This document shows, in pieces, positions 1 to 64,000 of a stretch of DNA of 64,000 nucleotides. Within the stretch, counting starts at the first letter, position 1. The number at the start of each line of letters is the position of its first letter. The DNA comes from Macrocystis pyrifera (Eukaryota; Sar; Phaeophyceae; Laminariales; Laminariaceae). The notes beneath the pieces are model-generated. The model searched no databases and had not been told where the DNA came from. It saw only the letters and a list, made by a program, of their open reading frames with translations. The translations under genes were made by a program, and so were the position numbers. The stretch covers positions 992,001 through 1,056,000 of the forward strand of contig JASSKH010000031.1 in assembly GCA_031763025.1 (NCBI GenBank). Reading direction: 5' to 3'.

Positions 1-830
1 AAGGCACCCTCCAGGTAGCCGCAACAGCAGTTAGTGTGTGGTACGAGTAGCATAGACAGGGTCCCCCCCTCCTATTAATAGTCGGTCTGGTACCTTGCTA
101 CTCTGTCTGCCGTTTCCGTCCTGCGTTCGTCAACTATGCCCCACCCCCGGAGAGGATGCGTCACACCGTACGAAACAAGCAGAGCAGGCTCGCGTCAACC
201 ACACCCACCCACGCCACCAGACTCCTTTCATGAGGACAATAAAAATAAAGAGAAAACAAGAAATAATTTGACAAGAAACTCACCGAGGATCAAGCCCAAA
301 AAGAAAAATAAGACAAAGGAAGACCACGTTCCATCAGCTGCAGCAGCCGGCGGCACGAGCAGCATACATACATACCTGGTAAACATGCTGTACTTACTAG
401 TCGGCCTGTGTGGTGCCTTGCTACCACCCTGTCTGCCGTCTCCTTCCTACTTTCGTCCACCGCGGCGGGGTTCCCTTCTACTCCAACGTTCCTGTTGCCC
501 CCTCCCCGCATTGATTACCTTGGTCGGGTTTCCTTCCAGTCCTCCTGTTGTTGGATCCCCTCCCCCCATTCCCTTGGGCACTACCCACGGCGGATGCGCG
601 GTGCTGCCTACTCAGCTGTGCCTCATCCTCGTGCCACCTCGCCATGAACCGTTTGGCTGCTTCAAGGACCTCCCCGGTACCAGAGTGGACCACAGCGCGG
701 TCTCAAGTCCATACACCCCCCAGAGGGGATGTGTTCCGATGACCCTTACGTGGCTCGGAACTCCCTAAGGTCTACTGCTGTGTAGCTGCTGCTGCAGGAC
801 AAGCAGCAGTCCTTGCGCCCTACGAGCATC
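1..830 (+). repeat. Dispersed repeat R1, copy 1 (left end cut by window)
   Basis: Direct repeat of the blocks at about 3,683-4,500 and 4,924-5,560. Shared landmarks in the same order are the CACCCTCCAGGTAGCCGCA start, the tacgagtagcata block, the TTCGTCAACTATGCCCC block, the CCTTGCTACCCTGTCTGCCG block and the GGCTCGGAACTCCCTAAGG block. On the minus strand around 690-560 it can be read as a peptide with the words FMARWHEDEAQLSRQ, which is conserved in copy 2, so R1 probably descends from a protein-coding mobile element read on the minus strand. Plus-strand reading frames here look incidental. The element class is not recognised. Confidence 0.75.
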
Positions 831-863
831 TCTTGCTGCGTCGGGTATCTCTTTATTTCTTAC

Positions 864-977
864 TATTACGGGGGTACATAGTTAATAGGACCTGTGGTAA
901 ACATAAAAACCTATATATTATATTTCCCTATTTTTACTAACAAAATTTGCTCCCGTTAACTATGGACCCCCGTAATA
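864..977. mobile_element. TA-flanked MITE, copy 1 (Tc1/mariner-like ends)
   Basis: A 110-bp element (866-975) between TA dinucleotides, with terminal inverted repeats beginning TTACGGGGGTACATAGTTAA on the left and ending in the complementary GTTAACTATGGACCCCCGTAA on the right. It is AT-rich inside and has no coding capacity. Related copies lie at 35,698-35,802 and 44,013-44,114. The copy at 35.7 kb has an empty site elsewhere in the window that proves a TA target duplication. TA duplication plus short size is typical of MITEs mobilised by Tc1/mariner transposases; the transposase itself is not in this window. Confidence 0.85.
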
Positions 978-1179
978 CTAATACTACTGGTACTTGCTAC
1001 TATTACAGTAGTGGCTACAATAAATTAGCTCGTATTTTGTATGACAGCAGCAAGCACCAGTGTACCCTTGTATACCTGCATTATAATAATACGTACTCGT
1101 GGCAGACGGCTGCTGCCGTTGTTGCCATGTTGTCATATATACAGTAGTAGCCTATGGCACCGGGCCATCACACAGACCC

Positions 1180-1690
1180 TGTGGGTAAGGGGTAACGGGT
1201 GGGGTGAACCGATACATGGTTTCTGATTGGTCGAACGGATGGCGTGAACCAATAATACATGGTTCTGATTGGTCAAACGTAGTCTTTTTATTTATGTACG
1301 TACGTATAGTGTGTACCTTTGTTTGGTTCCAAAAAGTCGTCCAGGAGGTATACGAGGTGCCGTATCTATGTTGGTCTCTTTGTACCTTATTGTTGTCGAG
1401 CTTGTTGTGATGAGGGACGAGAACGCGCGAAAACACTTCCCCGGCGAGGGTGCTCCCGCATGTGTCGAGCGAAGTAGGGTGTTCGACGAGGCGCACTCTC
1501 GCATGACCCACTCGGGCAGAGGCCTGTCTGTCCTCGTGCCGGAAGCAGAGGACGGCTTGCAGTCATCAGCGCGAGAGAAGTTTTCAGGTGATCATTTATT
1601 TAGTCCAACGGCTGTGTATATGATACGTACGTGTAAAAAGTCCTCGCGTGGTCCTTGCTCTGTGCGTCCTTCGCCTTGAAGCAAGGCCGC
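1180..1690 (+). other. Unassigned stretch with a possible short coding segment
   Basis: Two tandem ~43-bp copies (about 1,203-1,280), each containing ATTGGTC (an inverted CCAAT-type box), precede an open stretch at about 1,410-1,586 that reads RDENARKHFPGEG and further charged residues. It ends next to a TTTTCAG/GTGATC sequence that could be a donor. No family is recognised and no partner exon is evident. It could be a gene fragment or chance. Confidence 0.2.
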
Positions 1691-3085
1691 GCATCTGGTG
1701 TTGGATGCATTCGCTTTTCAACCCACCAGTAGTGTCCAGTCGGCCAATTCTCTTCTTTCCCACAGAGGTGCGCGGCAAGGGTGTACAGCAGCAGCAGCCA
1801 CATGCCGCGGTTTTGCACGAGACAGATTAGGGCAAGCGATTCAAACCTGTCCGAGAAAACAACAATTAACAAATTGAAAAGTCGACGCACGAGCGGATTC
1901 GAATCGTTAGGCATGTCAGACAAAGGAGATATCAGCAGATAGAGATCAGGAATCAGGATAGGGATTGATTGGCAAGAGTCGGGTTGCGTTCACCTGGTTG
2001 CAACGCATTCGCACCGGGCCCATCCCGTCTGAAAGATACGGAACAAGACACACACAGCAAGGTACACAGCAGCATACCTTGTCTCTGGCAAGATCCGCTT
2101 CTATGAGTGCGATATCGCCATGACCATAGGAGCGACGATTTTGATTTTGAGTTTGATTTTTGAAAACGCCGAGTGTTTTCGAGCCCAAACAAACGCTTTT
2201 TGGGAACAGGGTTCGGAGTTTGTTTTTTTTCGCATGGCATGATGATGAGTAGAAAACGCGGAGCACTTTCGTCAACCAACACCCGAAAACAGAAGACAGT
2301 AAGTAGTGGTATTATGATTGTTGTTACGCTTGCCTTCCGACCTCTTGTTCGTTGTTGCCGCCTAGTAATAGGCGCCTTCCTCGCCTTGGCAACTACAGTA
2401 CACTGCTGTAATGGCCTACAAGCATCGACCCACGCACGAATAAGAAAGAACACAGCAGATGAAGTAGTATTAATAGTAGTGGTCCCTCCATAATGCCGGT
2501 CGAGTAGTGCCAGCTGGCCGCTATATATAATGCCGGTGAAATGGCTTGGCGCAGGTGCGATTAACTACTGTAGTCAGTGTGGCAGTGTGCGGAGTAATTA
2601 GTGCCGGTTGCCTCTATAACAGTGCCGACCGGTACTGCTGCTGTTGGGTGGCGCATACCGGCACTATAGAGAGAGGCACATGCCGCTACTGCTGTAAGAA
2701 CGTAATGCTTACTTTTTGAGGGACGCTATCACGTAAGAAAACGAAAACAGGACTAAGAACACATGTATGCTCAGCTTCGAGAGCTACACTAAATCCTACT
2801 ACTCTACAATAATATATGTTCAAAGTTGAACGAGAACGAGGATGGTGCCACAATAAGATTCTTAGGCTTGCTAAGGCTTGCAATGCTCAGATCTGGCCCA
2901 ATATTATATTCAAGTGATGATATCCTGCTGGATGCAGTGGGTACCCGGTAAACTGATGGTTCTCACGGAACAAAGTGGTCGAAGGTTTGCATTATCGCAG
3001 GGTCTGATAGAATACTGCTGTACGTGTAGCAGTACTATTAAATATTAACACTTACTTGTAGCATAGTAGCTCTTGTTATAGGAGT
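1691..3085. other. AT-rich intergenic DNA, no gene seen
   Basis: No supported coding region. Around 2,480-2,690 the word GTGCCGG recurs in both orientations (for example 2,601 and the inverted GCCGGCACTATAG at 2,659), giving a weak foldback. Several TACTGCTGTA-type words occur (for example about 3,014). Confidence 0.5.
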
Positions 3086-3090
3086 ATATG

Positions 3091-3395
3091 TGTCTGTTCT
3101 TCACCTGAAACCGTTCTTTCTACCCGTCGACATCCAGCACAACCAGTGTCCGTGCCGATTCTTCAATCCTACCAGGTAGAGAGATGCAAGCTCTGTGGTC
3201 ACAAAACTACGCCACAGAGATACTACATTGTTATTCAGTGTGTGTGTGTTCTTCACATTAAACCGCTCTTTCTACCCGTCGACATCCAGCACAACCAGTG
3301 TCCGTGCCGATTCTTCAAGCCTAGAGATAAAAGTTCTGTGGTCACAAAACTACGCCACAGCAGAGATACTACATAGCAGTATAGTAGTACATTGT
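3091..3395 (+). repeat. R3 repeat, two tandem 152-bp units
   Basis: The block TTCTTTCTACCCGTCGACAT followed by CCAGCACAACCAGTGTCCGT and GCCGATTCTTCAA recurs with a period of 152 bp. Each unit ends with CTGTGGTCACAAAACTACG. Further copies are at about 50,380-50,460 (+), 51,140-51,205 (-) and 51,458-51,545 (+), always near R1 material, so R3 and R1 are probably parts of one long degenerate element. Confidence 0.8.
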
Positions 3396-3424
3396 TACGT
3401 ATACAGTAAGCACTACTGCTGTAG

Positions 3425-4600
3425 TAGACAGCGCAATGCCATGTCATTACACAGGATATGAAAGGCACGACATACGACATATTATATGAAAGAGACAAAA
3501 CGAAAAAAAACAAAGAAAAAACAAAGAAAACAGATCGAAAGAGAAACGGAAAAAAAATGAATACAAAAACTGTCGTGCCTCCCCGCAGGGGGTGTGGTAG
3601 ACACTTGAAAAGAAAAAAAACACCACTACTTATAAACAGAGTGAGACTAAGAACCAAGGGAAGATAACAGGCAAATTGAAGCGCAAAGCACCCTCCAGCT
3701 AGCCGCAGCAGTTTGTGGTACGAGTACTCGTATCATAGCCAGGTTCTCCCTACTAGTCCGCCTGGGACCTTGCTACATCCCTATCTGCCGTCTTCGTCCT
3801 ACGTTCGTCAACTATGCCCCGCCCCTCGGCGTCAGACCTTGCGAAACAAGCAAAGCAGGCTCGTCATCGACCCGCGCCACACGACCCCTTAATTAAGGCT
3901 CATCAAAAATAATAATAATAATAATAATGGAAGAAAACAAGATGAAGTAATAAAATGAAAATCACGGAGGATCAAGCGCAAAAAGAAAAAGGGGAGAAAG
4001 AACTGAGAAAGACCACGCTCAAACCAACTGCACCAGTTGGCGGCACGAGTAGCATAGGCATGTTCTACTTCCTAGTCGGACCAGTGCCTTGCTACCCTGT
4101 CTGCCATCTCCTTCCTACTTTCGTCCACCGCGGTTTCCCTTCTACTCCTCCTGTTCCCCCCCCTCCCCGCATTCCCTTGGACACCACCCACGGCGAATGC
4201 GCGGCGCTGCCTACTCAGCTCAGCCTCATCCTCGTTCCACCTTAACATGAACTGCTCGGCTGCTTCGAGGACACCCCGGTACCACTTCCCCGCCTTTTTT
4301 GCTGCAGTGGACCTCAGCGCCATCTCAACTCCAAACACTAAGGGGGCAAGTTCCGTTGACCCTTGGGTGGCTCGGAACTCCCTAAGGTCTAATCGCTCCT
4401 CGCTTTGCCGTGCCACGGCCCCCGCAAAGAAGGCCGCCGATTACGGATGGTCGTTTCGATGCTCTCGCAACGTGTCATCTTGGGGGCCTGCGCGTACGAG
4501 AGGGTGGCATGGTCAGTACGAAGTCGGCGCTGTAAGCCAATGGCTCGCTAAAGGACTTGGTGAGCCGTTCGAAGCTTGGCAAAGTGTTCATTCAGTAGGC
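3425..4600 (+). repeat. Dispersed repeat R1, copy 2
   Basis: The block starts with a GCAATGCCATGTCATTACAC-type lead, continues through CTGTCGTGCCTCCCCGCAGG and then the R1 core from about 3,683. Copy 3 repeats the same order from about 4,603. On the minus strand, 4,416 to about 4,210 reads continuously as a peptide with the words LREFRATQGSTELAPLV and FMLRWNEDEAELSRQRR, matching copy 1 at the peptide level. I cannot name the family. The copies are broken by stops and indels. Confidence 0.7.
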
Positions 4601-5560
4601 AGAGTAGACGATGCAATGCCACGTCATCATACATACTGGATGCGACAGGCAGGACATACACATTCTAGGAGAGATGTAACAAAAGAGAGAAACAGAAAGA
4701 AACAACACACATAAAACCGAAAACGAACGAAAACGCAAAATGAAAAACAATAGAAAATATGTCATGCCTCCCCTCAGGAGATGTGGCAGCCACTTGACAA
4801 GAACGAGCTGAAGAAACAACACTACTTCTAATAGTAGAAAAAAACGGTTTAATGTGAAGAACACACACACTATCTATGATCAGAGTAAGACTAAGAACTA
4901 AGGGAAAAAATAGGCAAATCGAAGCACAAAGCACCCTCCAGGTAGCCGCAGTAGCTTGTTTGTGGTACGAGTAGCATAGATAGCCAGGTTTTCCGTACTA
5001 TTATAGTCGGTCTGGTTCCTAGCTACCCTGCCTGCCGTCTCCGTCCTGCGTTCGTCAACTATGCCCCATCCCTGGAGAGGATGCGTCAGACAATACGAAA
5101 CAAGCAAATCAGGCTCGCCATCCACCCACGCCACACGACTCCTTTCATTAGAACAAGAAGAAAGGAAGATGCAGAAATAAAAAGAAAATCACAAAATCAT
5201 GGAGGATCAAGCGCAAAAAGAAAAAGACGAGAAAGAAAAACCACGTTCGAACCGACTGCAGCAGTTGGCAGCACGAGTAGCATAGCCATGTTCTACTTAC
5301 TGTATATACAGTAGGCCTGGTGCCTTGCTACCCTGTCTGCCGTCTGCTTTCTACTTTCATTCACCGCGATTTCCCTTCTACTCCTCCTGTTGCCCCCCCA
5401 TTCCCTTGGTGGAGTTTCCTTCCATTCCTCATCCCCCCCCCCCCCCCCCCCCCCTCCCCCTCCCCCCATTCCCTTGGGCACTACCCACGGCCGCGGATGC
5501 CCGGCGCTTCCTACTCAGCTGTGCGATATGTACTCTGTGAATGACCTGGTGTAGTACAGG
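4601..5560 (+). repeat. Dispersed repeat R1, copy 3 (3' shortened)
   Basis: Direct repeat of copy 2, adjacent and in the same orientation, so copies 2 and 3 form a tandem pair. It includes the CACCCTCCAGGTAGCCGCA landmark at about 4,932 and the GTGCCTTGCTACCCTGTCTG landmark at about 5,320. A run of 22 C lies at 5,433-5,454, where the other copies have short C-runs. The conserved GGCTCGGAACTCC segment of copies 1 and 2 is missing. Confidence 0.7.
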
Positions 5561-6465
5561 ACAAACAAGCAATAAGAAAGGCAGGCTGAGGCTTACAAGA
5601 AAATAAGAAACCCGGCAGTCATTATACTGGAGTTAATGTTGAATGCACCCATTCCGAAATAAGAAATTCAGCATGGAACAGCTGTCCTGATTCTGGTAGA
5701 GTTTTAGCACAGCAGTATAGCTGAAGCACAAATTGGTACAGAACTCCGTAGTAATGCTAGTGAACGCCTCCCGGGACGTTGTGATCGTGCAAGCGTGAAA
5801 AGGCACCCCGGGGAGTTTACTGTGTGGCCGAGGCAGTATTTTCTGGAAAAAGAGTAACTGCGGCCTTTTCGGGTTGATACAAAAAGCGCTGAAGAAAACG
5901 AATATCCAAGACATACCCCAGTACCTGGTACACGATAACATGATACTAATAGCACGTACCTGGTACTCTTTCGAGTGACATCTTAAGGGTGCTTTGTTTT
6001 CTGTCCTCGGCTGATTATGCCTTTTCTGTTGTTGCTCAGCGCACGTCAATACCTACCCATACGTCAGCATCCCTATACAAAGCGCCCCGTGGTGCCTGCT
6101 TCGGGTACAGCTCCTCTCCCCCCATTCGAATGGGTTGCCAGCTCCACCCCGGGACGTTCACCATAGAAACATATCAAAGGGCGAGGGGCGTTTACTATGT
6201 GGCCGAGGCGTTTTTTCGCATTTCGGCTTTGGAAGTGGGGGCGTTCACGGCAGATTATTATGCTCATTTTCGACTGAAAATAGCGGCCCGGGGCGTTTCC
6301 TGGCATTGCTAAGGTGTATCGCCCACTCTACCTACTACTGCATATACTTTTTGATATTTTATAGTCTCTCCCAGTACACAGTAGTAGCCCGGACTAATCC
6401 TCGTTTCCAATGCTGTCTGCATCCGCTCGCTTGAAACGGTAAAGGGTACTGGTGAGGTCAGGTAG
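5561..6465. other. Intergenic DNA upstream of the large gene
   Basis: Holds two diverged ~110-bp direct copies (about 5,772-5,880 and 6,150-6,300) sharing CGGGACGTT and GTTTACTATGTGGCCGAGGC-like words, and several ACCTGGTAC words (about 5,927, 5,957). No supported exon. The promoter of the large gene should lie here, but I see no convincing TATA or initiator element. Confidence 0.4.
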
Positions 6466-6642
6466 ATGCAACGTGCTACCCAAGAGCGCCTCCCGGTCGG
6501 AGCCGCTCCCCGGCTTTCGCGAGGGGCAGCGTTCGAGCGGGCTGACCCGGGGCCGGCCATCTCTCCGATGACCGAGCAGCAGCGACAGGTCAAGCGACGC
6601 TCGAGGGCGGCGACCCAAAAGGTTGCGGCTCAACATGCGCAG
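6466..6642 (+). CDS. Large gene, exon 1 (candidate first exon)
   Basis: ATG at 6,466 opens 59 codons ending in a run rich in Gln, Arg, Lys and Ala (TEQQRQVKRRSRAATQKV), then CAG/GTGAGG at phase 0. A TAG lies in frame directly before the ATG, so either this ATG is the start or the preceding AG is an acceptor and more exons lie upstream. The helical, charged end continues naturally into exon 2, which opens with EDARKQDAVRRKEAAKKL. Confidence 0.6.
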
Positions 6643-9600
6643 GTGAGGGTAGTTTTATTCGTACCTGGTACTTCGTATACCTGGTATAAGACATGGATAA
6701 ATATACAGCAGTAATGACGGTCTGGAGAATAGCCGCGTGTGGTTTGGGGGAAGGGGGGTGTACTCGTTGTCATGCATGGCCGTGTTCGTATGACCATAGA
6801 ATTTTGCACCCGTACACAGCCGGGACGGAGCACGTCCGGTTTTCGCCGAACATGCAGACATTGAGATAGCACCAAGCGCAAAGCGCCGCGCGGTTTTCGG
6901 CGAGTCGCACGAAGGGTGAGCTGCATCCTATATATACGAAGAATCGCTTGTGAGGCGGACATTCTTGAATATGAATGACAGCGTCGAATTAGTTGATTTG
7001 TTTTCCGGTGTGGCCACTTCTAGAGATAGCTATGAAGGAGCGGGGGGAGTACTGAAGAAGGGAGGGGGGGGGAGATGTTGAAGGGGGTGGGGGAGGGGAT
7101 AGTGATTGTTCATCAATGCGTACTTGTGCTTGGGGAGGAGCTATGACGCGGCTGCTGTTGTAACTGCTGCTTTCTGCATTTATTATATGTTACACCCGGA
7201 CTAAACTTACCAATGTAATTTTTTGTGTTGGATATCGTGATTTTTCCGAGATACAGCAGTGTATCGAGTATTGAACTTAGTACCCCTAGGTATATCGTAT
7301 ATCGATACACGCACGTATTACTGCTGTGTCGAACGATCGCTTTCGATATGTCGACAGATCTTGTCGACCGCGTCTTGCCCTCCACCCCATTGCATTCCCG
7401 TTGTTATTTTACATGTACTGTAGTTATGCATGTACTCTGTACGACTAAAGTTGTTTTTGGACGTACGTGTATACCTGGTAATATTATTGTTTGTCGGCAT
7501 CACCTTATTGCTTTGTATTCTTCCATATGAACGAGCAAGGCAATCGGCGGAAGCCGCTAGTGGGGCGCAGTGGCTTGTATATCTCTCTTGTACATTCCTG
7601 CTTCTCATTCGGGGGCTGTAGACTTCAATATTGCTGTCGTTATTATTATTTAAGAATGAATCACGTCAAGGTGATGTACCTGCGCCGACAGCTGTAATCT
7701 GTCAGCCGCAAGTTCGTCCGAAGCGGTCGAGAGTGTCTAGCTTAAAAGCTTTTCGACGGAATTGTTCACATGCTCAAGTTTTGCAATTGGCAAGTTTTGT
7801 AGGCTGGGTGCGATAGTTTTGGGAGATCGTATCGAAACATTCCATATGCTGCATCGAAATATCGAATTTTGAGTGTAGGGTGTAAATAACGAACTCGGTT
7901 TTTGCTCCTTCCCCTGGCGCTCATCTCCGTATTTGTTTTTAGCCGATCCTAAACCAAGCGTTTCAGCGAACTTACCCATTTCCGATCAAGCTTTGAAATC
8001 GTACATATCGCTAGTTTTTGTTCCGTTCATCGAGAGTGCATGGAAATCTGTTTTCGTTCGATGCCAACATACCGCCTTTTGCTGGATCAACCTCTCTTGT
8101 TCCAGGAGGACGCGCGGAAGCAGGACGCTGTCCGCCGAAAGGAGGCAGCCAAGAAGCTGGCCGATAGAGCCCACTCTTACAACGCGCGGTTCCAGTCTCG
8201 ATCCGGCCGACCCTCCTCCTCCTCTTCGGGACCCCTCACCAACGGCGTGCGCTCGAGGAGCGTCTCCGGTCACCCTGGAGTTAACGCCGGAAAACCCATC
8301 GGAGGTGACACTGGGCGCAGGCCTGGAGGACACCGTGGAGTCAATGCATACGGCATCGCCGGGGGCGCCGGAGTAGGAGGTCGAGGAGGAGCAGGAGGGT
8401 GCCAGCCGCGGGCGAGGTCCTCCCCCCCCGGCCATGTGCCGCAGCGCGAGCGATACCGGTCAGCGGTTGATTCCGCCACCGCCACTGCCGCCGCCGACCC
8501 CGGCGTCGACACCGACGGTTTTAGGCGTCCGGGAAGCGGAAGCGGGGGTGGGGGGAAATATCCAGGCGGAGGCAAGGGTCGTGGTCGGGGTCAGCCCACG
8601 GTGGGTGCGAAGTCGGCATCTAGTCTAAGGTCGGGGGCGGGGGGCGGGTTCGGGCCCGATGTGGTGCCTACGCGCGGCGCCCCTAGGACTCGATCGGGCT
8701 CGCGGCAGCGGCCAGTGGACGAGACGGTCCGGGCAGGCAGTGACCGCGGTGGTGGTGGTGGTGCTACTGGTGGTGTTGGTGGTGATGGTGTTGGTCCGGT
8801 GGGTGGAGGTAGTGGTGGTGTTGGTGTTGGTGTTAGTGTTCGTGGGGATGGTGGTGGTACTGGTGCCGGTGTTGATGGGTGTGGTGTTGGTGTTGGTGTT
8901 GGTGTTGGTGGTGATGATCTTGGTCGTGGTGGTGTTGGTGTTGGTGTTTCGTGAGGATGGTGGTGGTGGTGAGTAGTGTTTGTGGGGGTGTTGTTGGTGC
9001 TGGCGGAGATGGCGGTGGTGATTATGGTGTTGTGCAGCCCCATGCGGCCACGAAAGGCAGGAGTGTACGTGCGTGTGGGAATGCTGGCGCTGGGCGGCGT
9101 TCTGCCGGGACTGGCGAGAGCCAGAACCCCTCTGGAAGGTGAGATACATCGTATCGACATACCTGGCATCGAACTATTGATAAATCTGAGTGTCGAAATG
9201 CGTTTTTCCCTCCGTTGTCTGGCATCTCCGTGTTTTGTGTTTCCGGCTGAAGGCTGCGACGTAGCTGATATCGATCGAATATCGCAAGTTTAGTATTTGT
9301 TTCTACGCTAGGTATTGTATGGAAAAACATCGTTCGACAGGTACCCGGAGTGAAGTGCAGCGGTTGGATCGATCGAATCGCTCAAACCCCCCCCCGGTAT
9401 CGGCGGGACACAAACAAACACACACAAAACAATAATAGCTGTGCCCGCCGACCACAAGCGCCTCATTTCCCTTTAACACCCCTCCCCCTTCAATGTTCCG
9501 CCCCCCATGTCTTCTGTCTAGACCAACCGGACTCTCCCACGGTACCACTTCTTCTGCGGCCGATAGGCGCAACATGAACTTGGGATCTAGTTGGGGCGCC

Positions 9601-12600
9601 TCCGCCGAGCCGCTAGCCGCTATTACTGCCGCTGCCAGGGCGAGGTCCGTTTCCCGCAGGGGTGGGGTCGGCAGCGGCCGTGGCGACGGAAGTGGTCGCG
9701 GCGCCAACAGGGGTGGTGGTGGCGGTGGTGGTAGTGTTAGTGGTAGTGTTAGTGGTAGTGGTGATGGGGGTGGTGGTGGTAGTGGTGGCGGTGGTGAAGG
9801 CCTTGCGGAGACCCGCTGTCCAGGGGATGTAGACGGGGCGGCTGCGCGGGAGATCCTTGATGAGCAGGAGCAAGCTCTGCGGAAGGCCGAGGAGGACGCG
9901 AAGGACCGCCGTCGCGAGACGCTGGCGTTTATGGCCAGGTAGGTTCAAGTAGGCAGATAGTAGGTGTAGGCAGTAGGTAGCAAGCGGACAGGCCACTCAA
10001 ATGAAGCAGTAGCCAGAAGGTAGACCGAAATCAAGTAGAGGAGTAAGCAGATCGTAGGTAGAAGGCAGTAGTAGACAATAGGTTTGAAGTATCGTAGTCA
10101 GGGAACAGGAAGGCAAATGTAGAAACTGAATGGCAGGCAGTGGGTACGTACGTAGACTGCGACTGGTAGGCTTTTATTTTTCGCCCACAGCTCGTTTTGC
10201 GCTTGGAGGTTTCAATTAATCTATTTACTGAGGCAATCAATCAATCAGTCAACCAATTGACTAACCAATCGCGGGATCAAACAATCACCTCCTGCCCCCG
10301 GCAATTATCAGGCGAAAGAGGCAGGCTGTTCTCGCCAAACGTCAGGTGCAGCAGGAGAAACTGGAGAAGGAGGAGAAAGTGAGGCGCGCGCTCGAGGTGA
10401 GATAGGTGTTGCGGCGGCTGAAATGTTCCTTTTGTTGGGGAAGCACATCTCTGGTTAGACCGGTGTAGTTATAGTTGTCAAGTGAAGCTTTTTATGTCTA
10501 CCCCCCCCCCCCTCATCCTCTTTATGCATTTTTTTCTCTCTGTACGATTCGACCAATCGCTGCTATGCACACCGCGAGCCAATGAGCTTCCTGTAGTAAC
10601 GACCGCCGCCATACCTTCGTGCGAACCCTCCTTGTTCTCGATTCGACTCAACCAATCACTACTCTACATCAGAATCGCGAACAAATAAAGTCCGAGGACA
10701 CCGAATGCTATCCCTGTATGTGCGAAGCATCGTATACATCCGCGCGAACTCAACCGATCACTGCCCTGACGACAATACCGAGAACCAATGACCTGCCGAG
10801 AACACAAAGGTCCCCCCTCACCCTTCCCGCCTCTTCTCGCGCGCTCGGCACAAAACCAGGTTCTCGAACAAGCTCGGCAGAGCGGCCTTCCTCAGCGCCC
10901 CCTCCGATCACGTTCGAGCCACAGCATGCAACATTCGAGCGCCAGGCTTCTCCGTGGTAGCACCGCCTCGACGTCACTGCCGCCACCGCCTCCGCGGCTA
11001 CCACCGCCTTCCTCCCGCACCGCGCCCGTCGGAAACGGCAGGTCGGACGGTGGAGGTCGTGGAGGTATTGGTGGCACCGGTAGTGGGAGGGGGGGGGCGA
11101 GGCGGGGGGTTTCTTCTTCCTCGGCTGCGAGAGAGAGCCGGGTAAGGAAGCCGTGACGGGATGGGCAGGACGGGGGTGGTTGGGTAGGGCTTGCTGTCTG
11201 GTGTGCCGTCAGTCGGTGTGATTGGTTTGGGTTTGACATACTGCCAGAAGGTGTAACTGGTCGCGGCTTGCCATACTCGCTTGGTCAGGGCTTGATATGC
11301 TGTACCTTCAGTCGGTCTGTCTGTCGTATCTGTCTGTCTGTTTGCCTGTCTTGTCTTTCTATTGACGTGTTTGTCGGCCTGTCGGCGAGTCGACCAGTTT
11401 GTCTGTTTCTCTCAATGTACCTGTCTCTCTTTCTTTCTTCCCCTCCCTTCGCTCCCTACCTCCCCTCCGGTCCCCCGACCCCACTCTCTCTCGCGTGCGC
11501 ACGTGTCGGAAAACCTGCCGCCACATTACCACACAGAGCGCATCAACTCCAAGCCGCGTGGTGGCGCCGCCGATGCCCGGGTCGAGACCGGCACACTCCT
11601 CGAGCAGGCGCGGCAGGAGTTCCTCGGTCAGCGGAGGCATTTCTCCTACAACCCTCGCCACCGCTGCCACCACTACTGCTGATGCTAGGGCCGCCACTCA
11701 CTCGCCGCCCAAGTCTAGTGGGAACCGCCAGAGCGACACCAACGCCCGGCTGCGACGGGATCGAACCGTCGACGGTTCCGCCGCGCATCCTCTTCCATGC
11801 GGCGCTCTCGGGGGCGAGACCGGCCTTGCTGCGGCGGAGAAGCGGTGGACACCCGCCGACAGGCGGGATGTCGTTTACGACGGTGATGGTGGTGATGGTG
11901 ATGATGGCAAGCGGGGTAGTGGGGAAGGGGTTCGAGACATCACGGACGGAGGTCATGGGGCCGGAGCTGGGGCCAAGGCGAGAGCGTCTAGTGGCGAGGC
12001 GATGGAGGCCGTTCACGACAAGCTCCCGCTCATGCAGGCCCCCCTGGAGAAGACCGGTTTTACTGCGCATGACTCGCAGGGGCCCTGCGACCGTTTGTTG
12101 CACGGTGAGAGCTATGATGAGTGATGTATGTACCACGAGTAGCTGCAACAGTAGCGTCATGGGACGGACACGGTTGGGTCGAGGATGGTAGGTTGGTATT
12201 GGACTTGGGGTTGGTGGCGGTGTTTTTGGGTTGGGGGTTGATATTGTTGGGGTTGTTGATGTTGCTGTGAGGGGGACGGACGCATGTCAATGTCACCGAA
12301 ACTGCTGTACATACATGTGATGGCATAACCCCTGAGTCGTTACTACTAGCGGTACGACCGCTGCTACGCCAGCAGGGCCGATATCATACTCACCCACCCA
12401 CCTACCTACCAGCCCACCTACGATGTACAGCAGTACTCAAGACGTGTGTTTTGTTTTCGTGTCCAGACACGTCGTTTGGGTGTTGGTAAGACGATACTGA
12501 AATTCCATACAATTGAAACGAAAAATAGAGTGTTTCGGCATGACCATACTGAAATGCCACACGAGCAAAAAAATGAAGAAAAGGTCTTTTACTGAAACCC

Positions 12601-15600
12601 CTATACAATTAAAAAAAACAACAATAAACAACTCGAAAGGTGGGGCTCGGACCACGGACGTTTGCGCACAGAGTAGAGCGTTCTACCGCTTGGCCAAAAT
12701 ACGGGTGCGCGGGCGGGGCGCACTGATTTGCTGCTTGCTTTAGGCATTTGACGATCGACCACGCATCCCTTTCGAGACGGAGGGCCATTCCTACTCCTGA
12801 TAGAGACACCTCCAACAGTTGGGCACTCATCACGCTGTTTCCATGCATTGCATATTTGTTTGTGCTGATCTTATCCCTTTCCTGCTTCACTGCCTGTGGC
12901 CACCATCTGTCTCGATGTGTAGCGATTGGTTTCTCTCTACTATCTAGTGTACCGATCTTCTCCATGTCATATTTTCCTATTTTACCCATCTCCTCCACCA
13001 CATCCCGTTCCTCCTTGTGCATTTCACATTCTCCCACCATGTGAGTTGTACTCTATTGCTTTGCCACACGGGCACATCTACCTGTGCATCTACTTCCTAT
13101 TCCTCCTTCCGGCTACTGGTATGCTTATTTCTTCTTTCTGGCAGGTCCAGGTCCCCTAAACGAAATCGCAGTTTCAGCGGTCCCTAGCCAGAGTAAAAAT
13201 CTACCGAAACAGCGGAAACCCAACCAGGGGACACAAACGGACCATCCGCGGAGAGAAAAAGCCTATCGATATTATGGAAACCTCTACAAGGGGAAAAAAA
13301 ACTGCCCATCCCATCCCCGGAGGAAAAACGCCTACGGAATTAACAGAAACCCCCAATCAGGAGACACAAACCGACCATCCCCGGAGGAACATCATCTAAT
13401 AATACTGACTAGATGGACTAATCAGGGGACACAAGCGATCCATCCCCAGAGGAAAAAGAAGTCTGAAATAATGAGAAGCCTCAACCACGGGACCCACACG
13501 GTCCATCCCCGGAAGAAATTACGCTTATTGAACGAACTGAAACTCCAAATTAGGGACAAACGGTCCATCTTCTTAAGAAAATCGCTGACGTATCAATAAG
13601 GAAACCATGAAATCAGCAGGTAGGACGAGTGCTTCAAGGATAAATGCCTTCTGAAACAACGTAAATCCAAGCATGGGACCCACACGGACCATACCGGGAA
13701 AATAAACGCCTACCGGAATAATGGAAACCCTGACCAGGGAACTCAAACTGTCCATCTCCAGGTGAAAAAAAACGGCTACCGAACTAACGGAACCCCCCAA
13801 TTATTAGTGGACCCACACGATCCATCCCGGGTAAAAAAAACATTTCCGAAATAATGTAACCTTCAACCAGGCGACCCAAACTTTTCGTCCGCGGAGTAAA
13901 AGACACCTACTGAGTCAACGGAGACCCCAAACTGGGGGGCACAAACGGTCCATTCCGTAGGTGATGAAAACATGAAACCAACCAGGGGACACAAATGTTC
14001 TACCCCCGGAGGGAAAACTCTCTCTGAACTACGGAAGCCACAACCCACACGAACCGTCTCAGGAGAATAACAACCTACCGAACTAATGGAACACCCAAAG
14101 AGGGGACACAAACGTTTTCATCTCCTGGAAAAACAGCCATCCCCAGAGGAAAAAGTGCCTACCGACGGGAACCTTCAAACAGGGGATATGAACGAATCAT
14201 CCCCGGAAGAAAAACGCCTGGGATCCTGGCGAAACAATCCTACCGATATGATGGAAAGCTCAACCAGGGGACACAAGCGGTCCATCTCCGGCTCAAAAAT
14301 GCCCATTGAAAAACGATTGGAACTCTCAAATAGGGTATACTTACAGACCTTCCCCGCAAGAAAAAGGCTAGCTCAAAACTTACAAGCGCCCAAACAGGGG
14401 AAGCATCAGAATCATTCCCGCAAAAAACGCCTACTGAATCCACGGAAACCCCGACCTCGGGGAGGCCAACAAACCATCCCCAGGAAATCGTGCCATGCCT
14501 TCTAGAACATTAACGTCGGCCAACTGAGGCGACGTTCATAATTGGATAGATACTAGCAGCGGTGCTGGCTCTATGGCTGGGATAACCCCGGTCCCATACC
14601 AACCTTCTAGATCAAGCCATGGGTTTGGCCAACGGTATAATTGGAATTGGCCAATAGGATGTCTGTTTGTGAATGCCTCAGGATTCTCGGTAATGCTCAG
14701 CACGCGACGATCACGATTCGGTGCGAAGCGAGACCTGTGTTTAACTCGTTGTGCCACCTAGCCTCTCTACCCATGCCGCAAAGCGGCGCTGAAACCCTCT
14801 GGATCGCGAGTTCGTGTTGACAGACAAGCAGACAAACGAGCTACCATCATTTAAGAATAATGATTTACCCGGGTAGAGAGCGCTCTTGGTGTCGAACGCA
14901 ACACACAACGTATGCTGTATATACCCGTCAACCTACCTACCCTACTGAACACTCCCTTGGAAAGGTGCCACTGCGAGTGCCCTCGCTCTGTGCTAACCCC
15001 ACCCCGCCTGACAATATGTCTGACCCGCCCCTATTGCCCCGCCCAAACCTCCATCCACCCGCCCAAACCTCCCTCCCCCGCCCCCGCCTGACCCGCTCGC
15101 CCTCGCGGCACCGCCAAAATAGGGTTGGACGGATCGAGGCCTCAGCCATCTTCGCCGCCGCCGCCGCCGCAGCAGCAGCAGCAGGAGCTACCGTCACCGC
15201 CATCTCCACCGCCACTGCCACCGCCTGAGACGTCATCGACTCCTACGCCGCGGCAGCTAGCGCCGCGGCCGCCGCGACTAGAGGAGGAGCGCCGGGGTCC
15301 CGCCCCTGGCACGACCGCAGCGGGCACCGACGGCCGGCAGAGCGTAACCCTACGTACCCCCCAAGACATTACCGAAGGGAGAGCGGTCGGTCTTCCCCCG
15401 CGGATACCAAAGCGCTTCTCAGAGCAGCAAGGGCAGCAGCAGCGGCGGCGGCGGCGGCGCAAGGATCGCCTGGACGGGAGGGAGGGGTCGGAGGGGACGG
15501 ACGAGGAAGGCGTGCAGCAGGGGTTGGCGTCGGCCGGGGCTGCGTCGATGCCGCGCCCTCACCCGACGTCGGTAGCTCCGGTGGGGGCGATGGCAGACGC

Positions 15601-18600
15601 GGTAGCGGCGGGTGCGATCGAGTCGGCGGCAGATGATGTGCAGGGAGGATCCGCCGCATCCCGGCGGCCCATCAGTCCCCCCCCCGACTCTCCTCAGGTG
15701 TCGTCTGCAGCGGCTCCGGTGACTCTTCCCGCTAGCCGTCCGTTGGCGGTGGGAAGCGCAACCGACACCATTTCTGCGTCGAGCGACCCCGAGGCAGGTG
15801 CCGTGATCACGATGCGTTCTACTGCTTCGCTACGGGCGGTGGCGGCCGCAGCGGCGGAGGCGGAAGAGGCCTTGCGGTCTGCGTGCAGGTTGGCCTCCCA
15901 CACTGACGGGTTTCGGGCCGGCCGCGGCGGTAGCGGCGACAGCGGTAGGTTTAGCGGCGGCGGTGGCGGCAGCGGTGGGACCGTCGGGTGGGCTACGACT
16001 AGCGGCGGCACGCCTGGTGCTACGAGGATGAGGGCGGTGACAATCAGGCAGAGGCGCGAGAGGGCGGCCGCCGCAAGGTCGCGCGAGCTTCTTCGGCAGC
16101 AAGACATGGAGGCGTTGCTCGCTGGGCCGGAGGACGCGATATCAGATGCGGTGCGCTCGGCTGCTAGGGCGGTCACGCGGAGGGAGACGCACGCTGCGAC
16201 GGCTACGGCAGAGGGCGCCGGCTTACTGAGGGTGGGTGATGGCTTCGACATCATTTCCTTAGACGCCGAGATGGACACGGACGAAGTCTTGTTCGGTGAA
16301 GCTTTTGCAAACGACGGAGAGACGGTGGCGGAGGCGGCCATCGCGTCACTGGCGCCGGTGAGGGAGTGCTCGACCGTCCCCCCCCTCGGACCGGGAAGCG
16401 CCTCGCGTGATGGCGGAGGCAGCACGTCGCGCGACGGCGGGGGCAGCACTACGAGTAGCGGGTCTGACGCGGACGTCGGCAAGGGCGACTCCTCCCGTGA
16501 TGGGCTGGCGGGGCCGGTAACCCTGGCGGCGGGGGCGGCCGCAGGGGGAGAGGGAGGATGCTCTGAGATCGCGGGTTTTGGGGATGCGGCGTGCTCCTCC
16601 GGTGAAGGGCTGTCGGACTCGCTCGGCAGCTATGACAGGGAAATGGAGCAGCTGCGGGAGGAGGTGAGAAAGGGGCACCGCGTGTTCTTTTCGTACAAAA
16701 TAGGTGTTGTAAGTTGAGAGGTCTCCTCTATTTGCCTGTTGGTTTGTTTGCTTGTTTGTTCGGTGCACGATGTTTTTCTTCTGTCCGGAAACGCGTGGAA
16801 GGTCGCCGTTTACGCTATGCGGCGCCGAAAGTGTTGGGGCACCGCGCGGCGGGGTGTTCCTGTTTGGAAGACTTCTTCTTTTATGCAGGGGGTGTGGGGG
16901 AGAGGGGCTTGACTTGGACCAGCTTGCCCGGTTCGAGTCGCGGTGGACACTCGTGAGGTGACCCTTCGGACACGGCTGATCGATCTGACGTTTGGTGCAC
17001 GTAAGCTATTGTGGGAAACCGACAGCGAGTAGACATTTGAGTGGGATACAGTACCCGATTTATGAGTCCGTCGGAACAGGCCAATGCTACCGTTCTCTAT
17101 TACCGAACCACCGCTAGTTCAAGAGCGGTTTGGTGTTCTCCCGGAATGAAGTTGAATCGGGATGTACTTCTGCTTAAGACGCGCACGAGCGTGAAAAGCA
17201 GGTGAAAAGTGAGGTGACCTGTGTAGTTTCAACTTCCGCTGCAAAGCCGGATTTTCCCCTCAGATGAAGTCTGTACTGTTTCATTGTGAGTGCCAAGCCG
17301 AATTTATCGCTCTTTTTTTAAGTGCACGATGGATGCTCTTAAATCGGGTACCCCACTGATGTATACGTATTGCTCGCGACGCAGTGGGCTCGCCAAGAGC
17401 AGGCTCTCAAGGAGAGGGCGGCCGCCGAGCTCGCCGAAATCCAGCTGGACCACTCCCGTGTCATGGAGCAGTCCCGGGTTGATGCGGCACGCCGGAAGGC
17501 CGACCTCGAGAAGATGTATGCGGCTGAGGACGAGGAGATGGAGCAAATCGTTCGTGATGCCGAGGATGAGGCCAGGGCGGCGTTTCAACAGGGCAGAGAG
17601 GACGCCATCAAGGACGCCGCAGACAAGGCGAGAAGGGACGCTGAGTTCGCCGCACGCGACCGGGATATCCACCGCCTCAAAGAGCAGTCCCGGGCTAACC
17701 ATGAGCTGTGGAAGGCGGCGAAGGTCAGAGAGCAGTCCCAGGCTAATGATGAGCTGTGGAAGGCGGCGAAGGACAGGATAAACGCGAAAATCGAGGCGGC
17801 GGTGGATAAGGCGGCGGCGGCGTTAGACTCGGATGGCGTGTCCGACCCGGGACGAGGTGGCGGGAGGAAGGGGGAGGAGGAGGAGGAGGAGGAGGAGGGG
17901 AAGGATAAGGAGAATTTCTGGGGCAGCGCGGCGGTCACTGAGACTTACCTCAGCGATGGAGGAATGTTGAGGACTGTCAGGGATGTTGACGGGCTGGACG
18001 AAGGCGGCCCGTGGTACGCGCGCCGGGGAAGTGGAGGCAAGGCTGGAGAGGAAGAGGTGAACATTTTCTTTCTGTCCAGAGTAGAGGGGGGGGGTTCTCA
18101 TTATCATGCATGGCCGTAGTCGTATGACCATAGACCCTCGCATCCCTACAATGCCGGGACAGAGGACGTCGGGGTTTCATCGACCAGTCAGACATTGCTT
18201 GCACCAAGCGCGAAGCGCCGTGAGGTGTTGGGCGAGCCGCATGAAGGGAGATCTGTATCCTACTAAGAACCGCTTTAAAGGCGGATTTTCTTGCATATGG
18301 ATGATAGCATCAATGCGGGGGGGGGGGGAGATACTCGACTGTCCATGTCTTGGTCGTTAGGTCACCGTTCTGCGCTTTTGTTTTACCTTAGCGGTGCACG
18401 TAGCATGTGCATTAAACCGCAGCAAGCTCTCCTAACCCCCAAGCTGCTTTATGTATGTATACCCTCGCGATGATTTTCGATGTTGGCTATCCAACCCCAA
18501 AGTCCTCCCCCCCCTCCTGCTGTCGCTTTGTCCCGTCCAGGCGACAGTCATGGCGTCGTCGACTCACGAAAGCCAAACTCAATTTATCCCGCGAAAAATA

Positions 18601-18812
18601 TAGCGACCCCTAACCTCCCCCCCTTGCCCTAGGCCTTGCCCCTTCCCCCCACCCCCCACCCCCCCACCCCGCCTTTCTCTCACAGGCTATTTTCTCTAGC
18701 GATAGTCCCTTACTTTGCCCTGCAAACATAAGCGAAATACAATGACCTCCCCCCTCCGCCTCCGACTTCCCCGTTGTCCTGTGCCCTTTTCTCCCCCGCC
18801 CTCATTCCGTTT

Positions 18813-18844
<32 letters not shown>

Positions 18845-20932
18845 TACAAAATCAGGACGCGGATGATGAGCAATACGACTTCAATCCTCTGCCTCTCGCT
18901 CAGGCAAAGCAGTCATGGGGAGCAGGGGGAGCAGGAGGGGGGGGCGGGGTGGAGGAGGAGAAACGGCAGGGGGGGGGGGGGGTTGGGGGAGGGGGGGGAG
19001 GAGGAATGGTCGGGGCATCCGTGGGGGGCTGTGATAGCGGGCGCGATAAAGTCGTCGCTCGGGTCTCTGTCCTTGGATGAACTCAACTTCAGGATGGAGG
19101 TGAGTCGGGACTGTCAGTGACAGGGGACAGGTTGGCGACTGTGTCATGCTTTTACCTAGTTGTGTAGCCCTTTCAAGTGTAGCTTAAGCCACCCTATACA
19201 AAACAAAATTACGGGTGAGCCGAGAAAGTTGTGCTCCTAATAGACTGTGGTATCTCAAGCATCGAGAATTCTCTCCGCCTCATGTTTTAGCAACTCGTGA
19301 GCTGCTTGGATAGGGAAATTGAACCGCAGACCGCCGCCGCTATCGGCTTTCCATCGGCCGCAAAAGGGACAAGACTTTAGACGGTGGCACGATGGAGCTT
19401 GGTCCTTGCCTTTGTTGCTCACGCGTTGCACAGTACCAGCCTGCGATGTGAACCAAGCGGTGCTCGAATTTCGAATGCGTAGGACAACGTTTTGATTTTA
19501 GAAAAACAAAAAAAAAAGGTGGGCAACAGGGATCACTAAATTATCACATTGTTTTTTTTGGGCAGTGTCAGACGGACTACGTGTATGTAACATATAGATT
19601 GATACGCAACTCTGTTGTGTGTGTTTTTTCCCTTGTTTTAATGTGGGTTGTGTCCGTGCGTGTTGTAAGCTTTCGTGTTTTCGTTTTGAAGAGTGTGCTC
19701 AGCTGACTTTTTTGTATGCCTTTGTTCGTCCCTACCTCCCTCCGTGCTTTTCAGCGTTCATCCCTTCTGAAAGACGAATCGGTCATCCCGGCTAGGGCTA
19801 TCCGCGAAGTTGTCGTGGATGCTCCCGACGAGGTGGTTATGGCCAGGGTGCCAGAGGTGAGCTGACTCATGCTGCTATGTGGTAGGGGGGGTATGACCCA
19901 TTTTTTTCATCAGGTTGCTCCCATGAGGAGCGCCACACCAGTAGCCCTAGTAGTCTACTGTAGTACCTCACCCAATCAACCATTTCGAGTACGGAAGCTA
20001 TTAATAGTTGATTTGGTCATAATTGGGTGTGCTCCCGGGTACTCGTAGAGTATCAACCATTTCGGGTAGTCGTAGAGTATTAACTGCAGTAGTTACCCCA
20101 CAAAATACACTGTTGAAAACATGCTACATACCCGATATGGAGGAGACCCGTCATTGCAGGCTTCTTCGAGGCCTCTTTCGGCCATACTATACTATTTTCA
20201 GTGCAGGGGGCGGCCAGGCAAGGGGTCGAAGCTCGCTCTCCCAGGAACGTTGGTGGTGGTAGTGGTGTTGCTTGTTGTGGTAGTGGCAATGTTCAGTGGT
20301 TGTGGTCGTATGATTGGTGGCGATGCTTGTGTTGGACGGATGTCGGGGTGATGTTGCTGGTGATGGCTGCGACTGCTCGAGAAGCGTTGTCCTTCTTGCT
20401 ATTGTTCTCGCATGACGTGGTTGGCATCGCCCATCTATGTATACGTAATCCGCTGATCGGTGGTTACCAAAATATGAAAGGCCAAGAGTGTATCAGCGCA
20501 TGGACACTGTACCAATCCAACCCAACCCACACCCCACTCCAACCCAACCCCTCCCAATCCAACCCAACCCACACCCCACTCCAACCCCACCCACCCGACC
20601 GAACCCATGCCACACCCCACCCCACTTCGCCCCGCCTCACCACACCCCAACCCAACCCAACCCAACCCAACCCCTCCGAACCCAACCCAACCCACAGGTG
20701 GAAGGGGTAATGCCGGGCCGAGTGACAGTCGACGCCATCCGCCGGGCGGTTTGCGATGCCGCCAACGATTACCTCTCCGACCGGCGTGAGGCGAAGCCGT
20801 CCCCGATGGCACACCTCCTGGAGAACCACTACTACCGCTTCCGGCACTTTGAATCGTTGAAGGAGGCGATCGAAGAAGTTACCGTCGTGGTGCTTCGTCA
20901 ATGCTCCCTCTGAGGGGCGTTTGGATGCCGAG
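6466..20932 (+). CDS. Large multi-exon gene, coiled-coil / low-complexity protein of unknown family
   Basis: Eleven candidate exons (6466-6642, 8106-9138, 9522-9938, 10312-10396, 10860-11141, 11537-12104, 15123-16663, 17385-18056, 18856-19099, 19755-19856, 20698-20913 or 20932) join into about 1,780 codons. Almost every exon ends in a GTGAG-type donor, and reading phase agrees at nearly every join (0/0, 2/2, 2/2, 0/0, 0/0, 1/1, 0/0, 0/0, 0/0, 0/0). The protein alternates highly charged helical segments (exons 1-2, 3-5, 7-8) with Gly-rich, Pro/Gln-rich and Ser-rich linkers. The C-terminal exon is less biased and looks like a small folded domain. No signal peptide, membrane segment or catalytic motif is visible. 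A structural or scaffold role is inference from composition only. Frame breaks in exons 2, 9 and 11 suggest sequence errors in repeats or a decaying gene. Introns contain R2, LINE and minisatellite DNA. Confidence 0.6.
6753..7030 (+). repeat. R2 repeat, copy a (intron of large gene)
   Basis: Begins with a G-run and TGTACTC, followed by CATGCATGGCCGTGTTCGTA, a GGAGCACGTCCGG block, an AAGCGCAAAGCGCCG block and GGTGTGGCCACTTCTAGAG. This is the same order as copies at 18,086, 29,577, 33,527 and 57,612, and inverted at 32,790-33,067 and 37,960-38,245. No coding potential. It lies about 110 bp downstream of the exon 1 donor, in the sense orientation. Confidence 0.85.
7031..8105. other. Intron DNA without recognised genes
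   Basis: Rest of intron 1 of the large gene. It has G-rich patches at 7,040-7,100 and several TATCGA-rich stretches around 7,250-7,350 and 7,830-7,870. Nothing coding is supported. Confidence 0.4.
8106..9138 (+). CDS. Large gene, exon 2 (coiled coil then Gly-rich tract)
   Basis: Acceptor TTGTTCCAG, then phase 0. The first ~35 residues are a charged helix (EDARKQDAVRRKEAAKKLAD). After that come Ser, Arg and Gly-rich sequence and a tract coded by GGTGTTGGT-type repeats (about 8,745-8,945). The frame used at the start meets TGA at 8,952. The frame that fits the 3' end (phase 2 at GGAAG/GTGAGA, matching exon 3) is offset, so a repeat indel or an unrecognised intron lies in the GGT tract. The 3' part reads GDYGVVQPHAATKGRSVRA. 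An alternative frame at 8,240-8,376 (TPENPSEVTLGAGLEDTV) also looks protein-like and cannot be excluded. Confidence 0.5.
9522..9938 (+). CDS. Large gene, exon 3
   Basis: Acceptor TTCTGTCTAG at 9,520-9,521. The first base completes a split Arg codon from exon 2 (phase 2 to phase 2). It encodes a Ser/Ala/Arg segment, a Gly/Ser run from GGT-type codons (about 9,715-9,795) and a charged helix (REILDEQEQALRKAEEDAKD) before the donor ATGGCCAG/GTAGG at phase 2. The helix continues in exon 4. Confidence 0.65.
10312..10396 (+). CDS. Large gene, exon 4 (coiled coil)
   Basis: Acceptor CAATTATCAG. The first base completes the Arg codon split at the end of exon 3. The 28 codons encode a purely charged helix (RKRQAVLAKRQVQQEKLEKE, then EKVRRALE) with heptad character, ending GAG/GTGAGA at phase 0. 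The smooth continuation of the exon 3 helix is the best evidence for both splice sites. Confidence 0.7.
10860..11141 (+). CDS. Large gene, exon 5
   Basis: Acceptor CACAAAACCAG, phase 0. It starts VLEQARQSGLPQRPLRSRSS, then a proline run (PPPPPRLPPP) and a Gly-rich stretch, ending AGCCGG/GTAAGG at phase 0. The VLEQARQ word recurs as LLEQARQ in an alternative frame of exon 6, which suggests an old internal duplication. Confidence 0.6.
11537..12104 (+). CDS. Large gene, exon 6
   Basis: Acceptor CCACACAG. In phase 0 the exon is open for 189 codons, starting SASTPSRVVAPPMPGSR and ending with the well-mixed sequence EAVHDKLPLMQAPLEKTG and a donor CACG/GTGAGA at phase 1. The region is GC-rich and all three frames are long, so frame choice is not secure at the 5' end. 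The overlapping frame starting at 11,539 reads GTLLEQARQEFLGQRRH, homologous to the start of exon 5, but stops at about 11,682. Confidence 0.5.
12642..12715 (-). other. tRNA-like sequence with A-box and B-box words
   Basis: On the minus strand this reads TTTTGGCCAAGCGGTAGAAC (A-box-like) followed about 35 bases later by GTGGTCCGAGCCCCACC (B-box-like). I could not close a full cloverleaf: the acceptor ends do not pair. A tRNA pseudogene or the Pol III head of a SINE is more likely than a working tRNA. It sits directly after the 3' end of the LINE fragment at 12,735-13,175. Confidence 0.35.
12735..13175 (-). mobile_element. Non-LTR retrotransposon (LINE) 3' fragment
   Basis: Minus-strand relative of 27,515-27,950. 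Both share CGCATCCCTTTCGAGACGGA, the TCTTCTCCATGTCA block, CCACACGGGCACA and CGAAATCGCAGTTTCAGCG. The minus-strand peptide includes LLEVSLSGVGMALRLERDAW, also found in the fragment at 22,022. It lies inside intron 6 of the large gene, antisense to it. Confidence 0.7.
13190..14500 (+). repeat. Minisatellite, about 65-bp unit, ~20 copies
   Basis: Imperfect tandem units contain GGGGACACAAACGGTCCATC, CCCGGAGGAAAAACGCCTAC and CGAAATAATGGAAACC. The CCATCCCCGG landmark recurs at roughly 65-bp steps (13,234, 13,311, 13,375, 13,439, 13,504 and on). Units are diverged and the reading frame is not kept, so it is intronic satellite, not coding. Confidence 0.85.
14501..15122. other. Intron DNA before exon 7
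   Basis: Mostly featureless. Minus strand 14,765-14,690 begins GAGAGGCTAGGTGGCACAAC, a SINE/tRNA-head-like word without a matching B-box. From 14,860 the sequence becomes C-rich, with repeated CGCCCAAACCTCC words at 15,038-15,075 that serve as the pyrimidine tract before exon 7. Confidence 0.35.
15123..16663 (+). CDS. Large gene, exon 7 (largest exon)
   Basis: Acceptor CCAAAATAG. Two bases complete a Gly codon with the phase-1 donor of exon 6 across a 3-kb intron. About 513 codons: a Pro/Gln run (PPPPPQQQQQ), an Arg run after glutamines (QQQRRRRRRK, possibly a nuclear localisation signal), Ala-rich helices (TIRQRRERAAAARSRELLRQ), an acidic patch near residues 385-405 (SLDAEMDTDEVLFGEAF) and a Gly/Ser-rich linker with a doubled SRDGGGST word. 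It ends in DREMEQLREE before GAG/GTGAGA at phase 0, leading into the exon 8 coiled coil. A diverged copy of the 5' part lies at 23,628-23,815, which supports the reading frame. Confidence 0.7.
17385..18056 (+). CDS. Large gene, exon 8 (long coiled coil)
   Basis: Acceptor CGCGACGCAG, phase 0. The first ~150 residues form the clearest coiled coil of the protein (WARQEQALKERAAAELAEIQ onward). It contains a tandem 16-residue repeat: KEQSRANHELWKAAKV followed by REQSQANDELWKAAKD. An acidic run of about eight Glu follows, then a mixed tail (WGSAAVTETYLSDGG). Donor GAAGAG/GTGAAC at phase 0. An R2 repeat begins 30 bp into the next intron. Confidence 0.75.
18086..18313 (+). repeat. R2 repeat, copy b (intron 8 of large gene)
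   Basis: G-run, TTCTCATTATCATGCATGGC, CGTAGTCGTATGACCATAG, CGAAGCGCCGTGAGGTGTT and TTTTCTTGCATATGGATGA in the family order. It starts only 30 bp after the exon 8 donor, in sense orientation. Confidence 0.85.
18814..18843 (+). repeat. C30 homopolymer at acceptor
   Basis: Thirty consecutive C precede GTACAAAATCAG, the acceptor of exon 9. It probably serves as the polypyrimidine tract. Its length makes the assembly uncertain here. Confidence 0.9.
18856..19099 (+). CDS. Large gene, exon 9 with apparent +1 frame change in a G-run
   Basis: A run of 30 C (18,814-18,843) and GTACAAAATCAG form the acceptor. Phase 0 gives DADDEQYDFNPLPLAQAKQS and then a Gly tract. The frame that ends at ATGGAG/GTGAGT in phase 0 reads SSLGSLSLDELNFRME and is offset by one base. 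The exon length (244) is one more than a multiple of three, and a G-run near 18,970-18,982 is the obvious site of the shift: a sequencing indel, a polymorphism or a real mutation. Confidence 0.55.
19755..19856 (+). CDS. Large gene, exon 10
   Basis: Acceptor CGTGCTTTTCAG, phase 0, exactly 34 codons (RSSLLKDESVIPARAIREVV, then VDAPDEVVMARVPE), donor GAG/GTGAGC at phase 0. The composition is balanced and there are no stops, unlike the flanking DNA. Confidence 0.65.
20508..20697 (+). repeat. CCCAAC-type minisatellite before exon 11
   Basis: Tandem CCAACCCAACCCACACCCCA and CCCAACCCAACC units run directly into the CCCACAG acceptor at 20,697. It supplies a pyrimidine-rich tract with regularly spaced A residues. 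Confidence 0.85.
20698..20932 (+). CDS. Large gene, exon 11 (last clear exon)
   Basis: The acceptor CCCACAG follows a CCCAAC-repeat tract. Phase 0 gives VEGVMPGRVTVDAIRRAVCD and LLENHYYRFRHFESLKEA, a compact-looking segment, then TGA at 20,911. A neighbouring frame reads WCFVNAPSEGRLDAE up to a perfect phase-0 donor GCCGAG/GTGAGC at 20,933. Either the gene ends at the TGA, or a small indel near 20,885-20,900 hides a continuation into further exons. Confidence 0.6.
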
Positions 20933-22021
20933 GTGAGCAGGGATGTCTACAAAGGGGGTGAGGGGGCGGCTTTGTCTTAGAGCTGGTTTGCCGCGGGGGG
21001 AGGGGGGGCGGGGGCGGGTTTCCAGTGGTCGACTTCTTACTGTTCAGCCTTTTTGTATGTGCTGAATTAAATGCTACACTTCAATCCCATGTGCTGCTAT
21101 CCCCTGTGGTATATGCTGCGGAAAACACTAAACGCCATTTGCACGCACTGTTCACCCCTTGAGTAGTACCACAAATATTCCACTTCGAATCCAAGTGTCA
21201 CGTAACCCTTGTCGTGCATACTGCAGAAACTTGTCCGCTTGAATTCCAAATATTGCTGGTCCTCGTGGTGCTCCAAACAACCCTGCACTTTTACGACTCC
21301 ACATGTGTTTGACCTTTTTGGTGTATACTGCAAGAAATAGTCCCCTTTAATTCCAAGTAGTGTGTCCACGGGACGTGGGTGCAGTTCGTAAAATGTTGGA
21401 CTCGAGAGTTGGGTTCGCCTCCGAGATGAGTTTTCGTAGAGGTGAATAGGGATGCCTATTGTACTACTGTACTATTGTACTACTGTAGGGCTGGCTGGGG
21501 GTAAGAATTGGGTTCCCCTCGAAGGTGGAATCGAGTCGGACATAATTAGGCTTACCGAGTATTGTATGCCTGAACACCGATCTGCAGGGGTTCGGCGTCA
21601 AGTTTAAGGGACACTTTATACGAGCCTCTCCTGCAGATTGTTCTTTAGGCATGCCTTACATTCGATCCGACCCACCCCCCTGCCCCCATCGATCTCTGTT
21701 TTTTTTATACCCCACTCTCCTCACCTCTATTTTAATTTCGATTCGTTACACACCCCAACCTCTGTTTTGTTTTCCAATTCGATACCTCCTCCCTCCCTGC
21801 CTACAGTATCTCTGATTATGTTTGGATTTGTTACCCACCTCTGATTATTCTCAGAATATTCTCGGACTATGTTTTTGGTTCGATATCCCTCCTACGTTTG
21901 ACCTTGTCCCGGTTCAGTACCCCCCCAACCCCCTGGTTCTGATATCCTAGGAGATATACGGTGGTAACCAAAGGCGAAACAAGACCGGGATAAGATAAGC
22001 AAAGCGTGTTTTATGTAATAC
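20933..22021. other. Intergenic or intronic DNA without a supported gene
   Basis: G-rich at 20,990-21,020. Pyrimidine-rich at 21,660-21,920 with repeated CGATTCGATA/TCTGTTTT words. An ACTATTGTACTACTGT repeat lies at 21,460. No exon could be supported. Confidence 0.4.
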
Positions 22022-22148
22022 ATGGGAAAAAAGGAATTAGCGCTCCAAATGCTGGAGGTATCTCTGTCAGGAGTAAGTAGGGACGGTGCACCGGTCTCGA
22101 ACGGAATGCGTGATCAATGGACAAACAACCAAGGCAAGCTGCAAATGA
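22022..22148 (+). mobile_element. LINE fragment
   Basis: Plus-strand peptide LQMLEVSLSGVSRDGAPVSN resembles the minus-strand LINE peptide LLEVSLSGVGMALRLERDAW at 12.8 kb. It is only ~125 bp long and truncated on both sides. Confidence 0.55.
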
Positions 22149-22295
22149 GTACCCTTCCCTCCTCCATACCTCTGGTTGTATTCCTTCCGTCCCCTACCTA
22201 CAGTGCCTCTCTGTGTGTGTTCCAATTCGATGCCCCGCTCGCGCTCTCTCTCTCTCTCTCCCCCACCTCGGCTGTTTTTTCGATTCGCTTGGGCC

Positions 22296-22481
22296 AGACC
22301 TTCCCCCGTTAAAGACGACTGCGCCGATTGGATTCGCTCTCAGGACAACTTCTCCCAATCCCAGGCATTGGAGTCCGTGGAAGACACTATCTTGAGCAAC
22401 CGTATCATCGAGCTTACTGGCGGCGGAAACTGGCGAGGCTCGGGTAGCGGTGCGAATGGAGCTTTGAATCGGGTCGTTTAG
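22296..22481 (+). CDS. Possible exon, unplaced
   Basis: After GCTTGGGCCAG a balanced reading frame gives VKDDCADWIRSQDNFSQSQA and ILSNRIIELTGGGNWRGSGS, ending at TAG (22,479). The required incoming phase (2) does not match the phase-0 end of exon 11, so it is either the last exon of the large gene after a missed exon or frame error, or part of another gene. No family is recognised. Confidence 0.35.
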   Translation, partial: RPSPVKDDCADWIRSQDNFSQSQALESVEDTILSNRIIELTGGGNWRGSGSGANGALNRVV

Positions 22482-22599
22482 CCCGTTTATTTTGCTCCCA
22501 TCATTTGACAGAGGACCATCCAGACCGGCAGCGGGAACGAAGCCAGAATCGGCTATTTGTGCGGCTCATGGGGTGTTTGTTTTCGACTCTTGCCTCGGG

Positions 22600-23050
22600 G
22601 GGGAGTGGGGGTAGAATGAGAGCGAGGCAGGGGCGGGGTGTAGGGAGTGAGGGGGGAGGGGTTGGACTGAGGGAGGGAGGGAGGGGGGGAGGGGGGGGGG
22701 AGGGAGGAGGGGGGGAGGTATATATGGAGAACAGGGGGTGAGATATATGTGGAGGAAGGCGGGGAGGGAGGGAGGGAAGGCAAAGGATGAGGGGAGAGGT
22801 GCGGATGGCGCGAAGGAAGGCACGGGCGGTGTTGAATGCGGTGCGGCAGGCGTGTGTGGCCGAAAAAGGGTTTTGTGTTGCTTCGACTCTGCGGGGTGGT
22901 GGATAGGTTGAGTGTGAGAAACGGAGGGATGTTGGAGAGGGGGGGGGGAGGCAAGGAGGGAAGAGGGGGCGAGGAAGAACGGCAGGGCGGGAGAAGAAGG
23001 GAGAGAGGGGGCGGGGAGCAGGGGGAGGAGATAAACAAGATATAGCTTAA
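22600..23050 (+). repeat. G-rich low-complexity DNA
   Basis: GGGAGGGAGGGAGG-type sequence with runs of up to ten G. Long proline-rich frames on the minus strand are a by-product of the composition. Confidence 0.8.
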
Positions 23051-23385
23051 AGGGGTGGAGAGAGGGAGGAAAGAAGGATGGATAGGTCGATGTGGTGGAC
23101 TTGTTTATCCGAAACCAGCTGCTTGGGGATAGTGGGAAAGCATGCTTGGCGAAGTTACCCTTACTGCTTTTTTGGTGGATTTTTCCCCACTCTATCTTTG
23201 GTATTACGTCGTATGTCGCTCACCTATAGTCACATTCTTCCCTTAGGTTGGGCGCAGTACTTGAACGTGTGTTGTGAAGCGTGTCCACTACCATCGGGAG
23301 CAATCGTTAACGGGTTTAAGGCTGTAAGGAGAGGGGAAATAATGTTTTGACTACTTTCACGCGAATAGGAGCAGGGCGGCGGGCG

Positions 23386-23435
23386 GGGCGGGGTACTCGA
23401 TATCTTGCATGGCCGTAGTCGTACGTGTGGGGGGG
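23386..23435 (+). repeat. R2 repeat, copy c (short 5' end only)
   Basis: GGGGTACTCGATATCTTGCA followed by TGGCCGTAGTCGTACG matches the first ~50 bp of R2, then diverges. Confidence 0.65.
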
Positions 23436-23619
23436 TATGTGTATTCACGACTAGACGACAGTGATGATGACGACGAGGGCCATGGTCGGTGTTGCTATTG
23501 CTTGAAAAGGGTCATAGTCGGTTCTTTATCCCTTCCTCCTGCGATTTGATTTACTTCTCGGCTCTACTTGTCTTGCAGCCAACTACGGTAGATTAGTCTC
23601 TAAGCTATTACTACCTGTA

Positions 23620-23815
23620 GTTCCTACTGCCGCGGCCGCCGCGATCGGGGGAGATGCGCCGGGACCCCTCCGCTGGCATGGCCACGGCGGGCGTCGAAAG
23701 ACGGCGGGGTGTAACTTCTACCTCTCCAGATCTTACCGGTAGGAGAGCGCGCGACCTCCCCCGGCATATGCCGACGCGCCTATTAAAGCAACAGCAGCAG
23801 CAGAAGCAATAGGCA
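23620..23815 (+). pseudogene. Diverged copy of part of exon 7 of the large gene
   Basis: Nucleotides from CCGCGGCCGCCGCGATCG (about 23,630) to the CAACAGCAGCAGCAG run align with 15,255-15,445 in exon 7. The corresponding peptides share spaced words: RPPR, then ERR or RR, GVTS/SVTL, PDLTGRRA against PQDITEGRA, LPRHMPTR against LPPRIPKR, then a Gln run. The frame stays open through the aligned part and meets TAG after the Gln run at about 23,808. A TAG upstream at about 23,619 closes it on the other side unless it is part of an acceptor. It is either a pseudo-exon or an exon of a decayed paralogue. The parent's Arg run after the glutamines is missing. Confidence 0.65.
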
Positions 23816-24430
23816 GCCGCGCGTGCAGCGTTGCGTAACGTGCATCGTCGCGTAGCGTACAACGTCGTGTAGCGTGCGGCATGGTGTAGCATGCAGCGTG
23901 GCGCAGCGTGGCGCGCAACGTTGCGTAGCGTGCAGCGTCGTGTAGCGTGCAGCGTCACGTAGCCTGGCGCAGCCTGTCGTTGAGCAGCAACAGCGGTAGG
24001 TAGCAGTCGGTAGCACCCGGAAACCTAGCGCTTTAGCAGCAGCAGCGGTAGGTACCAACCGGAAACCTAGAGCCTAGCAGTAGTAGCCGTAGCAACCAGA
24101 AATCTGGCTCCTCGCAGCAGCAGCAGCAGCGGTAGCAGCCTGCCGTGCAGCGTGGCGTACCGAATTGTGAAACGTCGTGGAGCGTGGCGTAGCGTAGCGT
24201 GCAACGTTGTGAAGCGTAGTGTGGCTTGCGGGGTACGTAGCGTGCAGCGTGGCGCACCGTAGCGTGAAACGTCGGGTAGCGTGGCGTGGCGTGTTGCGCG
24301 GTGGGCATGGTGCGTAGCGTGTAGCGTAGCGTGCAACGTCGTGTAGTGTAGTGTGGGTGGCGTGGTGCGTAGCTTTCACGGTGGTGTGGCGTATAGCGTG
24401 GAGTAGCGTGGGTCGCAACTGGGCGGGTGG
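23816..24430 (+). repeat. Degenerate CGTAGCGTGCAGCGT satellite
   Basis: Short units of the type GCGTAGCGTGCAGCGTCGTG, 10-12 bp each, interrupted at 23,985-24,135 by CAGCAGCAG-rich DNA with a twice-repeated AACCGGAAACCTAG-like word. Long His/Arg/Thr-rich frames on the minus strand are shadows of the repeat. Confidence 0.8.
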
Positions 24431-25825
24431 GCGAATGGGGCAGGGGTGCAACGGCGGGAGAGCCAAAGGTGCTGGTGAAGATGCAACAGTAACCTACGGT
24501 GCGGTGCTAGCTATTACAGTTGCCTGTCCTCGAGCTGACAAAGTGGGGCATCGGTAGGGGCATCGTAGGCGAGGTTCAGTGCAGCTGTAAGCTAGCTATC
24601 GGTCAGGGTTATCGTTCTTTGGCTTGCTGGCTGTGTTGACTGTCTTGGGCTATACCGCCGCCGTGGGTGTGTGTGTTTTTTGTCCTCTTCAACAAGAAGG
24701 TAGTCTTGTGCAGTACAAAGCACTCTACGGTGTGGTGCGTCACCGTATGGTAGGGGACGATACGGTAAAGGGTGGGACCGGATGAGGCGGGTGGGACGGG
24801 ATCGGATTGGACTGGACGGGATAAAATGTTACGGGATGGGACATACTGTGATGGAACGGGATGATACAGGATGGGACGGGGCGTAGTAATCGGAGCGAGC
24901 TTACGAGGCCTCGGTCGTCAAAGAAGAAACAGACGGCGCAGGCGGTCAGTCTTGAACTTTTTCTTCGTCGGCAAAAAACGCCTCCTGAAATTGAGGGGGG
25001 GAGGGGAGTTCCCTCACGGCCTCCTCGATGGGCTGGGAGTGCTATACCCGTTGGGGGGGGGGTGTAGCCGCAACGGGCAAGGGAGGATGTCAGGGTAGAA
25101 GGCACAAAACGGTCAACTTGAAAAGGTCGGGGATTTATCGGGGGAAGGGGGGAGGGGGGGCCGATTTGTATACCCGACCTTTGCTGCGCTGCATCGGTGT
25201 TGGTGAGGAGCAGGTGGCTCTCGGCCCGATCGCGAGCGGTTTCTGTGCGTGCTGGTCTGCGTTGTGTGTGGCTTTCTGTTTCGTTCTTGGGCGAGTGCTG
25301 GGCGGTGTGGTGAGGTGCGTGTGATGCGTTAGTGCGGGCACACTACTGTAGTTGGTTTCGCTTCCTTCCTTTCTTCCTCCAGTCCTTTCCTTCTTTTATT
25401 CCTTCATTTGTGTGTTAGTGTATTGTTCAGGCAGAAACAGTTAGTTGGAGCAATGGGGGGAGAGTGCGGGGTAGATACCGGCGTGGACGCGTGGGAAGCG
25501 TGGCGCTTTCGGGGGTGGTATTGCCGACGATTTTATGTACCAGGTACTTGTAACGTTTCTCTTTGACGCGAAATAGTTACTGCGGAAAACTAAGGCCGTC
25601 AGTCGGTATTGTTCGTGTTCGAATTGAGAAGGTGGCGCGGTGACAGAGGTGGGGGTTGACGGCCTACGCTCGGACGGGGTTCCGGTCCCCGGGATAGTCT
25701 CTCGGAATATCTCCGGAATGGTTCCCCGAACGATCTCCAGAGAGGATCTTTCTTTTTCCTGGCCGATTGGTTGCGCGGTTGTTCGTTCGTGTTTTGAATT
25801 GTGCTGTCGGTACGCGTATGGTGGT
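24431..25825. other. Intergenic DNA with weak repeats
   Basis: A GGGACGGGAT-type degenerate repeat at 24,750-24,885. A short frame at about 24,900-25,000 reads SKKKQTAQAVSLELFLRRQK and could be a stray exon, but it has no convincing splice partners. Otherwise nothing supported. Confidence 0.3.
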
Positions 25826-26352
25826 GATTGATGACGGTATTCATGATTGGTGGTGGCGATCACCATGATTGATGATGACGGTATTCATGATTGGTGGTGG
25901 CAATCACCATGATTGATGATGACGATATTCATGATTGGTGGTGGCGATCACCATGATTGATGATAACGGTATTCATGATTGGTGGTGGCGATCACCATGA
26001 TTGATGATGACGATATTCATGATTGGTGGTGGCGATCACCATGATTGATGATGACGATATTCATGATTGGTGGTGGCGATCACCATGATTGATGACGAAA
26101 TTCATGATTGGTGGTGGCGATCACCATGATTGATGATGACGATATTCATGATTGGTGGTGGCGATCACCATGATTGATGACGATATTCATGATTGGTGGT
26201 GGCGATCACCATGATTGATGATGATGATATTCATGATTGGTGGTGGCGATCACCATGATTGATGATGACGATATTCATGATTGGTGGTGGCGATCACCAT
26301 GATTGATGATGACGATATTCATGATTGGTGGTGGCGATCACCATGAATGATG
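25826..26352 (+). repeat. 44-bp minisatellite, about 12 units
   Basis: Near-identical units of GATTGATGATGACGATATTC plus ATGATTGGTGGTGGCGATCACC, period 44 (a few 41). Each unit contains the near-palindrome TGGTGGCGATCACCA, so every unit can form a small hairpin. Confidence 0.95.
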
Positions 26353-27514
26353 ATGACGAACCCGTAATCGATGATGACGATTGTCGTGAATGGCGATAGT
26401 CATGAGGACATGGTACACAAGTACACAGCACAGGACGCATCGGGGTGTAGCCGAGCGTGTGCATCTGTAGTTAATCATGTCAGTCAGCAGTCAAGCACCG
26501 TCGGTCGTCAAATCGAGCGTGTCAATCGCAAGTTCAGCGCGTCTGTAGTCAAGCGTTTCGGTCAGTAGTCAAGCGTATCGGTAGTTAAAATTCGAGCATA
26601 TCGGTCCGTGAATCTTTAGGGAAAGTTACCGAATATGGTCCGTGAATCTTTAGGGAAAGTTACCGAATATGGGGTTCCAGTGACGCTGCGGTCTTCTGGT
26701 TCGGGTCGGGGTTGTTTTTAGACCAAGCACATTGATCGGTAGTCGAGTGAATCCGTCTTTAATCAAGCGTATAACCGGTCAGCAGCCGAGCGCGTCGATC
26801 GTTTGTCGAATGTATCCGTCGGCAACGGAGCGTGCCAGCCGGTCAGGAGTCGAGCGCAGCGGTCTATAGTCCATCACACCGACAGGTAGGGGGAACAGGC
26901 TTTCTTGTCTGTCTGTCTGATCGTGTCAATTATGGCTGTTTTACAGTGTTGCTGGAGTGAGGAAAGTGTCTACCAGCAGGCCTGAGTTAACATTTATCAG
27001 CAGTAGTAACACTACTGTAGGCAGGGGCCCTTCGCTCTCTTCTAAAACGGATTCTCAAGCTGCTATTGGTGTAATGTGTTGTGTGACAATCTGCTATTAT
27101 TGTAATGTGTTTGTCTTGTTGAGTTTTGCCCCTCCTAATCATCTGAGAGCGTTTGGTCGCGTGTTGTTGTAGCTATCGATAGCAGCGGCTAGCCAGAAAG
27201 TCATGTATGCTCCATTGAGAGTCGTGCTGTGGTTCATGAGGTTATTCCGGGTGGTGCAGTTTTAGTAAAACAGTAAGTAGTCCTTGCAAATATATCTGAC
27301 GGTAGATTGATTGATTGAATACAGTGAATAATTTTCTGGGCAAGAATGATTGACGATGCCGATATTTCCGTCCTGTGTATGATGACGAGAGGGCTGGGTG
27401 CGGTGAGGAAAAACGTTGGCTGGGGTTGGGTTGGGTTGGGTTGGGGAGATGCTGGTCGGGAGGGGGGGTAGGTAAGGTGGGCGAATTGGGAGAAGGGGGG
27501 GGGGCGTACGCACT
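26353..27514. other. Intergenic DNA with short duplications
   Basis: A perfect 35-bp direct duplication (about 26,603-26,670, word GTCCGTGAATCTTTAGGGAA). AGTCAAGCG/AGTCGAGCG words recur irregularly at 26,450-26,880. A TTGGGTTGGGTTGGG tract at 27,420. No gene is supported. Confidence 0.45.
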
Positions 27515-29576
27515 TGTTGCTTGCCTTAGCCATCAGATCATTGACCGCGCATCCCTTTCGAGACGGAGCACCGTTCCTGCTCCTAATAAAGACACCTCCG
27601 ACATTTGGGCGCTCATTACGTCGTTTCGATATATCACATAGAAAGTTTGCTAGTCTTATCCCCTTCCTGTTTCGCCGCCCTAGGATAGCGATCGTTTTAT
27701 CGCTGCTATTCGGTGTATCAAACTTCTCCATGTCACATTCGTCTAATTCCCTCATCTCCTCTTTTACCACATCCCGTTCTTACGTGAGTTAGATTCTCTG
27801 TTGCTTTGCCACACGGGCACACCTGTGCATCTACTTCCTCCTCCCGGCTACTGGTGTACCTCTTTATTCTTTCTGGCAGATCCAGGCCTCCTACACGAAA
27901 TCGCAGTTTCAGCGTTTTCGCCAAGTCCGTTGGGCCGTGCAAATAGGATTTATTTCCCATCCCCTCGCTTAACCCCCCGTTTATCTCTGAGTGCTTCTTC
28001 GATTTCACCTTGTTTCTTAGCGCTAGCTTTTGCTTTCTTCGTATCCTCTCTTCTACTCCTGCCTTGTACCTCCCAAACGTCTGGGCGGGCATCATCTATT
28101 CTTAGTTTCCTCCTACATCCTTCCATACTTTCTAAACTACGTTATCCCACACTATTCCAGTTCGCCCTTTGGTTTCGCTCTCCCGTTCAGCTCCTATCAA
28201 ATATTGCTGGCGACCTCTTTTTAGGCATATTCCTTACTTTCTATTGCCATTTCAACATTATTAGGTCTCTATTTGTCTTGAGTGGATACATTCTCAATTC
28301 TGCTCTTGTTACTGTATTACTCGTCGACTTGACCATCTTGGTACTTTTCAGTTGCTGCCATGTGTGCTGTTTCCAACTGTTTTACGAACTCCGCGTTCCC
28401 TTCCCATGCTTCTGCATATTCTAGTGTTGGTACATTCACATTCATCAGGATGCCTCTCTTGATCCTACTGTGGTGTCAAGGTGCGAGTCTGTAAGGATCG
28501 TACCCATCTTGCCTACATGTGTTTAACCCTTTTCTGTTACTTTTGCCATGTGTGTATCCCAAGAGATTTATTTTCAGATATCTACGCCAAGGTACGTATA
28601 CTGATCTACGATCAGTAATTCATCTCCTTCCCACTTCCAACTGAAGTTTACCGGGTTCACCTCATCTTCGTCACATACAACTTCTGCGCATTTCCTGGCG
28701 TTCGCCGTCACCCTCCATTTCCTAGTGCATTCTAGCGCCTTCTCTATTAGTTTCTGCAATCCTTCGGGTGTTTCTGATATCCCCACGAAGTCCTCCGCGA
28801 ACATCAATCCCGACACCGTGTTCCCCCACTGTTTCTCCCTGCTTTGCTGCGTCGACTGCTACTATCACGTCGTTGATACATATATAATTTGAATATATAA
28901 GGTGGTAACGTACATCCCAGTGCAACGCCTTGTAAAATGTCCGTATGGTTCGATATTTCCCCGTCCAGCACCACAGCACTTCTCGCACATTCTGTCATAT
29001 TTTTCACCATTCTCCACACCTTTCCTCTGATCCTTATTTCCCACAACGTTTCCACAATCCATTTCTCCGTACTGTGCCGTAGGCCTCCTGTACGTCTAGA
29101 GATAGTCAGTGCGTTGTTAGCCCTGCGTCTTCCCTATCCAAGATTATCTTGCTTAATGTGTACGCATGGTCAACGCAGCTACGGTAAACCCTGCTTGCCC
29201 TTCGCTCATTTTGTCTTCCTTCTCCGTCATTGTTCCCGTCCTACAGTTCAAAATCATACAAACTGTTTATCTACTGTGCATAATAGTGTCATTCATCTAT
29301 ATTTCCGCGGATCAGCCTCATTTCCGTTCTTAAGTAAGTCTACTGTATTATTATACTACTCCTTCTTTCCACATCCTAGGTGCGTTCTCGTTTTTCCATA
29401 ACCTGATACGACAAAACTATCATGGTAAACATTCCTTCTCTCCCCTACTTCCCCAATTCATTGTTTATTTGCTCTGCCCCTCCTATCTTTCTATTCTTAC
29501 ATTTAGCTACACACTTTCTAGCTTCTTCCCTTGTGAACTCTCTCTGTAACCCTTCTGAGTCTTCCCTTTCTGACCA
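27515..29576 (-). mobile_element. Degenerate non-LTR retrotransposon (LINE), minus strand
   Basis: Read on the minus strand from 29,576 down: a 5' part homologous to 39,280-39,720 of the plus-strand LINE, then reverse-transcriptase words GLMFAEDFVGISE (the FADD box, with D changed to E) and DQYTYLGVDI, and a C-terminal Cys/His knuckle (VCPCGKATENLTHVRTGCG at about 27,765-27,830). Frames are broken repeatedly, so it is inactive. Its 5' end is cut at 29,576 by the inverted-end element E1, and a second copy of its 5' 450 bp stands beyond E1. Confidence 0.75.
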
Positions 29577-30370
29577 AGGGGGGTGTACTCATTATCATGC
29601 ATGGCCGTAGTCGTATGACCATAGACCCTCGCATCCCTACAATACTGGGATGGAGCACGTCGGGCTTTCATCCACCAAACAGACATTGCTTGCACCAAGC
29701 GCGAAGCGCCGTGAAGTGTTCGGCGAGCCACATGAAGGCTGAGCTGCAACCTACTAAGGACCGCTTGTGAGGCTGATTTTCTTGCATATGGATGACAGCG
29801 TCAATAAATTGATTTATTTTCTGGTGTGGCCACGTCCAGGGACAGCAATGGGTTTAATACAGAACTGCCTCGTGTGTGCCTTACCATATACACACTACAT
29901 GATACGATCATCCCCCTCATACAAAGTTAAGGTTCTCCCCTCGCAGTAATGATCTCAGCCGATCGCCAGCCGTGGTAACCGCAACACAAACAAGAAATGG
30001 TACCGTGGTTGTCTACGCAGCTCAAGTAGTGAGTAGGGGGGGGTGCACGGTACGAGACTCCAACTAAAAAAGGTATCATACCAGGTACCAAACGTGTTTG
30101 CCGTCCGCACTAATTTCAGTATACCGCTCCCGAGTTGCTCCTTTCGTCGAAAATGGAAGACCGACCTTGTCTCTTGTGGGGCTCTCGCGGTCTTTCTACT
30201 GAAATGTTCAAGATGAAGAAAAGGGCCAAGGTGTCAAAACTGCTGGGGGCTTTCTAAAGATACTTGCGTTAGGAGAAGCAGAGGAACCATTAAAGTCACT
30301 ATCCGGCGGGGCAGTAGTACTGTACTATTAGTGGTAGTAGCAGTAACAGAGGTTTACCGAACAGTCAAGG

Positions 30371-30378
30371 TAGTAGTG

Positions 30379-30442
<64 letters not shown>

Positions 30443-30466
30443 TGGCAGTAGTAGTAGTGGTGGTAA

Positions 30467-30520
<54 letters not shown>

Positions 30521-30546
30521 CAATAGTGGTAGTGGTACTAGTAGTA
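30371..30546 (+). repeat. GTA microsatellite in E1
   Basis: About 175 bp of near-pure AGT/GTA triplets. Poly-Val and poly-Thr frames here are artefacts. Confidence 0.95.
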
Positions 30547-30989
30547 GTATAGTACAATAGTAGTATAAAGCTACGGTAGTAGTTGAAAAATCAGTCTTTC
30601 ATGCTTCTTAGTTCTCGATACAGATCTCTCTAGTGGGGGCTACACGACTTGAGATGAAGGCGTGTTTGTTCAAGGTTCATTGGCGACTATCGGATTGAGG
30701 CCCACATGCCGGAACTCCCATCACACAAGAGGGAAAAGGGTAGAGGCCCTCTATTAGTCTCTAGTGAGAGGTATCTCTGGTGCTTATCCAGACAGCCGCG
30801 TACCACGCTGTATAAATGTTCCAACACTAATTCCAAGTAGTTTGTCCCCCAAAAGGTGGTAGAATAATAGGTGAGACAATGTTTGTTTGTCTGCGGCGAC
30901 AATTTCGTAGTTCGGGGCGGATATGGATGGGAACAGACGACCACGAACGCATCTTGTAGGGAAGAGGCAAGTTATATCCGCCGGAGGCT

Positions 30990-31320
30990 GTGTCACGGCG
31001 GGACGGGACGGTAATTCGTCGGTGTCATGGCGGGACGGGACGGTAATTTGTCGGTGCCACGGCGGGACGGTACGGTAATTTGTCGGTGCCACGGCGGGAC
31101 GGGACGGTAATTTGTCGGTGTCACGGCGGGACGGGACGGTAATTTGTCGCTGTCACGGCGGGACGGGACGGTAATTTCCAACGGGAGAGATTTTATCGGC
31201 GGGACGGGAAGGTAAGTAACGACGGTCAGGGATTTTGTCGGCGGGACGGGACGGCCGGACAATTTTGACGGCAATTTTACCGTCCCGTCCCATCCCGTCC
31301 CGCCGTTACCGTCGTTACCG
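30990..31320 (+). repeat. Minisatellite in E1 with inverted end
   Basis: Units of ~32 bp (CACGGCGGGACGGGACGGTA, then ATTTGTCGGTGT). At 31,275-31,325 the same words appear in reverse complement (ACCGTCCCGTCCCATCCCGT), so the array ends in a potential hairpin. The homologous array in E2 is at 36,170-36,500. Confidence 0.9.
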
Positions 31321-33067
31321 TCCCGCCGAAATACCGTGATAAGCCTTGAATCTTTTCGGGGTTTAGGTCGATCGATTTTTCGATTCAGTCACCTTTTTTT
31401 TCGTTTTCGTATACATTTCGCGTTTTTACCGATTCTTAACGTTTTCCCGTAGAGCCTCGTCTTGTTTTTGTGATTGTTCGTATGCGAGCTCGCAGTACAG
31501 CAGTATGGTCCGGAGTTATAGAAGGGGACGCACGTAAAGCACTGCTTGCATACTCGTTTTCGAAGAGTTCATTGTGTTTACCCCATTTTTGTGATTTTTT
31601 CATCGTTTTTATCCGTTTTTCGCGATCATCTCTCTCTGTCTTGAATATTTTCGTATTTTTTCTTGAAGTTTTGATCGATCATTTTTTTCCAGTTTTAGGC
31701 TCCTTTCGTTTTCGTTTTTTTTTTGCCGATTCTTAACGTTTTTCCTCTGTTTTTTCCTGTTTTGGTATTTTTCTCATTCATGAGGTATTTGTTCAGAAAT
31801 ATAAGCTATGGTTGACTATTCGTATGGGTTGTAGAAGGGGGCGCACGTAAAGCACCGCTTGCATGTTGATCTTCGAAGAATTCACGATGTTTACCTCATT
31901 TTTGCGTTTTATCTCGTTATCCGTTTTTTCGCGAATATCTCGCTCAGTTTTTATCATTTTCATTTTTTTGGGGAATTTTGGCCGATAATTTTATTAATTT
32001 ATTTGGCCTTTCTTACCTTTCGTTTTTTTTGCCGATTCTTCACGTTTTTCGTCGCTTTCGTCCGTTTTTGGTATTTTTCTCATCCGATTTGTTCAGAAAT
32101 ATAAGATACGCATGACTATTCGTATGACTACGAGATATCGCGTGTATTCGCGAACGTTTTCGTTCGTAATTATAAGCTACACCAGACATCTTGCATCTTG
32201 CCAGATGAGGGTATTTGTTCAGAAATATAAGACACGCATGACTATTCATATGAATACGAAATATCGTTTGTATTCACGAACGTTTTTTGTTAGTAATTAT
32301 AAGCTACACCAGACATTGACATTTTGCCAGAAAAAGGTATATCATGGCAGAAAACGTACTATATCTTGGGTTCGGTGTGCCCTGTTCACCTCGTTTTATT
32401 TTCTTGTACCGTAAACTGGCAAAAATACACTGGTGTACCGTTTGTTGTGATTTTTGTGATTCGGGCGGACAATGAAATTTCTCCAGAAAACAGTATACCG
32501 CGAAAGAAAACGTCATCTAACTTGCGTTCGATGTACTCTGATTTCCTGGTTTGATTTTTTTTGTACCGTAAACTGGCAAAAATACACTGGTGTACCATGT
32601 TTTTACATTATGTTTACGTAGTGGGACAGTTTTTTTTTTTTTTTTTTGCTCCTAATAGAAACCCTATAACCTAGGGAATAGTTGAATTAATTTATCCCGG
32701 ACGCTTGTAACACTCCACGTTATGAGTGCCTTCTTCCCTTTCGTTCGATTTAGACCGCGGCTAACTCGTCTATTTATTAATAGTACATACAAAGAGAAGT
32801 ACAGAAGAACGCGTAGACGCCCCCCCCCAGAAAACAAATCAATTCATTCGAAGTGGTCGTCCATCGCAAGGTCCGCCGTACAAGCTTTTTTTGTGGGACG
32901 CAGCTCACCCTCCATGCGACTCGCCGAACACCTCACGGCGCTTCGCGCTCAGTGCAAGCAGTGTCTACCTGGTCGGTTAAAACCGGGACGTGCTCCGTCC
33001 CGGCATTGCAGGTATGCGGGGGTCTATGTTCGTACGACAATCACCATGCATGGCATGAGTACACCCC

Positions 33068-33526
33068 GTGTCTTCCCTACCCTGGATTATCTTACTTAAT
33101 GTGTACACATGGTCAACGTAGCTACGGTAAATCCTGCTTGCCCTTCGCTCATTTTGTCTTCCTTCTCCGTCATTGTTCCCGTCCTATAGTTCAAAATCAT
33201 ACAAACTGTTTATCTACTGTGCATAATAGTGTTATTCATCTATATTTCCGCGGATCAGCCTCATTTCCGTTCTTAAGTAAGTCTACTGTAGTATTATACT
33301 ACTCCTTCTTTCCACATCCTAGGTGCGTTCTCGTTTTTCCATACCCTGATACGACAAAACTATCATGGTAAACATTCCTTCTCTCCCCTACTTCCCCAAT
33401 TCATTATTTATTTGCTCTGCCCCTCCTACCTTTCTATACTTACGTTTAGCTACACACTTTTTTGCTTCTTGCCTTGTGGACTCTCTCTGTAACCCTTCTG
33501 AACCACTGTCTTCCCTTTCTGACCAA
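33068..33526 (-). mobile_element. Second copy of LINE 5' segment between E1 and E2
   Basis: About 95% like 29,128-29,576 by eye, same orientation, for example TTATCTACTGTGCATAATAG and AACATTCCTTCTCTCCCC. It lies exactly between the right end of E1 and the left end of E2, so the tandem unit is LINE segment plus element. Confidence 0.8.
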
Positions 33527-34322
33527 GGGGGGTGTACTCATTATCATGCGTAACCGTAGTCGTGTGACCATAGACCCTCGCATCCCTACAATGCTGGGAT
33601 GGAGCACGTCGGGCTTTCATCCACCTAACAGACATTGCTTGCACCAAGCGTGAAGTGTTCGGCGAGCCACATGAAGGCTGAGCTGCAACCTACTAAGGAC
33701 TGCTTGTGAGGCCGATTTTCTTGCATATGGATGACAGCGTCAATAAACTGATTTATTCTCTGGTGTGGCCACGTCCAGGGACAGCAATGGGTTTAATACA
33801 GAACTGCCTCGTGTGTGCCTTACCATATACACACTACATGATACGATCCTCCCCCTCATACAGAGTTAAGGTTCTCCCCCTCGCAGTAATGATCTCAGTC
33901 GATCGCCAGCCGTGGTAACCGCAACACAAACAAGAAATGGTACCGTGGTTGTCTACGCAGCTCAAGTAGTGAGTAGGGGGGGGTGCACGGTACGAGACTT
34001 CAACTAAAACAGGTCACATGCCAGGTACCACACGTGTTTGCCGTCCGCACTAATTTCAGTATACCGCTCCCGAGTTGCTCCTTTCGTCGAAAATGGAAGA
34101 CCGACCGTGTCTCTTGTGGGGCTCTCGCGGCCTTTCTACTGAAATATTCATGATGAAGAACAGGGCCAAGGTGTCAAAACTGCCGGGGGCTTTCTAAAGA
34201 TACTTGCGTTAGGAGAAGCAGAGGAACCATTAAAGTCACTATCCTGCGGGGCAGTAGTACTGTACTAATAGTGGTAGTAGCAGTAACAGAGGTTTACAAC
34301 AGTATAAGTAGTAGTGGGGGGG

Positions 34323-34377
34323 CAGTAGTAGTAGTAGTAGTAGCAGCAGCAGTAGTAGTAGTAGTAGTAGTAGTAGT

Positions 34378-34411
<34 letters not shown>

Positions 34412-34425
34412 CAATAGTAGTAGTG

Positions 34426-34471
<46 letters not shown>

Positions 34472-34528
34472 CAATAGCAATAGTAGTAGTAGTAGTAGTA
34501 GCAGTAGTAGTAGTATTAATAGTAGTAA

Positions 34529-34582
<54 letters not shown>

Positions 34583-34750
34583 CAGTAGTAGCAGTAGTAA
34601 TAGTAGTAGTAGTATAGTAGTATTAGTAATAGTAGTAGTAATAGAAGTAGTAGTAATAGCAGTAGTATTAATAGTAATAGTAGTAGTAGTAGTAATAGTA
34701 GTAGTAGTAGTAGTAGTAGTAGCAGTAGTAGTATAGTATAATAGTAGTAT
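34323..34750 (+). repeat. GTA microsatellite in E2 (expanded)
   Basis: About 430 bp of imperfect GTA/GCA/ATA triplets, more than twice the length of the E1 tract, showing expansion since the duplication. Confidence 0.95.
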
Positions 34751-34755
34751 AAAGC

Positions 34756-35216
34756 ATGGCATGCACCGCGTGATTCTCCGCAAAATACTTTTCCATAGCG
34801 GAGTTTACCATCATCGCGCGGTCTTTGACGGATGTTTCACCGCCCTGCTTTTCATCGCGCCTCATTGAGAGAACGCGACGCAAGTCCGCTGCCGCCCGCG
34901 AGGTGTCAAATCTGTTGCTGGTGGTTGTGTAACCAGCGTGCTGCCTAACAGCGTCCAACAACTCCGAGGCGGTCATCGTAGTCTGATGCTTGTAAAATCC
35001 CTCAAAACACCGATGAATGTAATTGGGGATAAGCTGGCCCATGCTCACTTTGGAGTGCTGAACCACCCCCTGAGCGTTGGCGAGCTGCAGCCGTTCCTCA
35101 TAATCGAGGTACGCTGCGTAAAAAACACGAGAGGCCTGCTCGGTCCACACCTCTCCGTATTTCGGTGGAGTCAGAGACTCCCCTACCACCAGCGGCGTGC
35201 TTGCCGTGTGCGCCAT
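34756..35216 (-). pseudogene. gag-like ORF, 3' truncated
   Basis: Minus-strand ATG at 35,216. About 153 codons of balanced, helix-rich sequence before the insertion boundary, after which the frame only reads GTA-repeat DNA. No protease, integrase or reverse transcriptase accompanies it. The family assignment rests on the adjacent LTR-like leader. Confidence 0.45.
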
Positions 35217-35654
35217 AATCCACAGCAGTCCACCTGGACTCTACTGTAATAACGGAGAAACTGCCGCCTGACCTGTGCGTCCTCCAGCTCCCGGAGCGTC
35301 CTCCCCTGCTGTGCGCTTCAAGCCGTTTCGATCCGTCCAACGGGCCAACTGCCTTCCCAGCTGTGACCCAATACTCCGCAGCCGAAAACTCCTCCAACAG
35401 AAGTTCCGCGAATATCTAGATATTATGGCCTCTGCCAGATGATATCAGCAAGAGGGCTTCCAGCGAGGGACTCCACCAGTCTCGCTGGCCTCGCACTCAG
35501 TAAGTCTTGTTCTTAGAGCTTGTATTATCACGGAGTGATCCTCATCGGACCACGAGCCAGGTGGCTAGGGGACATCACACAGGATCCCCGGCCACTGCTC
35601 CACTCACACATGCGATTACACTGAAACCTCCACGGCTTGGTATCTTTTGGCTAC
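34756..35654 (-). mobile_element. Truncated LTR-retrotransposon insertion (LTR-like leader plus gag-like ORF)
   Basis: Absent from E1: the uninterrupted site is AGTATAAAGCTACGGTAGTA at about 30,563. In E2 the insertion is flanked by AAGC on both sides (34,752-34,755 and 35,655-35,658). On the minus strand the first ~215 bp look like an LTR (start GTAGCCAAAAGATACC, end near TTGCTGATATCA), followed by TCTGGCAGAGG, a possible primer-binding site. A reading frame then starts at 35,216: MAHTASTPLVVGESLTP, FYAAYLDYEERLQLANAQG, HRCFEGFYKHQTTM, about 153 residues, ending abruptly at the insertion edge. Its composition and position suit a gag N-terminus; this is inference, no zinc knuckle is present. 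Confidence 0.6.
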
Positions 35655-35695
35655 AAGCTACAGTAGTAGTTGAAAAATCAGTCTTTCATGCTTCT

Positions 35696-35804
35696 TATTA
35701 CGGAGGTCCATAGTTAATAGGACCTATGGTATACATGAAAACCTATATATTTACCTTTTTTTACTAACAATATTTGGTCCTATTTGCTATGGTCCCCCGG
35801 AATA
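35696..35804. mobile_element. TA-flanked MITE, copy 2 (with proven empty site)
   Basis: A 105-bp element (35,698-35,802) with inverted ends TTACGGAGGTCCATAG and CTATGGTCCCCCGGAA. E1 has the empty site at about 30,605: CTTCTTAGTTCTCGATACAG. In E2 this becomes CTTCTTA, element, TAGTTCTCGATACAG, so a single TA was duplicated on insertion. Confidence 0.95.
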
Positions 35805-36169
35805 GTTCTCGATACAGATCTCTCTAGTGGGGGCTACACGACTTGAGATGAATGCGTGTTTGTTCAAGGCTCATTGGCGACTATCGGATTAAGGCCCACA
35901 TGCCGGAACTCCCAATCACAACAGGGAAAAGGGTAGAGACCCTCTAGCGAGAGGTATCTCTGGTGGTTAGCCAGACAGCCGCGTACCACGCTGTAAAAAT
36001 GTTGAAATACTAATTCCAAGTAGTTTGTCCCCCAAAAGGTGGTAGAATAATAGGTGAGACGATGTTTGTTTGTCTGCGGCGACAATTTCGTAGTTCGGGG
36101 CGGAAATGGATGGGAACAGACGACCACGAATGCATCTTGTAGGGAAGAGGTAAGTTATATCCGCCGGAG

Positions 36170-36500
36170 GCGGTGTCACGACGGGACGGGACGATCATTT
36201 CCAACGAAAGAGATTTATCGGCGGGACGAGACGGCAATTTTTTGGTGTCACGGCGGGACGGGACGGTAATTTGTCGGTGTCACGGCGGGACGGGACGGTA
36301 ATTCTTCGCTGTCACGGCGGGACGGGACGGTAATTTGTCGGTGTCACGGCGGGATGGGACGGTAATTTCCAACGGGAGAGATTTTATCGGCGGGACGGGA
36401 CGGTAAGTAACGACGGTCAGGGATTTTGTCGTTGGGACGGGACGGCGGGACCATTTTGACGGCGATTTTACCGTCCCGTCCCATCCCGTCCCGCCGAAAT
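36170..36500 (+). repeat. Minisatellite in E2 with inverted end
   Basis: Same CACGGCGGGACGGGACGGTA units as in E1, with the inverted CCGTCCCGTCCCATCCCGTC word at 36,470. Confidence 0.9.
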
Positions 36501-38261
36501 ACCGTGATAAGCCTTGATTTTTTTGGGTTTTGTGGTCGATCGATTTTTCGATTTAGTCGCCTTTTTTTTCGTTTTCGTATACTTTTCGCGTTTTTTACCG
36601 ATTCTTAACGTTTTCCCGTAGAGTCTCGTCTTGTTTTTGTGATTGGTCGTATGCGAGCTCGCAGTACAGCAGTATGGTCCGGAGTTATAGAAGGGGACGC
36701 ACGTAAAGCACTTCTTGCATACTCGTTTTCGAAGAGTTCATTGTGTTTACCCCATTTTTTTTGCGATTTTTTCATCGTTTTTATCCGTTTTTTTTTTTTT
36801 TTTCGCGATCATCTCTCTCTGTTTTGAATATTTTCGTATTTTTTCTTGGATTTTTGATCGATCATTTTTTTCCAGTTTTAGGCTTTTTTTCGTTTTCGTT
36901 TTTGTGCCGATTCTTAACGTTTTTCCTCGGTTTCGTCCGTTTTTGGTATTTTTCTCATTCATGAGGTAGTTGTTCAGAAATATAAGCTACGACTGACTAT
37001 TCGTATGAGTTGTAGAAGGGGACGCACGTAAAGCACCGCTTGCATGTTGATTTTCGAAGAATTTACGATGTTTACCTTATTTTTGCGTTTTTTATCTTTA
37101 TCCGTTTTTTTCGCGAATATCTCGCTCAATTTTGATCATTTTCCATTTTTTGGGGGAATTTTGGTCGATAATTTTACTTATTTATTTGGCCTTTCTTAGC
37201 TTTCGTTTTTTTTTTGCCGATTCTCGTCGCTTTCGTCCGTTTTTGGTATTTTTCCCATCCGAGAGGAATTTGTTGAGAAATATAAGATACGCATGACTAT
37301 TCGTATGAATACGATATATCGCTTGTATTCACGAACGTTATGATTCGTAATTATAAGCTACACCAGACATTGACATTTTGCCAGAAAAAGGTATTTGTTC
37401 AGAAATATAAGATACGCATGACTATTCGCATGAATACGAGATATCGTGTGTATTCACGAACGTTTTTTGTTCGTAATTAATAGCCACACGAGACATTGAC
37501 ATTTTGCGAGAAAAAGGTATATCATGGCAGAAAACGTCATGTATCTTGGGTTCGGTGTGCCCTGATTACCTCGTTTTATTTGCTTGTACCGTAAACTGAC
37601 AAAAATACACTGGTGTAACGTTTGTTGTCATTTTTGTGATTCATGCGGATAATGAAAATTCCCCAGAAAACAGTATACCGCGACGGAAAACGTCATCTAA
37701 CTTGGGTTCGGTGTACTCTGATATCCTGGTCTGATTTTTTTTATACCGTAAACTGGCAAAAATACACTGGTGTACCATGTTTTTCCATTTTGTTTAGTGG
37801 GACAGTTTTTATTTTTATTTTTGCTCCTAATAGACACCCTAGAGGTAAACCTAGGGAATAGTTGAATTAATTCATCCCGGACGCTTGTAACACTCCACGT
37901 TATGAGTGCCTTCTTCCCTTTCGTTCGATTTAGACCGCGGCTAACTCGTACATTAATAGTACATACAAAGAGAAGTACAGAAGAACGCGTAGACGCCTCC
38001 CCCCAGAAAACAAATCAATTCATTCGAAGTTGTCATCCATCGCAAGTCCGCCGCACAAGCGGTTTTTCGTGGGGCGCAGCTCACCCTCCATGCGACTCGC
38101 CGAACACCTCACGGCGCTTCGCGCTTAGTGCAAGCAATGTCTGCCTGGTCGGTGAAAACCCGACGTGCTCCGTCCCGGCGTTGCAGGTATGCGAGGGTCT
38201 ATGTTCGTACAACGACCGCCATGCATGGGATGAGTACACCCCCCCCTCCCCCCCCCCCCCC

Positions 38262-38879
38262 TCGCTCGTGATGCCAAAATTGCTTTTAGTGGCCATTCAA
38301 TGCTCGTACTGCTATCCCATGCCCACTTGCCAACTTCTTAATAAAAGTGCTGGCAAACACGGGAAAATCTTCGACGCCATGACTGCACAGCCATCCCTCT
38401 GGTGTCCCCTGGCATCGAGCGGCCTTCGATGTTCTGCTTGCTATCTGATCAGCGAACCGAAGGTCGCGAACGCTTCAACAAGCCAAGCCTCTGCCTACAC
38501 GTGGTACAGAGAGGGTCTCCAATACCCCAAGGGAGCACGCGGTTGGCCCTGATGGGCGCATCTTGAAAAGGCCGGAGCGTTCTCTGGTGTTGGTGATGTC
38601 TGCGTCGCCACCCGTGACGCGTGGGATGCGGGTATGGTAGCACGTGTCACAACAACCCAAGTACAATTCGTAAGGAAGTTGACGGAATCGCACCTGAAAC
38701 CGAAAAAACTAGAAAGAAAAAACGGGATGGGCAGGGGAGCACAACAAAATGATGGAAAAAAAACGACCCCACACCCCCAAAAAGGTCATTTGGTGGAAAA
38801 ATCAAAACCGGCGGGCGGAATTTCTGCATGAAACGGACAAAAACTTGTTAGTTTTTAGTTTTTTTTAAACTTGCTTTTA
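38262..38879. other. Unassigned DNA between E2 and the plus-strand LINE
   Basis: Short frames only. It begins CTCGCTCGTGATGCCAAAAT after the C-run. It contains no recognised repeat or coding segment; the A-rich end near 38,700-38,870 may be the LINE leader. Confidence 0.35.
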
Positions 38880-40455
38880 GTAAAACCCCACCATCGAGAA
38901 AAACCACGACAGGATGGGAGGAATACTCAATAGCTAGAAAGAATGTGAAGAGATGATAGAGAAGAAAATGAAAAGGATACGGAAAGACGTAGTAAAACGA
39001 AACGAATGAAGACTTTGAGGGCAGGATGAAGCAGATGTGGGTAGGGATAAAAGGGATACTGGGCAAACAAGCAGGAGAGGCAGACACGGGAATAGCTACC
39101 GCAAGAGCATAGAGGGGTAGAATGGTATGGTGAGTAGTTGGAAGGGGAAAAGGGAAGTACCAGGTACTAGTAAAGCACTACCGAATGCCAGGAACACCCA
39201 CAGCCAACGAAACGTTCGACGCAGAATTCGAGAAGGAAATCAACGCGTGGACAATGGCGAACGTAGATGCATCAGGAAGGGAAGACAGTAGTTTAGGAGG
39301 GTTACAGAGAGAGTTCACAAGGGAAGAAGTAAATAAGTGTGTAGCTAAACTTAAGAATAGAAAAGCAGCAGGAGCAGACCAAATAATGAATGGATTTATG
39401 AAGTACGGGGGAGAAGGAATGCTTACCATGATGGTTATGTTGTATAACTGGATATGGGAAAAAGAGCACGCACCTAGGAGGTGGAGAGAAGGAATAGTAG
39501 TAAACTTATTCAAGAAAGGAGAAAATACTGACCGGGGGAACTATAGCGGGATGACGCCACTACTGTATCTGAGCACAGAAAGCTAACATTTTGTAAGATT
39601 TTGAACGATATAATGGGAACAAGGATGAAGAAGGAAGACAAAATAAGCGAAGGGCAAGCAGGGTTTAGGCCAAACCGTAGCTGCGTAGATTATGTTGTAC
39701 ACCTTAGGTCAAGGACAATCCAAGGTAGGCAACACGCGGGACTAAAAACGTACTGTTTCTTCTAAGATGTACTGAAGGCCTACGACACAGTGTGGAGAAA
39801 AGGAGTGTGGAGAAAACTGGGAAATAGGAATCAGAGGAAAGATGTGGAGAAGGATGAAAAAGATGACGGAACGTGCGAGAAGTGCTGTGATGCTGGACGG
39901 GAAAATATCGAAGTATGTTGATAGTTTACGAGGAGTTGCGCGGAGATGTACATTGTCACCTAACCTATTCAAGATATATATATTATTAACGACCTGATAG
40001 TAGCAGTCGAGGCAGCAAGACAGGGAGTCACGGTAGGGGACGATACGGTATCGGGGTTGATGTTTGCGGATGACTTTCTGGGAATATCAGAACACCTGAA
40101 GGATTGTAGAAAAACATTAGAGAAGGCGCCAGAGCACACCAGGAAACGGAGGAAGACGGCGAACGTCGAGAAATGCGCAGTAGTTGTTTGTAACAAAGAT
40201 AAGGTAAACCCTGTAAAAATTTCAGTTGCAAGTGGGGAGAAGATGAATTGCCGATCGTAGACCAGTATACATACCTTGGCGTAGAGATCTCAAAAGACTG
40301 CTCTTGGGGTACACATATAGCAAAAGTAATAGGAAAGGGTAAAGCCCACGTAGGCAATATGGATACGATCCTAACAGACTCGCACCTTGACACCAGGATT
40401 ATGAGAAGCCAGCTTCGTTGCCTTGCCGTTCAGAGGTGTGGGAGTGGGTTTTGAG
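38880..40455 (+). mobile_element. Non-LTR retrotransposon (LINE) with broken reverse transcriptase
   Basis: Reverse-transcriptase words occur in canonical order across shifting frames: KNRKAAGADQI and WREGIVVNLFKKGENTDRGN (39,350-39,545), QAGFRPNRSCVDYV (about 39,655), DVLKAYDTVWR (about 39,763), RRCTLSPNLFKIYI (about 39,940), GLMFADDFLGISE with the catalytic Asp pair (about 40,057) and DQYTYLGVEIS (about 40,260). Stops and frameshifts separate them, so it is dead. The minus-strand LINE at 27.5-29.6 kb and the fragments at 12.7, 22.0 and 58.1 kb belong to the same family. No endonuclease domain is recognisable upstream. Confidence 0.85.
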
Positions 40456-40619
40456 GTGCCGCATCTCTAGTCCGTGGAATCGGGGTTCCCATGAATTTCC
40501 CATATTTCTGCATATACGTCTCATCAGAGTGGGCTAGTGGTATGATACTGCCTTCAATAAGGTTGAAAGCCCGGTGATTACCTGGGTTCAGGTACTGGGA
40601 TCGTATTTGTAATACTTGG

Positions 40620-41106
40620 AAGGCGTATCTTAGGTGGAAAACCAGGAGTTTTCCAGAGGAGCACGAGCTTGGTCTCAGTCTCCATCCTTTGTACTATTTC
40701 CAATTGTTTTACGAGTTTCGCGTTCCCTTCCCCGGTGGCTTGGTGGGTGGTCCCCGTGCCTGTCAAGATCAATTTCGTGGGGTCAATTCTCACCGAGTAC
40801 GTGCTCATAGAGACTTTTTTCTTGCATAGAAAATTGATGAGCGGAAAGCGCGAAAGCGTGAGTTGGCTGCATTCGATGAAAATCGACGAGCAGTGGGAAT
40901 GCTGAACCCTATGCGCGACAAAAAATAAAGGCACGTACCGGGGGGGAGAAAGGACGACACCTGTGACCACGGCTTGTCCAGAAGATCGTCGAGGGTAAAA
41001 CCTCCTACGAGTGGGCTGGCAAGCAAAAGTGATGAAGAAAAATAAATAAAAAATACTTCTCCTGCATATTCCAGGTTTGGTACTATCACATTCATCAGGA
41101 TACATT
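40620..41106 (-). mobile_element. LINE fragment, minus strand, interrupted by a TRIM
   Basis: Minus-strand words MNVIVPNLEYAGE (about 41,095-41,055) and GEGNAKLVKQLEIVQRM match the region after the YLG box of the LINE at 28,340-28,450. The sequence is cut at 41,106 by the LTR element and seems to resume at 42,346 with GTTAAGATCATAC. Confidence 0.6.
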
Positions 41107-41608
41107 TGTGAAGCGGTGACCGATATTAGGGTAGTGGTAAGGGTAGTGGTAAGGGACGCAGGTGGTTCTGGCAGCTGGAAAGCAGTGCTTCGCTTCTTCT
41201 GATTTAGATCTTCTTATTGATGGCGAGAGCTGGGGAGGTGCTCTGGTAGAGAAGTGAGAGGTAGGGGGGCGGGACTCGACGCCCAGATATACTCGTCCCA
41301 CCCCACGCCACAAGCTCTCCTAAATTCCTCTTATCTGATGTACTCCTCCAGAACTTTCCTATGGCTACCGATTGTTCTTCTGCTAATATAAGAACTTCTC
41401 ACTTCGTAGTCTTATCTGCGTTAAAGAACATTGCTCTCGTCTAACGGGTTATCCGCCCTCGGGAACATTCCTGAAAGAACGTTACTCTCGACTAACGGAA
41501 TATCCGCCGGGTTAATCCATTCTTTGGATTATTCTCGTATTCGTGAGACTACAAGACTTCAACCTATTATCTATAGCTATGGCCCATGAGTACTCCACTC
41601 ATATCACA
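41107..41608 (-). repeat. TRIM LTR (3' LTR in the preferred orientation)
   Basis: 502 bp, TGTGAAGCGGTGACC to CATATCACA. It differs from the other LTR by about a dozen substitutions plus a GGGA insertion and a few small indels. Confidence 0.9.
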
Positions 41609-41838
41609 TTAGCCCACCCTGAATAGTCGTATATGCAGACCACAATATGGTCGGAGGGTGATGACAAAGTTCATCCCAAACGGCCAGGAAAAAGGTGGCC
41701 GAAGATGCGGCTATTCGAAACAAAAGAAATGAGGCTATAGACCCCCCCACATCTCGTAATAAGACCCAAACACTACGAAAAGGGGGTGTTCGCTGAGAAC
41801 AACCACTAAAAGGGAGATTCAAGGAGAGACGACGCCAG

Positions 41839-42345
41839 ATGTGAAGCGGTGACCGATATTAGGGTAGTGGTAAGGGTAGTGGTAAGGAACGCAGGTGGTT
41901 CTGGCAGCTGGAAAGCAGTGCTTCGCTTCTTCTGATTTAGATCTTCTTATTGATGGCGAGAGCTGGGGAGGGAGGTGCTCTGGTAGAGAAGTGAGAGGTA
42001 GGGGGGCGGGACTCGACGCCCATATATACTCGTCCCACCCCACGCCACAAGCTCTCCTAAATTCCTCTTACCTGATGTACTCCTCCAGAACTTTCCTATG
42101 GCTACCGGTCGTTCTTCTGCTAATATAAGAACTTCTCACTTTGTAGTCTTATCTGTGTTAAGGAACATTGCTCTCGTCTAACGGGTTATCCGCCCTCGGG
42201 AACATTCCTAAAAGAACGTTACTCTCGACTAACGGAATATCCGCCGGGTTAATCCATTCTTTGGATTATTCTCGTATTCGTGAGACTACAATACTTCAAC
42301 CTATTATCTATATCTATAGCTCATGAGTACTCCACTCGTATCACA
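41839..42345 (-). repeat. TRIM LTR (5' LTR in the preferred orientation)
   Basis: 507 bp, TGTGAAGCGGTGACC to CGTATCACA, a direct repeat of 41,107-41,608. Confidence 0.9.
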
Positions 42346-42349
42346 CATT

Positions 42350-43674
42350 GTTAAGATCATACAGGCGGGACACTTTGTATCCCTGGACAGGTTTGCCTAT
42401 TAAGTCGGTACTCGTTGGTACTCACGTGTGGTGCTTGCTTAGAGATAGAAGAAGAGCAGCTTTTTTCCTTTCGTGCACGTCTAACAACCAAAAACATCAC
42501 TATTGATATCATTAATAGTTGGAGGCAGCTTCTCTGTATTTATTTATTCATGTACGGGTATACGTACGGTCAGGGCACGATGAAGATATTATCTGCATCT
42601 ATTTGCCTTAAAAAAATCCAATGACTGTCAAGCAAGTACTCACGGCAACAGCAGCTGACTAGTGGCAACAGCAGTAGAACTCTATCATCACTATAAATAT
42701 CAACAGGCAGCAACCGGTCTACATACGATTGAGGGCGCCATGAAAAATATATGCACTTGTCATGAAATGTTTCTCTCTACGTTGAAATTAATGGCTGTCA
42801 AAAACAGTGTAAAATACTCATGGTTAGACCTATACCAACGGGAAAGCGAAGTATCAATAAAAAGTTTGAATTCCAAAGATACCCGCCAAAAAAGTTTAGA
42901 ACACGCTTCCTATGGGCACGTTCAGAAAAAAAAAAGTTCCCAACTTTTGGAAAAGCCCGAAAAAAGCAAATCTGGGGCCGATGTTGGGCCAAGATCGGCC
43001 TGAGAAAGGCCGATCTTTGGTTCGAAGCGGCGAGATTCCGAGTCCTCGACAGACATCGATCGACCAAACCAGCGATTGCGTCACGAATTCTGAACGGAGT
43101 GCGCTCGTTAGGGGCTCCGACCCACCCTTGGGTTACCGTCTTCACACAATGGCCAGTGACGTGCGGCGGGCGCTGGCCAGGCGCACGATAAAAAAACAAA
43201 TAGCCGCTGGTGTGTACAAAACAGAAGACAAAATTTCTCGATCCTCTCGAATGGCAAAAAACAGGCTTTTTTTCAGGTTTGGGAGGATACCGCAGGACGC
43301 CGCCGGCAAGCTCTCGCCCCCTAGAGCATGTATTCACTTTCTATCTTCGATGCCGTCATCTATACTCGTTGGCCTTGCCCGACACCAAGCGGGTTGACCT
43401 TGGGCTGAGTCTACATCGAGATCGAGTATCTATCGTCGCACGAGTTGATTTTTATCAGCGTGTTGACAGTTTGGAACGAGAGAAAACAAATTGCGCCCGC
43501 CTGCAGCCGTTGGAAAAAAAAGAAGGAACAATCAAACATTTTTTCCCTTTTTTCCCACAGCGGCGGTACGAGGATATTTTCGGCTTTTTCTTTGAAGCAA
43601 TATTTTTGAAAAAAAAGTTTCGGACTTCGCGTTGCCATTGGCATAGGTCTTACAGCAGCAAACTCGCGGCAACG
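42350..43674. other. Unassigned DNA with one longer ORF
   Basis: A plus-strand frame at 42,912-43,397 includes the balanced stretch MASDVRRALARRTIKKQIAA at about 43,150 and a GATCGGCC inverted pair at 42,995/43,009. I recognise no family and see no clear splice sites. It could be a gene fragment or a captured piece in a dead element. Confidence 0.25.
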
Positions 43675-43870
43675 ACAGCACTACTACTATACCTACTATT
43701 ACCAGTATTACTGCTACTACTACTGTAATACTTCACTGCTACTACACTACTACTATTTATACTATTGCTACTACTACTATTAAATACTACGTACTCTTAA
43801 TACTACGTAATACTACTACTATACTACTGTAATACTACCACTACGATGCTATTATAATAACTGCTACTAT
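43675..43870 (+). repeat. CTA/TAC microsatellite
   Basis: Imperfect TACTACTACTAT repeats. Confidence 0.9.
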
Positions 43871-44760
43871 GCCAGATGCACACCGAGACAGGAGGGGTAG
43901 AGGGAGACGGGCGGCAGAATGAGCCTGGCTCTTCAGCTCTTGCCCGCAGGTGCGATTACCTGCTGCTGAGAGCGTGCGACTGGACAACTCGCTGTTGTAG
44001 GTATGATACCTATTACGGGGGGCCATAGTAAATAGGACAAAATAATACTAGTAAAAATAGGTAAATATATGGGTTTTATGTAAACCATAGGTCCTAGTAA
44101 CTATGGACCCCCGGAATACCTAATAAATACCTGGTATACAGTATAATAGTAGATATCCGCTGCCAATTTCCCCCAGGTAGACGGACCGAGGGAGGCAGTT
44201 TTGTGGTCACATACGTGCTCTGTATGTGGTGTGTGGTCACGTACGTGCTCGGTGTAAGGTGTGTGCTGTACGTCAAAGGGCTAGGTGAAACATATATGAC
44301 TCTCGACACTCGACAGACGTATCTGATGCTGCTGTACCTGCTGCTGCTGCTTTGGTTGTTGATAAACAACCAAACAGGAAAAGGGCGGGGGATATCACAG
44401 TTATTGAGATTTGAGATTTTCATTGCAGAGAAAATTCATCGTTTCTGGAAGTGTACACAGCTCGTCGTATTGGCAGTCGGGCAGCGTGGGCTGTACGCGG
44501 TGCCGCACAGAGACAGGGGGCAGTACGGTCAGACGGGAGGCAGTATGGGCCTGGCTCTGTGGCTCTTGCCCGTTGCGATTACCTGCTGCTGAGAGCGTGC
44601 GACTGGACAACTGTCTAGGTATGCCACCAACACCTAGATACCTGTTGTCAATGTCTCCCAGGTACAGGCAAACGGAGGGAGGCAGTTTTGTGGACACGAA
44701 CGTGCTCGGTGATAGGTGTGCATCACTCTTCAAAGGGCTGGTGCAACAGATACGGTGGCC
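43870..44760 (+). repeat. Direct ~620-bp-spaced duplication
   Basis: The blocks GATTACCTGCTGCTGAGAGC, GTGCGACTGGACAACT and GGGAGGCAGTTTTGTGG occur first at 43,956, 43,974 and 44,190, and again at 44,577, 44,595 and 44,676. The first copy is interrupted by the MITE at 44,013. Confidence 0.7.
44011..44116. mobile_element. TA-flanked MITE, copy 3
   Basis: A 102-bp element (44,013-44,114) with ends TTACGGGGGGCCATAG and CTATGGACCCCCGGAA between TA dinucleotides. It is the inverted orientation of copies 1 and 2 judged by its interior (GTAAACCATAGGTCCTAGTA). Confidence 0.9.
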
Positions 44761-45522
44761 AACAGATGTGTACTGGCGTTGCTGCAGTATGTCTGCTGCT
44801 GCTACTGCTACTTCTGCTGGGGTTGAAAACATATATACAGCAAAGGAGGCTCAAAAGAGTGTTCGAGGTTGGCGGGCTATTTACTTATGAAAAAAAGTGG
44901 GGTTTTCCATGTCACCTACTCGTCTCGGCGAGGCGGAAAGCAAGCCCTTGTTTTTTTTAGCCAGCATAGCGACGTTCAATGCCCCGAGCACCACCACGGT
45001 GCTCGGCCGGGATCCAGACATGTGTCGTAATGTACCCACGGCCCCCTTGCTTGCCCCGCAGCAAAAAGTACGAGAAAGAACCCTCGGCCGCCGGAGAGCA
45101 GTATGCCAAGAAAAAAAAGAAGTATATCTTATACATCTACATATACGGACTGAAAAACCAACGAATCTGGCATTACTTTCAAGTACGTAGTCTGTCCCAA
45201 AAATCGGTGGGTGGGTGCAGTTGTCAGGGTATATTAACGTTAACATCGACCCTTCGGGTGTTCTCAGTCTTGAAGTGATTGCACGGCTGAATCAAACCCC
45301 ATCTACTATAATAGTAGTATCCATATCTGTAGTCTGCCTCACGTCAAATCCGCGTACAAGAAGCCAGACGTCCAACCCGCGTCCTCTCAATGATCTACAG
45401 TACGAGTTACTACAGTCTAGGTTTTCGTGCGGGGTATCTCGTGGGATTGCCCATATATATGGTACCGGTATATACCAACTCTGGACGGAAATATAAGGAT
45501 CATTTAGACTTGATATTAATGA
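44761..45522. other. Intergenic DNA, no gene seen
   Basis: Short frames only. One inverted word (AGCACCACCACGGTGCT at 44,986-45,002) makes a perfect small hairpin. No recognised repeat or coding signal. Confidence 0.4.
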
Positions 45523-45881
45523 CTTTAGGGCTCACCTTAACGAGAAACTTTTAAAGTTATACTTCACCATTATTTTTTTCGTCTGATTTGATTTACATCT
45601 GATTGGTCGAAAAGTGAATCACCAAGCAGGCATTTCGACGTTTGATTCGAATCAAACGAAAAAAAACGAATTCATCAAGAAGTCTTTTGGGACTTAGGGC
45701 CCATCTTAACGGGGACTTTCGGCTCTTTCAATTTGACTTGATTTTTTTTTTTTTAAATTAATTTAAAGTCCCATCTTATCAAGGACTTTCGGTTCTTTCA
45801 ATTTGACTAGATGTTTTTTTCTAATTTAATTTACATCTGATTGAACGAAATTTAGTATTCCCCGTTAAGATGGGCTCTTAC
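45523..45881. mobile_element. AT-rich MITE-like element with nested ends
   Basis: The end word GGGCCCATCTTAACGGGGA at 45,698 is answered by its inverse TTCCCCGTTAAGATGGGCTC at 45,858. Weaker direct copies of the end occur at 45,526 and 45,764, and GGACTTTCGGCTCTTTCAAT is repeated at 45,713 and 45,782. It looks like a short foldback element that has duplicated internally. No clear target duplication. Confidence 0.5.
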
Positions 45882-46440
45882 TTTGCTCTTTCGTGCTATT
45901 CAATTTGGGGAGTTTGTCCTATTCGACTTGGCATGTTCCTGAAACCGAAGCAAGCCACGCAAACTTGAGTCGTGTCGTCGACTGCTTTGCAGGGGAGATC
46001 CACCATTCCCGAGAGACAGGGCCACCGAGGCAGTCGCAGCGCGAGGTCCGACGGCCTCTAGCACAGAGTAGACCATCCGCGGAGCCTCAAAATTTTACAC
46101 GGCCGTCGCAAACCCAGTTTTTCAAGTCTCTTTGCCTCGAAAACCAAACGAGCACCGACCAGATCACGACTTCGCTCAGAAGTTCGATCGCTGCATCTCC
46201 GTCGCTGCTGCCTGCGTGGGGCTTCGGGACTGTGCCAGCCGCCCAAGACGTCCCAAGAGCGATAGCCTCTTCGGCGGTGCCGGCAGAAACAATCGGACGC
46301 TGACCGCGGCGCCCCGGGGAGGACGCGGGCCGTCGCTCGCCTCGTTGGTTGCCCTCGGGTGTTCGTTGGCCCTTGTGCGTTATTCAATTTTATTTTCAAA
46401 TGTGCTATTCCTCGATACGACCCACAGGCATATTTTTTCA
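45882..46440 (+). other. GC-rich block with ORFs, unassigned
   Basis: GC-rich DNA within AT-rich surroundings, bounded by GTGCTATTCAATTTGG (45,893) and GCGTTATTCAATTTTA (46,377). A 136-codon plus frame (45,893-46,303) and an overlapping minus frame are open. Neither shows a recognisable motif, so it could be a captured host fragment. Confidence 0.25.
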
Positions 46441-48786
46441 CGAAAGTCTATTCAAATCAAATCAAATTCATTTTTTCCTATTCGCTTATTATGAAAAAGG
46501 TATGTCGTTAACACGGCCCTAACCTCAGCATGTTTACATCTGGAGTAACAGTAGTGGGATATTATCGTGAACCAATAGCTGGGCGCTCCATGTTTGTCGT
46601 CGTAGCCTGAATCGCCTCTCTCTAAAATAAATGGGTGTACCAGTACTAATATCACAGTACACTTTATACTAAGAAACAGTTTCTTTCTGCTGACTGAGGC
46701 GGGAGACTGGTCGATTTCTTGTCCAGGAAAGGGTGCTTTGAAACAAACACGAACTTCAGCATACAACAGGCACCGAATTCCTTTTCTTTTCCTGACTTTC
46801 TTACAAACGCTGACGTATTTCAAAATTTATAAAAAAAGTAGTGCACGTATTCGTTTTTCATCTACGAGCTGGTTCAATCAAGCTCATCACTCTAAATTTT
46901 GTCCACCACCGATGCAACATGACAACAACAGCACTCGACACCACCTGCAACAAAGGAGATTTCTCCTCTGTCGTGCAGGTCTTGGAGGAACCTGGAGGTG
47001 CTCCGTGGATGCCTATATAACACTCACCCCTACTAGTATCTATAGACCGCCGCCATAATCACCTACTATATAGGCTCCCATGGGCAAGGTGAAGGCCTAC
47101 GATGTATATCCATCACCAGCCGCTGCGGCCTGTCCAGAAGAAATACCTCCACTTACCAGCTTGCCCAACGCCTCCTTTGCCTTTGAGCTGCTGTAAAAAT
47201 GTCTATTATATGCGCCTTGTTTAAAGACAGGCCTATGCGAGCCCGAAGGGTTGCAGTATCCCTTCGATCGCCATATACAGCAGCTGCGAGCTGCGAGGGT
47301 CGCCCTGATTTCGGTGCTTGGTACTGTTGTTGTGTTGTTGAAAATGCGGTGGAAACATGACACGGGACACGGCGGACATTCCACCGCAACTTCTACTGTC
47401 CCCTATCCCCTATTATTGCATGTTTTTGGCGTTTTTATGTTGCGAAGTTTGGATGCATTGGCCTGATAGCACAGGTACCGGACCGGTTCACACCAGCCAG
47501 GCTACAGACCGGATCTGTGGATCTGTGGATTGGTCCGTGGGCATCGGGGTCACTTACTTGCTGAAGTTGCTACTGCGCACGACGAAGTGAACGCGTTGCA
47601 CGATCCACACCGGCCGAGATTCGCCCTCGAGCACAGGATTGCGGGCACTCATTCATCGACGCGCGTGAAATTTGCAGGTCATCTTGTTCGGTGAGCTATT
47701 TTTTCTTGTTTTAGATTCATCTTATCTGTTGTTGCTACTGCCAAAAGTCCGGGATCGGATGCATCGTGGATCGCGCTGCTTGTGGTCGACCAGCAAGCAG
47801 AGTGTCTGGTCGCCGATTGTTCACTGTGCAGCAACTAACTAAAGTTTTACTACACTGCTGTGTGCGTCGGAAGTAGGAAGTGCATACGAGTACACCCCCA
47901 TGCCGCGGTTTGGCCCACACATCGTATACGAAGTATCTCGAAAGTGCCCCCAACTCGCAACCCCTGGATTTCCATGTGTGCGAAGTTATAAACTTGGGAC
48001 GCCATCATGGCGATTACCTGTTGGATGTCAGGTATTTACTGCTGTAAAAAAAGGATTAGCCAGTATTTAATTTAATAGTCAGGCTGGGGGGTGCGCTTTG
48101 CGTCGATTGGCATGTGTGGCCCACCACGCCGTCTGTCTGCACGACGTACGTACAGCGTAGTAAAACGTGCGGGCACAAACATTACCGGCACGGAAACGAC
48201 TGGATTTCGAAGTTTCGACCGCAACGCAACAAACAGCAAACAGCAGAGTGCAACAAGTATTAATAGTATGTTCGCAGAGAGGTCAAAAATGAAAACAAAT
48301 GAAAAAATGCGAATTTCATTCGAATCGTCTGTGAGTCGGATAGATACCGGTACGTAGGCAAACGGTCCAGGGTTTTTAGCATTGCATAGACATTTGGCCG
48401 CTGGACACTAAATCTATCTATGCTATGTACCGCGCATAGCATAAGGGCGTACGCACGGATACTTTTTTTCGGGCAGGGTCCGTCCATGACGACAAGCGAA
48501 ACAAAAAACAAAGGACTCGAACTCGGAGATATACATGTATACTGCCCCAGGCGCCATGACGAGCGATGGTCTCGATTACAACCTGTTTTTGAGCATGTCA
48601 TTGATGACTGAAATAATAATAATAATCGGGGGACGCTCGCTGCGACGCGTGCCGAACCCAAAGCTGCAAACACACACCAGGTAGTAGATATATATATATA
48701 TATTTTTTTTTGCCAACAGGGTATGCCATGTTGATACTGCTGTGCTGCTGCTGCGGTCTGCTGTACTATCATCTAGGGGGGGCACT
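46441..48786. other. Intergenic DNA, no gene seen
   Basis: No supported exon, transposon or strong repeat. A TATA run at 48,689-48,702. Several TACCGGTA/TACAGCAG words. The frames present are short and compositionally random. Confidence 0.4.
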
Positions 48787-50304
48787 GGTGTACTCCTGCT
48801 GTATTGTAGTACCTGGCGCATGCTTCGTGAGGTCATATGCATGCATGGTGACAAACGCACCGTACCTCCGTTATACTCCGGTATCCCCCGGTATCCGGTA
48901 TCGCAACGAAGATTCCAAATAAATACCGTATACTATGTACCTGTGGTATTACTATATATTATTATAGTGGGGTAGAGTGTGGACGAAATCTTCATCTTGC
49001 CTTCGTATTTTTTCAACAGCTCGGAGCAAAATCCAAGCAATCAATCGTAAAAAACGTAAAACGAACGTGAAAACTGCTCTTCGTAAAACTTACTATTACC
49101 ACCGTACTTGTACCAGGTATACAACAAGTAGTCCGTACTTGTACCAGGTACAACAAGTATTAACAGTATATACCGGTAAAACGAACACCCACAAAACGAA
49201 ATACAGCCCCACACCACACCATATATTTTGTACTTCGGGTATACTACAACACAGCAGCACCCCTCAGCCTGCACGCACTACGTACACCGGTGTACTCCTG
49301 CTGTATTGTAGTACCTGGCGCATGCTTCGTGAGGTCATATGCATGCATGGTGACAAACGCACCGTACCTCCGTTATACTCCGGTATCCCCCGGTATCCGG
49401 TATCGCAACGAAGATTCCAAATAAATACCGTATACTATGTACCTGTGGTATTACTATATATTATTATAGTGGGGTAGAGTGTGGACGAAATCTTCATCTT
49501 GCCTTCGTATTTTTTCAACAGCTCGGAGCAAAATCCAAGCAATCAATCGTAAAAAACGTAAAACGAACGTGAAAACTGCTCTTCGTAAAACTTACTATTA
49601 CCACCGTACTTGTACCAGGTATACAACAAGTAGTCCGTACTTGTACCAGGTACAACAAGTATTAACAGTATATACCGGTAAAACGAACACCCACAAAACG
49701 AAATACAGCCCCACACCACACCATATATTTTGTACTTCGGGTATACTACAACACAGCAGCACCCTCAGCCTGCACGCACTACGTACACCCGGTGTACTCC
49801 TGCTGTATTGTAGTACCTGGCGCATGCTTCGTGAGGTCATATGCATGCATGGTGACAAACGCACCGTACCTCCGTTATACTCCGGTATCCCCCGGTATCC
49901 GGTATCGCAACGAAGATTCCAAATAAATACCGGGTACCGTATACTATGTACCTGTGGTATTACTATATATTATTATAGTGGGGTAGAGTGTGGACGAAAT
50001 CTTCATCTTGCCTTCGTATTTTTTCAACAGCTCGGAGCAAAATCCAAGCAATCAATCGTAAAAAACGTAAAACGAACGTGAAAACTGCTCTTCGTAAAAC
50101 TTACTGTTACCACCGTACTTGTACCAGGTATACAACAAGTAGTCCGTACTTGTACCAGGTACAACAAGTATTAACAGTATATACCGGTAAAACGAACACC
50201 CACAAAACGAAATACAGCCCCACACCACACCATATATTTTGTACTTCAATGACTTCGGGTATAATACAACACAGCAGCACCCTCAGCCTGCACGCACTAC
50301 GTAT
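48787..50304 (+). repeat. Tandem triplication of a 502-bp unit
   Basis: Units begin GGTGTACTCCTGCTGTATTG at 48,787, 49,289 and 49,791 (steps of exactly 502) and are almost identical, so the amplification is recent. Each unit contains two TACCAGGTA words, GTACCTGTGGTATTAC and ACAGCTCGGAGCAAAATCC. Unit 3 has small insertions (GGGTACC at 49,933 and AATGACT at 50,248). The period is not a multiple of three, so the frames that run through it are not genes. Confidence 0.95.
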
Positions 50305-50375
50305 TAAAATATTAGCGGTCCGCACAGCATGTATGACATTGAATTCGTGTGTGTTTTGTGTATCTTTTTTTCTGA

Positions 50376-50470
50376 ATAAAAACCGCTCTTTCTACCCGTC
50401 GACATCTAGCACAACTAGTCAGTGTTTGTGCCCCGATTCTTCAATCCTACCAAAATCCGGCCCAAAATCC
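50376..50470 (+). repeat. R3 repeat copy
   Basis: CGCTCTTTCTACCCGTCGAC, then CGATTCTTCAATCCTACC, as at 3,091-3,395. Confidence 0.75.
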
Positions 50471-50529
50471 TACCAGTGAGACACAAGACAGAGATACGAT
50501 ACGACAAGATCTAGATTATCTGGCCGCAA

Positions 50530-50960
50530 AACTACGACAGAGTATCCGACGAAGGGAGTGGGGGCAGAGGGGGGCAACAGGAGGGGTAGAAGGGAAACCG
50601 TGGTGGACCGAAGTAGACAGGAAACGGCAGACAGGGTAGCAAGGCACCTGGCCGACTACGTACGTGCTGCTGTAGTAAAAGCGGAGCATGTCTATGTTTA
50701 GAATCTACTCGTGATGTGGCCAAAACTGCTGCAGCAGCTGGTTCGAACGTGACCTTCCTTTCGTTTTATTTCTTGTTTTTGCGCTTTGATCGTCCGTGAT
50801 TTTTCTACTATCTAGTAATTTAGTTTTGTCTTCCTGTACTTGTTGGGCCCTTATGAACGAAGTCTTGTTTCGTGGGTGGATGACAAGCCTGCTTTGTTTG
50901 TTTTTAGTTTCTTTCGTTTTCTCTTTTTCATAGAAGGTGCATGCCGTGCCTGTCGTATCC
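50530..50960 (-). repeat. Dispersed repeat R1, inverted copy
   Basis: The reverse complement carries GGTGCCTTGCTACCCTGTCT and GGTTTCCCTTCTACCCCTCC, matching 5,310-5,400, and continues into the region corresponding to 5,100-5,260. Confidence 0.7.
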
Positions 50961-51134
50961 ACTTTTTACTAATACTAATACGACAACTTGACATTGCACT
51001 GCTGTCATCTCTTGCTTACTGTATGACAATGTACAACTACTCTTCTTACTGCTGTCCCTACCAGCAGCAGTAGTATCTCTTTGTCGTAGCTTTGTGACCG
51101 TTGAGCGTGTAATCCTTATCTAACTACTGGTGTA

Positions 51135-51545
51135 TTACTAACAATAGGATTGAAGAATCGACACGGACACTGGTTGTGCTGCATGTCGACGGGCAGAAAG
51201 AGAAACACACTTACTCGCGCACACACACATCGTTATGAATTAGAGTTAGAGTAGGGGAACACACAACAGACTTGTCACGTCATCGTACTGGATACGACAG
51301 GCACGACATACATATTATACAGTATATGTATAAGATAAAAAATCGAAAGATGAAAGATGGAAATATCGAAAGAGTCGGTGGGAACACAAATCAGAAAAAA
51401 AAAAAAACGAAAAAGTGTTGTATCCCCCAGACAAGACCAACACAAGCAACAGAAAAATACGACATCCAGCACAACCAGTGTCCGTGCCGATTCTTCAATC
51501 CTATAACAGATAATAGAAGAGATACAAGTTCTGTGGTCAAGAAGC
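51135..51545. repeat. R3 fragments in both orientations
   Basis: The inverted copy at 51,147-51,205 (GGATTGAAGAATCGACACGG) and the direct copy at 51,460-51,545 (GACATCCAGCACAACCAGTG) face away from each other around an R1-like leader (51,280-51,330). Confidence 0.7.
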
Positions 51546-51593
51546 TATTATTAATACGCTACATACTAGAGATACTACTACCTTACTGCTACC

Positions 51594-51620
51594 TTAGGGT
51601 TAGGGTTAGGGTTAGGGTTA
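51594..51620 (+). repeat. Interstitial telomere-like TTAGGG tract
   Basis: Four perfect TTAGGG units plus TTA, embedded in unrelated DNA. Confidence 0.9.
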
Positions 51621-52736
51621 GAGCTATTAATATTAATAGGGCATATAGATACTGCTCTACCGGCACAAGCAGTGATAGAGATATATACCTGGCGGCATTA
51701 TTTTAGGCGCACGACGTGCAAAGAAAGGGTGGCATATTTCAATACAGCACACCACCAATCATCATCATCATCATCATTAGTAGTAGTATTAGTAGTCCTT
51801 CACTCGTCGAGAATGGCTACCAGGTACACACAAACGCCGCACGTACATGGCATGTGTACCTGCTGCTGCTGTAGATAAACATCCTACAGACGTAATCGAT
51901 TATGACTGCATGATTTTCAGTACAAACAAGTAGTAATGGTGTACGTACCGTAGATCTTTGATGGCAGATAGACTCCCCAGCTGTGTAATCTGTACAACGC
52001 TTAAGGCCCGCTATGTATTAAGAAACGTCAGTTCGACGTCCAGACTCCATGCCAAATTTCAATGGGCGCTCTTCAACCGCTGCTTTTCTTGAACCAGACA
52101 GTTATATTTTTTACGGCTCTTATCAATCGCCGCAGTTTGTTATCCCAGTGAGCTCTCGAAACACAATGTCCTATGGTTTTGTATTTTGATCAGAGATAAT
52201 TGTTGTTGTGTTTTTTTTGTGTTGCACACACCGATGGGTTTCCACAAACTGCCGGTAAAGGGGCTGGCGATTTCGGGAGCAGGGAGCTGGCTGGGTATTT
52301 CCGGTTATAATATTTCTTTATGAAAAATAAAAAAGGATGAGAAAGCAACCGAGCCAGGAACCTCCACACTGATGGAGGAGTCTGTATTTTTTGTTTCGTT
52401 CGTTGTTTCCGAATCAACGTCGCTTCTAATCTCGTGGAGGCGTCGGTCGACTGCTGCTGCTGCTGTTTTCTGATGTTGCTTCGTTTTTTTTCACCTTTTT
52501 CGTCGGCCATCTTGAGCTGAATTCATTATTTTTCGTGGACGGACGAGGCTCAATTTCCCACCGGTGTACCAAGTATTCCTGAATAGTGACCATTAACTGC
52601 TGTAGCTCATGTGAAAGAAGAACAAAGCATCTACACTAACTTCAGTATAACGACCCCGGATTTCTAATGTTTACAAATCTCAGCTTGACTTCTTGTAAAC
52701 CACTCCCGGATTAAATGTTTCCACTACTACATCGAA
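51621..52736. other. Intergenic DNA, no gene seen
   Basis: A short ATC microsatellite at 51,757-51,779 and CTGCTGCTGCTG at 52,451-52,465. No supported gene or transposon. Confidence 0.4.
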
Positions 52737-52744
52737 GTAAATAT

Positions 52745-53597
52745 CAGCGCTGTTCGCAGGTCATGACCCGACCCGCGGGTGGGGTCAGGAAGTGTTCAAA
52801 CTCTCACGAGTCGGGTCGGGTCAAGAGGTTGTTAAATATCGCGTGTCGGGCCAGGTTGGGTCAAGCGTTTCTCGAATCTCACGGGCCGGGTCGGGTCGGG
52901 TCGGGTCGGGTCGGGTCGGGTCGGATCAAGAGTATTTCAAATATCACGGGTCGGATCGGGTTGGGTCAAGTGAAGATAAAAAGCTCACGGGTCGGGTCAG
53001 GTCAGGTCATAACCCGCGAGAAACGGGTCACTCGCGGATCGGGCCAACGCGACCCGCCAGTTGTTTTCTGCCGACCCACGGGTCGGACCCGATCACCGGC
53101 TGCGGGTCCGATATAATTCGAAAAGTCCTCTGTTTCTGCCGAAAGGTTTATCTGGTACCGACACTGAATAGTACCAGGTATTAGTAGTCACTCCTTTGGT
53201 ATCTATTACTAAAACGAACAGTCAAACACCGCGAGATCTACAATAAATACACATGTCCGCATCCGTCCATACTCACTAGAACCACGCCACAAGTCACAGA
53301 CAGCCGGGTGCAAAAATTAACATTAGATTGCTTTCGATGTCGACCCAAGGGTCGAGATAAATGGTATCGCGGGTTGAGGCAACCCGACCCGCGACAGACC
53401 CGTATCTCACAGGTCAATCGGAATCTGGCGGGTCGAGTCGGGTCGTGTTGGGTCAGGACGTGTTAAAAAATCTCACGTGTCGGGTCGGGTCGGGTCTCGG
53501 GTCAGAAAATTTCCAATAATATCGCGGGTCGGGTCGTTGGTCGTTGACCCGACCCGACCTGACCCGTGAGGTTTGACCTGACCCGCGAACAGCCCTG
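52745..53597. mobile_element. hAT-like non-autonomous element with GGGTC arrays
   Basis: The left end CAGCGCTGTTCGCAGGTCA and the inverted right end CAGGGCTGTTCGCGGGTCA match at 16 of 19 positions or better and fit the CAG-G-CTGTTCGCGGGT pattern of hAT superfamily ends. The flanks GTAAATAT (52,737-52,744) and GAAACTAT (53,598-53,605) are an 8-bp target duplication with two mismatches, the size expected for hAT. Subterminal arrays of GGGTC run on the left (52,800-53,010) and right (53,340-53,580), mostly pointing the same way, with inverted ACCCG words near the ends. The ~220-bp centre is unique and no transposase is present. Confidence 0.85.
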
Positions 53598-53605
53598 GAA
53601 ACTAT

Positions 53606-55422
53606 CAGCCTGTATTGATATATGTTACGGTGAAATAAAATGCTTTTTTTTTTTTTTTCAATACCACTCTATGTGTCCTAGCTGCAAAGGGGTTTCCGTA
53701 CTTACACGAGGGCGTTACGCTGTAATAGCAGCTATGAAATACTCACGGGGGGGGGGGGTTCCCATATGGGGCAAGCTAAGCGCAATCCTCGAAAACTATT
53801 TTTTTTTACTTCCCTAATATACGAAGGCGCACCCACTCCTTGAGTTCGGCAGCTTCAGGTCTTGCTCGCATACGGACTGCTGTGTATAAAATATACCCTG
53901 CATGATGCCATATAAAACCCGCAGTGTGCGCGATCGAAGTATCACTAGTTTTACTAGTATCAGTAGTATCACTAGTATCAGTATTAATAGTATGACACGT
54001 AGCTTGCCAAGATGAGTCTCGACGAAATCCTCCTCGATCTCACAACTACTTTTGTTTTTATTTTTATATATAGGGTAGGGGATAGCAGACGCGATACCCG
54101 AGCGGACGTAACCGATTCGGTTATCGGGTTTCGGATACCTTCAATATCCGAATAACCAGATCTGAAATGGCCGGTTTCGGTTATACCGCGAACCGGATCT
54201 CTATTCCGGATTAAATAACCGAAGATCGGTCTCGATGCCCGACTCTGCGCATGCATGTTCCGATGTCACGAGGTAGGAATTAATGAGATCGAGAACATAC
54301 CTTCACTCGTGCTGCTATACACAAGCAGCAGCAAGCAGTATAATGATCAGGGGATAGGCAAGTACCATGCCAGTACCATGCCAGTACCATGCCAAACGTT
54401 CTGAAGCTGCTGAAGTCGGTATGATTAGATAGATGCCGGGAATCAAATACATTATTAGGGCTGCACATAATTTATATTAATAGCACATCAGCACATATAC
54501 AAGGTTTTTGCCTCTTACGCTTCCCCGCTCAAGAATCGATTCCAATATAAACGAACAACGAATGTGTGAAAAAAAAGTATTGGTATATCATACGTAGTAC
54601 ATAGCGAGAAGGCTGTTTCTTACGACTACAGTATGCACATATCTGACGAGTATGGATAGTCATTCTGAACGGTAAACATATGCAAGAGAGACCGGCATGC
54701 AGGGAAGGAAAACAATGGTTGGGTGACAGTCACTGGTGGTATAGGGTGTGTGCTGTTTGCATTTGTTTATGTACTACTACCACTGCATATGGAAACGGGG
54801 CACGAGTGGTCTTGGATGGACAAAAAAAGGTGGTTTACCGCGCTATACACACCGAAGTACTGCTATCTGCTTTGGGGCATTGCTTTCGCCAGGTCGAGCA
54901 TTGTTTGCGTCAGAAACGGAGCGCAAGTGATCGTAACGTAGTAGAGAGAGTTGCGTTTGTTGTATTGTACAAGTCGTAGTGCGACGGATGTATCTAACTA
55001 ATACTATTAATAAGTCTACGATGTTTCCGGAACAGAAGCAATGCAGTCGTACCTTAGGTCTGGAGGGAACGCGCAACAACAAGCCTCGTACCATGGTGTG
55101 CGCACGTGTGCGTAGATCTCGGTGCAATGTATTACAGTATGTCTACACCTCCTATGAAATACCTTGGGATGCCAATCGTCACACTGCCAGTGTATGTTGT
55201 CAGTAGCAGATTTGATCTTACGTCAAGACCACGAAGCACGCCTTACTTGTAGAAGAGGCGCAATGTGTTATGTCGTGCTTCATGTATGTCCACTCCTCAC
55301 AAGCTACATACATACGTACGAACAGCACTATCTCGAACTCTTGTATTAATAGTAAATACTGCTGTAATACATGACAATTATTAATAGCGTTGCAACAGTG
55401 TCGATACCAGTACAGCATAAAC
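53606..55422. other. Intergenic DNA, no gene seen
   Basis: A T-run at 53,643-53,658 and a G-run at 53,749-53,758. ACTAGTATCAGTAGTATC repeats at 53,940-53,985. A CAGTACCATGC triplication at 54,361-54,393. Inverted words GATATCCG/CGGATACC at 54,130-54,155. Nothing coding is supported. Confidence 0.4.
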
Positions 55423-56287
55423 TTTAGCATTTAAGTCTTGCTTCCTCAGCGGACTCCATTGACCCCTCTCCCCGCCTCTCAGGGCTCTCACTTGAGCAAG
55501 GCCTTCCTTTCTATTGCTTGCCGTCGAGCCTTTTCCCTAATTTTAGTGTTTTAGAAGAGGCTTCTCCCTATTTTTCTTCCCTTTGGTCATGTTTCGTTTT
55601 TTCACTATTGGTAGTTTTTGTCCGATTCCCCTTCCTTTCAAACGTTGTTTTCGAGTAGCTTTCGCAGTTTTGACTATTTTTCGATTATGTTGCGAGTTTC
55701 GCTCGCTCACTTTAGCATTTAAGTCTTGCTTCCTCAGCGGACTCCATTGACCCCTCTCCCGCCTCTTAGAGCTCCCACTTGAGCAAAGCCTTCCTTTCTA
55801 CCAGGCATTGCTTGCCGTCGAGCCTTTTCCCCGAATTTTAGTGTTTTAGAAGAGGCTTCTCCCTATTTTTCTTCCCTTTGGTCATGTTTCGTTTTTTCAC
55901 TATTGGTAGTTTTTGTCCGATTCCCCTTCCTTTCAAACGTTGTTTTCGAGTAGCTTTCGCAGTTTTGACTATTTTTCGATTATGTTGCGAGTTTCGCTCG
56001 CTCACTTTAGCATTTAAGTCTTGCTTCTTCAGCGGACTCCATTGACCCCTCTCCCGCCTCTTAGAGCTCCCACTTGAAGCACAGCCTTCCTTTCTATTGC
56101 TTGCCGACAATTCCCGAATTTTAATGTTTTACAAGAGGCTTCTCCCTAAGTTTCTTCCCTTTGGTCATGTTTCGTTTTTTCACTATTGGTAGTTTTTGTC
56201 CGATTCCCCTTCCTTTCAAACGTTGTTTTCGAGTAGTTTTCGCAGTTTTGACTATTTTTCGGTTATGTTGCGAGTTTCGCTCGCTCA
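55423..56287 (-). repeat. Tandem triplication of a ~290-bp unit carrying a basic ORF
   Basis: Units start TTTAGCATTTAAGTCTTGCT at 55,423, 55,711 and 56,006 (288, 295 and about 282 bp). On the minus strand each reads a Lys/Arg-rich peptide (ERNSQHNRKIVKTAK, then RLKGRGIGQKLPIVKKRN), and it ends KPLLKH or KPLVKH before a stop. Copies differ by few substitutions. It may be a triplicated 3' exon of a small basic protein or simply satellite DNA with an open frame. Confidence 0.75.
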
Positions 56288-57375
56288 TTCTTTGTTTGAT
56301 CTCCGACTGTGTTTTACGGGGGGGGGGAGAGGTTCCTATTGTTCTCACCTTTTTGTTTTCTGTAGGGCTTGTTTTTATGCGTAGAAGCATGTCGAGCAAG
56401 TACGACCGCAAGCACAGCACAGCACAGCGCAATCTGCCCTGCACAAAACGCCAAAGGAAGTGCGTGCAGATCGGAGCGCAACAACGCGAGCTTAGGAGCA
56501 GACAGAGTTGGCGAGAGCCAGCATGTCGTGTACGGTGGTACCAGGCAGAGTTTACAGCTCGCTGCATTTTCAGAACAACCGCACGAATCCAAACATGCCC
56601 AGCCTACAAAAATATTCAACCACTCACAAGCACAGCAGGTGCGATGCGCAAATGATTTGTTTTGCCCGAACTTCCACTCGCACGTAGGTCTAACAACACT
56701 CTATATTTCCGTCCTTTCTACAGTAAGTCGGACAGCATGCGGCGTCTGGGAAATTTCCTCGAGCATGGAGCTCGTGGAACTGGCTAATCGTCAGCTTGCA
56801 GCTAAATTCATGGATCTCCCTTTTCCGCTTCATTCATTCACACTTTGTTCTAATCTTTTTGAGCGAGCGTAGCGGGCGGCGGACGATGCTCCTGACGTTG
56901 AGGTGCAAATAATGGGAGTGACCTTTCCCGGGAACCGCGGTCACCACGTCACGTCCGTCACGTCGCCAGTTCTTGCCGGCCCCCATCCCACAACCCTATC
57001 CCCTTCTAAGAAACGACCCCACGTCTCTCTGGACACCCCTTCCATTTGGTCACGTCCTGCGTCCGTTTGTCTTACCACACGCCCTGTTCGAGACCTGGCG
57101 CACACTATACCAAACTGCACCCTTCCGCCACAAGTCAAGTCGCGGCTGCACAGGTGCTCACATACGCTTGGCAACGGCCAAAAAACCCAAAAACACATGT
57201 CAAAAAGTATGCAGCTTTGGTTTGTTTGTGGTCAAGTTTTTTTTTTTAATTATCGGGGACATTTCGTTCGTGCCCCCGGATTTAGCCGTCACTTGCCGTC
57301 ACATCGCGCGATTGTCCTTTTGCGGTCACGTCACACGATAAAGTGCCTCTGTCACTCCCCGTCTTTGTTCGGCAG
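56288..57375 (+). other. Unassigned DNA with overlapping ORFs
   Basis: Plus frames at 56,369-56,872 and 56,384-56,655 follow a plausible acceptor (TTTGTTTTCTGTAG at 56,366), but their composition gives no family and they overlap in different frames. A C-rich stretch at 56,970-57,060 and T-runs at 57,237. One or more short exons are possible; none is secure. Confidence 0.25.
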
Positions 57376-57494
57376 GGGAAGGCAGCCTTGGGGTAGACCG
57401 GGTTGGGGCCGGTGATCCCTTCTCGATGGCGGAGCTCAAGGCGGAGTTATGGAGGGCCAAACCGTTGGAAGCCAAAAAGCTCGAAAGGGACAAG
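57376..57494 (+). CDS. Isolated coiled-coil exon
   Basis: Acceptor TTTGTTCGGCAG. Two bases precede an open frame (incoming phase 1): GSLGVDRVGAGDPFS, then MAELKAELWRAKPLEAKKLE and RDK, and a perfect donor GACAAG/GTGAGG at phase 0. The other two frames contain stops. In style (charged helix, GTGAG donor, R2 repeat ~115 bp downstream in sense orientation) it resembles exons of the large gene at 6.5-20.9 kb. The phase-0 donor could splice to the PHD exon at 61,422, which needs phase 0, but 3.9 kb separate them. The ATG at 57,426 could be a start if the exon is first. Confidence 0.5.
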
Positions 57495-57611
57495 GTGAGG
57501 GAGACTATTCGTAATTGGATTTTTATGGATATATACTGTGCATATATGTAAGTAGATGTACTACTGTAGATGTTTATGACAGTAAAGAGAAAAAGGCGTG
57601 TTTGGATGGGT

Positions 57612-57977
57612 GGGGGGGTGTACTCGATATCATGCACGGCCGTAGTCGTACAACCATAGACCCTCGCATCCCTACAATGCCGGAACGGAGCACGTCGGGT
57701 TTCCACCGACCAGGCAGAATTTTCTTGCACCAAGCGCGAAGCACCGTGAGGAATCCGGCGAGTCGGATCAAGGGTGAGCTGCATCATACTAAGAGCTGCT
57801 TGTGAGGCGGACTTGCATGTGGATGACAGCTTTAATGAGTTAATTTAATTTCCGGTGTAGCCACTTCCAGAGACAGCAAAGGGAGTACTATGTAACTGTC
57901 TCTTGGGTGTCCCCTTGTGCGGAGCAGATGTTCTTCACCTCGCACAAACGATCTAACTCGACCACCAGCTGTGACCG
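57612..57977 (+). repeat. R2 repeat, copy h (longest solo copy)
   Basis: G-run, GTGTACTCGATATCATGCAC, GGCCGTAGTCGTACAACC, GGAGCACGTCGGGTTTCC, CCAAGCGCGAAGC, GGTGTAGCCACTTCCAGAGA. It continues to ATCTAACTCGACCACCAGCT, matching about 29,577-29,980 of E1, so the R2 unit is at least 365 bp. Confidence 0.85.
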
Positions 57978-58029
57978 ACCGCCAAAAAAAATAAAAAAAA
58001 AGCAAAAAGGGGGGGGTATTAGAGGAGGA

Positions 58030-58210
58030 GGGGGCTTTACTCCTTGTCATGCATGACCGTATAGACCGTCGAACCTCGCATGGAAAGGAGCGCATTCGTT
58101 TATTAGGCGTTCGATCATTGACCACGTACTACTTCCGAGACGGATCACCGTCCCTACTCCTAACATGTAGAGTCGTTTCCAACGTTTGGACGCTCAACAC
58201 GTGTTGTTCG
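58030..58210 (-). mobile_element. R2 5' end joined to a LINE 3' fragment
   Basis: GGGGCTTTACTCCTTGTCAT and GCATGACCGTATAGACC (58,027-58,080) are the first bases of R2 on the plus strand. The following GATCATTGACCACGTACTAC, CGAGACGGATCACCGTCCCT and ACGTTTGGACGCTCA match the LINE 3' end (minus) at 27,535-27,615. Confidence 0.65.
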
Positions 58211-61040
58211 TACTTTTTTAATATTGTACTTAAATACAGCAGTAGTTTGCTTTGATGCCCACTCAACCGTACGTACGGGAACATAGTTGGGTTTTGATTC
58301 GTTTTTTTTTTTGTTTTTTTTTTTCAAGTAATTTCATTCAAAATGTTGTTTGCTACTCTCTTTTTCAACCCACGTATGATACAGTAGATTCACGCCAGTA
58401 TGGTACTCGTACAACGCTCGGATCGACATGAGCCAACCACAAGCCTGCCATCGAAATTAACATATCACGAGCCTATAGCAGTAGCCTCCGTCTCTGTTTT
58501 GGTTATCACGTTCTTAGAAAGTACACAGTACTCAGACAGTTAGTGCTGGTGTCCTCTGTCCTCTATCGTCTTGACGGGCCTTTGGTCGAAGCCCCGTCCC
58601 ACCCGACATCTCGTCGAGCACTACCGAGTCCCCCCGTTTACCCCCTCACGATACGTTACATCCAGCAGAGATACCAGGTACCAGGTGCACCCAAGTACAC
58701 CCCCCCATACGATATAATCGCATGGATACCGTTCTCGTTCGTCGAGAACTACGAGTACAAGTAGGGTACGAGTATCCTTTGCCATTCCCCTTTCACTCAG
58801 CTGAAATATGCCTTTGGTTCGGAAATAGCGACAAAAAACTCCATTCTTCTATCGAGAGACATTTAGTTTTTCGACCAAACGCGGGCAGGGACCCCTCGCC
58901 GAGCCCAGTGGTCGGAATCCCGCCGCACAAGTTAAATAACGCCGCTCGTGCTGCTGCTGACGACGCAAGCCGAGGTCCACTATTAATAGTAGCGGTTGGT
59001 GATGTCCTCTGTTGTCTGTTGTCTGCTGTCTTGGCGGGCCTGTACTAGTAGTCGAACTCTCAATATTTCTACGTTTGATACGTATGTTAGACGCTGTGAG
59101 TGCTGTGAGTGCGATGAGTGCAACTACTGCAAATGGTATTAATACGGTAATCCTATACAGCAGTAGCATCCCTTTGGACCTCACCGGTGTGGAGTTTGTG
59201 CTCCTGTAAAACCTTTTGGAAATTCGCCTAGCGATTTAAGTCGAACTGGAACATGCACCGTGCGAATAATATATTCCTACTGTAGCTTCGATATACGTAC
59301 CAGGTGAGCTAGACGCTGTGAGTGCGAGTGCTACGAATGATATCAACACAGAGTGCTCATGGCATCTGTTTGGGATCTCAACGGTGAGGAGTATACTCTT
59401 ACTATTCGGAAGTAGCCCTCCACCAAGTACTCACTTTGTTGGCACCGTCTGGTCGATGAAGCGGCAGACCAAAGGTGTGTCTGTTCAATGCCACTACTAT
59501 ACAGCAGTGCGCTATGCGATTATGGCCTTCGTTCTGTTACAAATTATGCCTATCCCATCGATTTGCGTGTGGCGTTTACGGTACATACATTTCCAAAGTT
59601 ATGGTCTACTATTAATGCAACTACCCATCGACATCGAGCATACCCAGATATCCAGTGCACACATTACATCAACCATCTTCATTCCGAAAAAATCCTAGGT
59701 GGCTGGGGATAAGGTTTCTACTTTATACAGCAGTATAGGATGGGTAGCGACAGAAAAAAACACAGCTACCCTTAAGAAGCAACCAGGAGTCCCCCCCGCC
59801 CCCACCCTGGCCATCATGCATGATAAAGAGTACACCCCCCCCCCCCTCCTCCTGATCATCTATTCCACAACACTCGCGTCGCAACCATCGGAGTCGAGCC
59901 CACCATGTGTTGGACTTGCTGTCCTATAGCTATATCGTTACTTGTATTTTGTATGTTATCGGTGCGTAAATATTCAAAACAGCTATTAATAACGTCTTTC
60001 AACTTTTTAGGATATTATTCGTGGTCTACCTTTTGTTTTGTGTTGTCGCATGCCGGTAGCTTTTAACCCATACTTTATCTCCAGTATTATTATACACGGA
60101 TGCCTGTGTGTCGGAATATCAACCGTTCGGCGTTCCCGAATACATCACGATTTCGACTACCGACAATGGGATTTGTCCCTGTAAGCTTTGTGCTAGGGTT
60201 GTCAATGTCGTTTACTTGAATTTATTACCGGGATAAAGCTGACCGCCTTGGCCAGGAGGGCGGCACCCGCCCTAGTTACGAGAGATTAGAGAACCCAGCT
60301 TTATCAGCTGTATCTGCACGTATAAAACCGCATGCAAACCGTAGGCAGTTAGTAGGCCGTAGGTCTCGTATGTCGTTGTTGTCTTGGATTAGTATGGGTT
60401 CGCGACAACGCCGTTTCAGCCCCGGAGTTCGCCGTGGGCATGGGGGCAGGGGTCTGCACCGGGCAGAACTGGCCCTCTCCCGCCGCGGAAGCTCGGGCTC
60501 GGGCCGGCACGGGCGAGATACGTGGTGGTGATGAATGCGGCGCAATCGAGTTTAACACCTGTAAGGTCCGTTTTATTTTGCAAAATAACGTTCAATAGTG
60601 CTTACATTTGTGAACACAGTGGGATACAAACGACCGAAGATCTCAATTTTGAAAATCCGCATGCTCGAGTCAGTGTATCAGCTCCACGGGGCACCGCGTG
60701 CAACACGCACACACTCCGGCCGACGGGGCTCTCAGGACCGGAGAAGGAGAAAAACTTGGCCGGGACGGAGTCGGTGGGGAGATAGTGGAGATACACGTGG
60801 CGGACTGATGGGTGCCAGGGGCAGAGACCTAACTGCTCATGTAAAAGAGCAAGCAAAAGGACGTTATAAATCGGCGTTCTGTTGAAAAGAGGGGTTAGGG
60901 TATATTTCAAAAACAGTACTAGGTATTCGTTTACGTATTATTTCCTTTTCATTTTTTCGTACTTAGACTATTGAATCGAGGGCGGAAGCAGCCGATCGAT
61001 CGAGCGGGTGAACACTAGAACCACATAGATACCAGGTACA
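58211..61040. other. Intergenic DNA upstream of the PHD gene
   Basis: T-run at 58,300-58,325. An inverted R2 tip (GAGTACACCCCCC) at 59,829. A run of GCTGTGAGTGCGATGAGTGC-like words at 59,093 and 59,308, each before AAATGG/GAATGATATTAATAC, shows a ~215-bp duplication. A GC-rich 45-codon frame starting at ATG 60,396 (MGSRQRRFSPGVRRGHGGRG) could be a 5' exon of the PHD gene, but I cannot confirm a donor. Confidence 0.3.
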
Positions 61041-61080
61041 TACGTACACTTCGTGAGTGTGGGCGGGGGGTGGGGTGGTG

Positions 61081-61125
61081 AGTGAGAGGGTGGGTGGGTG
61101 GGTGGGTGGGTGGGTGGGTGGGTGC
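61081..61125 (+). repeat. GGGT microsatellite
   Basis: About nine GGTG/GGGT tetramers, potentially quadruplex-forming. Confidence 0.9.
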
Positions 61126-61382
61126 GTATAATGCGTAGATACGTTTCGAAGTATATACGAGATGTTTCATCCGGGGTACTCTAGGATGTTTTCTTCCTCC
61201 CCCGAGGAATATGGGTCGTACAGAGCAAGCTTGTGCGGGATAGGATCAACTATTAACAATAGTACCATGGTACAAGTTTCTGGTGCAGCAGCGTTTGTAG
61301 TGCACGACTGCTGTAACATGGTAACAATACCAATCAAATAGACAAAATGTGACGACGAATTCGTGATCCCCACCCCGCCTCA

Positions 61383-61401
61383 CCCCCCCCCCCCCCCCCC
61401 C
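61383..61401 (+). repeat. C19 homopolymer at acceptor
   Basis: Nineteen C, 20 bp upstream of the CGTACACAG acceptor of the PHD exon, mirroring the C30 run before exon 9 of the large gene. Confidence 0.9.
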
Positions 61402-61421
61402 AACGATACCGGCGTACACAG

Positions 61422-63728
61422 GATACCGTCTGCCGTGCGTGCATGACAAGCGTTCCGGGAAAGTCGACTGCTTGCTGCCGCTCTTGCAACTCAATCTTCC
61501 ATGCCCGCTGCGCGGGCTTCTTCTCAGCCTTGGGCGGGGCACCCCCCCCCGACTGGATCTGCGGGAACTGCCCTGGTGGGACGAGGGGTGGGACGGATGA
61601 GTGGGTCCATCCTTTTCTCAAGGGCAAGGGTGCTATTCGACCAGGGGTCTGCACGTGGTGTTCTTCTTGCCTTCGCCACAAGGCGCCGTCCTCGCCTACC
61701 AAGGGCGACCGATGCGAAAGGTGCACAATAAAGATCCACGGCGCGTGCCGCGAGAGGTGGCGTTTGCCGAATGGAAAATGGTGGTGTCGTGAGTGCCACC
61801 GGAGGCGGGATGGGGTGGGTGCGCTCGACGGGCACGTCTTTGCGCAACTTAAGATAGCGGCGAAGGAGGTGGCGGCGGCGGAGATGGTACGGGAAGGGGT
61901 GAGGGCGCCATGGGGTGACGCAGTGACGGCGGCAGAGGGAGTCTCCCTTCCCAAGGCTCGCTGTTTGTCGTCGACCCCTGGGGAAGCTACCTCTACCCCC
62001 ATCTCTACCGCTACCACTGCAGCTACCGCTACTGCAACCTCCGCGCCCGCAGCCCTCTCCGATGCACTGTCGGGCCACAGCAGCAGCGGCAGCCGCGGCG
62101 GCATCGCATTGCCGTACAAGGCCGCATTGGCCATAGCCGGCGGCGGTGTTGGTATTGGTGCTGTTGGTGGTGGTGTTGGGGCTGGTGCTGGTGCTGGTGC
62201 TGGTGTTGGTGCTGGTGTTGGTGGTGTTGGTAGTGGTGTTGGTGTTGGAACTGCTGGCGTTGTTGGAGCTGCTGGCGTTGTTGGTGTTGATGCTGGTGGT
62301 GGTGGCGCTGGCGCTGGCGGTGTTGGTGTTGGTGGTGATGGTGGTGATGTTGGTGGTGTTGGGGTTGGTGGTGTTGGTGCTGCTAATGGTGGTATTGGTG
62401 CTGGTGCTGGTGGTGTTGGTGGCGGTGTTGGTGTTGGTGATATTGGTGTTGGTATTGGTGGTATTGGTGATATATGGTGTTGGTACTGGTGGTGTTGTTG
62501 GGGTTGGTGGTGTTGGTGCTGCTAATGGTGGTATTGGTGTTGGTGGTGTTGTTGGTGCTGGTGGTGTTGGTATTGGTGGGGTTGGTGGTGGTGTTGGTGG
62601 TGTTGTTGGTATTGGTGGTGCTGGTGTTGGTGCTGGTGGTGTTGGTATTGGTAGTGGTGGAGTTGGTGTTAGTGCTAGTAGTGGTGGTGTTGGTGGTCGC
62701 GCTGCATTCTCTACTGCTGGTACTGCCGGGGTTGCGCCCTCTGAGGTTCCAGATGCTGGTGCTGTTGGTGTCGCTACTGGCACTATCAATAGTGATGCTG
62801 TCGCTGGTGTTGCTGCTGCGGCTGCTGCTGGTCGTGGTACGGAGGCGGGGGGAGGGAGCCGGGAGGCAGAGGGGCTGGAAGGCACGAGATTGATGGTGGA
62901 GGAGGAGGGAGAACGGGGTGAAGTGCTGCCCGAGGCATCTGAGGTGAGTCCCGACAGAACTGCGGGAAACACTGTGGCACCGTTCTGGGAGCCTTCGACG
63001 CTGAGCTTCTTCTCGCAAGAGGCTCTTCCACCTGCGGAGGTGGGGGTTGGGGGGATGGATGTGGGGAGCGTGGGAAGCGTGGGGGTGGGCATGGTGGTCG
63101 AGGAAAAGGGGGAGGCGGAGGGGGCGGAGGATGGTGACACTGTGTTGTCCGTCGCGGCCAAAGTGTCCGCGAGGTCTCTTTCGGCTGCAGAGGCGGGGAA
63201 AGTGAGGGAGGATGCCGGGGGCGTGGGAGGCGTTGGAATGGGGGTGGTATTCCAGGAGGAGGAGGCGGCGGAGGGTGACGACGTGTTGTCCGTCGCGGCC
63301 GAGTTGTCGCCGAGGTCTCTTCCGGATGCGGAGGTGGGGGGTAGGAGGGGCGTGGGGGACACGAGGGTGTCGGCGGTGGCCGACGCAGAGGGGGCGACGG
63401 GGGAGCGGGGGGGGGTGATTGAAGACGTGCTGTCCGTCGCGACCGAAGTGTTGCCGAGGTCTCTTCCGGATTCCGTGGCGGGGGGAGGTAGGGGGGGGGC
63501 GTGGAGGGCGTGGGAGGCACCAGGGTGGCGGTTCTGGCCAAGGAGGAGGAGAGGGAAGAGAAGAAGGGGAAGGGGGAGGGTGACGAAGTGTTATTGGTCG
63601 CGGCGGCCGTGTGCCCGAGGTCTCTTTCGACTGTTCAGGTGGGGGGCAGGAGAAGGATCGAGGGGTTGGTGCCAGCAGACTTGCAAGTCGCAGAGCTGAA
63701 GGTTCACGGAATGGTGCCTGTGCAGAGG
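61422..63728 (+). CDS. Tandem PHD-finger protein, long internal exon
   Basis: The exon follows CGTACACAG and opens in phase 0. Residues 4-50 form a canonical C4HC3 PHD finger: C4-x2-C7, C19-x2-C22, H27-x2-C30, C47-x2-C50, with the usual Trp (W45) two residues before the seventh ligand. Residues 80-125 form a second: C80-x2-C83 (or C77/C80), C98-x2-C101, H106-x2-C109, C122-x2-C125, with WW before the pair. PHD fingers typically read histone H3 tails in the nucleus, so a chromatin role is likely but inferred. A helical Ala/Glu segment and an Ala/Thr/Ser linker follow, then a long Gly/Val tract from GGTGTT repeats, and four degenerate ~50-residue repeats with VLSVAAxxSPRSLxxAxVGG cores (near 63,150, 63,285, 63,430, 63,590). 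Frame changes occur in the GGT tract (about 62,200-62,500) and at a G-run near 63,492. Donor CAGAGG/GTGAGT at phase 0; the gene continues past the window and probably starts upstream. Confidence 0.75.
62140..62700 (+). repeat. GGTGTTGGT minisatellite inside the PHD exon
   Basis: About 560 bp of GGTGTTGGTGGT/GGTGCTGGT units, with a ~110-bp higher-order duplication (GTTGGGGTTGGTGGTGTTGG at 62,358 and 62,498). The frame before and after it differs by one base. It is coding if exonic, but could hide an unrecognised intron. Confidence 0.85.
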
Positions 63729-64000
63729 GTGAGTGATATTTTGTATGTACGTAGTTTTGTTTTCACAGGTTTGTTTTCGGGGTAAGAAATTCTTCTATGC
63801 GGTGCAGGGTGATTGACACTGTTGAAATCGTTTTCTTGTGTTTCGTGCAAACGTCGAGCGAAAACGTTAGCTCCCCATGGGTTTTGTGCTGTCGAGTTTT
63901 CTAGTTTCCTGCCCAATCCCGACCCTGCCCCCGCCGACCCCCCCCCCCTCGACCCTCCCCCCCCCCCCCCCATTATATATCTATATATTTACCTGGTACA
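63729..64000. other. Intron start at window edge
   Basis: Sequence after the GTGAGT donor of the PHD exon. It ends in C-runs (63,940-63,971) and a TACCTGGTACA word. No exon is visible before the window ends. Confidence 0.5.

Follow-up and report, generated by a model that had tools for sequence, protein, structure and literature searches.

A tandem segmental duplication in a Macrocystis pyrifera contig, with units ending in two opposed, probably LINE-mobilised R2 copies in G/C tracts

The window, by which we mean the whole analysed stretch of 64,000 nucleotides, contains two units in direct tandem (positions 29125-33067 and 33068-38261), each consisting of a 450-bp LINE piece followed by a region that is bounded by inverted copies of a repeat, R2. 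Direct and inverted repeat comparisons confirm what the preliminary description had reported, namely a LINE segment plus an inverted-end element, present twice in tandem. The features are as follows.

6758-7041, minus strand: dispersed R2 copy between G6 runs
18095-18316, minus strand: dispersed R2 copy between G9 and G12
27495-27504: G10 tract bordering the minus-strand LINE at its 3' end
27505-29577, minus strand: non-LTR LINE, 5'-truncated and decayed, with an RT remnant (RVT_1 below the curated cut-off)
29125-33067: first tandem unit, made up of LINE piece, R2 left, interior and R2 right
29584-30035, minus strand: R2 left (unit 1; about 452 nt), bordered by G6 (29578-29583) and G8 (30036-30043)
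30044-32819: interior of unit 1, with GTA array, 85-bp dispersed repeat, GC minisatellite and T-rich tandem duplications
32829-33063, plus strand: truncated R2 right (unit 1; about 235 nt), bordered by C9 (32820-32828) and C4 (33064-33067)
33064-33068: unit junction, at which the C-tail of R2 right meets the LINE, with CCC microhomology
33068-38261: tandem unit 2
33533-33975, minus strand: R2 left of unit 2
34752-35654: insert unique to unit 2, 903 bp, AAGC at its flanks
35698-35802: MITE-like insert unique to unit 2, imperfect inverted ends, TA at its flanks
38005-38238, plus strand: R2 right of unit 2, followed by C8-T-C14 (38239-38261)
57619-58008, minus strand: dispersed R2 copy between G7 and G8

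The duplicated LINE piece is the right-hand 450 bp of the longer LINE copy, and its two occurrences (29128-29577 and 33071-33526) match at 95.8%. Counted over ungapped columns, the units are 95-97% identical in the left part up to position 30985 without the GTA array, 89% identical within the array, and 90-93% identical to the right of 30985, save for 96.6% at 32641-32820. In unit 1 the dispersed 85-bp repeat (30901-30985) adjoins the 32-bp GC minisatellite. The inverted-end elements themselves, E1 and E2, measure about 3.5 and 4.7 kb, E2 owing its extra length to the 903-bp insert, the MITE-like one (about 105 bp) and more extended GTA arrays. Inverted R2 copies do lie at both borders, as had been described, but the uniform end length of about 250 bp given earlier does not hold, the left copy having about 452 bp and the right copy about 235 bp. 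A left end at about 270 nt was considered and rejected, as the homology with the copy at 57619 runs on to the G8 tract. The earlier statement that the elements contain no transposase agrees with the three open frames tested inside the units, none of which gave a match in Pfam.

In the 537-Mb genome to which the window belongs, R2 occurs as dispersed, discrete units of about 520 bp; one end of the family is constant, the other variable and truncated. The retro-sense strand terminates in ...GAGTAC(A)CCCC, and a signature pattern of the family, absent from 100 shuffles, matches the window five times. Eighteen loci outside the window locus and its paralogue, a non-random set comprising the best-scoring of 40 scored places among 2849 candidates, include 11 copies near full length (503-520) and 7 truncated ones (225-316), with the constant end placed identically to within 4 nt at all of them. 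R2 looks like a LINE-dependent, SINE-like non-autonomous retroelement. Its consensus contains only weak A/B-box-like matches and no convincing Pol III pair. No Rfam family reached its gathering score in the window, and of two R2 copies searched singly one gave two weak sub-threshold matches and the other none; a structured RNA was rejected as an identity for R2 on these grounds, and because four pieces of one copy folded no better than shuffles. Two exact patterns had no matches in viral contigs. Two matches in genome contigs (L001 and L002) are bacterial and were taken as chance.

The LINE is a non-LTR retrotransposon as judged from the relatedness of its predicted reverse transcriptase: a related copy (L023) passes the RVT_1 cut-off (E=2e-10), and the best PDB matches, with E from 5e-5 to 2e-4, include an R2 retrotransposon protein and ORF2 proteins of LINE-1. 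The constant ends of R2 and the LINE have about 75 nt in common, with a score of 44 against a best of 37 in 1000 mononucleotide shuffles. The LINE copies seen are all decayed, and neither a full-length copy nor an endonuclease was found. The LINE as the target into which the inverted-end element had inserted was considered and dropped, as no 5' part of the LINE resumes beyond E2 in the minus orientation.

Both ends of R2 adjoin homopolymer tracts. At the 18 loci, truncated copies included, a G-run of at least five was observed at the constant end in 17 cases and at the variable end in 17, compared with 3.7% of random flank positions, and R2 right has C-tracts on both its own sides. In a wider set of 45 R2 copies (one row at the end of a stretch dropped), the constant end is present in 39; an outer run of at least five was found in 30 of these and an inner run in 35. 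Three of the nine outer-run misses come from a subfamily that has about 18 additional nucleotides ahead of the run, and six are true shortfalls. Among these six are unit 1's R2 right, with 4 C, and both R2 copies of the paralogue, the left one with 3 G and the right one with 3 C. The picture is similar for LINE hits extending to the constant end, with a G-run of at least five within the preceding 25 nt in 10/13; one of the others has four, and the remaining two, which are mutual paralogues, have three. The paralogue reads AAGATGGGTG at the junction of LINE and R2 left, with no clean G-run, which makes insertion of this particular LINE into that tract less secure. Since the flanks are homopolymers, a strict test for target-site duplications is barred, and untemplated addition of G or C could mimic flanking runs.

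It is in fact conceivable, if unlikely, that the element itself makes the G/C tracts, by slippage of its tail at one end and untemplated nucleotides at the other, and that the tract is not a chosen target. The tract at the constant end is sometimes very long (37 G at L021) and varies between paralogues, which speaks for such a process. On the other hand, neighbouring LINE and R2 copies meet at a common tract, and an empty site already has its C-tract. The latter comes from a filled/empty pair: an old paralogue has a 530-bp R2 at C213:705643-706172, between CCA-C17 and C13, and the window at the equivalent site has C8-T-C14 alone, with the same older R2 on one side and the same right flank (TCGCTCGTGATGCC) on the other. 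In principle this pair could instead reflect loss of an R2 by recombination between C-tracts.

We infer target choice and retrotransposition of the LINE/R2 pair from these patterns, and the following course of events would account for them. R2 would be mobilised by a non-LTR LINE with the same 3' end, the C-tail of the RNA pairing with a nicked G-tract and priming reverse transcription (target-primed reverse transcription). Incomplete reverse transcription would give 5' truncations that likewise end in the tract. Each insertion would leave a G-tract at either side, where further LINE and R2 copies could land and build up head-to-tail chains; the pair of minus-strand LINE and R2 left probably represents such a chain. 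Later, the segment that starts within the LINE and extends as far as the C-tract beyond R2 right would have been duplicated in tandem through the CCC-microhomology junction, the G/C tract being a plausible fragile site. Very probably, then, E1 and E2 are tandem copies of a local segment that ends in two independent, opposite R2 insertions, R2 being LINE-mobilised and inserted in G/C tracts. Somewhat less firmly, we favour the wider proposal that the LINE and its 520-bp partner insert specifically into poly(G)/poly(C), keeping or enlarging the tract and creating two new landing sites each time, which would give self-feeding head-to-tail chains of LINE and R2 copies, perhaps tens of thousands across the genome, and a genome rich in long G-tracts.

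That the duplication is local, and that its unit is wider than the supposed element, had been considered in the preliminary description and is now well founded. The breakpoint lies inside the LINE, and the complete unit junction has one full-length match among 40 scored places in the genome, namely the window itself. Single-unit paralogues lie at C213:1.10 Mb and C213:1.075 Mb, the latter rearranged. These observations support a tandem segmental duplication that extends beyond the supposed element and exists in a single copy in relatives. The accompanying suggestion of unequal crossing-over, in contrast, was not upheld. At the junction the C-tail of R2 right is joined to the middle of the LINE with 3-4 C in common; it is non-homologous with CCC microhomology, and hence did not arise from unequal crossing-over between repeats.

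Homologous exchange as the origin of the tandem pair is accordingly improbable, although it fits a later event. The paralogue's single unit (Ep) changes from E1-like to E2-like within R2 right, at about 32.9 kb, as homologous contraction would have it. In the interior (30576-32820) E1 and Ep agree at 97-99% and E2 is the odd one out, with 90-97% identity to E1 or Ep; over the final 165 bp of R2 right it is E1 that differs from the other two. We read this as the probable trace of an old tandem duplication, after which the paralogue contracted, with differences in rate, gene conversion and assembly error as possible alternatives. The paralogue's flanks are 93-98.5% identical on the left, in 2-kb bins, and about 93.5% on the right. 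The paralogue identities do not give a clean dating.

The preliminary description had also proposed a foldback-type transposon family in which R2 would be the terminal repeat and solo R2 copies solo termini. E1 and E2 do resemble foldback or long-TIR DNA transposons superficially: inverted R2 copies stand at both borders of both units, and the interior has no recognised transposase, none having been seen in the three frames tested. They differ in that the interior piece searched is not dispersed as a constant unit and the ends are independent insertions, and we regard the proposal as highly improbable. A genome search with 386 bp of the interior came out against it. Of 40 scored places (512 candidates), four match this piece at full length, all on one contig, C213, the other 36 being three partial matches on C213 and 33 hits to the 85-bp dispersed repeat. 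The interior is likewise absent within 1.5 kb of the 18 R2 loci, save for a T-rich repeat of about 90 bp (L013) and simple-sequence matches of 18-21 nt (five loci). The two ends of a unit (79.5% identical in unit 1, 80.4% in unit 2) are no closer to each other than other R2 pairs are (77-88%). R2 left clusters with the dispersed copy at 18095 (support 0.77). R2 right, flanked by its own C-tracts, is truncated relative to R2 left, and no target-site duplication surrounds the unit, whose outer flanks on the plus strand are a G-run on the left and a C-run on the right. In the old paralogue, parts of the interior are present together with R2 right and the right flank, but R2 left is missing at the edge of the interior; a partial R2 lies 2.2 kb to the left of that interior. 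Dispersed copies of R2 form discrete units. A copy standing alone is the element itself and not a remnant terminus.

Penelope-like elements can carry inverted terminal repeats. That R2 is a pseudo-LTR of such an element, possibly in inverted orientation, is a most improbable reading: these elements are reported in Ectocarpus (PMC12477816), but the constant end of R2 is common to a non-LTR LINE, and RT is absent from the three open frames tested inside the units.

In LINE/SINE partnerships a non-autonomous element bears the 3' end of its partner LINE. R2 agrees with this arrangement, and differs in having a C-tail at its constant end and no recognised head from a known RNA (no Rfam match). Target-specific LINEs are known for genes and microsatellites. 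Partnerships with common 3' ends have been described (PMC3747384), as has Togen, a microsatellite-specific non-LTR retrotransposon in (TG)n (PMC4640811). Judged by that account, Togen-type elements share with the present LINE the LINE type and a simple-repeat target; here the target is a G/C homopolymer tract and the preference is shared with a non-autonomous partner. The closest description is that of RTEX-N1_Ec32 from Ectocarpus, a very abundant non-autonomous element of about 600 bp with a 3' end common to autonomous LINEs and an unproven Pol III promoter (PMC12477816). R2 resembles it by description, being short (520 versus about 600 bp), abundant, without a proven Pol III promoter and with a LINE-shared 3' end, and may be its homologue; the passages on RTEX-N1_Ec32 in that report make no mention of G-tract insertion. 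New here is a LINE/SINE-like pair lying in G-tracts, which it would choose as targets and enter by retrotransposition.

If true, the pair would offer a simple system in which to study tail-target pairing in retrotransposition, with a target regenerated at each insertion and common to LINE and partner, and G-homopolymer targeting would help to account for the long G-tracts of this genome. It would also call for caution with 'TIR elements' that are recognised in such genomes by their inverted repeats, since these may in fact be paired retroelement copies. As to the two inserts that set unit 2 apart, a 190-aa open frame overlapping the 903-bp insert had no match in Pfam, and the MITE-like insert has relatives elsewhere in the window, at 850-977 and 44001-44118.

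As the preliminary description had claimed, two tandem units with inverted R2 ends are present at 29.1-38.26 kb of the window (unit 1, 29125-33067; unit 2, 33068-38261). Each consists of a 450-bp LINE piece, a copy of the dispersed repeat R2 (R2 left), an interior, and a second, oppositely oriented R2 copy (R2 right). Both interiors contain a GTA array, a 32-bp GC minisatellite and T-rich tandem duplications, and two inserts are present in unit 2 only, one of 903 bp and one, MITE-like, of about 105 bp. The units are 95-97% identical up to 30985 when the GTA array (89%) is excluded, and 90-93% identical to the right of this position, but 96.6% at 32641-32820. The inserts and their relatives are:

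34752-35654, unit 2 only: 903-bp insert with AAGC on both flanks
35698-35802, 850-977 and 44001-44118, and 5221-5331 of the fetched stretch L049: a small MITE-like family whose inverted ends are imperfect

The unit 2 copy of the MITE-like family has TA at its flanks. A minus-strand open frame (190 aa) that overlaps the 903-bp insert has no Pfam match, and the insert itself matched nothing but itself in the window and the fetched loci compared.

The suggestion that the R2-bounded regions E1 and E2 (of units 1 and 2) represent a mobile element, with R2 as terminal repeat and a constant interior at other loci, did not hold in a genome search with one 386-bp interior piece (30600-30985). Full-length matches among the 40 scored of 512 candidates were confined to C213, the contig of the window (E1, E2, C213:1076619 and C213:1099677), and three partial matches lay on the same contig. 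Interior pieces were also absent within 1.5 kb of 18 dispersed R2 loci, save a T-rich repeat of about 90 bp at L013 and simple-sequence matches of 18-21 nt at L010, L014, L019, L020 and L021. Moreover, R2 left and R2 right are only 79.5% and 80.4% identical in the two units, no closer to each other than to dispersed copies (77-88%). The other 33 scored places matched only the 85 bp at 30901-30985 adjoining the GC minisatellite, a separate dispersed repeat family housed in the interior.

The duplication is local. A 121-bp query across the unit junction found, among 40 scored of 921 candidates, a single full-length match, the window itself; the other 39 matched the LINE side only, beginning at query position 25-31, inside or just past the C's common to the R2 tail. 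The LINE in the paralogue reads TAGTCCCGTGTC and the unit junction ACACCCCGTGTC, and there is therefore a microhomology of 3-4 nt at the junction. Fragility of the G/C tracts may have caused the tandem duplication.

Window ~3145-40683 and C213:1095121-1127927 are the two copies of a large segmental duplication in inverted orientation, 93-98.5% identical on the left (2-kb bins) and ~93.5% on the right. The latter copy (1.095-1.128 Mb) holds a single unit, with an E1-like interior and the last 165 bp of R2 right E2-like, a switch that fits homologous contraction from two units; its left part (LINE piece, R2 left) has a mixed E1/E2 pattern. A further copy holds one unit without R2 right:

C213:1072002-1079591 (1.072-1.080 Mb): third, partial segmental copy

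R2 itself is a dispersed family with G-tracts at both ends. Within the window the copies have one end in common, where TGTACTC or a slight variant of it follows a G-run; the other end varies from copy to copy. Copy 18086-18331, searched against the genome from which the window comes (537 Mb in 223 contigs), gave 2849 first-look candidates, of which 40 were scored, with 42 matches; the best 20 were fetched, and removal of the window locus and its paralogue left 18 loci. These have no sequence in common outside the element, save other R2 copies or unanalysed stretches (L006, L014, L016, L019, L021, L022). Among these best-scoring loci the family length is about 520 bp, with 11 near-full-length (503-520) and seven truncated copies (225-316). 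A G-run of at least 5 was present at the constant end in 17/18 and at the variable end in 17/18, compared with 3.7% of random flank positions. The set was then widened to 45 copies, drawn from the window and its paralogue, from stretches bearing R2 and from random ones; it includes paralogous duplicates and loci picked for holding R2, and one stretch-end row was dropped. Of these 45 copies, 39 had the constant end, with an outer G-run of at least 5 in 30 and an inner one in 35. Three of the nine outer-run misses belong to a subfamily with a doubled terminal GAGTACA motif; two short forms, apparently extreme truncations, were also seen:

L030, L031, L033, L037, L038: longer constant end, about 18 extra nucleotides ahead of the G-run (TGTACTCGATAGGAGAGA or similar ahead of the core)
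Window ~23391-23428 (~35 nt) and 59809-59834 (~26 nt): very short R2 ends between G-runs

Eight 5-kb stretches chosen regardless of R2 held four copies, in two of the stretches, a small sample compatible with tens of thousands of copies genome-wide.

A filled and an empty site were found by comparison with an old paralogue on C213 near 703-707 kb, in which matching pieces are 71-85% identical and the interior is covered in parts only. There, an old truncated R2 is followed by CCA-C17, a 530-bp R2 (705643-706172), C13 and the right flank TCGCTCGTGATGCC; in the window, C8-T-C14 alone separates the same old R2 from the same flank, and the extra R2 is missing. In a reverse reading, an R2 may have been lost through recombination between the C-tracts. 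At its left interior edge the old paralogue has G8, and R2 left is missing ahead of this run; interior and R2 right thus occur without R2 left. For R2 left the paralogue does not offer a clean empty site: farther to the left, nothing matched the window beside this edge, and a partial R2 is situated 2.2 kb away.

The minus-strand LINE 27505-29577 has a G10 tract at its 3' end. Thirteen LINE hits in the window and the fetched stretches reach the constant end; several of the stretches were picked for R2, and some hits duplicate one another. Ten of the 13 hits have a G-run of at least 5 within 25 nt before that end, one has 4 G, and two, mutual paralogues, have 3 G. R2 and LINE have some 75 nt of the constant end in common (score 44, against a maximum of 37 in 1000 mononucleotide shuffles). 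A LINE 3' end and an R2 copy are adjacent and equally oriented, with a G-run between them, in L006 (also L029), L017 (also L030; a tract of just 4 G) and L023 (duplicate in L024). In the L023 copy the reverse transcriptase has an RVT_1 match (2e-10), and its best solved-structure matches include an R2 retrotransposon protein and LINE-1 ORF2 proteins. All LINE copies found are decayed, with no endonuclease or full-length copy among them.

We infer that R2 inserts by retrotransposition through TPRT, in which its C-tail would pair with G-tracts, and that it would depend on the minus-strand-LINE family for mobilisation. Abundant LINE-dependent short elements, including RTEX-N1, are described in Ectocarpus (PMC12477816), with no mention of G-tract insertion in the parts of that paper covered, and microsatellite-specific LINEs are named in part of PMC4640811. 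Titles and abstract openings, outside subscription papers and supplements, gave no report of G-homopolymer-specific LINE or SINE insertion.

A second LINE copy borders the tandem units:

38262-40440, plus strand: LINE copy just past the C-tract that ends at 38261

Its relative at L023 6215-8511 is ~92-93% identical and has kept the RVT_1 match.
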